DNA from: Polytrichum commune
Lineage: Eukaryota; Streptophyta; Polytrichopsida; Polytrichales; Polytrichaceae
Reading direction: 5' to 3'
DNA length: 64,000 nt
Assembly (NCBI GenBank): GCA_950295325.1
Contig: OX485805.1
Coordinates: forward strand, 49,376,758 to 49,440,757
A model generated the notes under the pieces. The model did no database searches. It saw only the letters and a list, made by a program, of their open reading frames with translations, and was not told where the DNA came from. The position numbers and the translations under genes were made by a program. Of the stretch, positions 1 to 64,000 are shown in pieces; within the stretch, counting starts at the first letter, position 1, and the number at the start of each line of letters is the position of its first letter.

Positions 1-1057
1 AGCACATTTGGTTTGAGATGTTGTCCAAACTACTAAAGATGGGTGATAATTGGGTGATAATTACAACATACAACTCCCAAGGGCAAGAAAACTTGCCTCC
101 TTTGTTAAACTCTCAACCTTTAATATCCCTAAGGTTTTGTGTATCTTCAAGATCGATTATACAATGATTTATATATATAATCATTTTATGGGCAAATCGA
201 GAATTTTTTTTCTCAATGAGACTGTTGTTTGGAGAAACACTATTTGAGGATTGGAAGCCAATAGTTTTCATGAATATAGCGATTATGTTGGGATAACTGG
301 TCACCGATTGGGAGGTTAGTCATGAGCTCAAAGAAGACACTCTACACATAGGATCATAATCTTTCATGCATTTTAGATAAGTCATTAGTCTTCATAAGAT
401 GAACATATCTATAAAATATATAGGCAAAGTAAATGTCATCTTCATCTTATGAAGATCTTTCTAAAGTTTTTGAGGAGGAGGCTTATATGCTTTTGTTGCT
501 TTTGAAAATGCTTACATGAAACTTATGACCTTGTATAGAAGGTAAAATTGTATGTATGTGGCCTTCAACTTTGTGTCAGCAATTTTGCTTCATGAATGTT
601 CATAAAGCAAGCTTGCAAATCTAATTTTGTAACTAATCAACATTCACACTTATGTGGCAACATTCATTCATGTTTTTGACCTACCAATTCATAACTTCCA
701 TAGGGGAGAACAAGCTAACATGTAGGGTTTCCATTGGATATGGAGAAGAGATCTTGTACATTCTTGCCTACTTCCAAGATCTCATGCCTTCCAATACATG
801 TCTAAGGTGCCCTAGGCTAGACACCCACCTCTTTGAACACATGGCCTTGGTAAACTAATTTAGGGCTTTTAATGCTAATGACGGGGTCACATATTCTAAA
901 AAGAAAAATTAGGCTTTAATATAAGTGATTGTGTTTTTAGCTTGGGTGATGTTGGTGGGAAGGCTAGGTCAAGAAGGTGGGCATCTAGCCCTAGCCATCT
1001 AGGTTCCTTTTGTATAATAAGCCAATATATAGTTTGCAAAGAAGAACCATGAAATCT

Positions 1058-1228
1058 CATAACATTATTCAAATCCATAACAATGTTATGTGGGAATGAC
1101 AATATTCTATAGAATATTCCCAGGTATGTGGTATATATTCTCATATTGAATGTGGGAAATACATGGGAATATTCCGTGGAATATTTTCATTCCCATATAA
1201 CATTGTTATGAATCTGAATAATATTATG
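1058..1228. repeat. Foldback MITE-like inverted repeat
   Basis: The arm at 1058-1122 (starting CATAACATTATTC) is repeated in inverted orientation at 1164-1228 with few mismatches, giving arms of about 65 bp around a 41-bp loop. A partial copy of the arm occurs near 25968-26003. Length and structure fit a non-autonomous foldback element. No target-site duplication was identified. Confidence 0.6.
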
Positions 1229-1378
1229 CTCATACATGGATTCTTCTTGTATATTGTTTAATGCCATCACAACTGAGATGACTCGTTGACTTTAAACAAA
1301 TGATGAGCCTAGTATTCCAATAATGAAAATGATTCTAGGTAGATGACAAGGAGGAACCTGATATATATACATATATCT

Positions 1379-1379
<1 letters not shown>

Positions 1380-1424
<45 letters not shown>
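1380..1424. repeat. (AC)n-(AT)n microsatellite
   Basis: About 16 uninterrupted AC units followed by AT units. Confidence 0.9.
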
Positions 1425-2667
1425 GGTAGAACCCTCTCCTGCTTGCCCGCAACCTAGTAACTTACCTAAGTTACCTCAAGAAATAGGTTGCCCGTGACTT
1501 CAGTTTTAACTTATTTACACACCTGGTGCAATATGTAACTTACGACCCAAAGAATCCCCGGGTCGATGTGAACGTGCCCTAGGGTTAGTGGAACAGGAGA
1601 TCGCCCGAAGTTATGACGGGTGCACGGCGTAAACTACACGTCACCACTGTGTAATATTTGCCCGCGGGACCATTATGGGATTTCTTGGCTATGGCCTCCC
1701 CAGGGTTTCGTGCTCCCTGCGGCTATGGCGTGCTCAGCGTTGCTGTTTCGCTTAAATCAAATTCTTCTAAGTCAGCCTTCGTGGACTAGAGGCCGAAAAT
1801 TTGACATAACAGAAGCCGCAGTTTCGTGGATAATTTTTGAATAATTTTGGGAATTTTAATTACCGCAGAAATGGCAGTAAAAATGCTGGCTATGGTGGAC
1901 TCATGAGTCTGGTGTCCACTCTCTTGCAATTAAGTTAGCGATTTCTGTAGCCTCTGTGAAGCGGACGAGAGTTTGATTTGTAAAAGAGAAATCATGAATA
2001 TTTTCTGGTGTAATTTGCGGAAATGGCTGTGATTATTATGTTGGCTATGGTGGTCTTGGCCAGTGATTGCAATGGACAATTTCGCGATGAGAGAATCTGA
2101 TTATGTAGTAGAAGAAGAACTGTGAATTTTTTTGGAGTAAGTTAATTTCGTTGTCACAGCGCGGAAATGGTAGTGATGCTGCTGCTTTTGGTAGATTTTA
2201 ATTAGGTTATGGTCTACGTGGCGTTGTTGTTTATGTGCGACATTGGAGAGGAATAGGTCTTCAGAAACCCTTGCAAACCCTTGCATAAATCAAGAAGTGT
2301 TTCAAATTCTGGAAAGATCAAAACAGTTCTCGAGTTTTTTTAAAACTGGCTGATGGTCTGATGGACTCAGCGTTGAAGGGAGGGATCTTTTACTCGTATT
2401 TTTCTTTCGGCAGTTCTTCTGTGTGGCAGTACCGAGGAGGAGAAATCTGCCATAGATAATCTGGAAATTGTGGAAAGCAGGTTGGAGAAGCTAGTGGCGA
2501 TGGAGTTGAAGGAGGAGTAGGAAGATGATCTTTAATTTTTCTATCCACATAAGGAAGGATTTCTTTTGGTCATGGCCTTTAGTAAGATATTATTGAGGCC
2601 TAACGAGATATAAGTTAGGATGAGGAGTTCAATGAATGCAGAGAAGCGTTATTATTCCGAATGATAA

Positions 2668-5600
2668 ATGGCGTCCAAGAAAGGAATTAGAATTCGGCTG
2701 TGCTTTGAGGAAGGCATGCTGAACGAGGCGCAGTTAGAGCAAGGGTTAAGCAAGTCGTGGTACCTTGTCAATGCTCAAATTCTCACTATCGGCCAGCTCT
2801 CATTCCGAATCACTGTCGACTTCCACCTCGCAAAGACTTGTCCCAATGGCGTCACCCTGGAGGTTAGAAAGCTTCTCACATTAGTTAGGTAGTCGAATTC
2901 CAGAAAACACATGTGAATGAAGTTAACAATGATCATTCAATCCTGAGTGAGGAGGGCTTGCTTTAGTTCCTGCAAATTGCTTTGGAAGTCGGGAAGTCAG
3001 CATTGCTGTTGTGATCATTATTACCTGGGGGACTGGAACATGAAGAATGGTTTAGGTCACGGTTAGGGTATCTCAATCTGAAGATGAGAGCTGCACTGAA
3101 GAGCTTAAAACAGTGACAACGAATTGCTGTTTACACTCTGTTTCGAGTTCAAAGACTGACTGAAATGGACGTGGTTTCAAGCAGTGTTGGACGGTATTGT
3201 CTTTTTTATATCACTACGGTAATTATAATGAGGATTTCACATGTTTTGATATCAGTGGGGTATGGGTATTTGAGGATATTTTTGTTTTCAATACCATTCA
3301 GATCTATATATACCATGCAAGAACCTTCATGCCGAGGCAAAATCGCCCTAGTATCAATATAATTTAGCATGGTATTCACCCAAATAATAACCTCGGTATA
3401 CAAAGATTTTCTCACCAAATATCAACATTTGACTGGTATCAAACTTTTGGTACCAGTCGGGTGTGTTCTTTGATACCATTATTGACGTTGATTATTGATA
3501 CCATGCATTCACCTAGATACCGGTCCAACATTGGTTTGAAGCTGCAAACTGCTACTCCGGTGTGCAATTTTATTACGCAGTAGAAAACATGCATTACATT
3601 TGACTGTTTATGAGAAGTCCAAGTATGATTCAGCAGAAATTTGGTGACAATGCAGATTGTGTTTTGAATTACTGTTGTTTTATTACATTTTCCCTTTAAC
3701 CTCATTCCTATAAGCCTTTGAATGAAAATTTTCAAGAGCTACTCTACCTAGAGTTAAACTAAGAGTTCTCTTTGATACCATGGCCCTGTATGTTCTGACC
3801 AATTTCCAAGGTCGTTGTGTAGAATTAGACATGCATGCAGCCTCTGTTGATGAGTACTGGTTGACATATTGTATTGATCTTTCAGATGTCTGGATTTGCT
3901 CTACCTCCAAGCCAACCTACCAGCCTCCTTCAAGATACTGAACTTGTCAGGTTTGTCTTATTCAATTTTTATTGCTTAATCATCACATTGCTTATGTGAT
4001 GGTTATGATTACAGGCGAATGTATGTAGATGTGGATGAATCACAGCTCAAAGATAAAGTTTCTTTGCTCCCTTTTGTTAATGTCCTCTTGACTAAGGCAC
4101 TCAGGGTTCTGTGACTTGGTCCTTTTTGTAGTGGTCTATGTTCTGCTTGAAATGATCTCAGTACCAGGCGAAGAATCATATGAGACCTTTCCTATGTGAT
4201 ACGTCATCCATCTGTGTCTCTTCATTGTTTGTCATATACTTAAACCCAGTTTTCCAATTCCTTAATGCAGTGTTAAGCGGAAAATACGGTTAACAGCAGA
4301 TGAAGTGACTGCTGTTTCTGCTGCTGGTACTATTGGGGCTACAAGTACGAAGAACACAGAATGTAGCGAAAAAGTCCTGGGTGCTCGCTATGGTGGGGAG
4401 GAGATCCGCCCAGTTGATGCATTTGAACTAGAGGCACAGGCTCGCCAAAGTGGAACTCTGGAGAAGGGAGCAGTTAGAAGTAGAGCAAAGGCCGTAGAAA
4501 TTGGACTTCAACTTTTGAGGACAAAAGAGACTGTGAGGAGGCGGAAGAGGACGTGCGATGGTGATGTTCCTATGTAAGTGCTGTGCACTTAGCACTTGTT
4601 TATAAATCTCTTGCATCCTGCATGAAGTCATCAGATTAAGATTCAAACTGAGTATTTCTGCTTGCTTTCTCCATGTTAAATGTGATCTAAATTACTCGAA
4701 CAACGCTGGTAGTAACAATGGCAGTAGCATTGCCGCAGACATGGTGAAGAGATTGCCACTGGGAAAGCAAATGACTTGGATACTGATGAGACGACAGATG
4801 CAGCTAAAGATGCAGCTGACAGAAGCGTTCATGGTGGTGATGTAAACAAGCTGGCTGATCTGTCTGAGAATCATGAAAAGGCAGTTCTAGTTGGTGAGGC
4901 TGAAAAGATTAGTACAGTGACAGGTGAGGAAGAGGAGGAAATAGAAAACTCAGACGATGACAAGGATGAACCAAGTGGTTTGGTGGAAAGTCCTGATGTT
5001 AACCAGTCCATTCTTTCTGTACCTCTGGCTTCGGAGGCCAAACCAGTTCAGGATCAGTAAGTCTTACTCTCCTACGTTTTGCAAATGCTTATTATGACTC
5101 ATTGGAGCTTGGTGATGTTCTATTTAAGCCCAGGACATTGTTGTGTTGTCGGTTTAGCAAAGCAACATGCCTCAGAACTGGTCATGCAATTTCTGCAGAG
5201 TACATCATAATTTTTCTGACTTAGTTTCTTGGGTGGTACTCAAATTTGCAGGTATTTGCATCAGCAGAACATTCTTGACAGCGAAAATGGAGAGAGTCCA
5301 GTTCGCAGGCAATTGAAGGAAAATCCTAGTGAGAGAAATGAAACTTGGTGTAAAAACCGTTTTGACCTATGGAGAAAGCAACAAGGTATAGATACAAGCA
5401 AAAGTCTTGAGGAGTTGCCCTATGAGGAGTTAGGCACCTTACTCAGCAAGTTCTTCCTCATGATATTCAAAGACAATGGTGAAAGATATCCTTCAGCCAG
5501 GTACTTTTTCTCTGGAACCTGATTTGTCTATAAGTTTTTGATGCTGCATCCTTGTAATATATGGAAAAGTATTTCAAGTTAATTTTGGCAGCAGCTTATA

Positions 5601-7237
5601 GTGCTTGATGCATCCATATTACAATAGAAATTATCGTCACAGAAAGTTGGGAAAGTGCTTCTGCAATATCCTTTCATTTATCCATCCTAATGCCTTGACA
5701 TTGCAATGACATTACAGCTTGATGAATTTGTATATGAGTTTCAACCGGATGATTGTTAAGGCCCAGCAAGAAAGAATCAAAAGGACAGGCATTGAGGAGG
5801 AATTATTCAAAATTCAAACACATCCATGTTTTCAGAAGGCTGGTCAATCTTGTCACAAGGCCATGGAATTGTCACGTTATTCTGGTGTTAACAAGAAACG
5901 CAAGAAGGCTGCTTGTATATCCTTGGAAGTGGAGAAACTTATTCTTTCGCACCCAGAGCATCAGGCTACCTTTCCCACCGGTGTGCAAAAGCGATTGGCC
6001 TACTACTTGTGGACTGTATTTCTCATTCGGGGAAATGAAGAGATGTGGAACTTGAAGTTTCATGACTTCAGTGTCCTTGTTGATGAAAAAGGATCCGAGT
6101 TTCTTCAGTAAGTCTTTCTTAGGTTCACTGTGTCTGCTCTTCATCTGTACAAAAGGCAACAATAAGGATCAACTGTGTTGTAGAGCAATGGCACTGATGA
6201 TTAACTAGGAGTATTTGTTTTCTCTGGAAGCGTTCTTTTCTGTTGACATCATAAGCGTGCATGTCCAGGTTGATACCCCTACTGTCCTTGATGATAATTC
6301 AACTTTGCCCTGCGGAAGGGATTTCGTAGTAAAAAGTTGAAAAATATTGATGGTCAACATGTGTGACATATAATTTTTTAAATCAAAGGCTTTTATTTCT
6401 CTCTGATAATTGTAATTACATCAACATCAAAATATTCTCATGTTTGTCCCTTTGTTGAGGACTCAAATCATGTTGTTCTTGAGGCTGGATGTCAATCTCT
6501 TTTACTCTTGCAGGAGAGGTCTTGTCTATCAATGTTCTCCTCTACTTAGGAGGGTTAGCGAGACTTGGAAAACTATGTTCCTGATGCTATTGCCATACTC
6601 TATGAGGGCAGGCTGGACATGCAAACCAGAGATGAATATTTTTACTCCTCATTTTGTAACTGCACATCTGGATGTTGAAAGATCTTCTAGAACAAAAGCA
6701 GCTACTTGTTATCTGACCTTATTTGGAAATGCATGTAGGTACAATCCAAGGGCCAAGAAAAGTTACAAGGTTATCATTACACAAGCCCAAGACAAAGTAT
6801 TGCAGCCACCTTCTGTATCATATGAAGCTGATGTTCTGCAGACATTCAAGGTTCTGTCACGGCATATGCCACCAAATTCTGGGGATGGTCACTTGTTCCT
6901 TTCGCCTATCAGGGATTCAAGGACTGTGGTAAGCTGTTTCTCATTGTTCTAGTGTATTTGGTAGTTGTAGAGGTCAAAATGTATGTTGCAGGCATTTTGT
7001 TGTCTTCCTCTGAGTCCATATAATAACATATATTTGATGGCAAGTGACTAGAAGGTGATCAAATTTCCTACTGGGAAATCAGCTGATGATGTCTATATTG
7101 ACCAGGTGTGGTTCAAACAAGGAATCAATGTTTCTAAAGGAATGATTCGTTTGTGGATGAACACCATGACTGAGGTGGTGGGTGCTGATGGGGAGTTCAC
7201 AAGCAAGAGTAGACGTGTTCTTGTCGCTGCCCAGTAG
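2668..7237 (+). CDS. Coilin N-terminus joined to Crypton-type DUF3504 domain
   Basis: Eight exons join in phase: 2668-2862, 3886-3950, 4271-4573, 4739-5056, 5252-5500, 5718-6107, 6514-6928, 7106-7237 (688 aa, no internal stop). Residues 1-95 match the coilin N-terminal domain in order: an RIRLCFEE strand, QGLSKSWYLVN, CPNGVTLE, then SGFALPPS and VSVKRK. Coilin is the Cajal-body scaffold in snRNP biogenesis. Residues 95-320 form a low-complexity linker with a basic run (RRRKR, a likely nuclear signal) and an acid stretch, as in coilins. From about residue 320 the protein resembles DUF3504, the Crypton tyrosine-recombinase-derived domain of ZMYM2, QRICH1 and KCTD1: RYPSASLMNLYM, then FLIRGNEEMWNLKFHDF, then GHLFLSPI and VWFKQGINVSKGMIRLWM. 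The usual coilin C-terminal Tudor-like region was not seen. The first 50 codons of exon 7 fit the family poorly, so that exon may carry frameshifts. The join could also be two neighbouring genes; transcript data would decide. Confidence 0.7.
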
Positions 7238-9179
7238 CATCTTCATCACATCTGCAAAATTCACAGAAGCCCTGTCTAGGTAATTAGTACATGCATTTAA
7301 TTTGCAGGTTCAAGAGCCTGAACTTGAGAACCACTTCTGTCATAGTTGTAAATGTCGTCCCATGCTGCGACCACAATCAGCATGCAACTTGCTTCATCAT
7401 TGACCATTGCCAAATCATGTGTATAGAAACAGTTTTTGATGAACTGATCCTTGATGAATTTAAGTCATTGTTCATAGAAACATGTAGTTTTGATGTATCA
7501 TATAATGAGAACATATCTCTCTTTTTGAGTATTGGCCATCAGAAATTATGCAGAGTTGACTAACTATTATGAATGTTCTCAGCGTGTATAACTTTTCTCA
7601 ACCCTATTTGCAGGTAAGATTCTGTGATGAGTTTGCTAATTTTCTTGCAGTAACGTCTCTTGGTGGGATTTTTTGAGTCTCCATTGCTTGAGTGGAGAAA
7701 GGAAAGCCCCATTAGGGCTCCTGAAGTCACAATGACCTCTTCTGATCCAACTCTGGTTTTTACAATGCAGTTATGTTATCAAAGCTCATCAGTAATATTG
7801 TAATGCTTGGGGATTGGACGATAGTACTTAAGGCTGTGACATACGAATTTATACATTTTCAGGATAACAGTAACCAGTCGTAGATGTAAATTCAGGACTT
7901 TGAGTTTTTTGAGCCTTGAGACTATTCCTGGTGATAATTTGCTGGATGAGTCTTAAGTTGAACTTCTAGAGTTGAGAGAACATCTAATTAGAGGCTTAAT
8001 GTTTCTAGGGTGCAATACATCAAGTTAATTCTTGACTCATATTTTGATTCAAAATTCATTTCATGCTGAGTAGTATTTTGCGTTGGAGGAAAGATTCAAT
8101 TGGGGAGAGAGAGTGGGACATGTAGGGGATCAAAAGGTCCTTTAACCCTTAAATTCCTACTATATTCTCTACCTGGTTTTGGCTGATTTCCCACATTATC
8201 AGATGCAACAATTTGTGACCCTCGATCTAGGAATCACAGAGTACATACAATCGTATAGTTGTGTTGTTCATAAAGTCTAGACTTCACAAATAAACAAATT
8301 GGATTGTTGATGTGGAGGTGACATGTACATTATAGTGGAAAAGTGAATGAAGTGAAGACATGTTATTTTTTTTGAGAAGTCCGATAGGAGATGAGTTCCA
8401 GATGACATAAGAGTAGGCTCAATGGATAGAGGGCTCAAAAACCTAACACATACACTCTATAGGACTCACAAGTGACATGAGCTTTGTTTGTTGGGGGAGA
8501 TTGTATAATGCCACATACAAAAGAGAGAGGTCTTCAAGGGCTCCCTGTTTTCCTTAGTATTTCTGTGATGTTGAAATGGAGATCCCACTGGTAGATATTG
8601 GGATAATATTCTATCAATGATGCATGCCATTTTCCAGACTGTTCAATGCTCATCCAAGTGAGGTATGTCCAGATTTCTAAACTTGCTTCATGGAGAACGA
8701 TGGGATCCTTGCAATGGAAAACAATGACAATCCCCGTTTCAAAACACATGTTCTTGAAGTTTCAAATTGCACTGAATTCTAAAGCTGTTTTGTTGTATAA
8801 ATGCACCAATGAGATCACCGCATCCTATTCAAGTTGCATAAGATTTTAAAATGTTTTGTAATGCTTCTCACAGCGGGATGAACCAAGGAGTTTGGTCCAT
8901 CTTTGAGAGAATTTTCAGAGCCTAATGTTGATACCTACATTCAAATGAGATGAACAGTCTCAGATGTACGATGGTGCTACACAACAATCCATGACCATCT
9001 ATGCAACTGAGCATGAAAATCCAATGTTTATCATGGGTTTGTCATTGAGTTCACGATTAACCCTGTAACAATGGAAGAGCACACAGAGTTCAACTGACAT
9101 AAAGCACTGAATTATGTGCCAAATTCATGACCATCTGAATAGCTTCAACCAAAAATTGTTTGCTGGTCATGCAAAATCA

Positions 9180-9500
9180 ACTACACTAAACATGCTATTT
9201 AGTGTCACCAATTCTAATTGTCTTGCTCAATACTAACTGTAAACTGCGGTATAGTGTCACCAACACTAAATGTTATCCCAACATTATTTGTCATTCCTTT
9301 TAAATTTTTTGGGGGATTATAGATTTACAGTGTTGCGATTACTGTCATTTACCAAGTGATTTTTCATCCAAAGTTTAATCATCCATGTCAATATTTCATC
9401 GCAAGATGCTGACAAGAGAAGGTAGGCTTTTGGCCAATGGCTGAACTCATCCATCATCCATGACAATATTTGTAAACTATTCATAAGAAGTATCATCCCA
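9180..9500 (+). repeat. Dispersed repeat, inverted copy at 14690-14960
   Basis: GTGTCACCAACACTAAATGT and the following bases through GTCATTCCTT reappear as reverse complement near 14854-14900, with related flanks on both sides. No termini were resolved. Confidence 0.5.
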
Positions 9501-9689
9501 AAAATTACCATAGTGACATCAAGTACCATATGAAACAAAAAAAACATTAATGAGGATCACAATAGAATGCCGTGTCCCATGTTTTTAACTCTTGATTAAA
9601 CCCTCACCATTAAGGGTTTTTTCCATCAAAGTAAAGGGCAACATAAAATGAAGGTTGCAAGATTCATTGTGGAATGTCCAGAAACAAAA

Positions 9690-10520
9690 CTGTAAACACA
9701 AAGCCATAATAGCACCTCCATATAGTTGATTTTTTAAATTTAGGGACATGAGCTCCATGTCAAGTTAAAGTCATGATGTCATCTCCACAGCATCACATGA
9801 ACCACACATTTGACCTCAATAAACTTCATTAGCAATGTGGATATAGCCATTCAAATGAAATAAAATAAAAAATAGCACATATGTGGGTCACCACTACAGT
9901 TATAGTAGAAGCCTATGGATTTACATTAATTTGAATACATTTAAACAGCATTTGTGTGGGTTTGTAAAATGTAGGGTTTTAATATTACCTAAAATTTCAC
10001 ATTAATGTGACTTCCACTTTGAGGAATAATACACATTTAAGGTTTGTGGCTTTATTGTGGGCACTTTCAACTCTACATGACAATTCTACATATGATTTTC
10101 CATGGGAAATTTTCAAGGAATTTGTTTCATTTGATTAACAGTGAAGAATAACGTAAAATTGGCAGTTCAGATCTCAAAAATTGGAGTTGAGATGCAAAAG
10201 TTATAAGTTGTCAATTTGGCGATTTTCTTTCTCTTTGAGTCATTGATAACATAGGCCCTCCGAATTGTGTTAACTATTGAGCCTAGAATGGTGTCCATGA
10301 TTTGAACACACAACCCAAGCTCACCGTGACACGTGTCCTTTTGATAATGTTCTTAACTGCAACTCTTGCTATATACCACTCAAATATAGGTTTCTTAGTA
10401 CAAGTGACCACATAAGGCTCACATACCTTATTTGGACTCTACAAATTTTTTAAAATTTTTAAAATTTTTTTTGTAGTATTTGGGTTCTACTCTGTACTCA
10501 TAAAGTGACTTAAACGCTTA
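9690..10520 (+). repeat. Dispersed repeat family, copies near 24490 and 36100
   Basis: The segment around ACATGAACCACACATT and TTCATTAGCAATGTGG recurs at about 24490-25160 and, shortened, at 36005-36235, in the same orientation. The copies are diverged and carry no open frame. Confidence 0.55.
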
Positions 10521-10639
10521 GTAATGTTGAGAGATTCATTTCTCCAAGCATCCGAATGTTAGCCGACTGAACAACCACTAAATGTCGAGTACTATTATGC
10601 TCGCATGTCATATGTGGGCTTTTTACATTATTTGGGCTC

Positions 10640-10850
10640 TACTCTACCAATGAATGAAGGAAACCGACCACTGGTTACAAATGAACCGGTTGAAGTTCAA
10701 GACTCCAGGAAAGTTACCCATCATTTTAAAGGGGATTCAGGTAATATACCGCGAACTAATAAAAAAATACCGAAAGATGTCCACATGGATTTAGTTGGAC
10801 TTGTAAAAACACTAGGATCTTGACCAATTGTGCCCAAAAACCTCCCTAAA
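10640..10850 (+). repeat. CCGGTT-rich MITE copy
   Basis: A diverged member of the family described at 12130-12355. It contains GATGAACCGGTTGAAGTTCA-like sequence and the same distal GTGCCCAAAAA end. The terminal CTCCCC motif has decayed to CTCCCT. Confidence 0.5.
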
Positions 10851-11809
10851 CAATCTACTCTACACTATTTGGGCTCTGACATGAGTACGAGTGCCCGGGA
10901 CAACCCTATCTCAGTTAACACTTTTGGTGGTAAAACAAGTTTGGAGGGGATGGCAACTAAAGGTGAGATTCCATGTAGGCTGCTCGTCGACTAGATATTA
11001 AAAACTAGTGGGTCGGAGGTGTTCGCATGTAGTTAAGCACAAGCGATCATCCAACCACATTATGACGGTTCCCTAAAAGCTGGAAGATCTCTAACACAGC
11101 TCTCTAGACTTTCATGTGTCTGCAAAAAAATCTTCAACCTACAAGTGCCGGTCATGGAAGTATTGAAGACCGGTTTAGAAGGTAACCATTGACACTTGAG
11201 TGCGCTTGTGGCATCAAGTTCTGCCTTTTACCTTGAGTTATGTTTGTGATCTTCTGTTTGTGCATGCTCAAAGATCACGTGTCTTGTGTGCGAGAATGTT
11301 TGTGTAGGTTGCCAACAAGCATTGCTGTTCAAATGATTGCTTCTTTTTCCCCTCACCATGGTTCCAGATCTGGATCTGAATAGTTTGGAGGAGATAGATT
11401 TATCCAATCTTCACACAATCAGGGTTTATGCACAAACCAATTGGAGTCTTCACAAGTGCATCATTTTGCAAGATGCCAAGCGTCGAGATCATGACCACCG
11501 AGCTAATGGCGGGGCTTATGAGGCAATGCGGAAGGGAGTAGATAGATGGACCCTCATTGAAGACATGCTTTGGGAGGAAGGTGTGCACAGGAGCGCACAA
11601 TAATGCAAGGTTGAGTGGGAGAAACTGACTGCAGAATTCGATAAAGTCTTCGATTTTGAGACGAACGTACCATCGGGGCGATACACATACTGGCAGATGC
11701 CAAATACTGGACGAAGAGATGCCAAGATGCCTCCCAATTTCCACAGATCGCTCTATGATGCTCTCATGCAATGGTATGGTAGAATGCGAGCAGTGAATCC
11801 AGGGAATTG

Positions 11810-12130
11810 GATATTGGATTCCGGAATTCCAGAGTCTTATTCACCTGGTTTGTTTCTAGAACCCACTTCAATGTGGTTGCGTCTCTGTTTGAACACTTGT
11901 TGTTGCAATGTGCGGGGAGAACCGACCGCTAGTTACAGATGAACCGGTTGAGTTTGAGAAATAACCGGTTGAAGTTCAAGACTGCAGGAACATTAGCGAT
12001 CATTTTAGAGGAATCTATGGAATATGTTGATATTGGATTTCGGAATTCCAGAGTCTTCTTCACCTGGTTTGTTTCTAAAACCCACTTCAATTTGGTTGCG
12101 TTTCTATCTGAACACTTGTTGTTGCAATGA
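11810..12130 (+). repeat. 219-bp tandem duplication over an exon-intron junction
   Basis: The end of trihelix exon 1, its donor and the first intron bases (11810-11911) are repeated at 12029-12130. Between the copies lies the 5' part of a MITE whose full copy follows the second repeat, so the duplicated unit included part of the MITE. Confidence 0.7.
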
Positions 12131-12355
12131 ACGGGCCGGGGAGAACCGACCTCTGGTTACAGATGAACCGGTTGAGGGTGAGAAATAACCGGTTGACGTT
12201 CAAGGTTGCAGGAATATTACCAATCATTTTAGAGGAACATATGGATTATACCTCAAATTAAGAAAGAAAACGCGAAAGATCACAACCTGTAACCGGTTGG
12301 ACTTGGAAACACTAGGATTTTCACCGATTCTGTTCAAAAAAACTCCCCAGACACT
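12130..12355 (+). repeat. MITE with CGGGGAGA/TCTCCCC-type ends
   Basis: Starts CGGGGAGAACCG, ends AAACTCCCCAGACA, with several internal CCGGTT sites. Related copies: 10640-10850, 11912-12028 (truncated), 22823-22913 (internal deletion), 35765-36003 (opposite strand), 49130-49350 and 50590-50800 (opposite strand, diverged). Confidence 0.6.
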
Positions 12356-13484
12356 GTTGTAGAAATAGCTGTGAAATTGATTACTTAATGCATATAGAGT
12401 CTTTATGTTGGATGGATGCTTGTATACGATAATTCCCTCCCCCCTAAAGTTGATTGTTTGTAATCAAGATTCTGAAACCCTGATTGTAAATTTGATTAAC
12501 AGGTGGATCGTCCTTTTCTCCTTCTACAGACACTGACGAACTTGATGAAAGTACTCCCTCGCCACAAACATCAAACACAATGAAGAAAAGGAAGCGTCTA
12601 CCCCGTCCAGTTGATAGCCTTGTTACTATCCTTGAGCGTGATTACGATGCGAACCGGCAAGTTATGCTCGAGTGTGAAGAACGTCGTGATGTACGTCACA
12701 GGGAGGTTCTGCAAGCGAACCGTGAAGCATTAGACCGGCAGCTAGAGTCACAGGAACGAATTGCAACTGGGTATGCTACCGTCTTCCTTGGAATTGTTGA
12801 TGCTCTACGAGGAGTAGCACGTACATCCAATTAGTAGTTGTAATGCACACCTTGGGCTTCATTTCTGCTGCAGTAGCAACGTTCACAACATGTTGTTTCA
12901 ATGTAAATGTGGAATGTGATCTTTGTTTCTTTAGAATAAAAGCATTGCATGATTCCTGAAGAAGCTGTGTAACATAGCATGAGCCTTCCTCAACAGAAAC
13001 CCTCGTCAGTCCAAACCAGAGACAAGATTTGGGCAAATCCGGAAGATAAACTCCTGATACAAGCCCATGGCGCCCCTTACCGCAGGAAAAAGGAGAGTTG
13101 GACGGATATTGCATCGAACATTCCCGGGAGAACCGGAGATCAACGTCGATTGCGGTGGGATGCACTCCTTAGAAATTACAGAAAAGAGCAGCTCAACCAT
13201 GGGAGAAGCGAAGAAGAGTACTTTGAGGATTTGTTGTCTGGTAGAATTTCTTGCGGCCAAGCAGAATCGAGCCAAAGGGATCACCTCCAAGGACGAGAGG
13301 GGTAGAGCTGGAAGAAGAGGAAAACCCTCTAGAGCGATGTGGCTCAGGACTCTGATTGCAAACGAGAGAGATTATTTGAAGTCCATGAAACAACTTCAAT
13401 CTTCCAATTTGCACAGCGCACCTTCAAAATGCAGGAGAGAAATTTGGAGCTGAAGGAGCTAAAGTACACTCTCATGGCTACCAC

Positions 13485-13664
13485 ACCAGATCCCTCAAAA
13501 CTATTACACAGGCGAGGAGCGGGGAAGCGAATGATATCCCAGGTTCTTCTACATGTTGGAGAAGAAGCGCCCAAACCAGATCCCTTAAAACTATTACACA
13601 GGCGAGGAGCGGGGAAGCGAATGATATCCCTGGTTCTTCTACATGCTGGAGAAGAAGCGCCCAA
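13485..13664 (+). repeat. Two 90-bp tandem repeats
   Basis: The unit from ACCAGATCCCTCAAAAC to GAAGCGCCCAA is repeated once with 90-bp spacing and few changes, keeping the open frame (LLHRRGAGKRMIS in both copies). Confidence 0.85.
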
Positions 13665-13990
13665 ACCCTCTCACGATGAGTTAAGGTTTGCGAGGTTGAT
13701 CTAGTGCTACCAAACCCTACTGGCGCGCCAGTCCGAAGAAGCTCTCTCTGTTGGGACTTGGGACTGTGACCCAGCCCTCAGGAGGAGGAAGACCGAGGAC
13801 TCCGAGAAGGCCGAGGGTCCGAGGAGCGAGGATCGAGAAACTGATATAACTCATCCACATGGCTCGAAAAAAATGAGTAATGTTCCTTGTTTTCTTCCGG
13901 GCGAGGTGGGGGGATCCGTGTCACTTTGGCTCTTTCCACTCCACATGCCTCGAAGTTTAGCACACGTCTCGAAGTTGAGCACATGCCTTG

Positions 13991-14139
13991 AGCAGAGGCT
14001 TTCGAACATCTGATTGTTATATTCCAAGTGAACGGTGGGTCCACATGCCTCAAAGTTGAGCACATGCCTGAGCACATGCCTCGAAGTTGAGCAGAGGCTT
14101 TCGAACATCTGATTGTTATATTCCAAGTGAACGGTGGGT
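13991..14139 (+). repeat. Local duplication, 99-bp period
   Basis: AGCAGAGGCTTTCGAACATC and the following bases through GAACGGTGGGT occur at 13991 and again at 14090. Between them and on the left are shorter repeats of ACATGCCTCGAAGTTGAGC. Confidence 0.75.
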
Positions 14140-14399
14140 GCCGAGTAATGTTATGGATGAAATTTGTTGAAAAGTCTCATGGGTTGTGTAGTAGTGTCAA
14201 ACGTACAACTGAGTCTTGTGTTACCTCTTCATAAAGGTGGACTTATCGATTTGGAGAACGTGGATCCTTCAATTTGGAAGATGTGGACCATTTTCTAGAT
14301 TTCAAAGGTGTGCCCAGTCAATTTTTGATGGCATTTAGAAATTCTAATCTTGTGGACAGATTGTTTTGTTCATACATGTCAAGGAACTGAAGATACGAG

Positions 14400-15960
14400 G
14401 ACTGATTGGTTTGCATATCCCAAGTAATTGACAATATGGTTGTAATTGCCCCAAATACTAATGTGCTTGCACTGTTCATGTTTTTGCACTTCTTATAGTA
14501 AGTTTACGAATAGTAATATCCACAAATATCAATGTGCATGCACAGTTTGTGTTTTTGCATAGTCAAGTCCCACAAATACTAATGTGCTTGCACAATTTAC
14601 GTTTTTGCACTTCTTGTTACAAATAGTAATGTCCACAAATACCAATGTGCTTACATGGTTTGCACTTCTTATTAGTAAGTTTATGAGAACCATCATCCCA
14701 ACTTATTTTTCATTCGACCACATGCCAAAGTTTGAAATATTTTACATCCTAACAATTCTGTAATGGATGATTGAAATTTGGATGTAAAATTACGTAGTAC
14801 TAAGTGACAATAATCGCAAAACTGTAAATTCAATAATGCCCAAATGTTTTTACAAGGAATGACAAATAATGGTAGATTTACATTTAGTGTTGGTAACACT
14901 ACATGTGTGGTTTACAATTATTATTTAGCAAGACAAAAAGAAATGGTGACACCAATACGATGTTTACTGTACGTATGCCACAGTTATCCGTAGTCCTTAT
15001 TACAAGTGCCGTTGTGAGTATTTGTAAGAATGACGAATTTTGTTGGCAAAATTGATTCAGTAATTGTGAGAGTCCATCCACCTATACATGGGTAGTAGTT
15101 CGGATTGTCTCTCTTCCATAATTTCCCAGCGATCAAATTTGAGCAGTTGTTTTTGGTGTTGTGGCCTACAACCCCCATATTAAACTGCATGACCTTTCAA
15201 GCATTTCAATTTGAAACTCTGTTATCGGCTGACAATCATGGAGAACCTTCAAGTAATCGAAGCATTGCAGTAAACAGCCGATTGATAACAATACAAGTTA
15301 AGATAGCAGCCAACTAAATACTCTAGAACAAGTTATTGAATAGAGCAACTCCATGTTGTTCTTTCACCATCTCCTACACCGACACACAACTAGAGGATAC
15401 CACTTCTTCAGTCCAGCAAAGAGAGCTCAATCATTCGAAGCTTCACGTCAACTTGTACCATCTTGTCCCTCTCGAATTGAATTAAAAGTGGAATGTATCC
15501 GTGCCGTTTGAGTGTAAACTCCACCCTATTCATCTTTTCTAACCTCCTCACTTGTTTAAAAATTGCAGTACTGACTGGGCTCTGAGAATACTCCTACACT
15601 ACAGAATCTTGAATGACAGACCTAAAAGGTAAGGAATGGATTCTACATGGATTGCAGTCAAATACGTTCAGTGCTGCGGTTAGACTACAATCTTACCAAG
15701 GTATCTAGAACCGATTGATTCTGTTCACTACTTTGGGACGCATCCATGAGAGCTGATCCGAAAACAACACCTGTTGCCTCTTTAAACTACAGTTGTCTCC
15801 GGAAACCACGGAGGCCCTTGAATGGGCCTTGGTGGCTCGACGGCCCGGATACCCGGATGCACCATGCTCGCGTCGTTCCATTACATCATCACGCGCGCGA
15901 CCACGAAAGCAGTGGCTCCCCTGACGCAGATCCCAACCCTATAATGCTTGGATGTGGTGG
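14400..15960. other. Intergenic, no gene seen
   Basis: Contains GTGCTTGCAC...TTTTTGCAC repeats (14458-14670) related to the 3' flank of the SANT-like copies, and the inverted partner (14690-14960) of the 9180-9500 repeat. A 132-codon open frame beginning at 15746 has no recognisable similarity and overlaps the tandem array. Confidence 0.5.
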
Positions 15961-16004
15961 TTTTAGATTCATAAGCATTGTGCTGGGTTTTGCTATCAGT
16001 GTAC

Positions 16005-17880
16005 AGTGCGATCAGTATTCAGTTGCTGCTCCGCCTCTCACTCCATCGTTCACCTGTGATGACTTCTTCTACGGAGTCCATCCCTGCCCTGTGTTACTCC
16101 TTGCTTACATCTGTAGGTTACAGTTCAGTTTGCCTGCATGGTGATGGTTTGCTTGACAAACTCTGTTAGAGGCCATCAATTGTACATGTGTTAGAGGAGG
16201 AGCAGCGTTAACGTTTTGCAAATTCGGTTCGTCGTGTTTATGAATTTATGAAGTCGATCTATATAGTGCGATCAGCATTCAGTTGCTGCTCCGCCTCTCA
16301 CTCCATCGTTCACCTGTTGTGGCTTGTTCTTCTACGGAGTCCATCCCTGCCCTGTGTTACTCCTTGCTTACATCTGTAGGTTACAGTTCAGTTTGCCTGC
16401 ATGGTAATGGTTTGCTTGACAAAGTCTGTTAGAGGCCATCAATTGTACATGTGTTAGAGGAGGAGCAGCGTTAACGTTTTGCAAATTCGGTTCGTCGTGT
16501 TTATGCAAAACTTGTTGGTGAAGCCAAACCTCGATTTCTCTGGATGGCTATGGCATGCTCGCCTTGGTAGTGCCAGTTTGACGACGGTTCTTGTCAATAG
16601 AAAGCTTGTATGCCGGATTTATGAAGTGAATATGTTTAGTGTGATCAGCATTCAGTTGCTGCTCCGCCTCTCGCTCCATCGTTCACCTGTTGTGGCTTGT
16701 TCTTCTACGGAGTCCATCCCTGCCATGTGTTACTCCTTGCTTACATCTGTAGGTTACAGTTCAGTTTGCCTGAATGGTGATGGTTTGCTTGACAAACTCT
16801 GTTAGAGGCCATCAATTGTACATGTGTTAGAGGAGGAGCAGCGTTAACGTTTTGCAAATTCGGTTCGTCGTGTTTATGAATTTATGAAGTCGATCTATAT
16901 AGTGCGATCAGCATTCAGTTGCTGCTCCGCCTCTCCCTCCATCGTTCACCTGTTGTGGCTTGTTCTTCTACGGAGTCCATCCCTGCCCTGTGTTACTCCT
17001 TGCTTACATCTGTAGGTTACAGTTCAGTTTGCCTGCATGGTAATGGTTTGCTTGACAAAGTCTGTTAGAGGCCATCAATTGTACATGTGTTAGAGGAGGA
17101 GCAGCGTTAACGTTTTGCAAATTCGGTTCGTCGTGTTTATGCAAAACTTGTTGGTGAAGCCAAACCTCGATTTCTCTGGATGGCTATGGCATGCTCGCCT
17201 TGGTAGTGCCAGTTTGACGACGGTTCTTGTCAATAGAAAGCTTGTATGCCGGATTTATGAAGTGAATATGTTTAGTGTGATCAGCATTCAGTTGCTGCTC
17301 CGCCTCTCGCTCCATCGTTCACCTGTTGTGGCTTGTTCTTCTACGGAGTCCATCCCTGCCATGTGTTACTCCTTGCTTACATCTGTAGGTTACAGTTCAG
17401 TTTGCCTGCATGGTGATGGTTTGCTTGACAAACTCTGTTAGAGGCCATCAATTGTACATGTGTTAGAGGAGGAGCAGCGTTAACGTTTTGCAAATTCGGT
17501 TCGTCGTGTTTATGAATTTATGAAGTCGATCTATATAGTGCGATCAGCATTCAGTTGCTGCTCCGCCTCTCGCTCCATCGTTCACCTGTTGTGGCTTGTT
17601 CTTCTACGGAGTCCATCCCTGCCATGTGTTACTCCTTGCTTACATCTGTAGGTTACAGTTCAGTTTGCCTGAATGATGATGGTTTGCTTGAGAAACTCTG
17701 TTAGAGGCCATCAATTGTGCATGTGTTAGAGGAGGAGCAGCGTTAACGTTTTGCAAATTCGGTTCGTCGTGTTTATGCAAAATTTGTTGGTGAAGCCAAA
17801 CCTCGATTTCTCTGGATGGCTATGGCATGCTCGCCTTGGTAGTGCCAGTTTGACGACGGTTCTTGTTAATAGAAAGCTTG
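16005..17880 (+). repeat. 636-bp higher-order tandem repeat
   Basis: Units beginning AGTGCGATCAGCATTCAG (or AGTGTGATCAGC) start at about 16005, 16265, 16638, 16901, 17274 and 17537. Spacings alternate at about 260 and 373 bp, so the true period is about 636 bp with three copies. The longer subunit carries a 112-bp insert starting CAAAACTTGTTGGTG. The copies are nearly identical, so the array is recent. Open frames at 16479, 17115 and 17751 are the same frame once per period and are not counted as genes. Confidence 0.9.
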
Positions 17881-18344
17881 GAAGCCGGATTTGTGCCTCC
17901 CCCCCGAAGAGACTACATAGCTGGTTTACATTTTTCACTTCTACGAAACAATTGGCCAAAAGTGTGGACACTGGACCTACAATCTCAATCCGACTCCGGA
18001 GGTAAACCGTTAGTTTGCACTTTGTGAGGAGTACCTCATCAAGGTCCACTGTCCACACTTTAGGTTGAAGAACCTCAATGCCCCTGATTTGGATGACATT
18101 TCCTTTTGAGCATATGGTGTATCATTTACCTTTTCTTTATATTCTGTGTGCATTCGGAGCTTCGGTACATAGCTAAACCTAACTTCTCTATTAATCGTGC
18201 GGTATACAAAATTGATGATGCATTTGTCGTGTTGTACAGAGTCTTCCACACTTCTTACTCGTCGACGAAGCATAAATCGGCTCGAGAACGTCAATCACGC
18301 ACGTTGCCTTGGCATCATTTGTTTGCAAAGACTTTCCGCGACCT

Positions 18345-21300
18345 AGAAACTAGCAGTAGAAACTAGAACTGATCGGCCGTGCTTCGACTCGTCAACTCAA
18401 GATGTCACGTCACTCGCACCGTCCCGCTGCCGACAACTTCGACGTGGCAGGATTGGGCCCCACCTCGAGGTTTCATCCATTTTCCAAATGCTCCAAGAGT
18501 TATCCTAAGCATTAAGAACCTCTAATTCCATCCTTGTTCATCCTTCACCATTGCTCAATCGGGTCTGACATTATAGCCTGCTCAATTTCGATTTCCTATG
18601 GTCTGAATTTATCGGCCATAATCTCTCATGCAGAAGTAGGGCAAATCAGCGGATGGGACAACGACAGGGCCCAGGGCGGCCTCCAACAATGCAGGTCCGA
18701 CCGCATCATCCGATATGCATGTGAGTTTTCGGATTTCCACTATGGTGAGCAGGAATGATCTAGAATTGAGAAGAGCAGAATCTGTTGGCCTGTGTTCTGG
18801 AAGTGGAAATTAATTTGAGTCGTCGTCAAAAATTATCAATCAGCTAGAGGCTTTCAGAACTTTGTTGGCAGAGTAGTATGGGAAACCCGAAAGATGTGTA
18901 TTAGGTTTTACTAGAACACAAGAGAGAAAGAGTTGTACAGAGGTACCGTCCACATGTATGTCAATCACGACGGTGTGCATATTGCCATGTCTTGAGGTAT
19001 ACGTGGATGCTGCTTTTTGCTAACGACCTATAACTTACAATTGATTTTGATTAGGAGGAGATACTTGGGCCGTTGAGTCGTTTGTGTCCTCAGCCTATGA
19101 AAGTTTGTGATCGAATTTCTAACTATATCTCTGTTTATTTAGTACTCGAACAGGGGAAAATTCAGAGCAGAGGCAAGAGCAGCGCTGGCTGCTGATGGAG
19201 ATGGGACTTAATTCCTTGGAGGTTCCTGGTGCAGAGGATGTTCCTTTGAATAAGTTGAGCAAACAAGACCGTGGTGAAGGTATCGCCATGATTTATACCA
19301 CTCTCTTGTATTTCGTGGGTGCAAACTGCTTCTATTCATTCCAAATCATTTTGTTGCGGCCATAAATACTCCAGGCTGTGATTGTTTGCTGCGATGTAGT
19401 ATTTCACAATAACTTTAAAAGCACCATGACATGAACAATGTCTTCTGGCATCTCAATATTCTGTGGTTAACTTGACTTCCCACAGATCACAGACGGATTG
19501 GAGATTTTTTACCTGATATTTTTAACCCGTCTTAACTGTTTCTACTTGTGAGATTATCACACCTTGGCATTTCTGTGCTTGGCAGGTGAACGGTCTGAGC
19601 AGAGAGATCAGACGGAATTGTCAATTCCAACTTCAAAGAATACCAGCAGGCGAGCTCAGGCATCTCCATCCTACCATCAACTACGTCGTGGTGAAACGGA
19701 CATTTCAAGTGATGAGGTAGGGATGACAACCTCGCTTGCTCTAAATCTTGTTGTTGGTATGTGTTGGTACGTGTTGGTTTGTGTGTGGAATTTGATACTT
19801 CTTTCAAGTTTTTCTCCTAATCTAGGGAACCCTTAATTATGATCAATGTTAGGTAGACATAATGATTGATACTGATTCATGGGTGAATGTTATATTAATG
19901 TGAAGGCTGATGCGGAAATGTGCACTGGAATAATATTTGCTCCACCGACTCATGAGCATGGGAGGAATGCGAGTAGCATGAGCCTTCCTCCACAGAACCC
20001 CTCATCAGTCCAAAGCAGAGGCAAGAATTGGACCAATCCGGAAGATATACTACTGATACAAGCCCATGGCGGCCCTTACCCCATGAAAAAGAAGAGTTGG
20101 ACGGATATTGCATCGAACATTCCCTGGAGAACCGGAGATCAATGTCGATTGCGGTGGGACACACTTCTTAGAAATTACAGAAAAGTTCACTTCAATCAAG
20201 GAAGAACCAAGGAAGAGTACTTTGAGGATTTGTTGTCTGGAAGAATTTCTTGTGGCCAAGGAAAATTGAGCCAAAGGGATCACCTCCAAGAACGAGCGGG
20301 GGAGAGCCGGAAGAAGAGGAAAACCGTAGAGAGCGATGTGGCTCAGGACTGTCATTGCAAACGAGAGAGATTATTTGAAGTCCATGAAACAAATTCAATC
20401 TTACAATTAGCACAGCGCTTCCTCAAAATACAGGAGAGAAATTTGCAGCTGAAGGAGTTAAAGTATGAAAGGAAAACTTCTGGGGCTGAGCCAGCAACAA
20501 GTCAAGGTAATCTCCCTCATCCACAATGGCCAATATACGCTTAATATACCAGAAGCACATTTCACACTTTGGACGAGTCTCTATTGTTGAGTTGCACCAT
20601 CTGATTGGACTATTTATGCTTTTGTTGTCTCAGATGATGGGTTAAGAGCTGCAGAGGTTGGCACTGCACATTGGTCAAGTGGACAAACGAATTCTGGGGT
20701 GCCTTTTCATCAGGAACCTGTTAGCCAACTAATTGGAGATTTCCGTTATCTGGGTTGTGAAGGTGTACCTCAGTCGAATTTCAATGGCATTTAAAAATTC
20801 TAATTTTGTTAAGTAGTTTTGTTTGTACATATTAAGGAACAGAAGGTATAAGGCAGTGCATAACCAGCTCTGCTTGCACAGTTTATGTTTTTGCACAGTT
20901 CAATGTCCCACTGAGCAGGAAAACCACATTTAGGTGGTTGAGAATCATTAGATTAGTTGGGGCACCCCATGCCACCGTATTCCCATCCTTTGTGGATCAG
21001 GAAGGGCTTTCCTTCTCGATTTTCTGTGGCATTGGGGTAGTGTACAGCTTGTTGGAATTCACAGCGCTTTAAAGCTGCATCAGGAGTAGAGGATGTAGCA
21101 AGCAGTCTGTGGACTTAGCTTTCTTTCAGCTTAGGAAGCCTGAGAAGGCTCACATGAATGGAACATATTATATCTGGTTGACAGCAGAGTACAATGAAAT
21201 TTAACATTCTTTCAAGCGTGGATTGTAGTATCTACTTTCGTTTAGCAAGTGATGTATCAAAATGGTGACTCTTTTGGTGCTTGTAAAGTTTCAATCGTCA

Positions 21301-21412
21301 AATCAATTTCATGCTCAGATCGGATGGGTGTCAGTTCCTATGTAGTGACCTTTTGCAGATTGTGTGAACAATAGAATAAAGATTTCCCCACAATGGACCC
21401 CAGGTTCCTCTT
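18345..21412 (+). repeat. 3-kb duplicated segment, copy A
   Basis: Collinear with 28055-31144, from GAAACTAGAAC upstream of the SANT-like gene to CCCCAGGTTCCTCT beyond its 3' UTR. Introns, exons and flanks are all shared, so this was a DNA-level duplication and not retroposition. Homology stops abruptly at both right ends. Confidence 0.85.
18653..20794 (+). CDS. SANT/Myb-like DNA-binding protein, intact copy A
   Basis: Exons 18653-18720, 19143-19279, 19586-19716, 19906-20506 and 20634-20794 join in phase with GT-AG introns and give exactly 365 aa. Residues 1-45 are Arg/Gln/Pro-rich. Residues about 150-205 form a SANT/Myb-like domain (NWTNPEDILLIQAHGG, KSWTDIASNIPWRTGDQ, CRLRWDTLLRNYRK) with the regularly spaced tryptophans of a helix-turn-helix. 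It is followed by a basic patch (RKKRK) and a helix-forming Glu/Leu/Lys stretch that may pair (LAQRFLKIQERNLQLKELK). Likely a nuclear DNA-binding protein; function unknown. The start is the first in-frame ATG in exon 1; copy B lacks it, so the true start may lie in an upstream exon. Two related copies in the window are broken. It could be a host gene or a passenger of a mobile segment. Confidence 0.7.
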
Positions 21413-22190
21413 GATGCTAAACATCATGCATCCTTGTTGTCTAGTTTCTTATTTAAGAACTCTTTACATCTGGGTGTTAAATGAAATGATTAGTTTTCAA
21501 AAGTTAGTAGGAAATTTAGATAAGATGACAGTTGATAACTTGGGTAGGCAACACCAAAGATCTTTGAACTCCTATTTCAAGAGTTCTTGAGAATATTTGT
21601 ATTTGTTTGGAGACCTAAGCTATTATTTCATACCATCTACATTGCTGAAGCTCGTTGTATATATGTTTAAGCTCGTATTACTTATGTTCTCATATTCCCT
21701 CGATAATACGACAACTTTACGCAATTTGGCATATCAATGAGAAGATGACACCTCGATGATACGGCTTTCTTGTGTGTTTCCCAAACGTGTCATACTAAAG
21801 AGTAACATAATGGACAACAGCAACATAAACGACTGAATCCTGTGCAGAATTCCCAATCATATGGATGGATACTAAAGAGTAACATAATGGACAACAGTAA
21901 CATAAACGACTGAATCCTGTGCAGAATTCCCAACCATATGGATGGATAGCTTTGACCAAATATTCGGCCTCAACCAAAAATCGTTTGCCGGTCATGTTAA
22001 AACACGTACTTGTGGCTGTCGATGAAAGTGGCGGCACTGACGGTGGCACCACCAGTTTTTCGCAATTCATAGGTTTATAATAATACTCAGTTTATGATAA
22101 ACAACCAGAAATGCAGTTAAGTAATGCAACCAGAAATACAGACATAGTCAGAATACAAAGTATATACAGATTGCAGTTAGTACTGTATCA
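21413..22190 (+). repeat. Dispersed repeat, second copy at 34946-35575
   Basis: CTTGATGCTAAACATCATGC and the following about 600-780 bp recur at 34946-35575 with small indels. The present copy includes a 78-bp tandem duplication at 21793-21948. No coding content recognised. Confidence 0.8.
21793..21948 (+). repeat. Two 78-bp tandem repeats
   Basis: ACTAAAGAGTAACATAATGG starts at 21793 and 21871; the second copy is nearly identical. The related repeat at 35270-35345 has one copy. Confidence 0.85.
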
Positions 22191-22822
22191 AGAAATACAT
22201 ACAAATATATGTATGTATGTAGACATGGTAGTGTATATATTTAGACCTTATATATATATAGAAGTACAGACAGATATTGAAGGAAAATACACAGTATATC
22301 TGTTAGTATAGACAGAATATAGATCAGAAACAGAAAATGCACATAGAAATGACAGGGTCAGTATATATATATACAGCAAGTGTATATATATATATCAGGA
22401 AGATATACTGAATTTATACAGTATATTCAGTATCAACAGTTAGTTAATCAAACTTCAAGCAATCAAAATAGGAATTAGAAAGTTATACAGAAGGTAGGAA
22501 AAAAACTGACCTGGATTAAGCAAACTCAAAAGAGTTTAAGCAAAACAGGGCATGGTTAGTAAGAAAGAAACAGAACAGATTAAGCAAAGTAATGTTGTTC
22601 TTAAGTGAAATTGGTTAAGGTAAGTAGAACAGACCTTAATTATAAGCAGAGAGGGTTAGTAAAGCAAAACATATTAACATAACCTGGGTTAGGCCAAAAA
22701 ACAGGAGATTAGTATAAGAGTTTTTATATATTTAAACTATATATATATAAAGAGTCAAAGTAATACAAATCAGAAACACATGCATATTAATGCAATCTCT
22801 TGCAAAGCTCCACAGCCAAGCC
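22191..22822. other. AT-rich gene-free stretch
   Basis: A-rich sequence with several TATA microsatellite runs (22240-22260, 22360-22400, 22738-22750). No gene or element boundary recognised. Confidence 0.6.
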
Positions 22823-22913
22823 AGTGATCGGGGAGATTTTTGGGCATGCATATATAATTGGTTGAGATCATCCGAATGTTTATATATGCATGCCGGTTCT
22901 CCCCGATCATTGA
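22823..22913. repeat. Short MITE with perfect-looking termini
   Basis: Begins GTGATCGGGGAGA and ends TCTCCCCGATCATTG, with internal GCATGCATATAT/ATATATGCATGC inverted sequence. At about 91 bp it is an internally deleted member of the family at 12130-12355 and sits 13 bp left of the pogo-like element. Confidence 0.65.
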
Positions 22914-22926
22914 ACCAAGCCATATA

Positions 22927-24357
22927 CACCCTAACCTTGATAATGTCACACCCTCCGTTTCACCAAAAAGTGTGATATAAACAAGGTGTGACATACTTGA
23001 TAATGTCATATTTTGTGCATAATGTGATATTATCAAAAAATATGTAGAAAATCAAATTATAATTATAATTTTTTTTTAAATAACAAATACGAGACTTCAA
23101 TGTTTTTGAATGTAAAATCTAATTCAAAATTGTGAATAACAACAAGAGCACATCATAATGTGTCATTAAGATCAGGTAAAGACCTCTCACTAGAGACAAA
23201 GAAGCTTCTAATGTCACATTGTTTTGTTAATGTTAAATGTGCAACACCAATTCTAATGAGTTTGTCATGGATTTTTTCCATTTCTAACAACTCATGAGTG
23301 CTGAAAATCTGAGAACCTTGGCTAGCCATAAAATTCAAAACATCTTTAGCATATTTTTGTGCATCGCTTAGCTTCACTACTTTAGACTCATCATCACTGC
23401 TATCAACAATCAATGGGTCCACTTCCATGGAATCAAGAACCTGTTCGCCATCTTGCACTAATTGCACAAGCTCCTCAGTAGAAAATTCCACCTCAAAATC
23501 ATCTTCACCTTCCATGTTTATGTAACTCCAAAGGACAAAGCTTTTCTACAGGCTTGCCTTCAACATCCAAACCCAAATTTAATGCGGCGACGAGTCTACC
23601 CAATTCCAAAGTTGCTTCCTCCATTTTGGACTTCATACGTTCATCAAGATTGTTTATATCTGCATTCCACTCTGCATGCAATATGGCGGACTTTCTCCAA
23701 CAATTTCTAATGGTTTGATCATCTAATTCATGCCATGCCGCCACACACCATAGCATAGCTTGAAATACATCAACATTCAATTTCCCCAAATCTTCATTTG
23801 AGTTGTTATCAATTTGTTGCAAAGTCCAGGCAACAAGCTTGCGCTTATAACACATTTTGAATGTTGCAATCACTCCTTGATCCAAAGGCTGAACAACTGA
23901 AGTCACATTTGGTGGAAGGAACAAGATAGTGATATGGGAGAGTACAAAAGCATTAAATCCATCTATAACTTTCTTGACCTCACCATGAATATCATGGCTT
24001 CCTGCATTATCCATAATAATGCAAATCATTCTGTAATTACATAATCCATAATTACACAAGGCATCCCACTATGCCGAAAGCATTGCATGAGAGCTCATTC
24101 AATGACCCCCAATATGCTTTGCTTTAGCCCATGCTCACCCATGAACAATAATATCGAACCCATGCCCACCCATACAATCCATCCATACTTGATATTATCA
24201 CATTTACACTACGGATTTTGAAAAAAAATAGTGGCATTATCAAGGGTGATAGGGATAATAACGAGGGAGTTTTACACTATGAAAATCGGTTTCAAACTTT
24301 TAGGTGACAATATCAAGGTGTTCTATTAACAAGGGTGACATTATCAAGGTTAGGCTG
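22927..24357 (-). mobile_element. Deleted pogo/Tigger-like DNA transposon
   Basis: 1431 bp bounded by inverted termini: left CACCCTAACCTTGATAATGT at 22927, right end reading CAGCCTAACCTTGATAATGT on the minus strand from 24357. Both are flanked by TA (22925-22926 and 24358-24359), the target of Tc1/mariner-pogo elements. The CTTGATAATGTCA motif is repeated inside both ends. Inside lies only the C-terminal part of a DDE transposase, so this is an internally deleted, non-autonomous copy. Confidence 0.8.
23153..24059 (-). pseudogene. Pogo/Tigger/Jerky-type DDE transposase, C-terminal part
   Basis: The open frame 24059-23505 encodes IIMDNAGSHD (the second catalytic Asp region) and LFLPPNVTSVVQPLDQG (the third-acid region) of the DDE_1 family shared by pogo, Tigger and Jerky/CENP-B. 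The N-terminal helix-turn-helix domains and the first Asp are absent. A second frame, 23515-23153, continues with an acidic tail (FEVEFSTEELVQLVQDGE) in a different register, overlapping the first by about 10 bp, so a frameshift lies near 23505-23515. Cannot encode active transposase. Confidence 0.8.
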
Positions 24358-25179
24358 TAGTCCATCACGCATCACGAGGTTTGCTTACTCATCACGAGGC
24401 CCTGACAACAGTGACACCTCCCCAGACGCCGCGAAAGTGGACAACTAATGATCAGTGCGCGCGCAAACTGAATATTATCATACACTCAGTTTATAATCAT
24501 GTCCATGACATCACATGAACCACACATTCGATTTCAATAACTTCATTAGCAATGTGGTTAAAGCTGTTCAAATGAAAAAAAAAAACAGCATATACATGTA
24601 TGTGGGCCATTGTATGCTACATTTATTCTTAAAGCCTACGAAGTTACATTAATGTGAGTACATTTATACAGTAATTATGTGGATTTGTAAAATGTAGGGT
24701 TTTAAAATTAATACGCATTTAAGGTTTGTGGCCTTATTGTGAGCACTTTCAACTCCGCAAGACAATTTTGCACATGATTTTCCATGGAAAAGTTTCAAGG
24801 AATTTACCTCATCCGATTAGCAATTGCTAATCAAGTAAACTGACATTTCAAATTTCGGAATTGGAGTTGAGTTACAAAATTAAGTTTTAAAAAACCAAAG
24901 TGACGATTACCTTTCTCTTTGAGCCTCTAATAAGTAGGCCTTCCCGATCGTGTTAATTGTTGAACCCATAATGGTTTCTACATTTTGAACATACAATCCA
25001 ATTTCATTGTGACACGTGTCCTTTTGGTATATGATCTTTACTGCAACTCTTGCCATGTACCACTCAAATACATGTGTATGATTACGAGGAGTGACCACAT
25101 AAGTTTCACATACCTTATTTGCGCTCTACTTTATAACTTGTATTTGGCTTTTTACATTATTTGGGCTCTACTCTACAAT

Positions 25180-25335
25180 ATGTGGGCTCTACAAGTGTTG
25201 GGTTGTGCATTGTTTGGGCTCTATAGTGGGCTTCCCAATGTTCGTGCTTTGCAATATTTGGGCTCTATAGTGGGCTTCCCAATGTTTGTGCTTTGCAATA
25301 TTTGGGCTCTACAATATTTGGGTTGTACCGACATG
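25180..25335 (+). repeat. Short tandem repeat, about 55-bp period
   Basis: CAATATTTGGGCTCTATAGT and GGGCTTCCCAATGTT recur two to three times in succession. Confidence 0.7.
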
Positions 25336-26165
25336 ATGCAAACGGTTTTGGATTCATGGCATCTACATAAACTCGTCCACTGTGGATGAAGGGGCTCCAA
25401 TAAATTATTTTTAAGAAAAGAAAAAAATCCCCCTCTAAGATTGAGGGCCAATTTATTTCAATTCAACTGCACTAGACTAGTTTGGGATCTTTGACTCTCT
25501 ATTCATGGCGTTTAATCTTCTTAAAAAAATAATTTATAAGTTAAAACATATTTCACTGCATTTTCACCTTCGCAATGGATGAGTTTACAAAGACACCACA
25601 AATCCCTAGCCAATGCAAACATGAAAGGGCTCTACAGTATTTGGATTGTACCAACATGATGCAAATATGAAAGGTATCACTACACTGGACCCTTCAAGTC
25701 CTCAGGAGAAACCCAAGGTTATGAGGTTCCAAGTTAACAATTTTGGTGGTAGAGTAAGTTCATGTGGCAAATGCATTGAAGCATAGGCTATTAGGCTCGC
25801 CATTGAAGCTGGCAAATGGTCGACCATCCCAATTCCTAGAGATAAGAGTTAAAGTGCCACTTTTACTCTTATAATGTAGTTGAAAATGAGGCGCATTTTT
25901 ATGATGGAGTGTGCTCTCTATAACTCTATTAACAATAGGTTTCCTTCCATGGAAAATTGTCAGTCCCATAAAACATTGTTATGGATTTGAATAATGTTAT
26001 GATGCATTTTGATACTCTAGAGAAGTAATCCCTTTGTCACAACCCTTCATGTACTTTTAGTCCCATAAGCCTTTTCACTTCCCAAACTTTAAAATCAATT
26101 TCAATTCAAAGTGGACTTCCTTTTTGAGACGTTTGCCCTTGACAAAAGTTGGAAGTTCGAACTTA

Positions 26166-26168
<3 letters not shown>

Positions 26169-26210
<42 letters not shown>
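26169..26210 (+). repeat. (TC)n microsatellite
   Basis: About 21 uninterrupted TC units. Confidence 0.95.
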
Positions 26211-26213
<3 letters not shown>

Positions 26214-26460
26214 TTTGTTTTTACTATGCCTTAAATAAATCGCACAAAAGGTAAAATATAACCCCAAAGGATTAATTGCCTTAGGGTTAGGTAATTTTTA
26301 CCTAACAAATGTCCACCCTAGATCCGATACTATGCATCTACGGAAAAGGATAGTTACCTAATCATATATATTAAGTGAAAGGAAACATGGGAACATCCTT
26401 TAAAAGTTTAAGCCACATGAGCAGTTTACCCTTGGTAACTTCTAGGATTAGAATAAATTG

Positions 26461-27285
26461 TGCGGACGTGTGGAAGGCGTAGGCTAAGTGCTTCATTCTT
26501 TGATCACACAAAAGGGCTAAAGAACAAGTAGAATGCTCAAGGATAGTTTGAGTATGTTTTGATACAAAATGTATGATTTTGCCTTGTATGATTGTGTGAC
26601 ATAGATAACAATTGGGTTTTGTTGTTATTCACCTCGTGTATGTTCCTAACCCTCTCTTTGGATTCGGTTGGTGGCATGGGCACATGTGAGGCAGACCCTT
26701 CACAACCTTGACGGCATCATTAGGTTTTGTATTTCATCTTATTACAAAAGTAATGTGTGGACAATGTTTAGGTATTATGCAATGATAAAGAATACATAGC
26801 ATGAAATGATATGAGAGGGAACCATTGGAGTATATGTTAGACTTAGTCCTTATACCTTCTTTTGAAATTTGACTATGAAAGCCTTGGATATGAAATATCA
26901 ACATCTAATAAAACCTTAGACATGTGAATGCTCAAAGGTTGTATTCTTTAACTTATTAGACATACTCCAAGATAAAATAATTCCAAGGATATGATGATAG
27001 ATATTTAATGATGTAACCTTGAGGGATGGTCCCACCCACCCAAGTCTTGCAAAGAAACATGGATATGTAGAAGAATGGTTTGGCCTCTAAATAAGAGGAT
27101 GTATTTTGAAAGGTTTATCCTTGGAAATAATCTCTCTCTCTCCCCCTCCGTCCCCCAAAAACATCAATGACACATGCACTTTCTCTCTCTCTCGTCGAGA
27201 AGAAGTCTATGGGCGATGAAAGCAACTTCTAGCTTCCGGTGAGGCCACGTTGCCTGTGCTTTCTCGACCGTCGGATTTGATTGAT
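26461..27285 (+). repeat. Dispersed repeat, second copy at 36371-37290
   Basis: GCGGACGTGTGGAAGGCGTA through TTTCTCGACCGT is shared in the same orientation. The second copy has an expanded CT tract and an extra purine/pyrimidine segment (37090-37200). Confidence 0.8.
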
Positions 27286-28054
27286 GTAATCCTAATTAAT
27301 CCTATTCAAGCCCAATTAAATCAAAAAATATGCTTACCAAATTAATTAAGCCTAATTAATCATAAAATGTACTTACTGGAATTAGTCATGATTTAAATGG
27401 AATTAATTAGGATTAATCAGAAATTATTAGACTAAGTTGGATTCAATCTTACTTAACTAGTTTAAATGCGTATGAAAACTTTGTGATAGTAGAAGGTATT
27501 AACTATATTATAAATTATATAAAAATATAAAAATAAATCATAAATTTTAGTTTTATTTTAGAATGACAAAGTCCCTTCAATTGTAAGTGACAAAAATTAT
27601 AACCTCAGCGGTAATGAGGATTTTGTAATATTTTTTACTTCCAAGTTAATTACATGCTTTATTGACGGTTTCACTTTGAAAATAAAATCTAGTCAATTGC
27701 TTATTCAGTCAATGGAAGTGAACATATATATTGGATTTGAGACCTTGAAAATGAAGTGCACTCAATATGGGATTTGTGGACAAGTAGCCTTCAAAAATGC
27801 AAGTACACTAGTTTTATCGAAATCGGGCGGGCGGGCAGCAGTTTTCGGGCGGGTGCAGAAAGAATGTCGGTGGCTGCCCCCTGACAGAATATCCCATCGT
27901 CTGCCAACATGATGATCCAGAGGGAGAAGTTGCATTCAAAATGAGCGTGTACCATGGGCGTACCACAGTTTTGTGAGTTTGCGCTTAAATTGTTCGTAGT
28001 CAGATTGATTGGGGTTAGGGACACACCGATACCAGACTATTCAAGGAGCTAGAA

Positions 28055-31000
28055 TCTAGCAGTAGAAACTAGAACAGATCGCCCGTCCTTTGTCTATCCA
28101 ACTCAAGATGTCATGTCCCTTGCGCCCTTCCGCTGCGGACGACTTCGACAGAGCAGCAGGACTGACCTCCACCTCGAGGTTTCATCCATTCCTTATATAC
28201 TCCAAAGATTTCGAGATTAATTTCCTTTAATTCATCCTTGTTAGTTCATCCTTTACCATTACTCAAGGTGGAGTTTGTTATAGCCTGTCTTAATTTCCAT
28301 CTTCTCTGCTCTGAAATTATTGGCAATAATCTTTCATGCAGAAAAGGGACATCTCAGCTGAGTAGGCAACGTCGGGGCCGGGGGGATCGTCCAACACGCA
28401 GGTGAGTTTTCAGATCTCCACTGTAATGAACAGGAATGACGTAAAATTGAGGATAACAGAATCATGAATATGTGTCAGCAGACAGACGATCAACATTTGC
28501 TGCGAATTAGAAGTTTCAGTGGTCGTCAAGAATTATGAATGTAAGAGGCCTTCGGAATCTTGCTGTCAAAAAAGTATAGAGAACTCTAATGAATCATGTA
28601 TATTTGGTTTGCTATAACACAAGAGTTAGAGTGTCTACGGTGGTACCTTCCTCATGAATGTCGGTCACGACAGTGTGCATATTTCCAGGTCTTGCAGCAT
28701 ATGTGGCTGCTGCTAACACGCTATAATTTATTGTGGATGACATACTTGGGCGGTTAGGTCGCTTGTCTCCTCAGCATATGAAAGATTGTATTCAAAACTC
28801 TAACTGATTCTCTGTTTCTTTTTAACTAGATCAAGAGCAAATACAGAAAGTTCAGAGCGGGGGCAAGAGCAGGGTCGGCTAATGATGGAATTTCTGGAGA
28901 GATTTAAATTATTGCAGGTTCCTGGCGCTCTAGGTGCTCCTTCGAATAGATCGAGTAATCAAGACCATCTTGAAGGTATTGTCATAATTTACTCCACTTC
29001 CTCGTTTTCAACGGTGCAAAATCTTCCGTTTCATTACAAATCAAATTCTTGCGGCTATAGAAACCCCCAGGCTTTGAATATTTCCTGAGATGTAGGATTT
29101 CACAATAAATTGAAAAAAACCTTGTGATCAATGTCTTTTGGCATCTAATACTCCGTGGTTAAGTTGACTTTCGAAAACTCACAGACGAATCGAGATGTTT
29201 ACCAGTTCTCTTGTGGTTACTATGTCCACCATTTCAATATGGTGGTTGTTTCCGCGTGTGACTTGGAAGATTGACGAGATACAATTATTGAGATTCTCAC
29301 ACCTTGGCATTTCTGCGCTTGGCAGGTGAACGGGCTGAGGATAGAGATCAGACGGAATTGGCAATTCTAACGCAAAAGAATACCGGCAGGCGAGCTCAGG
29401 CATCTCCATCCTACCATCGACTACGTCGTGGTGAAAAGGACATTTCAAGTGATGAGGTAGGGATGACAACCTCGCTTGCTCTAAATTTTGTTGTCGGTAT
29501 GTGTTGGTTTGGGTGTGTGAAATCTGATACTTCTTTCAAGTTTTTCTCCTAATCTAGGGAACCCTTAATTATGGTCAATGTTAGGTAGACAAAATATTTG
29601 CTTACCGATTTACAGGTGAATGATATATTAATGTGAAGGACGATGCGGAAATGTGCACTGGAAGGATATTTGCTCCACCGACTCATGAGCATGGGAGGAA
29701 TGAGAGTAGCATGAACCGTCCTCCACAGAACCCCTCATCAGTCCAAAGCAGAGGCAAGAATTGGACCAATCCGGAAGATAAACTCCTGATACAAGCCCAT
29801 GGCGCCCCATACCGCAGGAAAAAGAAGAGTTGGACGGATATTGCATCGAGCATTCCCGGGAGAACCGGAGATCAATGTCGGTTGCGGTGGGACACACTTC
29901 TTAGAATTTACAGAAAAGAGCACCTCAATCAACGGAGAAGCGAAGAAGAGTACTTTCAGGATTTGCTGTCTGGAAGAATTTCTTGTGGCCAAGGAGAATC
30001 GAGCCAAAGGGATCACCTCCAAGAACGAGCGGGGGAGAGCTGCAAGAAGAGGAAAACCCTAGAGAGTGATGTGGCTCAGGACTGTCATTGCAAACGAGAG
30101 AGATTGATTGAAGTCCATGAAATAACTTCAATCTTACAATCAGTACAGCGCTTCCTCGAAATACAGGAGAGAATTTTGAAGCTTAAGAGCTAAAGTATGA
30201 AAGGAAAACCTCTGGGGCTGAGCAGGCAACAAGTCAAGGTAATTTCCCTCATCCATAATGGCCAATAACGGCTTAATATACCAGAAGCACATTTCACACT
30301 TTGGGTGAGTCTCTATTGTTGAGTTGCACTATCTGATTGGACTATTTATGCTTTTGTTGTCTCAGGTGATGGGTTAAGAGCTGCAGGGGTTGGCACTACA
30401 CATTGTTTAAGTGGACAAACGAATTTTGTGGTGCCTCTTCATCAGGACCCTGTTGGGCAACTATTTCCAGTTTTCCCCTTTGTGGGTTGTGAAGGTGTAC
30501 CCCAGTCAAATTTCGATGGCATTTAAAAATTCTAATTTTGTTGAAAAATAGTTTTGTTTGTACATGTCAAGGAACAGAAGGTATAAGACAGTGCATAACC
30601 AGCTTTGCTTGCACAGTTTATGTTTTTGCACAGTTCAATGTCCCACTGAGCAGAAAAACCACATTTAGGTGGTTGAGAATCATTAGATTAGTTGGGGCAC
30701 CCCATTCCACCGTATTACCATCCTTTGTGGATCAGGAAGGGCTTCCTTGCTCGATTTTCTCTGGCATTGGGGTAGTGTACAGCTTGTTGGAATTCACAAC
30801 GCTTGAAAGCTGCATCAGGAGTAGAGGATGTAGCAAGCAGTCTGTGGACTTAGCTTTCTTTCAGCTTAGGAAGCCTGAGAAGGCTCACATGAATGTAACA
30901 TATTATAGCTGGTTGACAGCAGAGTACAATGAAATTTAACATTCTTCAAGCGTGGATTGTAGTATCTACTTTCTTTTAGTAGGTGATGTATCAAAATGGT

Positions 31001-31144
31001 GACTCTTTTGGTGCTTGTAAAGTTTCAATCGTCAAATCAATTTCATGCTCAGATCGGATGGGTGTCAGTTCCTATGTAGTGACCTTTTGCAGATTGTGTG
31101 AACAATAGAATAAAGATTTCCCCACAATGGACCCCAGGTTCCTC
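28055..31144 (+). repeat. 3-kb duplicated segment, copy B
   Basis: Collinear partner of 18345-21412. Its right end, at CCAGGTTCCTCT, abuts the D27-like fragment on the opposite strand. Confidence 0.85.
28342..30526 (+). pseudogene. SANT-like gene copy B, frameshifted near the end
   Basis: Exons match copy A: 28342-28401, 28830-28975, 29326-29456, 29639-30238 and 30366-30526, with phases conserved. The SANT-like core is intact (NWTNPEDKLLIQAHGA, SWTDIASSIPGRTGDQ). A 1-nt deletion relative to copy A near 30186 creates TAA at 30191-30193, removing the last 15 codons of exon 4 and all of exon 5. Exon 1 also lacks the ATG used in copy A, so the start must be elsewhere if the gene is expressed. 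It may still make a protein truncated after the DNA-binding domain, so 'pseudogene' is an inference. Confidence 0.65.
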
Positions 31145-31259
31145 TATTGAGATCCTACGAGATAAAAGTACATGATATAAACATGAAAGTAATCTCTCCT
31201 CTACACTGATGAAGGGATTTCTAAATGCAGGTAGCATACATTGGCGAGCGAGGAATCTG

Positions 31260-32137
31260 TCATCTAAGCTTTGGACACACTTCCGCAGATAGGCTGGTGG
31301 TTGGGCATGTACTGAAACAAGGTTGCTTAAAAGCCTGGTCATCCTCAGGCTCAGGCGGTCTTTGTCCAAATATCATCCGGCAACTCAAATCTTCAAAGTT
31401 GGGCTCCATTGTCAAAGGCATTCTGTCAACAATATTCAGACATTATTTGTCACATCCTCATGTGCAGCAAACCTGCAAATCATATTGGCCATATAACATT
31501 TGGAGCTACACATCTTACAGGTTGCAGGATGGTCTTCAAAGAAATGCAATGTCCTCCACAGAAATATATACTGCAAAAGTGGAAGGTCATACCCTAACTC
31601 AGTTGTGAAGAAGTATTGTGTGGGCATCTTGCATGAGTTTACACAGAGTCCTGTGCAACCACTTGTTTCGAGATAGCGACATTTCTCTATTTGAACACCA
31701 CTCCTCAGTTTCTTGCCTCCTACGTCCACCTCCACTACCTGCATAGACACCACAGAACCTGGTTCCTAATGAGCCAGTATGAAGACTGATAGAAGTTTCA
31801 TGTCCACTTACAAATGAGCCAATTGAGGGGCTTAAGATATCCTGCCCAACAAACTGAACTTCTCTGAGGTGCTTCGTAGATGTCCAGAAGTATGCATTAG
31901 GCAATCACAAGGAGAGCGTCACCTACAGACATTCTTTCAAGGTCGCTCCCAAGATTGCTGCCAAGGTGTTCCTCAGCAAAGGAGAAATTGCTTTGAGGCA
32001 AGAGATGGATACAGTACCTCACAAGGACCTACAAGCCATGAGAAGAAGAGAGGGGTGATGCTGGCGTTCAGCTCAGCTCCCCAGTCTGAATACGGAAACA
32101 GCTTCCGAAACCAGTCCGGCACTTTTGGAAAACCCTT
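31260..32137 (-). CDS. D27-like beta-carotene isomerase, 3' three exons only
   Basis: Three minus-strand exons join in phase: about 32137-32018, 31738-31593 and 31422-31260 (stop). They encode [24 protein letters not shown], then [36 protein letters not shown], then [28 protein letters not shown]...QPCFSTCP. This is the C-terminal DUF4033 region of the DWARF27 family, with its Cys pairs. D27 proteins act in plastids on carotenoids, and the founding member makes 9-cis-beta-carotene for strigolactone synthesis. The N-terminal half and transit peptide were not found in the next several kilobases, which are repeats, so this is either a 5'-truncated fragment or a gene with a very long upstream intron. 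The reading frame itself shows no lesion. Subfamily (D27 or D27-like) not assigned. Confidence 0.8.
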
Positions 32138-32699
32138 TACACAAAAATCAACATCTTTGTCAACTCCAACATGTGAGTAAAGCTTCCCCCTGCTTCAGAT
32201 TTCATATATAGATGAGCACACTCTTTCTTGGATCACGGTAACAAAAACATAACAAATGAAATGCACCATAGCTGAGGTCACTGGAAGGTCATAACTATTA
32301 GCAACACTTGACAGCTGCATCGACATGACTAGAAACCGATTCACCATAAAGACCAACTTCCAAAAACATAGAATGCAAGAACAGAGAATGTAAGAAATGG
32401 AGAGTGTAAGCAGGAGTAGATAGTGTCCTCCTATGAATCCCTATCTGAATTTCAAGATAATCGAAATTCCTTGTAGCAAATAAATTGAAGGTGTGTTTGG
32501 GTTTAAATAAATTGTTTAAATCCATGGAGTTTAGAAGTGGCCTCTTTGTAGCCTCCTCTAGGACTAATTGTAATTTTGAGTTGTATGCAACATTTTATTT
32601 TATTTTCTTATATTCTAAATTCAAGTGACTTTTGAGTTCATGTCTTCTTTAGAAGTTTCCCTATTTTCTAAACTTAGTACTATTTAAAGTTTCCCTAGC

Positions 32700-32875
32700 T
32701 TTTAATTTCCAAGTATCTTGTGAAGTCAAGTGACCTTTCAAGTTTCCTTAGCTTCTAAATTTCCAAGTATCTTTCGAAGTCAAATGACCTTTCAAGTTTC
32801 CTTAGCTTCTAAATTTCCAAGTATCTTTCAAAGTCAAGTAACCTTTCAAGTTTCCCTAACTTCTACTTTTGGAGT
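32700..32875 (+). repeat. 54-bp tandem repeat, about 3 copies
   Basis: TTTCCAAGTATCTTTCGAAG begins each unit; the period is a multiple of three, so an 18-residue repeat appears in an open frame that is not considered a gene. Confidence 0.85.
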
Positions 32876-33693
32876 TTTGAGTAACCTTTCCATAGAGACT
32901 AATATAAAACCTCTCAACCATCCAAACTTATTCATCCTTTGTTTCATTCCCCATAGTCAGTGGTGATTTTTCACAAGGTCCCTAACATATCCAGGGACAT
33001 GTTCATAAAAAAAAAACATTTCCAGTGGATGGGTTCTTAGAAAATGAACCGGTTTTTGGACGTGTCAAATTCACTTTGGATGGGTTCTAAAAATAACAAT
33101 TCTTTTGATATTTTTTTCCAAAACAAAAAATGGTACAAATATCAGTTATATTCTGTCATATATGACATGTGAATATAAGCATAATGCAATCAAACCACTA
33201 GTACCCAATCAAAATATCAATCTTGAAGTGCTTGATTCACCTGCATGCATTAATTCATCAACCACAAAATATAGAATGGGGTGTATTGGAAAGATGAGAA
33301 TCGACAACAAAAGACAGATAACTGACAGACATTGAAGGCATAATTTGTCAAGATCCTATTTTTTCCAAGTGACATTGTCGACATCATTCGGTTTTTTTTT
33401 TTTTTTCCTATTTTTCTACCAACATTGTAAGAGACTTATTTATACCTCTTGCGGGACAGGTATTTTCATTTTCAACCGGTTTTGGGGCGGGTTGTTTTTT
33501 CTTTAACCTTTCCATGGATAGGTTGGTTTAGAAATTTCCGGGTTTGGGACGGGTTGCAATTTTTTTGCCTTTCAATTCAAGGTTTTTGGACGTGGACGGG
33601 CAAAAACTTTGTGAAAAGTCAGCCCTGCCCATAGTCCTTGTTCCTACAGCTCCCATGCCCGTTTTCTGGGCGTTGTCTCGTCCCGGGCTCTTC

Positions 33694-33985
33694 TGTTGCA
33701 TTCCCAAGCTCCCATGATGTGTTCCCAAGCTCTCATGATATGTTCCCGAGCTCCCATGATGTGTTCCCGAGCGAGCTCCCATGATATGTTCCCGAGCTCC
33801 TATTATGTGTTCCCGAGCTCTCATGATGTGTTCCCAAGCTTCCCAAGCTCCCATGATGTGTTCCCCAGCTCCCATGATGTCTTCCCGAGCTCCCATGATA
33901 TGTTCCCAAGCTCTCATGATGTGTTCCCTAGCTCCCATGATGTCTTCCCAAGCTCTCATGATGTGTTCCCAAGCTCCCATGCCCA
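33694..33985 (+). repeat. 21-bp minisatellite, about 14 copies
   Basis: Units such as TTCCCAAGCTCCCATGATGT plus one G, with Y-rich variation. The 21-bp period keeps frames open on both strands (FPSSHDV-like heptads forward, EHIMGAR-like heptads reverse). There is no supporting gene context. Confidence 0.9.
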
Positions 33986-34230
33986 TTCTTTGGGTGACAC
34001 CTTGTTCGCGGGGCCTCATGCTACATCCTCAAGCTTTCCGTATGCTTCCTCGTTCCTCGGCTCCTCTCACATATTCAGAGTCCTAGCTCATTTTGTGGTT
34101 GTGCACCTTCCATAGATACTACTAAACACACTCTTGGAAGCCATGGGAGAAAGGGTGGGTCTCCTTCTACCTTGTCTTGTTTGGTCAAGAAAGCAAAAAA
34201 AAAAAACTTTCAAAGGGTTCTTGAGGAGAT

Positions 34231-34580
34231 TGAGGGAAGCTAAGACATGAGCGATGAGCAGTGAGCAATGAACAATGAGCGGTAACAAGTGAACAGTGTA
34301 CATAGTACTTACCAAATTTAGTAAATAATCATGATTTAAAGATATATATATATTCTAAAATTGGTACTTGTGTTTTTTTTTGTTCAATTATTAAGTACTT
34401 GCATTTTGATAGAACAAGAGTAATGGAAGCCTATTCCTTGGATACTTTCAAGGACTATCATTATATTGCTTATTTTTATTATAACAATCCACACCAATAC
34501 ATGTCACTTATTGAAATTTTCAAACTTGTGGATGAACACAACACTTGGGCTATTAGTCACACTCTATTACACCTTTAAGT
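34231..34580 (-). repeat. Relic of a MULE 3' end
   Basis: GAGCGATGAGCAGTGAGC and, further on, TTTTTATTATAACAATCCAC with ACATGTCA and TTCAAGTAG match 55150-55530 and, in part, the 3' end of the MULE gene at 55915-56100. Diverged, with no open frame. Confidence 0.6.
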
Positions 34581-34945
34581 TCAAGTAGTTACTACGACAC
34601 TCGTTTATACGACACCCTCGATATTATGACACAGTTTTGCATGACCAAACCTTTTAGACCAAAACTTCCTCTTTTATATGACTATGACACTCGATAAAGC
34701 GACATTTAGAATCTTCGTTTTGTCATATTAAAGAGGTAGCTAATGCTCAAATTCCTTTCAACTATGTTATATACATCTAAAATACATCCATTTTCACTTG
34801 GGAACTACTTGGGAACTTCACTTATCATTGGGAACCTAAGGAGAATTAGGGTTACTAGTGCAAAATGGACACAGTTAGGGTTAGAGTGACCTCATGCCTA
34901 GTATGTTGCCTTGTACATGAATGATATAATATCGCGAGTATCTTG

Positions 34946-35575
34946 ATGCTAAACATCATGCATCCTTGTTGTCTAGTTTCTTATTACATAACTCTTTACA
35001 TCTGGTTGTTAATTGAATGGATTAGTTTTCAAAAGTTAATAGGAAATTTATATAAGATGGCAGTTGATAACTTGGGTAGGCAACACCAAAGATCTTTGAA
35101 CTCCTATTTCAAGAGTTCTTGAGAATATTTGTATTTGTTTGGAGACATAAGCTATTATTTCATACCATCTACATTGCTGAAGCTCGTTGTATACATGTTT
35201 AAGCTCGTATTACTTATGTTCTTATATTCCCTCAATAATACGACAACTTTACGCCAGTTGGCATACTAAAGAGTCACACAATGGACAACAGTAACATGAA
35301 ACGACTGGATCCTGTGCAGAATTCACGCCCATATGGATGGATAGCTTTGACCAAATATTCGGCCTCAACCAAAAATTGTTTGAAAGCGGTGGCACTGGCG
35401 GAATGGCACCACCAGTGTTTCGCAATTCATGGGTTAATAATAGTACTCATTTTATATTAAACAACCAGAAATGCAATTAAGTTATGCAACCAGAAGTACA
35501 GACAGAGTCAGAATACAAAGTATATATAGATTGCAGTTAGTACTGTATCAAGAAATACATACAATTTGACTGATC
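34946..35575 (+). repeat. Second copy of the 21413-22190 repeat
   Basis: See the partner entry. This copy lacks the 78-bp duplication and ends in a short piece of the MITE family (35576-35625). Confidence 0.8.
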
Positions 35576-35764
35576 TCAACCGATTATGCATGCCCAAAAA
35601 TCTCCCGGATCACTGGCTTGGCTGTGGAGCTTTGCAAGAGATTGCATTAAATTGTCTAAATTAATGAGGCCCACAGTACAATGCATCCGATGCCTTAACC
35701 CCTTACCATCCGAGCGCTTTTTTTCCCATCAATATAAAACGAAATTTGCAAGCTTCATTGTGCC

Positions 35765-36003
35765 AGGAGCAGTGATTGGGGAGATTTTTGGGCTTCATCG
35801 GTTGAGATCCTAGTGTTTGCAAGTCCACCGGTTACATGTTGACATCCTCCGGTTTTCCTTTATGAAATTGGGGTATATTCGTCTATAAACTCCTCTAAAG
35901 TGATCAGTAATTCTCCTGCAGTCTTGAACTTCTTCAACCGGTTATTTCTCAAACTCAACCGGTTCATCTGTAACTAACTGCCGGTTCTCCCCGATCATTG
36001 GCC
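35765..36003 (-). repeat. MITE copy, opposite orientation
   Basis: Begins GTGATTGGGGAGATTTTTGG, ends CCGGTTCTCCCCGATCATTG, with internal CAACCGGTT sites. This is the clearest full-length member (about 240 bp) of the family, with terminal inverted repeats TGATYGGGGAGA. Confidence 0.7.
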
Positions 36004-36370
36004 AGGAATGTCCATGAAACACAACTGTCAACACAGAGCCGTAATGACACGTCCATACAGTTGAATTTTCATACATGTCAACATTTTCATAGTTAAAAAC
36101 AGGATGTCGTGTCCATGACATCACATGAACCACACATTCGAGTTCAATAACTTCATTAGCAATGTGGTTAAAGCTGTTCAAATGAAAAAAAAACAGCATA
36201 TACATGTATGTGGGCCATTGCTACATTTATTCTTAAAGCTATTATGACATGTCATAATAGCTTGACATGTCCAGGTTGATAATAACATAAATTATATAAC
36301 ATAATATTGATAATATTGATAATATTATAATCTAGTATGACATGTCCAAGTTGATAATAACATAAATTAT

Positions 36371-37029
36371 GCGGACGTGTGGAAGGCGTAGGCTAAGTGC
36401 CTCATTCTTCGAACACACAACATGGCTAAAGAACATGTAGAATACTCCAGGATAGTTTGAGTATGTTTTGATACAAAATGTCTGATTTTGCCTTGTATGA
36501 TTGTGTGGCATGGATAACAATTGGGTTATGTTATTATTCACCTCGTGTATGTTACTAACCCTCTCTTTGGATTTGGTTGGTGGCATGGGCACATGTGAGG
36601 TAGACCTTTCACAACCTTGACGACATCAATAGGTTTTGTATTTCATCTTATTACAAAAGTAATGTGTGGACAATGTTTAGGTATTGATAAAAAAATACAT
36701 AGCATGAATTGATATGAGAGGGAACCTTTGGAGTATATGTTAGACTTAGTCCTTACACCTTTTTTTGAAATTTGACTATGAAAGCCTTGGATATGAAATA
36801 TCAACATCTAGTAAAACCTTAGACATGTGAATGCTCAAAGGTTGTATTCTTTAACTTATTAGACATACTCCAAGATAAAATCATTTCAAGGATATGATGA
36901 TAGGTATTTAATGATGTAACCTTGAGAGATGGTCCCACCCACCCAAGTCTTGCAAAGAAACATGGATATGTAGAAGAATGGTTTGGCCTCTAAATAAGAG
37001 GATGTATTTTGAAAGGTTTATCCTTGGAA

Positions 37030-37067
<38 letters not shown>

Positions 37068-37290
37068 CCTCCGTCCCCCAAAAAATCAATGACACATGCA
37101 CTTTCTCTCTCTCGTTCATTGACCTGCACAAACCCGCAAAAATTTGTCTCTCTGCCTCCCAGCTCCGTGAGTCCATGCCCCAAAATCTATCTTTCTCTCT
37201 CTCGTCGAGAAGAAGTATATGGGCGATGAAAGCAACTTTTGGCTTCTAGTGAGGCCACGTTGCCTGTGCTTTCTCGACCGTTGGATTTGA
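36371..37290 (+). repeat. Second copy of the 26461-27285 repeat
   Basis: Same order as the first copy, with a (CT)n tract at 37034-37066 and an inserted pyrimidine-rich segment. Confidence 0.8.
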
Positions 37291-38216
37291 CTGATGTAAC
37301 CCTCCTCCCCTGATCTCCTCCGTCCACTGTTCATTGACCTGCACAAACCCCCCCCCCCCCAAAAAAAGAATAAAATCAAAATCAATGAGGCATGCGCTTG
37401 AAGCTTACCTTATACATGGACATTGTAGAACTAAGGCAAGTTAGTATATGGGCCTTAAATGGACATTTAAAGCTCTATACCCACTTCTTGTGGGATAGGA
37501 AGCACGTAATGTATAATGCAAGATGATTGCCAAATTCATATTGTGTCAATAGCCATTTTTCCTTGTAAAATTTGAGTTCATATTAGCATGTTAATATTCA
37601 TTGTCAAAGTTAAGATTCTCTTTCTTATTAAATGATGATGTAGCTCTAAGGCCTTACACGTTTAAAAAAAATAACGGGTTTCGGAATGGAATTTGGTGGG
37701 CCAAGGTAAGTGAATTTTGGCCTTGACATGGGAGGAGGAGATGTGCCTAACCTCACTACAAGGAGGTGGGGGTACTTTGACTTGTCCCCGTGACATAAAA
37801 AAAACTTTTGTGTGGACGCCAACAAGGATGAATGATGTTCAGTGATTTTTCTTCCATATATGGGAATTGTGTAGCTTCTTTGTCATGCCAAAGGTTTGTG
37901 AATATTTTCTTATATTTTTGGTTACTTAGTAGATCTAGACATTATGTTTACTTATTAGATATAGATTTCATGTATATTATTGAGTGCATGTGAAGGAACG
38001 TTCTCTCTTAGTTTAGTTTGGAGATCTTCTTATAATGATGTATTTCCCCCTCTTCTAAATTGTTGTATTTTTGGCTACTCATTTAAGCTTACCACTAGAT
38101 TCCATTTTTATTATTGAATGTCCATGCATGAATGTTTTATCTTTGTTTAGTTTTAGAGATCTTCTAGATGTAGATGTGAGTCACCTTCCCAAGTAATTAT
38201 TAAGGTGGGAGAGAGC

Positions 38217-38231
38217 ACTACAAGAAAACCA
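38217..38231 (+). repeat. CACTA left terminal inverted repeat
   Basis: CACTACAAGAAAACC, preceded by GAG as a possible 3-bp target duplication. Its partner is missing. Confidence 0.85.
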
Positions 38232-39186
38232 GCCCAATGTGACCGGATGTGACTAAGGGCATATGACTATGTAGTCACCTCAGTCATTGGTTTAGTCTAA
38301 AATCAGTCCTAAGAGGGTCCAGTCATGGTCTAGTCATATACGTAGTCATATTTTTGAGGACCTGGGTGGGAACGTCTACGGGAACGGGACATATGTTCTC
38401 CTGCCCGGTTCCCAGAGTCATGCTATGAGTGCTCACTATGTGTAGTCATGCTAATGTGCTCACTATGTGTAGTCATGCTAATGTGCTCACTATGTGTAGT
38501 CATGCTAATGCTAATGCGTTATGTATGTCTTAGTGTAGTAAGATAGTTGGTTTGGGTGACTAGATGACTTCATGTAGTAAATAACCTGACTAATAGTAGT
38601 CATATATTTCTATCAGATGATTTTGAAGTCCTCTAGTCGTTGGCTCCATAGGTGAGTGTTGTGATATAGAAGTAGGTCTATAATCTTCACTTACATAATA
38701 GCTCGTCTATTCAACACTACCATGTCTGCGCGCAAACATGATCACGTGTCATTTTAGAGGCGCCCCATCATAGAAACAGGAACTAAACACACCTTCAAAA
38801 ATTAGTAAGTAATTGGCTTGGGCGTCCAGAAATCATGATTCCACTTGGAATATCTTCCCACTTTCTTTTCAGATGCACGACATTGCCGTGTATGCTTAAC
38901 CAGGCTACAGAATTCCCATGCTCACAACAAAGCCGTTATTGATCACCTTCCCATACTTTTTTGAGATGCCAAAGTGTTTGCAAAATAACGTAGTCATGTG
39001 GACAGTTTTCTTTACTGGATTCAGTCATGACTGCGATATAACATAGTCACAGACACAATTTCCTTTACTTATATTGGTAATGAACCCCCTTTGTCCATAC
39101 AACTTTAATTTGTTAACTGTGCAATCTCTGTGACTACTCCTTTGCTGTACCAAAATTTAACAAATAGTGGTTGGGCTCCTACAGTC
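38232..39186. other. CACTA left subterminal region
   Basis: Dense AGTCAT/AGTCAC and reverse-complement motifs (for example 38248-38350, 38590-38640, 38990-39060), and a 27-bp tandem repeat, GCTCACTATGTGTAGTCATG plus seven bases, at 38431, 38458 and 38485. Probably transposase or TNPA binding sites; the 3' UTR of the transposase gene also lies here. Confidence 0.65.
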
Positions 39187-42100
39187 CTACTGTGGTGATT
39201 CATCATTGTAGTCTGCCTCTGTATCCTCCATTTGCATAGCAAGCTGCACCTCGTTGCTAGAAAGCTCCCTGGAACTTGATAAAACAAGTGGCATTGCTAC
39301 GGTATCATCAGCGACATGATGTGCCATCAATCCCTGAGTTACAACATCGTCGCATAAGCTTAGGCAGTGTAGATCTGGTCTTCCTTCAGCCATGGAAGTC
39401 ACTCTCACACTTCGTGCCTCTTTGCGTAGAACTACCTTCCATCCAGGATGTGCCACATCGTCAACAAAGAAAACCTGTTGAGCATGAAGAGGAAACGCAA
39501 ACGAATCTGATGAGTATGGAATGGTGCGGTCAATGTTCACGAGAGTGAAACCGTACTCATCTCTTTTCATAGTTGCCCGTGGCCCAATCCACGTGGCGCG
39601 GACCCACTTACAATACAGTAGGAGTATTTCAAACTTCCCATAGTCAGCCCCAATAATCTCTTCGACCCACCCCACGTACTCCACGTTCGCAAGCCTATGA
39701 TTCTTATCCTTTCTGCTGGAACGGCAAGATTGTGAGAATGTTGCAGCTACTCCGCTGTCGCACGTTGTCAAGTGGCCCTCTGCTCCTCGCACATGTATAT
39801 GGTTCCCGTATGCATACATGCTGCGATACGATTTTGCCTCGCATGAAGGTGGTAGGACAAGGCCAAGAATATCTTCATGGACCTCTGTGCCTGCTGCCAC
39901 ATCCCGTTGCACCGCGATAGGAAACCACTCAGAAAACTGCTCATTCCTTGCGATTGCTGGATACTCTGCTCTTCTGCCCCGTGATCGACGACGTATCTCT
40001 GCACGCATTCTGTGCCGCGTTTCCATCTCCAAGTAGTGACGTCTGATTGAAAGCCACAGTGGATGGAAATTAGTTACATAACAAAAACAGCCGGCAGATA
40101 AATGTAATCGTCATCAACATCTAATTCCCTAGTCATGTGTTGCAATATGATGACTGAAATTAGTACGCAGTAGACCTTTGTTGACTATAGAGTCACATTG
40201 TCCCTTCTAGACAGAGTGCATGACTAAAACATGTGATGCTTATTCTCTGTTAGTCATGTGTTGCAATATGATGACTAGAATTAGTACGCAATAGACCTTT
40301 GTTGACTATAGAGTCACATTGTCCCTTCTAGACAGAGTGCATGACTAAAACATGTGATGCTTACTCTCTGTATGACTGTAGAGGCTCAGCATTCGTGAGA
40401 ACAAACTCGTGAATCCGTGCCCTCAGCTCTGATGTCAAGAGTCGATATCGACCTGTACCCTCCGCGACCTCACTCTTGGCCCCTACTTCCTCCTCATCGT
40501 CCCAAGTCCTCCTGCGTGTTAGCTCACAGTCTTGCATGTACTCTGTGCAAAATCCTAACGCCTCCTCTATTGTGTACCCCCTCGCCATGGATCCCTCAGG
40601 TTTTGCTCGTTGCCTAACATAGCCCTTCAGTCTCTTCAGGTACCGCTCAATAGGATACATCCATCGGGTGTGTACGGGACCACATATATCCAACTGCTGC
40701 ACCAGGTGAATGGGGAGGTGCGACATGACATCAAAGAATGAAGGTGGAAAAACCATCTCTAGCATGCATAGAGTCTCAGCTGTGTACTCCAATAACTGTT
40801 CTATGGACGAGGGATCTACGGATTTTGCGCACAATCGTACAAACACCCGGCTAAGCCGCATTATTGCCACCCGCGTATCCCTGTCTAAGAGAGTGCGCAA
40901 ACACAAGGGGAGCAATTGTTGCATCAAGACATGGTAGTCATGAGATTTCAGCCCCTTCAAGTCCCCATCCGACGCAATGCATTTTGCAAGTTGGCTAGCG
41001 TAGTTCGTAGGAGTCTTCAAATTGCGGATAATGTCTATGAATTTTGCCTTCTCTTCTTTCGATAGTACATATGGAGCTGTTGGAAGTACGACAGACCCAG
41101 GTTTCCTTCCTCGAAGAGGGTGCAGATATTGTCGAATGTTGGCCTCTTTTAAGTCTAGCCGGGCCTTCAAAGTGTCACAGACTCCCCAAATTGTTTTCAT
41201 CACGTTCTCGCAGATGTTTTTTTCGCAGTGCATGGGATCCAAAAGATGTCTAATGAGGAGGTCCTGCCAGAAATCCCAGCAAAGCATTCCAGCGTCAGAT
41301 TTACTCACTTTCGACAAAGACTCTTAAGCATTCATTGAAAAGATATAGGTCCATATTTTGGATCATCCACACTGGCAGTCATGGATTTATGAAATTGCAC
41401 TATTCACAGTCACTCTTCTTACCAACCAGGTTACTAGAGTCAGTCAACAATTATAACTGAACGTACTGGAACCAGTGATTGATTTCAGAAATTGCACTAT
41501 TCACATTCAACCTGCTAACCGTGTTTGTTACTAGAGTCAGTCAACAATTCTAACTGTCAGTTACTGGAACCAGTGATTGATTCCTGAAATTGCACTATGA
41601 ACATTCAACCAAATAAGCGTGTTTGTGTCTAGATTCAGTCAACAATTCTAAATGTCAGTTACTGGAACCAGTGATTGATTTCAGAAATTGCACTATTCAC
41701 ATTCAACCAGATAAGCGTGTTTGTTACTAGATTCAGTCAACAATTCTAAATGTCAGTTACTGGAACCTGTGAATGCGCTAAGTACCTGCCAATACAGAAG
41801 CTTATAAAGAGCTGAGAGCTGCTTCACTCCGGTGCGCTGAATGGGGTCGCCTTCTCCTCCACCTCTTCTTCCCTGTGACTCTTGCAGGAAGGACAATCTT
41901 TCTTGTGCATAGCCCTTGATGTCGCATCCTGTTAGAATTGGAGGGGGAGGTCGGTACTCCTGTTGACCATCAAATGAATGCTTGAGCCTACGATATGGAT
42001 GCCATCTACTGAGATACCGGCGGTGACCTAAATATACATTCTTTCCGAGAGCCTTTGACCGCCGAGTTGTAACATCTGGCCCACACTCGGTACACGCTCT

Positions 42101-43983
42101 ATACCCTTTTGTGACTTGCCCAGATGTGAGTCCGTACGCAGGGAAGTCGTGAATGCACCAAAGAAGTAGAGCCCGTAGTTTAAAATGCTGTCTTGGGGGC
42201 TCTTCAGACACATCTATGGCTGGTACCCCTTTCCAAAGTTCCAAGAGCTCTTCAATCAGTGGAGTAAGGTACACATCGATGTTCTCCGAGGTCACGCTCT
42301 CGCGACCTGGAATAAGCAATGCAAACTTGATGAGAAATGGCTTTGTCACTAGTCATGCAGGCGAATTATAGTCCACCTTCTTACCATGCTCGTTACTAGA
42401 TGTAGTCAGCAATTCTGAGTGTAGATACTGGAACCAGTGACTGGTTTCAGAAATTGCACTATTCACAGTCAACCCGATTACCATGCTGGCTACTAGATGC
42501 AGTCAACAATTCTGAGTGTATATACTGGAACCAGTGACTGGTTTCAGAAATTGCATTATTCACAGTCAACCTTCTTACCATGTTGGTTACTAGATGCAGT
42601 CATCAGTTCTAAGTGTAAGCATTACCTGGAATAAGCAATGCAAGCATGATGAAGAATGGCTTTGTCACTAGCCATGCAGGCAAATTATAGTTCACCAGAA
42701 GGACCGGCCATGTCGAGTGACTGAGCGACTGGTTTCCGAACGGATTCACACCGTCCAATGCCATCCCCAAGCGTATGTTCCTATGCTCATCTGTAAAGTT
42801 GGCATCCAACGACTCAATATGCTTCCAGGCCTTCGAGTCGGGGACGCATTCCACGTTAATACCCTCCTTCTTCTGATTGGCGTGCCATTTGTTAAGTGAC
42901 GCCAATCTTTTGCACCGGTACATGCGCTTCAGACGGGGAATCAACGGAAAATGGCGTAGGATTTTGGATGGGATTCTGCTGGACTCCGACTTGTATCTCG
43001 GGGCGTTGCACTTTGGACAGGACTTCGCATCCTGCAACTCCTTCCTGAACGGGCAACATCCATTGCGGCATGCATGAATGTTATTATAGGACAGTCCCAG
43101 CTTCACCACATACTTCCGGGCTTCATAGTGGGAACGGGGTAGGTAATTGTCGCTTGGAAGGATAAGGTGCAGTAGTTGAAGTAGTTCGTCAGCAAATGCA
43201 TTCGATACTCCAAACACCGCAAAGCAATTGAGGAGCAGTAGAGTTGAGACCAAGTGACTTGTTGTGGCACCTGCAAAGAGGGGAGTTCGGGCATGCGCAA
43301 GTAATTCCTCCATTAAATATGCCGTGCACTCCCCTTCCTCCCCGGGGATTGCGTCATCCTCCTCCACATCGTTTGTTCTTCTACAATCCTCACGGTCTTC
43401 GTCCTCGAGGTTATCGTATCTAGAGAGGCACTCCATGATCATTCTTATGGCGTCCATGCCTCCATTGTTGTCTTCAAGCTGGTGAGGGTTTTCCCTGACT
43501 TCCTCTTCAACAATGTCTGTCTCCGCATCCACGAGACCCGCCTGAGCATCCCACACTCTTGGGATTAATAATTGCAAGTATTTTAGCACTGGCCATCAAA
43601 TGACTTGCTTATTACATCACGTACTGTCACTATCAAAATTTGTGACTAGTTTTAGTGTCATGTTACTTGTTTTAGTCGATCATATAAAAATTAGTCATAT
43701 GTGACTAGACTTAGTCACAAATTCTAATAAGATCTAGTCATATCAGACAGGTCATATTGAAATGGTCAGTCATATTTCAGCAGTTTCCCTAGTATTATAG
43801 ACATACCAAAATAGGCACAGTGAATTGAGGGTCTCTTCCGATGGTCCTCAGATGCTTGCGAATGGTTGCCCTACTGATGCAACGACCTCCCATACAATTC
43901 CTGCATGGGCACCGGTAACTTGTTAGCCCCAGCCTATCTGCTTCTCTCTCCTCCAATTCCCAGAGGTGGAGGTCGCTTGGCTA
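39187..43983 (-). CDS. CACTA TNP2-type transposase
   Basis: Exons from 5' to 3': about 43983-43807, about 43587-42626, 42306-41786, 41263-40365, 40042-39187. The first encodes the transposase-associated zinc motif (YRCPCRNCMGGRC...RKHLRTIG). The second and third carry the TNP2 core: NNIHACRNGCCPFRKE, CPKCNAPRYK, RHFPLIPRLKRMYRCKRL, MALDGVNPFGN, STWPVLLVNYNLPAWLV, then IHDFPAYGLTSG. The fourth has LDPMHCEKNICENVMK and DUF4218 (GLKSHDYHVLMQQLLP, PPSFFDVMSHLPIHLVQQ, RWMYPIERYLKRLKGYVR). The last has DUF4216 (YGKFEILLLYCKW...QQVFFVDDV...WKVVLR). Phases agree at the last three junctions; the first does not close neatly. The intron at 42307-42625 looks like a tandem duplication of coding sequence. 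No stop was seen in the main exons, so the gene may be functional. It would cut and join the element's ends in the nucleus. Confidence 0.85.
40131..40372 (-). repeat. 121-bp tandem duplication in transposase intron 4
   Basis: AGTCATGTGTTGCAATATGA starts at 40131 and 40252; the two copies are almost identical and cover most of the intron between 40365 and 40042. Confidence 0.85.
41395..41785 (-). repeat. About 97-bp tandem repeats in transposase intron 3
   Basis: Units starting TTGCACTATTCACA at 41395, 41492, 41590 and 41689, each with AGTCAACAATTC and GGAACCAGTGATTG. The same unit also occurs in the preceding intron at 42451 and 42547. Confidence 0.85.
42305..42696 (-). repeat. Coding-segment duplication flanking a 319-bp intron
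   Basis: The 73 bp at 42624-42696 (end of exon 2, reading LVTKPFFIMLALLIPG) are repeated at 42305-42377 (intron 3' end plus first bases of exon 3, reading LVTKPFLIKFALLIPG). Both contain CCAGGT at the same place. In the first copy GT is the donor; in the second AG is the acceptor. The repeat offset and the intron length are both 319 bp. Confidence 0.8.
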
Positions 43984-46900
43984 TGTCGCTCCACACCTAG
44001 CCATTTGTCAATGTAAAGCGGTCAATGGCACTTGCTCCTGTTCAAAAAACCACACTCCCATCCACCTGGAGGAATTTATTGGATACATTTCAATTTAGAA
44101 AACAATCTCAACAATGTCACAACAGTTTGTGGTTGCTCACTGCCTGCAAAGGGCTGCCACCAGTATAAAGAATCACAACTTCGTAAACAACTCTAGTGAC
44201 TGCTCATTGCCATCAACCGCTACCAGGGCGTGATATCTTGCACGACCACTCTACAGCCACAAAGTCTTGTGATAAGAAGCCCATGATTAGGTGCACTGAT
44301 GACATGCAAGACCAAAACTACTCTTAGACAAATTTTCCACTAGATTGCATAAAGTATACCCGTGCACTCCACAGATTGCACCCATAGGAGAAAAATCAAT
44401 GATGTCAAATGCTCTTTTCAATTAAAAGCACTAGTGGTGTGCAAACAGGTAAAAAAAATATTAAGATTAAACAAATTAAATAGAGCTGGGTGTGAGGTCC
44501 ATACTACTACTAGCAGGATCCGTCTTTACTAGCAGGATCTTCAATCTCAAGGTCCAGTTTGTAGTATGCAGTGATGCAAGAAAGGTGTCAACAGATTGTA
44601 ACTTTTGAGATGTGAGTGTAAATATCCAAGGGATGCAGAAAGTGAGGTGGATGCACTACAAAGAAAAAAAATCTGCACTACTAAAAATCTGTGCTCGTCA
44701 GCATGCGGTACAAGTACTGACAGTAAACTTGTAAATGAGCGCATACACCACACCACAGTCAAACCTCCCAAAAGATATTTAAATATCCCCCTGCAAAGAA
44801 AGACAGTTTCAATTTAGGAGCAGAAGAAAAAGGAATAATTCAAACCATACTGACACATCTCAAGTTTCCTGGTTTCAGACACTCAAGTCAAACTTCACTT
44901 AGATACATTGATTACTGTTGTCCATATAGAACTTTTATTGATTAGTATAGTGTAATAGAAACGATGACTTGACAAAAATTCCAGGAGTCAAATCTGATTT
45001 ATTTCATTTACAGTATAATTCAATGTGACAGAGCACCTTCAAGTAAGCGTTCGAAAGGGACCTGCACAGTATCCATTCACAGTAAGCGTTCGAAAGACTG
45101 GCACCTGCACAGTATCCATTCACAGAGTTTGTGTCTGACTCCAAGGTGAAGGAGGAATAAAACGCACCTACTATTTGAATGCATCTCGGACACGAGGAAG
45201 CCCCATTGGCGAAGTACTCATTCCAATTTCTGTTCCCAGGAACGCTGCAGATTGTAGAGTAGATTTTGTTGTTCTGCACTGCTTTTGGTTGACTTCAATG
45301 AGCTTGTCATCTATTTGGTCAGAGAAGCGAAGCTCAATTCAAATAACATTATGTACTCTGTCCTATCCATGTTATTCACACTGTTATGAAAACTGATTGA
45401 GTCGCTTTTCAAGTTGTAACAAAAGTTGAAACTGAAATAGAATGTTTCTAGTTCAAACACCCACACTTCCTCCAAGCTGCCACCAAAAACTTGAAGCAAA
45501 CATGAAGGTGTTCTATGCAATACAACCAAACCCGGACCCAAAGTCTAATCTGAGTTAACAGGATGACTCTGGTATGCTCTTACATACAAATCGATGGAAA
45601 AGAGGGTGAAACTACCAGTGCTAATCACATCCTATGGTCTAATATATGTCAAATGTAACTCCACTACATGTGAACAAGACCGCTAATTGGATGTTGTTAC
45701 ACAATGTCACCAATGAATAGGCTAGATACATAGAATTAGGGAAGCTCATGAATTAGTGACATAAATAATGTAGTTCTTACTTAACATGAGCTGACATCAG
45801 TCAGTGTAAATTCATGACAATTTGAATACATGCAAGGGTTACTTCTGAGTGCTAAGCAATGGATCGATGTAGGAATTGGCACTTTAGGCAGTCATAGAAC
45901 TGGCTTAAAATTAAGAGAAAGTGTACAACTCTCTTAATAGAGACAGTTTCCACTCCCTTAGGACACCTGGAGATTTCCTGCCAATGGTGAAGCTAACATC
46001 GGTATCACATTGAGTATATAATTCATTTATGCTTGGAATGAGATAATGTATTAAACAAAGTCTTGAACGAACAACTTATTGGAAAATAATTCTAAGACTT
46101 GGTGCTCGTCAGTACATCTAAGCATCCTTAGTACTCCCAACGTGCACACAACTGTGATTCAAAATACCTACGAACAAAACATTCAGAATATTAACAGAAA
46201 AAGTTGACCATCTGGAGGCACTCACTTTGAAGCCTGTATCACCAGGATTGAAGTAGAATTTTTCTTGATAACCTGCAGGACACGATCACAACCATTAATC
46301 AGTATCGCTACAAGCAAGCAATGATTGGTCCAGAAAGTTGTTCAGTGTGACAATTCCATCTCAAGATCAGTATCCAAAACATACCTGGAATGAATTTATG
46401 CCAGCATGATTAAGCAGATATTCCGTGCCTTAGGATAAGCATTTCATAAACCCCTGCCTCTTTTAGAACATCTTGGCTACTGTGAATAGATATAACGCTC
46501 TCAATTTGCAATTCTGATCTTTAGAAACAAGGATTGATTTACCCACAACAAAGCAATCGAAAAAGAAGAAGCAAAAAAGCAATGAAACGGTCGAAGGCTG
46601 CTGCTGAGCATCCACTCCGCGTCCAATCTGCATCCAATCTGCACAAAATCCTGCATATTCCAAGGTTTCAACTTTGTGAACAGATTCTTGTAAAGAGCAC
46701 ATTTGCAATCAAGCTAAAAGACGTCCTACTTCAGGTTTCTGGTTTAGGCTAAGCATATCCAACAGTGAAGTTGGTTGAGGTGGTTAGAATTGGTCACTAA
46801 TGAAATATGCTGGAGGAATCTATACCTTGAACAAGCTAGAGATGAAACAGATCTGGATCAAAGTGTTGCAGCAACTGAAGGCTTGTCTTCATTGTGCAAT

Positions 46901-47664
46901 CCCAATTCTCTCCTGCACAGATTGGGGAAAACCAGTTGCTCAAATAAATTACATAGTCTTCTAGTCTGGATTTTGAATTTTGTGACCTAACTTTGATTTT
47001 GAACTTTCTCTTCTAAGGGGACTCAAGTCTCTTACAAACATGATCAAACATCAAATTCAAAAAGTGGAATGGACAAAGAAGATATTGGAGGTGGCAACAA
47101 TGATAAAAGACTGTTAACTGGAGTAGATTATGCATTCCCTGGTGTTGTCGCAACTAACCTCGTACATGGGAACTCTGGTGTGACTTGATCTAAACCTCCC
47201 CGAGTTGGAGAACGTCATTAGGTCAAATTTTCCTGAGCAGACATAACGGTCCAAAAGTGACTTCAAAGTTACAGTCGTTGATTGGGACTAAGTCCAATTT
47301 CTTCTAACTGAAACAAGTACAAAGTATGGTGACTTTGTACAGACCCAAAAACCAAGATGATGACTGATGCAGGTCATAAAATCCTTCACCAAGCTCTGCA
47401 AATCCCTTGAACAACTTGAATCATCGAAGAATGGATGACAGTTGCGACCTAACGACGGTCGTTACAGGTCCCTTAGATGAACGCAGATACAAGGATCGGC
47501 GGCGTATCCCTTTTCCAACACACATTTACTCCCTGACCCAACAAACGTTAAGATTTTCTTGGCGATTGTTGGTGGCAGCGGATTGTACCTGTGAGTACTC
47601 AAAATGGCAATGGCAAGGCCTGAAGATTGCCTCCCATGCCTCACTGCCACTGATTCTCCGAGCC
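43984..47664. other. Central non-coding region of the CACTA element
   Basis: Lies between the divergent transposase and TNPA-like genes and presumably holds both promoters and 5' UTRs. No gene recognised. A tandem repeat (GTAAGCGTTCGAAAG...CACCTGCACAGTATCCATT) lies at about 45045-45126. Unlike the introns and ends, this region has few AGTCA motifs. Confidence 0.5.
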
Positions 47665-50600
47665 ATGGGGACGATCACGCACGCGGCTGAAGCGCCTTCA
47701 GCGACTGAGGACGAAACCGACACCTCCTCCGGACAGCGGGGATCCGAGCAATCTGATCAGGGCTTGGAGGAAGGATTTGGGAGGGACGAGGAACTCGAGG
47801 TTCCAGAGTACGAGAGGCTGCGGCAGTTGAATCTAGTCAAAAACTCCCTCAAGCTACAGGAGCTCGGAATCCCGGCGCTGGCAGTCTCCTTGAACCCCTC
47901 AGCGGTGGGAGGAGAGGGCAATCGCGGCAACTCTCATCACACACGCGGCGGCGGTGCCATCAGCCTCTCGAGCCAAGAAAACGCCCTAGGGTACCGAAAC
48001 CCTAAACCCTAGCTCCAACTTGTAACTCCTCCCAGCCTCCTCGACTTGCTGTCAGATGCCAAAACCCTAACTCCAGTTTCGTGATCTTCAAGTCCTGTCT
48101 CATTATAGCAGCAAGTCGCAAATGTTGTCAGCAATTTAATAATATTTGTGCGAGGCATGGTGTTCAGGAAGTATCTTTAGGGTTTGATTTGAGTACAAGA
48201 GTTAACTACGTTAATACCTGCGGGGTCCATACCAGCTAGTGAGGTCGATCCTGAGCTGCGAAATCGCGCTCCCATCTCCTAACCTGATAGTAAGCACCCG
48301 TTTCTGCATGGTTTCGACAACAGAGGAGCTGGTGCTGAGTTCGTGCGTCGGAGTAAGCGACTCCGCAAACCACCACCTGAAGCTCGAAGAACGTTGCGCT
48401 CTGCAAGGAACGCACAGCAGGATCAGATATGCCCAGTTTCTCGTGAATGCGCGGAGAGCTTGAACAGCAGCTCCGAGGAGTGGCACAGCGAAGAGTCGAA
48501 ACCGGACAGCGCAACTGACGTCGACAATGATGCCGAGCGTGGCAATTGCAATGACGAGCTCTACACAGTAGGAGTGGGGAAGCCCCCTCGAGGACCGCAC
48601 AAACCGTCGGTGAGTGTACTAACTCAATATACAGATTTCTTAGCCGCCTGATGAGTGAGTGGTAGTGATTGCGAGGTTATCAATCTACGTGGATGATGAG
48701 GGAATTTACATAGTCATCAAACACCTCGATTCGGTGTTTGCTTTCCTCGAAGCACGCAGTCATGTTTTCCAATCTCTGTGACTCATCATAGTCACATGAA
48801 CGAGATTTCTGACTAACAAACTAGCATCATCCTCAACATGTATGACTGTATTTGGACTTTGCTTGTTGGCCTTGTTGGCCCTTCTTGGTATGTTTGCTTG
48901 TTGGCCTTGTATTGCATACGAGACCCACTCAATGAACCGACTGCTAAGTAACAGATGAACCAGGATGAGTAACAGATTTACCCATTGTGCCCAAAATTGT
49001 CCGCAGACACAAGACTCATTTAAGTTCCTACGTAGTAGAAGTTGTAGTTGTTCTACATGATGATTATAAAGAACAAAAGATGAACCAGGAGGAGGATGTC
49101 TCAAACTCACCTTGTTTGCAATTAGTGTCCGGAGGGCTTTGTGGGCATAATCGGTTGAGATCCCCACTGTTGTTTCCAAGTCCAACCGCTTACATACATG
49201 TTGACAACTTTCTCTGTTTCTTTATTAATTTGACTCACGAGGAGGTATATTTTCTAGATCCCTCTATTATGATCGATTTTATTTCCTGGAGTCTTGAACT
49301 TCAAACCGTATTTTCTAAAACTCCACCGGTTCATCGGTGATTATCCGTCAATTTGTTCTGCTCATTCATTCTTTGCAACCTGCATCCTAAAGGCCCCAAG
49401 CAAGTGAAAAGATGGGTTCTTGCACCTTCTGCACAGTGATGAATCATATATGAATGATAAGTTGCTCTGACCTTACGAACCTCTTTCAGACTTTATTGTT
49501 GCTGCATTAATTGCTGCTCTGTCAAGGTATCTTCAATGTTTACCATGTCAAAATCTTTATGGCTTCATACCTCGTGTCTGATTGTGCACTGCACCCTGCA
49601 CTAGTGGGTAGTTTTTTTTTTGGTCTCAGCAGAGGTTCGAAATTTTGGTGTTCAAGGTCTCCCTCTGGACTTTCAGAATGTGATTAGGATAGAGGCGCTT
49701 GAAATTTCAAAGAACAAGTAATTTTGTATTTATTATGTGCACTCATCTAGTGTTAACAAAATTGAAGGTTCCTGACCCTCTGCACATTGATGACATATGT
49801 GATTGATATGGGTCCCAATGTGAGATGAGTTTTTATTAAACCGGGCTCTGGAAGCATAGAAAAGAACGATCTCCTATTCGGTAAAAAACTATATTTTGCA
49901 TTCTCTGTGGAATTAGGTTCTCTTCACAAGACAAATAATTCCCAATAATTACTCCACCTAAATAGATGTCATGTTTCCCAACTCTGTGACTGCTCATAGT
50001 CACATGAACGAGAATTATGACTTAACAAACTAGCATCATCCTCAAGATGTATGATTGTATGCGGTCTTTGCCTGTTGGCTGCTCAACAAGACTTTTTTTC
50101 TGTAGCATCGTGATTGTTTGCTTGACTGTCTGTTGCAATATGAAAATTCTTTTTGTATCATAGTCTTTTCGAAGCATAGGCTATGGTTGTTTCAAGCATA
50201 GAGAGGGATCTCTTAGGCAACTAAATGAATGGTAGTGCCATTAAGCTTGTCAGAACGTGCGATTTACAATGTTAATGACATTGATTGAAGTAATGCCTTT
50301 CTGTTAGGTAGGTTCACATAGCTTCTATATGGAATACAATACATGGCATGTTCATAGCCAGAATACCATTATTCTCTTTTTGAGTGTTTCAGTATGAGAA
50401 GTATCCTTCAATAAGGACTCCGGTTTCTCCAGAAGTTTCCTTCAAAGCTTTTTGATCTATGTATTATCTGTTTCTGGAAGTAGAGTCCATGCGACAGATT
50501 TGGCTGCTTCAAATGAGGTTTTGGGAGGTACTATATGCTCAAACAAGTCGGGTCGAATCAATTATAGTATGCTAGCTTCGAAAAAATATCTATGTCCAGC

Positions 50601-53600
50601 AATGCTTGGGAAGTTTTTGGGCATGGTGGTCACGAACACGTTGATTCTCAACCCAACCGGCTACATGTTGACACAGCTCTCTAGTTTTGTTGGCTACTCT
50701 TGAGGTTTTCTCTATAGAGTCCTCTGCAATGATGGGTAATTATGTTGTAGTCTCGAACTTCTACATTTCCAACATATATTTTGCTGCAGACTCTTATTGA
50801 TATAGAAGTAAGTTGTAATGCTAAAATCCATGGTTGATCATGTGTACATGAAAATCAGTGAAGTCCAGCTTGTCTGCAATGTGCAGTATTAACTAAGTTG
50901 GAAGGAACTATAAGACTGTTTAGAGAGGCGCAACCCTAGGTGGGTGTTTCCATGCTTTCCAGACTTTGTCACAGTGCGATCAAGCCTACAGTACTTTTGA
51001 GGACGTGCCTTTTTTAAATATGATGAAATTATATTGGGGAGCAGGTGAAGGTATCAAACTACGTATATGCACTGGAAACTTGACTGTTCCTAGTCACATG
51101 ATCTGGGATAATGACTAACATCGGACATTGAGAATGATTACCCTTGTATGAAATGAGCAAGCCAGCGCACAGACAACTGAGCCATCTGTGTGGGAGGTGC
51201 GCAAGCGAGGCCCTGGAGGTTGTGGAATTCCCAAACCCAGGTCAACGAGCCTACGTCCAGCGCAAACAACCCCGCCCGAGCAAAGAAAACGTCCGAAGAT
51301 GTCGGATGATTCACTGTCAGGGGAGCCCTTCGATTACTGCAACGATGTTGTACCTGAGGTTCCTCCTAACCATACAGCCCACCCATTGATTCCCCGGCAT
51401 GGGGCCATTAGTAGCTTGGACCTTGAAATTGCAGAAAAACAGCTCCAACTACTGCAATGGAGGCGTGCGATTGAGATGCAGGAGCCTGGGGTGAACTCAT
51501 CCACATATTCTGCATCAGAGATGACTGAGAGCTTTGGTCAGCCCTCATATTCCAGAGACCAGAAGTCGAGGCGATGGGTCACGTTGAAGCAACATCATGC
51601 TCAGGAGGCGACCATTCGAGACGCACGAAGAGCAAGAAAACACCTTGTGGAGGTCGATCTGAGAGGACATCCACAAGGACAGAATCGCCCATTGTGGCTA
51701 ACATGTCTTCGAGGTCATGCGCAGGATATAGATTTCAGCGAAGACAACTACAAGAATCTCAACACTTCTATGTTGCTAGCTGTCAAGGAACGAGTGGACA
51801 ACACTTTTGAGTACCATGGGGGCCTCGGCAAGGTGACAGAAGAGGCTTTCCACTCCATTTTGAAGGGCCAGTTGAAGGTGAAGAGATATCAGTTGAAGAA
51901 AAGAATGCAAGAAGGGAAGGACAAGCCAAAGCACATTCGGCACGACCACTGGGTAAAGTTGTCTAAACTCATCTCCGAAGAAAAAAAACAGCATGAAGCA
52001 GAGAAGCTGCGCTACAGCCGAGCGCAAGTGAGGAGGCCGTCCGTTGCGGGGCGCAACGAAGAATATGTTCGAGCTAATTTGGTAAGTGTTCAGTCTTTAA
52101 GGTGGAGTAATTTGCGTGTTATCCTTCTTAAGTTCGCAAGAAGACCATTACACGCTCTATGTCAAAGGTTGCACAACTGATCCATAGCGCAAACCGGGTA
52201 TTCCTGTGACTAGGTCCAGTCAACAAAATAGAGGTTATGACTATTCCCAGTCAGCACATTCAAGTTTATGACCATTTTTAGTCACAGAGATAAATGACCC
52301 AGGTAAACCCATTCATGCCACTTGACGGCAGCAACTCATTTGTATAGGCAATTTCTGTGTACAATGGGTAGGCAACACTCTTCAATTGTCACTAATCATG
52401 CATCACTAACTCTGCAATCTTATTATCTCTATGCAGGCCATTGAGCTGGAGAGAAGCCCAACTAGGGTTGAAATTGAAAGAGAGCTTGCACGTGTCAAAA
52501 ACGCCCCTCGAAGACTGATTCCAAGAAAGGAAACCTCCCCGAGTAGCCGAGTGTTTGAAGCCCACCCAGACCTCGACGGTGATTGGCGGAGATCCATAGA
52601 GAAGAACATTGAACGAATCATGCAGCACCTGCAGATTCCCGTTGACGTCCCCTTGAAGGCGCCGAGCGCAAAGGTCATCTCCAGCTCAGAGTCCACCGGC
52701 TCTGACACTTCACGATTGCCTGATCCGCTTCAAGAAAGTCTCATGACTCTGCAGGTACAAGTATCATCTTGATGTGTGTTGTCCAACAAGGTGTGCCTTA
52801 GTTCTAGAATCATTGGTTATGTCAAGCAAACGACTGTTTGACTCTTCAGGCTTGACTAGCTGCAGTCATGAAGTTGAATTTCGTGGCAGTTAATAGTAAT
52901 GAAGTCAGAATATGTGATTTTTCAGAGTCATCATTTTAGAATGTGTTACTATCCACAGTCATAGAATTTGAGAAAGTGACTGGAATGGTCACATGATGTC
53001 CCATTGTTGAACACATTTATAAACATTGCACTTGATAGTAAGCACCATGAGTGAGAGGATCCTTATTGATGTGCTGCCTTTGTACTCAGCAGGAATTGCA
53101 TCAAGCAGAGGAGGCTGAATCGCAGCCCCGTCATTTGGATAAGGCAGCGGACGTTCCTGCAGCAGGCGATGTGAAGGAATCACATCCGTCGCAAATGTGA
53201 GCAACCCTGGAGGAGGCACTGTGGAATGTGGTACAGTGACCGTCGACGACTCAGGTGGCATTGCCACGGTGGTGTATTCAACTCGCAATTTGAGGGCTTC
53301 CAAGTCTGCAAAAGAGGACACTCGCACCCAGAAGAAAATGCGTTTGACAGAGGTTGAGAAGCTGAAGAAAGACCACGATGACACAAAGTCGCAAAGGGCA
53401 CTCAGGGGAGGCAAAGAGAAAGCCGAAAAAAACAAGGAACCCAACACTAACAGTCAGACGTACGCGAAAGGGAAGAGGAAGAGAAACATGAACGCACCGG
53501 TAAGTGAATCCATAAGGGTCACCTATTTTTGTATTTCTGAACATAACAATTCGGTGATTTAGAACCAACTGATAAGACTCAATTGTGTGTGTGTGTGTTC

Positions 53601-54257
53601 TTTTTAAGGTTGTACAAGAAACCGAGGACTCTGAGATAAAGAAGGGTGACCCTGTGGGACTCAAGAAAAATGAGCATGTAAGTGCCATGAGCCACTTACT
53701 CGAATGTCTCACATTAGTTCTTTAAGCATCACGTATGCCAAGTTCGTGATTGTTTGACTAGGTTCAGTCATGAAGTTTGAATACGTGATCAATATTAGTA
53801 ATGACGCTATAATATGTGACTTCAGACAGTCATAGAGTTTGAATTAGTGCCATGAGCCTTGGAGAACCACATATTTGTATCATCTTGCAACTTAGTCCCA
53901 ATTGATCCTTGTTTTGTGCTTTTATTATGATTGTAGGTGGTACAAGAAGGTGAGGACCTGGAGTTCAAGAAAGGTGACGCTGTGAGACTCAAGGGACTTG
54001 AAGAAGGGGAAGAGGATAAAGTTGTGGCACTCGGGAAAGTGCAGAATGTAGCCGGGGCTTCTTTACATGGGAGAACCATAATTGCAGGGACCGTGTCTGT
54101 AGAAGTGGTGAAAAGCCTAGATGACGACTACAGTTTGTTTGCACCTGTAGGTCTAGATGATCCACCCGTGACCTTGGTAGGAAAAGCAGTAGGGCAATTT
54201 GTACTGTGGCCCATAGAGTTCATGGACATTGATCTGTCCGTCTCCGCCGTAGTTTAG
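47665..54257 (+). CDS. CACTA TNPA-like protein with DUF8039 C-terminus
   Basis: Proposed exons: 47665-47990, 48324-48609, 51173-52081, 52437-52754, 53093-53200, 53197-53499, 53609-53677, 53937-54257. Exon 1 has EYERLRQLNLVKNSLKLQEL-GI, a motif of plant TNPA-type proteins. Exon 2 is basic (RRSKRLRKPPPEARRTLRS). Exon 3 resembles the plant En/Spm transposase_24 region (RYQLKKRMQEGKDKPKHIR, DHWVKLSKLISEE, RRPSVAGRNEEYVRAN). The last exon is DUF8039-like (VALGKVQNV, ASLHGRTIIAGTVSVEVV, VGQFVLWPIEF). TNPA proteins bind the subterminal repeats and assist TNP2. Phases agree through 53093, but exon 5 ends in TGA at 53198 and the next open frame, from 53197, is shifted. So there is either a frameshift or two proteins. 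The donor at 47990 is weak. Exons 7 and 8 begin with duplicated sequence. Intron 2 is 2.5 kb and contains MITEs. Confidence 0.65.
48780..50110. repeat. Duplicated AGTCA-rich block within TNPA-like intron 2
   Basis: The segment TCATAGTCACATGAACGAGA through AACTAGCATCATCCTCAA occurs at about 48760-48850 and again at about 49970-50070, about 1.2 kb apart. Confidence 0.65.
49130..49350 (-). repeat. Diverged MITE copy in TNPA-like intron
   Basis: Same internal order as 35765-36003 (GGGCATAATCGGTTGAGATC, AGTCTTGAACTTC, CCACCGGTTCATC), with decayed ends. Confidence 0.55.
50590..50800 (-). repeat. Diverged MITE copy in TNPA-like intron
   Basis: TTTTTGGGCATGGTGGTC, CCAACCGGCTACATGTTGAC and GTAGTCTCGAACTTC follow the order of the 35765-36003 element. 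Ends not resolvable. Confidence 0.5.
53609..54005 (+). repeat. Tandemly duplicated exon in the TNPA-like gene
   Basis: Exon 7 (53609-53677, VVQETEDSEIKKGDPVGLKK) and the first 69 bp of exon 8 (from 53937, VVQEGEDLEFKKGDAVRLKG) are clearly related. The offset is 328 bp, and both start directly after an acceptor. Confidence 0.8.
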
Positions 54258-55140
54258 ACTGATTGAGTTAGAATGCCACCAGCATCCTGTTTCAGAACTC
54301 TTAATGTTCTTGTTCAATGAAATGTGTGAAAAACATTTGCATGACCTGACGCAGTGCTCACAACCGCACGGATGCCCTGTAATAGTCAACACATCTCACT
54401 ATCACCCTAATCTGAAACTAAAATATATGACTACACACCATAAGAATGGCATAATCGACTGCATTTCATACGTTTGCTCTGGACTACGAACAGTCAATCC
54501 CTATTCAAATGCTCCCGATTTAATATTGAATTTGACTCCCAGTAGTGAAAGGAACGAATATAGAAGGACTCCATGCAGTCATCAGTTGGTATGTGTGACT
54601 GTGTGTAGTGAAGCATATTGACTTCATACCGTGTTATCTCACGTGTGTGTATGATGCAACACAGTCACAATCAGATCACTATACATAGTGTTCAAACCAT
54701 TGCTATATTCTCTAAATTCTCACTATAAGTAGTCATGCCCATCTCATGATTTCACCAGTGGAGACTAATATGAAACTACAATTAGTCATAGCATTACTAA
54801 GATATCTCAATATTCGTGACTATGGGTAGTACAATAGATGTGACTTCAAACAGTCCTAACACACCAACTCAATGTATGACTCATTTCAGTCATCATCTCA
54901 TTACTAATCGTAGTGATAAAACCATCCATGTATTGACTGATACCTCACTTTAATTCGTCATATCACTCAGAAGCTATCTCCTGATTTGTGACTATGGGAT
55001 GTCAAATAGAGGTGACTCCAAAGAGTCATATGCTCCCAGCTCAATGTGTGACTACACACAGTCACCATGTCACTACTATGCGTAGTGATAGAACTAGTCA
55101 TGTATTGAACCATACCTCACTAAGCATAGTCATGCCAGAC
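54258..55140. other. CACTA right subterminal region
   Basis: Non-coding; many AGTCAT/AGTCAC/TAGTGA motifs in both orientations (for example GACTATGGGTAGT, TGACTACACACAGTCAC). The motif run ends at about 55128 with no CACTA terminus. Confidence 0.6.
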
Positions 55141-55149
55141 GGAGGGAAG

Positions 55150-55560
55150 CTATCTTATGAGCGATGAGCAGTGAGCGGTGAGCGGTGAGCAGTAACACAT
55201 GAGCAATGAGCAGTAACATATGAGCAATGATTCCAAACTTAGTAAAGACACACGGGTTTAGGGTATACAACCAAAATTTTGACAAATTAATTGCATATTT
55301 TCAATTGTAAATTGCCAATATTTTAAATGAAGCACAAGTGAAAGGGCCCTATTTCCATGGATCATTTAAAACACTTTCAATTCATTGTTGATTTTTATTA
55401 TAATAATCCAAACCAATACATGTCATTTATTGACATCCTTATACATGTAGTTACAACCAACACTTGCACAACTACTCACATTCCACAACACCAGCAAGTT
55501 CAAGTAGGTGCATAACCTCATTATACGTACATGTAGGTGCCATAATTGTGAGCCACTCAA
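55150..55560 (-). repeat. Relic duplicating the 3' end of the adjacent MULE
   Basis: The sequence 55361-55560 repeats 55915-56105 (TTTTTATTATAATAATCCAA, ACATGTCA, ACCAGCAAGTTCAAGTAG, ACCTCATTATACGTA). It covers the last codons and 3' flank of the MULE transposase. The left part matches 34231-34320. Confidence 0.7.
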
Positions 55561-55644
55561 ACTGCTCACGGGTTGAATTAAGGCCCAGAATCTACAAATG
55601 AAAGGAAATTAGATATTAGAAATAGTCAATATGTAGGTAACTAC

Positions 55645-55855
55645 TAGGTTTTGAGACATCCGCCTGTGGATGCGAGTTGTGTAAGAGACTGGTATTAGGT
55701 CTGTATCAACCCGGGTTCGAATCCGGTTGGTTACATTGACTGGTGCTATCCCAAATTGAGCTAGTGATAAAGTAGGAATAATCTATAGGCGGATACCAAG
55801 AAGACGTTACTACGCGGATGTACGTAGAATCTTCTCAATTATTTTTTATTTTTAG
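55645..55855 (+). mobile_element. tRNA-derived SINE-like element
   Basis: Contains a perfect pol III B box, GGTTCGAATCC, at 55714-55724, with an A-box-like TGGATGCGAGT about 45 bp upstream. The body is unrelated to tRNA and ends in ATTATTTTTTATTTTTAG. It lies between the relic and genuine MULE 3' ends. It does not fold as a full tRNA. Target duplications not established. Confidence 0.55.
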
Positions 55856-56026
55856 AAACTTGTTATTATTTATCCATGTCAATCAATCAAACCGCTCACG
55901 GTTGGGTCGTACTGAATCATTTGAAATACTTCCAGCCCATTGCTGATTTTTATTATAAAAATCCAAACCAAAACATGTCATATTTTGACATTCAAATATA
56001 TGGTACTTAATAGACCATTTGCAATA

Positions 56027-59000
56027 CTATTCACACTCTACGATACCAGCAAGTTCAAGTAGTCGCATGACCTCGTTATAGGTATATGTAGGTGCATGAA
56101 TGAACTTGTCACTCTCGTAATCCACCTTGCACAAAAATCTAAACACATAATAAAGATGTTTACAATACACCCATTTTCCTTTCTTTCCCAATGCATGAGA
56201 GGACATTTTCGTGAAATCCGGGCATGTGCAATGCGGGATGTCGCCAATTGTGACATGGTAGGTGATATCCTGCTTGGAGACAATGTTGATTATCACTCCA
56301 AAGCCCGGATATGGAATGGCAGTGACCCCAACCACATAGTAACCCTCCATGAGTCCGGCGCTCTCCCATTTGTTTTTGTGATCCGCTAGCGGTGCTGTTG
56401 GATTACGACGCACTGTCTTCCCAAACCTGAATGTAGGGTGGGCGTCTGGGTTTGGTGGCATAGAAAAATGCGAGCGAGGGATGGGAAGAGTTGCGATTGT
56501 TGAAAGCCTACGACGAGGGGACAATGCCTCCCTCTGCTGTAGTTGAAATCCAGCATCTTCAAGTGCCAAAACCTCCTCTCGCGATAGATTGGTACCTATC
56601 TTCACCGGCCACGTGTTGGGTACTATAGGCCAGTCCAACACATATTTCTTCTTACTGCCACTCACACAACGTTTGATGTCGTCATGGCAAAACCAAAATT
56701 CATACTCTACATTGTTGGGAGAGCGAAATTCCTTCCTGAGCCCTTTGTATGTTGGAGCAGGTGTGCCATGTTTCCCAGTCCCGACTTTGGCATTGCACAT
56801 AGTCCCTGTGATGGCCTGCAGTGCCCAACATCGTTTGGCTGAATTGGGTGGTAATCTTGCAATGTGCCAGTTGGAAGCAAGACAATCAGTCTCTAACACG
56901 GATGTAGTATGAGCCACACCATGAATTGCAGAACTTAACGATTCCTCTATGCGTTGACGAGTTGCTCGGTTGTTCGGACGGGGAATGGAATAGTTCACTT
57001 TGTCGGGTCGATGAGAGTCACAATCAGCACCCGGTGGTAGGTTGAGTTTGCGTTTGGTGGAACCAAAGAGCTCTGACCCTTCCAATGCACAATCTCTAGT
57101 GTTGACGTCTTCTGCCCCTGGATAAGACTTCATGGCATCGGCCAACATTTTTGGATCTCCACACCTTGCAGCCGCTTTGAGTTTCAAGGATGCCGAATCA
57201 GGACCTTTACCATCAGACCCCCCTTTCAACCATGTCCGGTAATTTACAATTTGCATGAAAGCACGGATCATGTCGTCCACTGTAGCTTCATATAAACAAG
57301 TCATCTTGTTGCCGGACTGTTGGAGCCATTTGTTGTGTACAGTCTCTGCAAGGTTGCATGTTGGCATTTCCGCACGCTCTTCTATTGTCATATCCTATGA
57401 ACAACACACAAATACAAGGATAAGACAAACATAAGATAGATTATATATTTAGGTTTGGGTCGTTCAACCCAAAATGGCTGCCACGTTTGGGTCGTTCGAC
57501 CCAAACTGCATACAAGGTTTGGGTCGAACGACCCAAACTATTTGTTGTTTGTTGTGTACAGTCTCTGCAAGATTGCATGTTGGCATTCCCGTACGCTCTT
57601 CTATTGTCATATCCTATGAACAATACAGAAAGACAAAGATAAGAAAAACATAAGATATATTACATTGAATAATGAAGTTTGATATGTACTTACAAGTAGC
57701 ATATGGCCACCCCATTGTCTGTAACGAAAGTGCCAAAATCCCAACCACTCTGAAAGGCCAAGGATGCCTTCCTCGGAGGCAGCTCCAGATGACAACCACC
57801 AAGAACGAATCACATGGTACTTGGTCTCAGCGTCGTCCATTGTTTTCGCGTCTTTGTAATCCTTGCATATTTGTTTGTGTTGAAATTGCAAGGATGGTTT
57901 GATATACTTTTGGGTCACCTTATCCAAGCTTGCGGACCAATGGAAAAGACATGTACGCTCACGTGCAACCATGGGTAGACTTGGATCACCATCCCCGTAA
58001 ATCGCCCTCACCGCATTCCAATTAGCTTGAGCACTATCAGCCATAAACCCTTTGAAGTTTACGTATGGTACACCATTTTCTGCCATGACAGCATTCAAAT
58101 TTTCCCAAAAGAGAATTTGTGCTGCACCATCTTCAGATTGCATGTCACAACACGCAATAGTCAACATTTTACAATATCGACTGTCGTACACATGGCAAGC
58201 CATGGTCGTCCAGTCCTTCAAACGTTTGACATGGTCAAACATAATCCATGAATTCTCCATATCCCCACTGACTTGCATCCTCTTCACAAGCTCCACACCA
58301 CTACCTGGAAGGTCTACAGACATCTTGAAAACAAACACTTTGTCCTTTGACTGCCCTGGGAACCGACTACCACGGACGAATTTGAAAGCAGAGTGGTCTT
58401 TGAGCGCCATAATACTATCCATAGTTCCCATTCCACTACGCAAAAAACGCTTTGATCCAGATACAAAGTTACGACAATTTGGAGACGCAAGAGTGCTGAA
58501 TTTGTCCATAACGACCTCTAGGGATGAACCAACCAAGTGATGGCCTTCGACATTTGCGGGAGATTTGAGAAGGTAATCGGCCAAGAATTGTTTGCTCGCC
58601 GCCATAACTATGGCTGAATTTTTTGCTGTGGGTGTTTTCAATATTTTATTTGCAACGCATTGGTATGCCATGTCCAATGATTCACGGCATATGCCATTGG
58701 CCACAGGGTGATCATGTACACCAAGATGAATGCAAGCCCTGGACATTCCAACGGATGTGGAGTGAATGTATATGATTCGAGCATTACACAAAGCAATGCA
58801 CACAGGTGTGGACCGACATACCTTACACTCGACAGTGGACTTAGTAGGGGGAACAACACCCACAGTAAATGGGATAGGAGTTGAACCGGCCCATTCAGTG
58901 TTGTTCCGGAGGCCCCCATTGCGATTCATGTAATCACAGTAGTCATTATGACATTGGAGATGACCAGCACAAGTAGAGCGCCGAAAGGACAGTCCAAAGT

Positions 59001-59829
59001 CATTTTGGATATTTGTGGTTTTGGTGGTGCACCAAGGATGACCGTCGCACATCTTGTCCATGCCGTCCATTGAGCGACCATACGTACTTGGAGCTTTGAA
59101 TGCCACAGGAGGCAAGAGAAACAAAACATCACCATTAAAAGAAAATGGTAAGTACTTGACTTCACGAACATCTATACTGTCAAAATCAATGGATGCAAGA
59201 TCGGACTTTGATCTTTTTCTTGACTTTGTTAGCTTCAAGGCATCAACCATAGTCAACCCTGTAGATGAAGGTGAAGGGTGTAGTGGAGGACGTTGAGAAG
59301 GTGAGATTTGGGGAACCACCTTGTTGTACATAAGACCGCAAGGGGATTTGGCTACATGTATAGGAAGTTGGGAAGGAGTAGAATGAACACTTCTAAATGG
59401 AAATGGCGATGTGTTTGAAAGATCAACAGATGCACAAATGTCATCTTCTGAATCTGATAGCACAAATACACTATCATCAAGGGTTTCCACCTTAACATGT
59501 GCGATAGAGGGAATTTGAACTGTGGATGTACCGGATTCGTTTGTCAAAATGACAGTTGAAGCTTGCATCTGAGACTCAGAAAGTCCTATCACCCTAAATG
59601 AACCAGGTCCTAAGATCCACATAAAACCAACATCAGTTCTATTTTGTGGAACCAAAATCGTTTCATACACCTCTCCATCTGCAGAGTACATCTCATGCTC
59701 TAAATACATGGTTCCTATCTGGAGGTTGAATCTCAAACTAAGTAAATCCTCTGAAACACTCACATGACCATCATCTTGGAGTGGCAAGATGAAGGGAACA
59801 AAAGATCCATGAGCTCTAATGGTAGCCAT
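56027..59829 (-). CDS. MULE-type transposase with Cys-rich and SWIM fingers
   Basis: Two exons join in phase, 59829-57694 and 57394-56027 (1167 aa). Residues 271-300 contain a Cys/His-rich motif (CDGHPWCTTKTTN, CAGHLQCHNDYCDYMN) and more cysteines follow to about 400, suggesting a FLYWCH/WRKY-GCM1-like DNA-binding module. Residues 525-640 resemble the MULE DDE core: CHVYDSRYCKML (Asp549), FKGFMADSAQANWNAV (Asp598) and CLFHWSASLDKV (C-x2-H). The third acidic residue was not assigned. The C-terminus has a SWIM-type finger (HCTCPDF...GKKGKWVYCKHLYYVF). MULE transposases with SWIM fingers act in the nucleus on terminal inverted repeats. The frame is intact, so the gene may be active. It diverges from the gene at 60352 across only 522 bp. 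The 5' end of exon 2 and its acceptor are duplicated upstream in the intron. Confidence 0.75.
57331..57665 (-). repeat. 219-bp duplication of MULE exon 2 start
   Basis: 57331-57443 (exon 2 start plus intron end) is repeated at 57545-57662, including the acceptor and GATATGACAATAGAAGAGCG; the acceptor offset is 219 bp. The extra exon copy runs into palindromic repeats and would not continue the protein. Confidence 0.85.
57465..57537. repeat. Three TTTGGGTCG-NN-CGACCCAAA palindromes
   Basis: Three copies of a 20-bp palindrome (the first with one mismatch) inside the MULE intron, of the same type as the array at 62009-62420. Confidence 0.9.
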
Positions 59830-60351
59830 AGAAAATCAAAAGAACATATGAACAACACATCACAAAAATATGGGGTGAATGTTGGTTTTGTATAGAGTTG
59901 TATGAGGAAATGAATGGAAATGAAAACGTGTGATACAATAATGGATGGAGATGAAAGCGTGTGATACATAGCATCTAATAATACAGAAGTGGACATAACA
60001 CAATAATAGTCATAGAATATTTACGAGCAAAATATACAGAAAATGGCGTCAAATACTAAAAGTATTGGTAGAAAACAAAAATATATATGTGTGGACTAAC
60101 GTAGATGTAGAAAGAATTAAAATTGGTTGGAAAAATAAATTATTGCTCATTATGAATAGAACAAAGTAGGTGTCAGAAAATTTTGGTGGATATAACAAAA
60201 ATAAACACATAATGACAAACGCGTCGAAATATCTCGCTCATTGAACGCCAATTACAACATGTGATCGTAATATACGCCGGATTTTGTGAGATAGATACAT
60301 TGGAAGAATAAATGATAGTACCTGATAGAAAACATATCATAGACACCAACG
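59830..60351. promoter_or_regulatory. Short divergent intergenic region, likely two promoters
   Basis: 522 bp of AT-rich DNA between the start codons of two diverging genes. It must contain both 5' UTRs and promoters if both starts are right. No specific box is claimed. A small repeat, GAAATGAA...CGTGTGATACA, occurs twice at 59910-59970. Confidence 0.45.
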
Positions 60352-63300
60352 ATGGTGGACGATGTAGAGAGAACACCTGTGAGGCCGAAGAGAAGACGTA
60401 GGAAAGCTTTGTATTTCACTTCCGAGAAAAAGAGGTTCAGACTGAGTGTGGGAAAGAAGAATGCAAATAAGAAAGGGAAAAGAAACTTGTTGAGTACGGT
60501 AGAAGAAACTGTGAAGACACTGAATTTTGATGCGATGGAGGATGATGAAGGTGCAAAGAGCAAAGAAGATATAGATGATCGTATATCAGAGTCCGAATTG
60601 AAAACGGGTTCAAAGAAGACGACAAACAAAAAGGTAAGTCAGTTCAACGTTCACATAATTTGATAGTGCATAAGTTGTAAGTTAGGACGGAGAACCTTGT
60701 ACGTTCACTCACATATCATGTAGTAGCAATTTATAGAGGTTATAAATTGGAGAGGAAAAAACCTATACGTTAATGCACATGGTATATAACAAAAATTTAG
60801 GAAGGCTAGAAGTCAGGAGGAGAACGTTCAGGGTTTATAAGAGCAACTTAGGAGGCGAGAAGTTTGGAGGTAAAACCCTATACGTTAACGCACAAGGTTT
60901 ATAAGAGCAATTTAGGGAGGCCAAAAGTTGGGAGCTAAAACCCTGTGCGTTAACGCAGAGGATTTGTAATAGCAACTTAGGAAGGCCAAAAGTTGGGAGG
61001 AGAAACCCTGTGCGTTAACGCACAGGGTTTGTAAGAGCAACCTAGGAGGCAAAAAGTTGGGAGGAGAAACCCTGTGCGTTAACGTACAGGGTTTGCAAGA
61101 GCAACTTAGGAGGCAAAAAGTTGGGAGGAGAAACCCTGTGCGTTAACGCACAGGGTTTGCAAGAGCAACTTAGGAGGCAAAAAGTTGGGAGAAGAAACCT
61201 TGTGCGTTAACGCACAGGGTTTGTAAGAGCAACTTAGGAAGGCCAAAAGTTGGGAGGTAAAACGACTAGGAGAGCCTAAAAGTAAACAAATATCTATTGT
61301 ATGAATTTAAATCGATCTTCAAAGCGTAGGAACAAAAAAACCATTCAAAACGGGGTTAGAATGCAAGAAATGAGAAATATGTCTACTCAAGTATTCATGC
61401 AATATGTTATAGGAGCTAGAAAATGACACAAAATAGCATTATTTTTTTTTTGCCCCGAAACCCAAAATCTACGAGGTGGCCCAAAACAAGAAAATAGATA
61501 GAAGAATGAGAAAAGAAAATGATTTCAAACCAAAACAAAATATAAAAAGATTTTGTAGCTACGGAGATTTAGATAATATAGCATTTTTTATTTTATTTTT
61601 TTGGACCCCATTAGCATTTTTTCCAGATTTTACAAGTTTTGGCAAATCTACCAATTCCAGACAAGTTTTTAGCAAATTCATGTCTTGGCCCTGTGCGATT
61701 AACGCACAGGTCTTATGCGCTAACGCACAGTGGCCTCAAAGTTGCCAGCGCAGACCCTGTGCGTTAACGCACAGGGTCTGCGCTGGCAACTTTCTAGCGG
61801 CTATGCGGGGCACGAAGAGCCACGCTAAATATGGCCGCAGGGACGAGTAGTATAAATTGCCACACCTTCAAAGCATTCAGTCTTTTTTCTCTCATCTATC
61901 GAACCGGAGCTCGTCGCTGCAAGCTCTCTCATCTACAGGTGCAGTACAAGGTTTGTTTGTACTTTCGTGATGACTGGGTAATTGCGCATAATTAGGCGTA
62001 AATTGCGGGCAGTTTGGGTCGGTCGACCCAAACTGTCTGCTTGGTTTGGGTCGGTCGATCCAAACTGTCTGCCTGGTTTGGGTCGACCGACCCAAACTGT
62101 GGACCTAGTTTGGGTCGAGCGACCCAAACTGTCCGCCTAGTTTGGGTCGACCGACCCAAACTGTCGACCTAGTTTGGGTTGACCGACCCAAACTGTCACC
62201 CTAGTTTGGGTCGCTCGACCCAAACTGTCCGTCTAGTTTGGGTCGGTCGATCCAAACTGTCCGTCTAGTTTGGGTCGCTCGACCCAAACTGTCCGTCTAG
62301 TTTGGGTCGCTCGACCCAAACTGTCCGTCTAGTTTGGGTCGCTCGACCCAAACTGGCTGTAGGTGGTTTGGGTCGCTCGATCGAAACCGCGTGGACAGTT
62401 TGGGTCGTTCGACCCAAACCTCGCGCCCAACTTTTGTAGACCTGTAGTTGGACACACAGACCCTGTGCGTTAACGCACAGGGTCTGCCCTTGTAGTTTTG
62501 GGGTGAGCGGCCACCCTTATCGTACAATATTTAAAGGTGCAAATGGTAGTGTCTAGAATAATTTTTGTTATTCTTCCCTGTGTTCGTGGTATTCTGTTGT
62601 TATGGTTTTTGCTATTGCTGTTGTTTTTGTAATGTTATTGCTAATGTGTTTCTACTGGTTTTGAAATATTTATGAAACTTATTTCATTTGTTTTAGGACC
62701 AATCAATGGATTTGGAGAGAACGACTGTTATTTCTACTGGTGATGATTCTACAATGCATTCAACTCAAGATCGTCCATTTCAACAAGTTCATGTTCATCA
62801 GGATATATCGTCAAATCTTCATAATAAGAAAAAGAAAAAAATAAATGAATCTCTCGATGATTTTGACTCGGATGAAGATAATGATGGTGACAATAAAACC
62901 TATCAACAGAAAGTTTGGGAGCTTACGGACAAGCGAAAGGTTAATTCCACTTCAACAATTTCCTCAATCCGTGCTGGACCGAAATCTCGTTTACGTGTAC
63001 CCTTATGTCGCATGGTTCCAATGCCTATTGTGCGTCCTGCTTTGAAAGGCGACATCACTACATTGGAGGCTGATTTTTTCAATGGTTATCGTGATGGTGA
63101 CCGTGTGTTTTATCTATCGGCTACCGACTTTAAGGGAAATTTTCAATTTGTGGATGATGAGGTTCGTGCATCTTGGAGCCCAAATTGGGCTCAAGCTAAT
63201 GCGGTGTTTGAACCTGAATTAGATGCCGATCCTTCATTTACATCATACAAGAACAAGATGTTATTCATATGGGATGGTAATCACAGATTTTTTTCTTGGA

Positions 63301-64000
63301 AAAGTTATATTGACCGCTTGCATACCGAAGATTACGAGCGTCATGTCTTTGTGGATTCCATCATTTTGGCGCCCGAGCTTGATGACATTCCAAGTTTGTT
63401 GACTGCTATGCACGACATCAACAAGTAATGTTTTTACTTCTTTATTTTCATTTATTTCTGGTTTGTATTTTGTTATTTGAATTATATCATCCTAAATCCA
63501 TGAATTCAATATTTTTTCAGGTCAACAGAAAACTCTCACGTTTCTACCAATTTGGTGCATACTTTGTATCGGATGCAAAGTATTGGCACCATGCCTTTGA
63601 CTTCTTTTAAAAAACAACTGGATCCTAGAAGTTATAAGCGATGTGAGGAGAAGTCCGTTGAAACTTGGTATTCTTTGACGCGGCCAATTTTTCTTGATTA
63701 TATGTACAGTGTAAGTTTTTCTAGCATTTCCTACTATGTTTTTAATGTTTATTTATCTTTCATTTACATCACATCTATATGTACTTATTAATTTTGGATT
63801 TTGTTTGATTTTTCAGCAAGAACTTGCCGAGGCTAGCGATATTGCTCTCAACCTTTACAATGAAACCCATCCTCTTGAACGAACTTCAGAAGGAGTTTCT
63901 AAAGCAATGTCCGCAGCTGTCAACAAAAAACGTGCAATGTTGTCTTCTAGTTTTACAAAACAACTAGCAATTGCTGACATCAACCTTACCCCTGCTTTTC
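60352..64000 (+). CDS. Unknown protein with DGNHR (ParB-like?) motif, 3' incomplete
   Basis: Exons 60352-60633, 62697-63424, 63521-63710 and 63817-end join in phase without stops (about 461 residues to the window edge). Exon 1 is very basic (RPKRRRRK, KKNANKKGK), consistent with nuclear entry. Exon 2 starts with an acidic/basic linker (KKKKKINESLDDFDSDEDND), then a folded-looking region: EADFFNGYRDGDRVFYLSA, FIWDGNHRFFSWKSYI (about 283-297), then VDSIILAPELDDIP. The WDGNHR string recalls the catalytic or ligand loop of ParB/sulfiredoxin-fold proteins (D-G-x-H-R), but this is only a motif-level resemblance. I do not recognise the family. It is divergent from the MULE transposase, and its 2.06-kb first intron carries the same palindromes found in the MULE intron. 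It may be a second gene of that element or a neighbouring host gene. Confidence 0.6.
60760..61260 (+). repeat. 64-bp tandem array centred on a perfect palindrome
   Basis: Units start at about 60876, 60941, 61006, 61070, 61134 and 61198, with decayed units to the left. Each has half-site CCCTGTGCGTT followed by its reverse complement, then GTTTGYAAGAGCAACTTAGG and AAAAGTTGGGAG. It lies in intron 1 of the gene starting at 60352. Confidence 0.9.
61738..61793. repeat. Perfect 56-bp palindrome
   Basis: The half AAAGTTGCCAGCGCAG-ACCCTGTGCGTT is followed immediately by its exact reverse complement. The core is the same palindrome as the 64-bp array. A related imperfect copy lies at 61688-61728. Confidence 0.9.
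62009..62420. repeat. Array of about 13 TTTGGGTCG-NN-CGACCCAAA palindromes
   Basis: Each unit of about 30-34 bp has a 20-bp palindrome with variable central bases, separated by spacers such as CTGTCCGTCTAG. Symmetric changes in both arms are rare; most variation is in the two central bases and spacers. Confidence 0.95.
62457..62486. repeat. 30-bp palindrome, same core as 64-bp array
   Basis: CAGACCCTGTGCGTT followed by its exact reverse complement. This core therefore occurs on both sides of the TTTGGGTCG array within one intron. Confidence 0.9.

Follow-up and report, generated by a model that had tools for sequence, protein, structure and literature searches.

A gene of Polytrichum commune, designated W, is very probably a single fused and translated unit in which a coilin N-terminus is followed by a Crypton-type tyrosine recombinase (YR) domain. 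It lies in the window analysed here, a stretch of 64,000 nucleotides (C3:49376758-49440757) in an assembly of 407.8 Mb and 64 contigs. Four SAM_LFY matches above cut-off in this assembly point to a land plant or close ally, LEAFY not being known outside plants, and contigs C1, C2, C3, C4, C6 and C7 have lengths of 42-78 Mb, which suggests a small number of large chromosomes. The reading that we favor overall, with somewhat less assurance, is that exons 1-3 of a duplicated coilin gene were combined with a non-catalytic Crypton-type YR and that the product acts as an adaptor between coilin and DNA. In what follows, L009 denotes a second fusion in the same genome, L010 the canonical coilin, and F1-F4 the families of Crypton-like elements.

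Structure of the window gene

W comprises eight exons at 2668-7237 of the plus strand, all with GT-AG splice sites, which maintain the frame without a stop and encode 613 aa; the intron phases, 5' to 3', are 0, 2, 2, 2, 2, 2 and 0 (Table 1). An earlier note on this DNA had described a coilin-type N-terminus, a linker and a Crypton-type YR in one in-phase, stop-free series, and this description stands. Its length of 688 residues does not: the excess consists of the 75 codons of 6514-6738, which have no counterpart in any aligned relative, and the exon 7 of that note presumably began at 6514 (688 being 613 plus 75). In the relatives, an intron at EFL[QKR]-Y places the W acceptor at 6739, and the position of this phase-2 intron before exon 7 is common to F1, F2, F3, L009 and the YR gene L030 (vide infra). 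The open frame across 6514-6738 is a chance one. Exon 8 is read from 7106, where W has SRT-V-VWF against an uninterrupted SRS-N-VWF, or similar, in F1-F3. In this window, the chance of an open frame over the length of one exon runs from 1.2% (exon 6) to 35% (exon 2). Some scores were taken on a longer W model of 706 aa, with exon 7 from 6514 and exon 8 from 7052, and are marked as such.

Table 1. Features of the window gene W, in window coordinates
Feature	Position	Strand	Content
Exon 1	2668..2862	+	Met1 to residue 65; coilin N-terminal domain, contains R8; Coilin_N match
Exon 2	3886..3950	+	65 nt; end of coilin N domain, contains D82
Exon 3	4271..4573	+	303 nt; coilin exon 3, linker with basic end
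Exon 4	4739..5056	+	Acidic linker without in-frame Met; open, GT-AG, phase 2/2
Exon 5	5252..5500	+	YR core-binding domain begins at ~5322; 51% identity to F1 over 5319-5495
Exon 6	5718..6107	+	Core-binding domain and box I Arg R481 (6028-6030); 50% identity to F1, E=1.9e-34
Open frame	6514..6738	+	225 nt; most likely intron, not exon
Exon 7	6739..6928	+	YR catalytic lobe; start corrected to 6739
Exon 8	7106..7237	+	Box II remnant SKSRR (7202-7216), stop; without His and Tyr boxes

Exon 4 is similar to neither parent, with no kin detected in coilin exon 4 or in the N-terminal parts of three transposons, so its boundaries are set only by the splice sites and the open frame. An Rfam scan of the window gave no match at gathering scores, and among solved structures no useful relative was found for the whole W protein (706-aa model) or for coilin-N.

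The coilin part and the canonical coilin

Taken alone, exons 1-3 of W match Coilin_N at 33.3 bits, just above the Pfam cut-off of 32.9; on the 706-aa model the match is under that cut-off (30.3 bits, E=4.5e-7). Exon 1 is 52% identical to exon 1 of L009 and 51% identical to that of the canonical coilin, and its donor has phase 0 in all three genes. Exon 2 has the same length and phases (0/2) in W, L010 and L009. Exon 3 likewise agrees in length and phases (2/2) between W and L010; its global alignment score of 33 was reached by none of 1000 shuffles (-21.7 +/- 11.5), and the local score was reached by 21 of 1000.

The canonical coilin itself lies at C1:13.24 Mb, where Coilin_N exons are accompanied by a Tudor_Coilin match split into two parts (C1:13249071-13249503; of three matches, two are above cut-off); nowhere else in the genome does Tudor_Coilin score above cut-off, and the coilin C-terminal queries used gave no match in the window or in L009. 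The earlier note had proposed a search for a separate coilin elsewhere in the genome, and L010 is such a gene. Since it remains, the altered copy is a coilin duplicate and not the sole coilin of the genome. The suggestion in the same note that a Crypton-derived domain replaced a coilin C-terminus is supported by the Coilin_N match, the exon lengths and phases and the YR relatives, and applies to that duplicate.

Protein queries located three copies of the coilin-N exon in the genome; a whole-genome search with the Coilin_N profile gave no match, with controls that were also silent. Residues R8 and D82 (W numbering) are invariant across all three copies. These two are taken to correspond to human coilin R8 and D79; the residue that presumably aligns with human R36 is preserved neither in W nor in the canonical coilin. 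As described in the cited portions of the two papers, self-association of the human coilin N domain needs R8 and D79, with Nopp140 bound via R36 (PMC9556525), and the N domain of Atcoilin is active in RNA binding and multimerisation (PMC3539977). Because the R36 equivalent is not kept, classic Cajal-body targeting of W is uncertain.

The recombinase part

Searches with the 706-aa model matched the YR part of W to transposon copies with expectation values down to 3.8e-71. Identity is 40-50% to F1-F3 (46-50% to F1 and F2) and 31% to F4; exon 8, over 7106-7234, has 52% identity to F2, and the C-terminal part of F2, used as a query, has no match in the window beyond that exon. The YR assignment of W rests on these transposon relatives, whose own Phage_integrase matches fall under the 27.1-bit cut-off: the second exons of F2, F3 and F1 score 25.1, 21.9 and 21.7 bits (E=1.7e-5 for F2, and 1.7e-5 to 1.9e-4 across the three), and the F4 piece scores 12.3 bits (E=0.15). 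The domain had been called DUF3504-like; its Crypton-type YR character is borne out through the transposon relatives, but the DUF3504 resemblance as such is faint, with the QRICH1 Pfam domain far under its cut-off on the 706-aa model (12.7 bits against 30.8, E=0.13).

The R-H/K-R-H-Y catalytic set is incomplete in W. R481 and the box II R607 are kept, the third-box His and the Tyr are absent, and the protein terminates six residues past box II. In the aligned members of F1-F4, the box I R, the box II K-x-x-R, TGH and RY are all present. The YR of L009 lacks box II as well. Since neither fused YR extends as far as the His and Tyr boxes, catalysis is very unlikely, and we predict with high confidence that W does not act as a recombinase.

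At the DNA level, exon 6 has a single full-length match in the genome, namely W itself. The end of the exon also has partial matches on contigs C4 and C1, with 91% and 88% identity over 56-57 nt. The GTAYTAG element end (vide infra) does not occur in positions 1-12000 of the window, and a comparison of the first 9 kb with 49 retrieved loci gave no DNA match at E 0.001. Predicted structures of the transposon relatives are only partly confident (mean pLDDT of 64.4 for the F4 YR and 51.7 for F1). A Foldseek search with the F4 YR model gave 242 matches, none of which reached E 0.001; the top match, Cre at E=0.2, is not relied on. Phage records, and viral contigs queried with an F1 piece, contained no relative.

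Resident Crypton-like elements

The multi-copy relatives of the YR part look like Crypton-like elements. F1 occurs in seven places and F4 in four, F2 and F3 have three loci each, and a further degenerate pair (L019 and L031) shares 71-74% DNA identity. Between copies on different chromosomes, DNA identity is 95-98.5% in F1, 90-96% in F3 and 97.9-99.4% in F4, and 74-95%, depending on the piece, in F2. Such near-identity of F4 and F1 copies on different chromosomes points to a probable, fairly recent movement of both lineages. The F1 loci L007 and L008 show no difference over their whole length and could be a segmental duplication.

A GTAYTAG left end was found in all four F1, both F3 and all four F4 copies inspected, and was absent at the three F2 edges inspected; a right end was seen in two F1 copies only. 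F1 spans ~3.6 kb between shared edges and has six ORFs of at least 90 aa. Its two long plus-strand ORFs (364 and 528 aa), scanned over nearly their whole length, matched only Phage_integrase in Pfam (E=0.0018) and gave no reverse transcriptase match; with this size and this domain content, the elements look like Cryptons and not like DIRS elements. Of the YR introns, F1-F3, as read, contain the second alone and F4 the third alone. Stops or breaks interrupt several of the transposon copies.

A second fusion, and one event or two

L009 lies at C1:35971500-35981400 (35.97 Mb) on the minus strand, unlinked to W. Its six exons, all GT-AG with intron phases 0, 2, 1, 2 and 2, encode 643 aa, in which Coilin_N (44.5 bits, above cut-off) is followed by a long linker and then by a YR domain. 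W and L009 have the same domain order and orientation, and four introns are alike in place and phase, two of them in the coilin part and two in the YR part, at YPxxS and EFLx-Y (both phase 2). Both of these YR introns also occur in the YR gene L030, which shares with W a phase-0 intron before VW[FY]. L030 was considered as a third fusion and rejected; the best coilin-N match in the surrounding 12 kb (~8.9 kb upstream) has E=0.37.

A YR tree places W with F1-F3, and L009 with L030 and F4, with support of 100/99, or 100/100 after correction of the L030 row. Weaker nodes unite W with F2 (81/89; 80/91 with the corrected row) and L009 with L030 (92/90; 81/83). Monophyly of the W and L009 YRs is rejected (p-AU 3.2e-6; 1.1e-4 with the corrected L030 row), in a test made after the tree had been seen and with L009 as a long branch (1.34-1.44 changes per column). 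An F1-F3 clade that excludes W is not rejected (p 0.10 and 0.09), so W could retain introns that the transposons lost. The similarity between the W and L009 linkers is not clearly beyond that of shuffles. On the tree and the p-AU values, the YRs of W and L009 fall in separate Crypton-like lineages, which suggests either two fusions or one very old one; from these sequence comparisons, we lean towards two events.

A single ancient fusion would predate the divergence of the two Crypton-like lineages, with later loss of the coilin part from L030 and the transposons. It would fit the occurrence of YR introns 1 (YPxxS) and 2 (EFLx-Y) in W, L009 and L030 and of YR intron 3 in W and L030, as well as the same internal coilin-N residue missing from W and L009 relative to the canonical coilin. 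We consider it possible, if on the unlikely side, given the several losses needed, the rejected YR monophyly and the linkers without clear resemblance.

Proposed function and alternative explanations

In the adaptor reading, the coilin N domain would self-associate and take the W protein into coilin-containing nuclear assemblies, and the YR core-binding and partial catalytic lobes might bind DNA or contact other recombinase subunits, so that the protein would link coilin assemblies to DNA. Without its catalytic end, the YR could do no more than bind DNA or further recombinase subunits; Kojima and Jurka, in the part of their survey cited here, suggested similar roles for DUF3504, in binding DNA or proteins (PMC3212892). 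As a functional assignment on its own, the coilin-body/DNA adaptor is put forward tentatively, as one candidate role.

Alternatively, W may be a restriction factor, a Tyr-less YR subunit that assembles with the recombinases of resident Cryptons, or with the element ends, so that the synapse is poisoned or sequestered; multimerisation of the coilin N domain would add valency, and the two fusion genes would match the two resident Crypton-like lineages. The grouping of the W YR with F1-F3 and of the L009 YR with F4 and L030 would accord with this, as would the probable recent movement of both lineages and the missing nucleophile in both fused YRs. We regard it as unlikely: identities of 46-50% (W to F1 and F2) and 32% (L009 to F4) are distant for subunit poisoning, and the lineage match could be a coincidence. 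Less likely again is a fuller version, in which two independent fusions of coilin-N to disabled YRs of both lineages constitute a host system that blocks transposition; if true, such a system would gather Crypton recombinases or DNA ends in nuclear bodies.

It is improbable that the model wrongly joins two neighboring genes, one a truncated coilin-N gene with its end in exons 3-4 and the other a domesticated YR gene. The exon 4 donor reads CAG-TAA, so that an unspliced transcript would stop at once, and L009 has in-frame Mets between its coilin part and YR domain. In W, by contrast, in-frame Mets before the YR domain, which begins near residue 318, occur only at residues 1, 17 and 66, all in coilin exons; none lies between 66 and 364, and the YR model therefore needs a start in the coilin exons. 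The same joint architecture also recurs at the unlinked L009. Least probable is a decaying pseudogene without a protein product, for which the truncated YR and the long L009 branch could be cited, since the 613 and 643 codons contain no stop or frameshift and all splice sites are intact, in contrast to the several broken transposon copies.

Comparison with known systems

The fused gene favored here would add a land plant to the record of Crypton domestication, the partner being a scaffold domain of nuclear bodies. The 2011 survey covers such domestication in animals and fungi; its Table 1 has no plant host, and the legend of its tree includes one Chlamydomonas species code (PMC3212892). The plant section of a 2024 review has Crypton among the transposon classes and calls it rare in eukaryotes (PMC11630846). 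The Crypton-like elements described above stand against the statement, in the cited passage of a 2024 paper, that Cryptons have not been identified in plants (PMC11397423). In the open-licence literature, no report was found that combines coilin with Crypton, no title or abstract opening that places DUF3504 in plants, and no title reporting a plant Crypton under Crypton and Physcomitr*; nor was an earlier description of the coilin-N and YR protein design found there.

W resembles plant coilin in its ordered N-terminal domain, exons 1-3 matching the canonical coilin of the genome, and differs in having a YR domain in place of the Tudor-like C-terminus, which was not found (compared with Atcoilin as given in the cited part of PMC3539977). 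With Cryptons it shares the YR core-binding and catalytic lobes and an intron common to the resident elements; unlike them, it has a single-copy exon 6, no element end within 1-12000 and no His or Tyr box. Because the design occurs twice in this genome, a functional explanation can be put to the test, whether the tethering of coilin assemblies to DNA or the restraint of Cryptons. KCTD1 and the ZMYM proteins have partner domains other than coilin. There is a parallel with the animal DUF3504 genes (KCTD1, ZMYM2/3/4, QRICH1, KIAA1958 and WOC), in which, according to the cited portions of the survey, a Crypton YR was likewise domesticated in host proteins and most catalytic residues were lost, as in W; they differ from it in being animal genes, in their partner domains and in the weak sequence link noted for QRICH1 (PMC3212892). 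Among plant proteins, the ALOG family (LSH1/G1) likewise derives, as the cited part of PMC3537659 has it, from the DNA-binding domain of a mobile-element YR.

Crypton-like elements and related genes in Polytrichum commune

The relatives of the tyrosine recombinase (YR) domain in the window gene include four families of Crypton-like elements (F1-F4), which are multi-copy, with near-identical copies spread over several chromosomes of the assembly (GCA_950295325.1). The left end is GTAYTAG in the examined copies of F1, F3 and F4, and a check of F1 found no reverse transcriptase match. That a land plant carries such elements, each family in multiple copies and with a YR gene, is a notable result in its own right.

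Two short pieces resemble the 3' end of exon 6 of the window gene (91% identity on contig C4 and 88% on C1), and are perhaps scraps of a relative nearer to that gene than the examined element copies. The YR gene on contig C7 has no detectable N-terminal coilin domain and shares its YR introns with the window gene; it may represent a third domesticated Crypton gene.

Features in the window and in the assembly (L, locus; C, contig)
Feature	Location	Strand	Remark
F1 elements	L007, L008, L011, L012, L020-L022		YR gene present
F2 elements	L013, L018, L023		YR gene present
F3 elements	L014, L028, L032		YR gene present
F4 elements	L024-L027		YR gene present
Exon-6-like piece	C4:7568901-7568956		56-57 nt
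Exon-6-like piece	C1:3301963-3302019		56-57 nt
YR gene	L030 and L036, C7:14.42 Mb	minus	
Myb/SANT-like open frame	window 19876-20544	plus	
DDE_1 transposase fragment	window 23505-24068	minus	Pfam
Myb/SANT-like open frame	window 29624-30193	plus	
Transposase_21, DUF4218, DUF4216	window 39187-43595	minus	Pfam
Long open frame	window 56027-57394	minus	455 aa
Long open frame	window 57607-59835	minus	742 aa

Other features of the window

The two Myb/SANT-like frames, mutually similar and ~10 kb apart, are probably a duplicated gene or element. Neither long open frame has a Pfam match. The Transposase_21, DUF4218 and DUF4216 matches mark CACTA/EnSpm-type transposon remnants, the DDE_1 fragment is pogo/Tigger-like, and the CTCP...CKHLY motif of the 455-aa frame is SWIM-like, as in MULE transposases.
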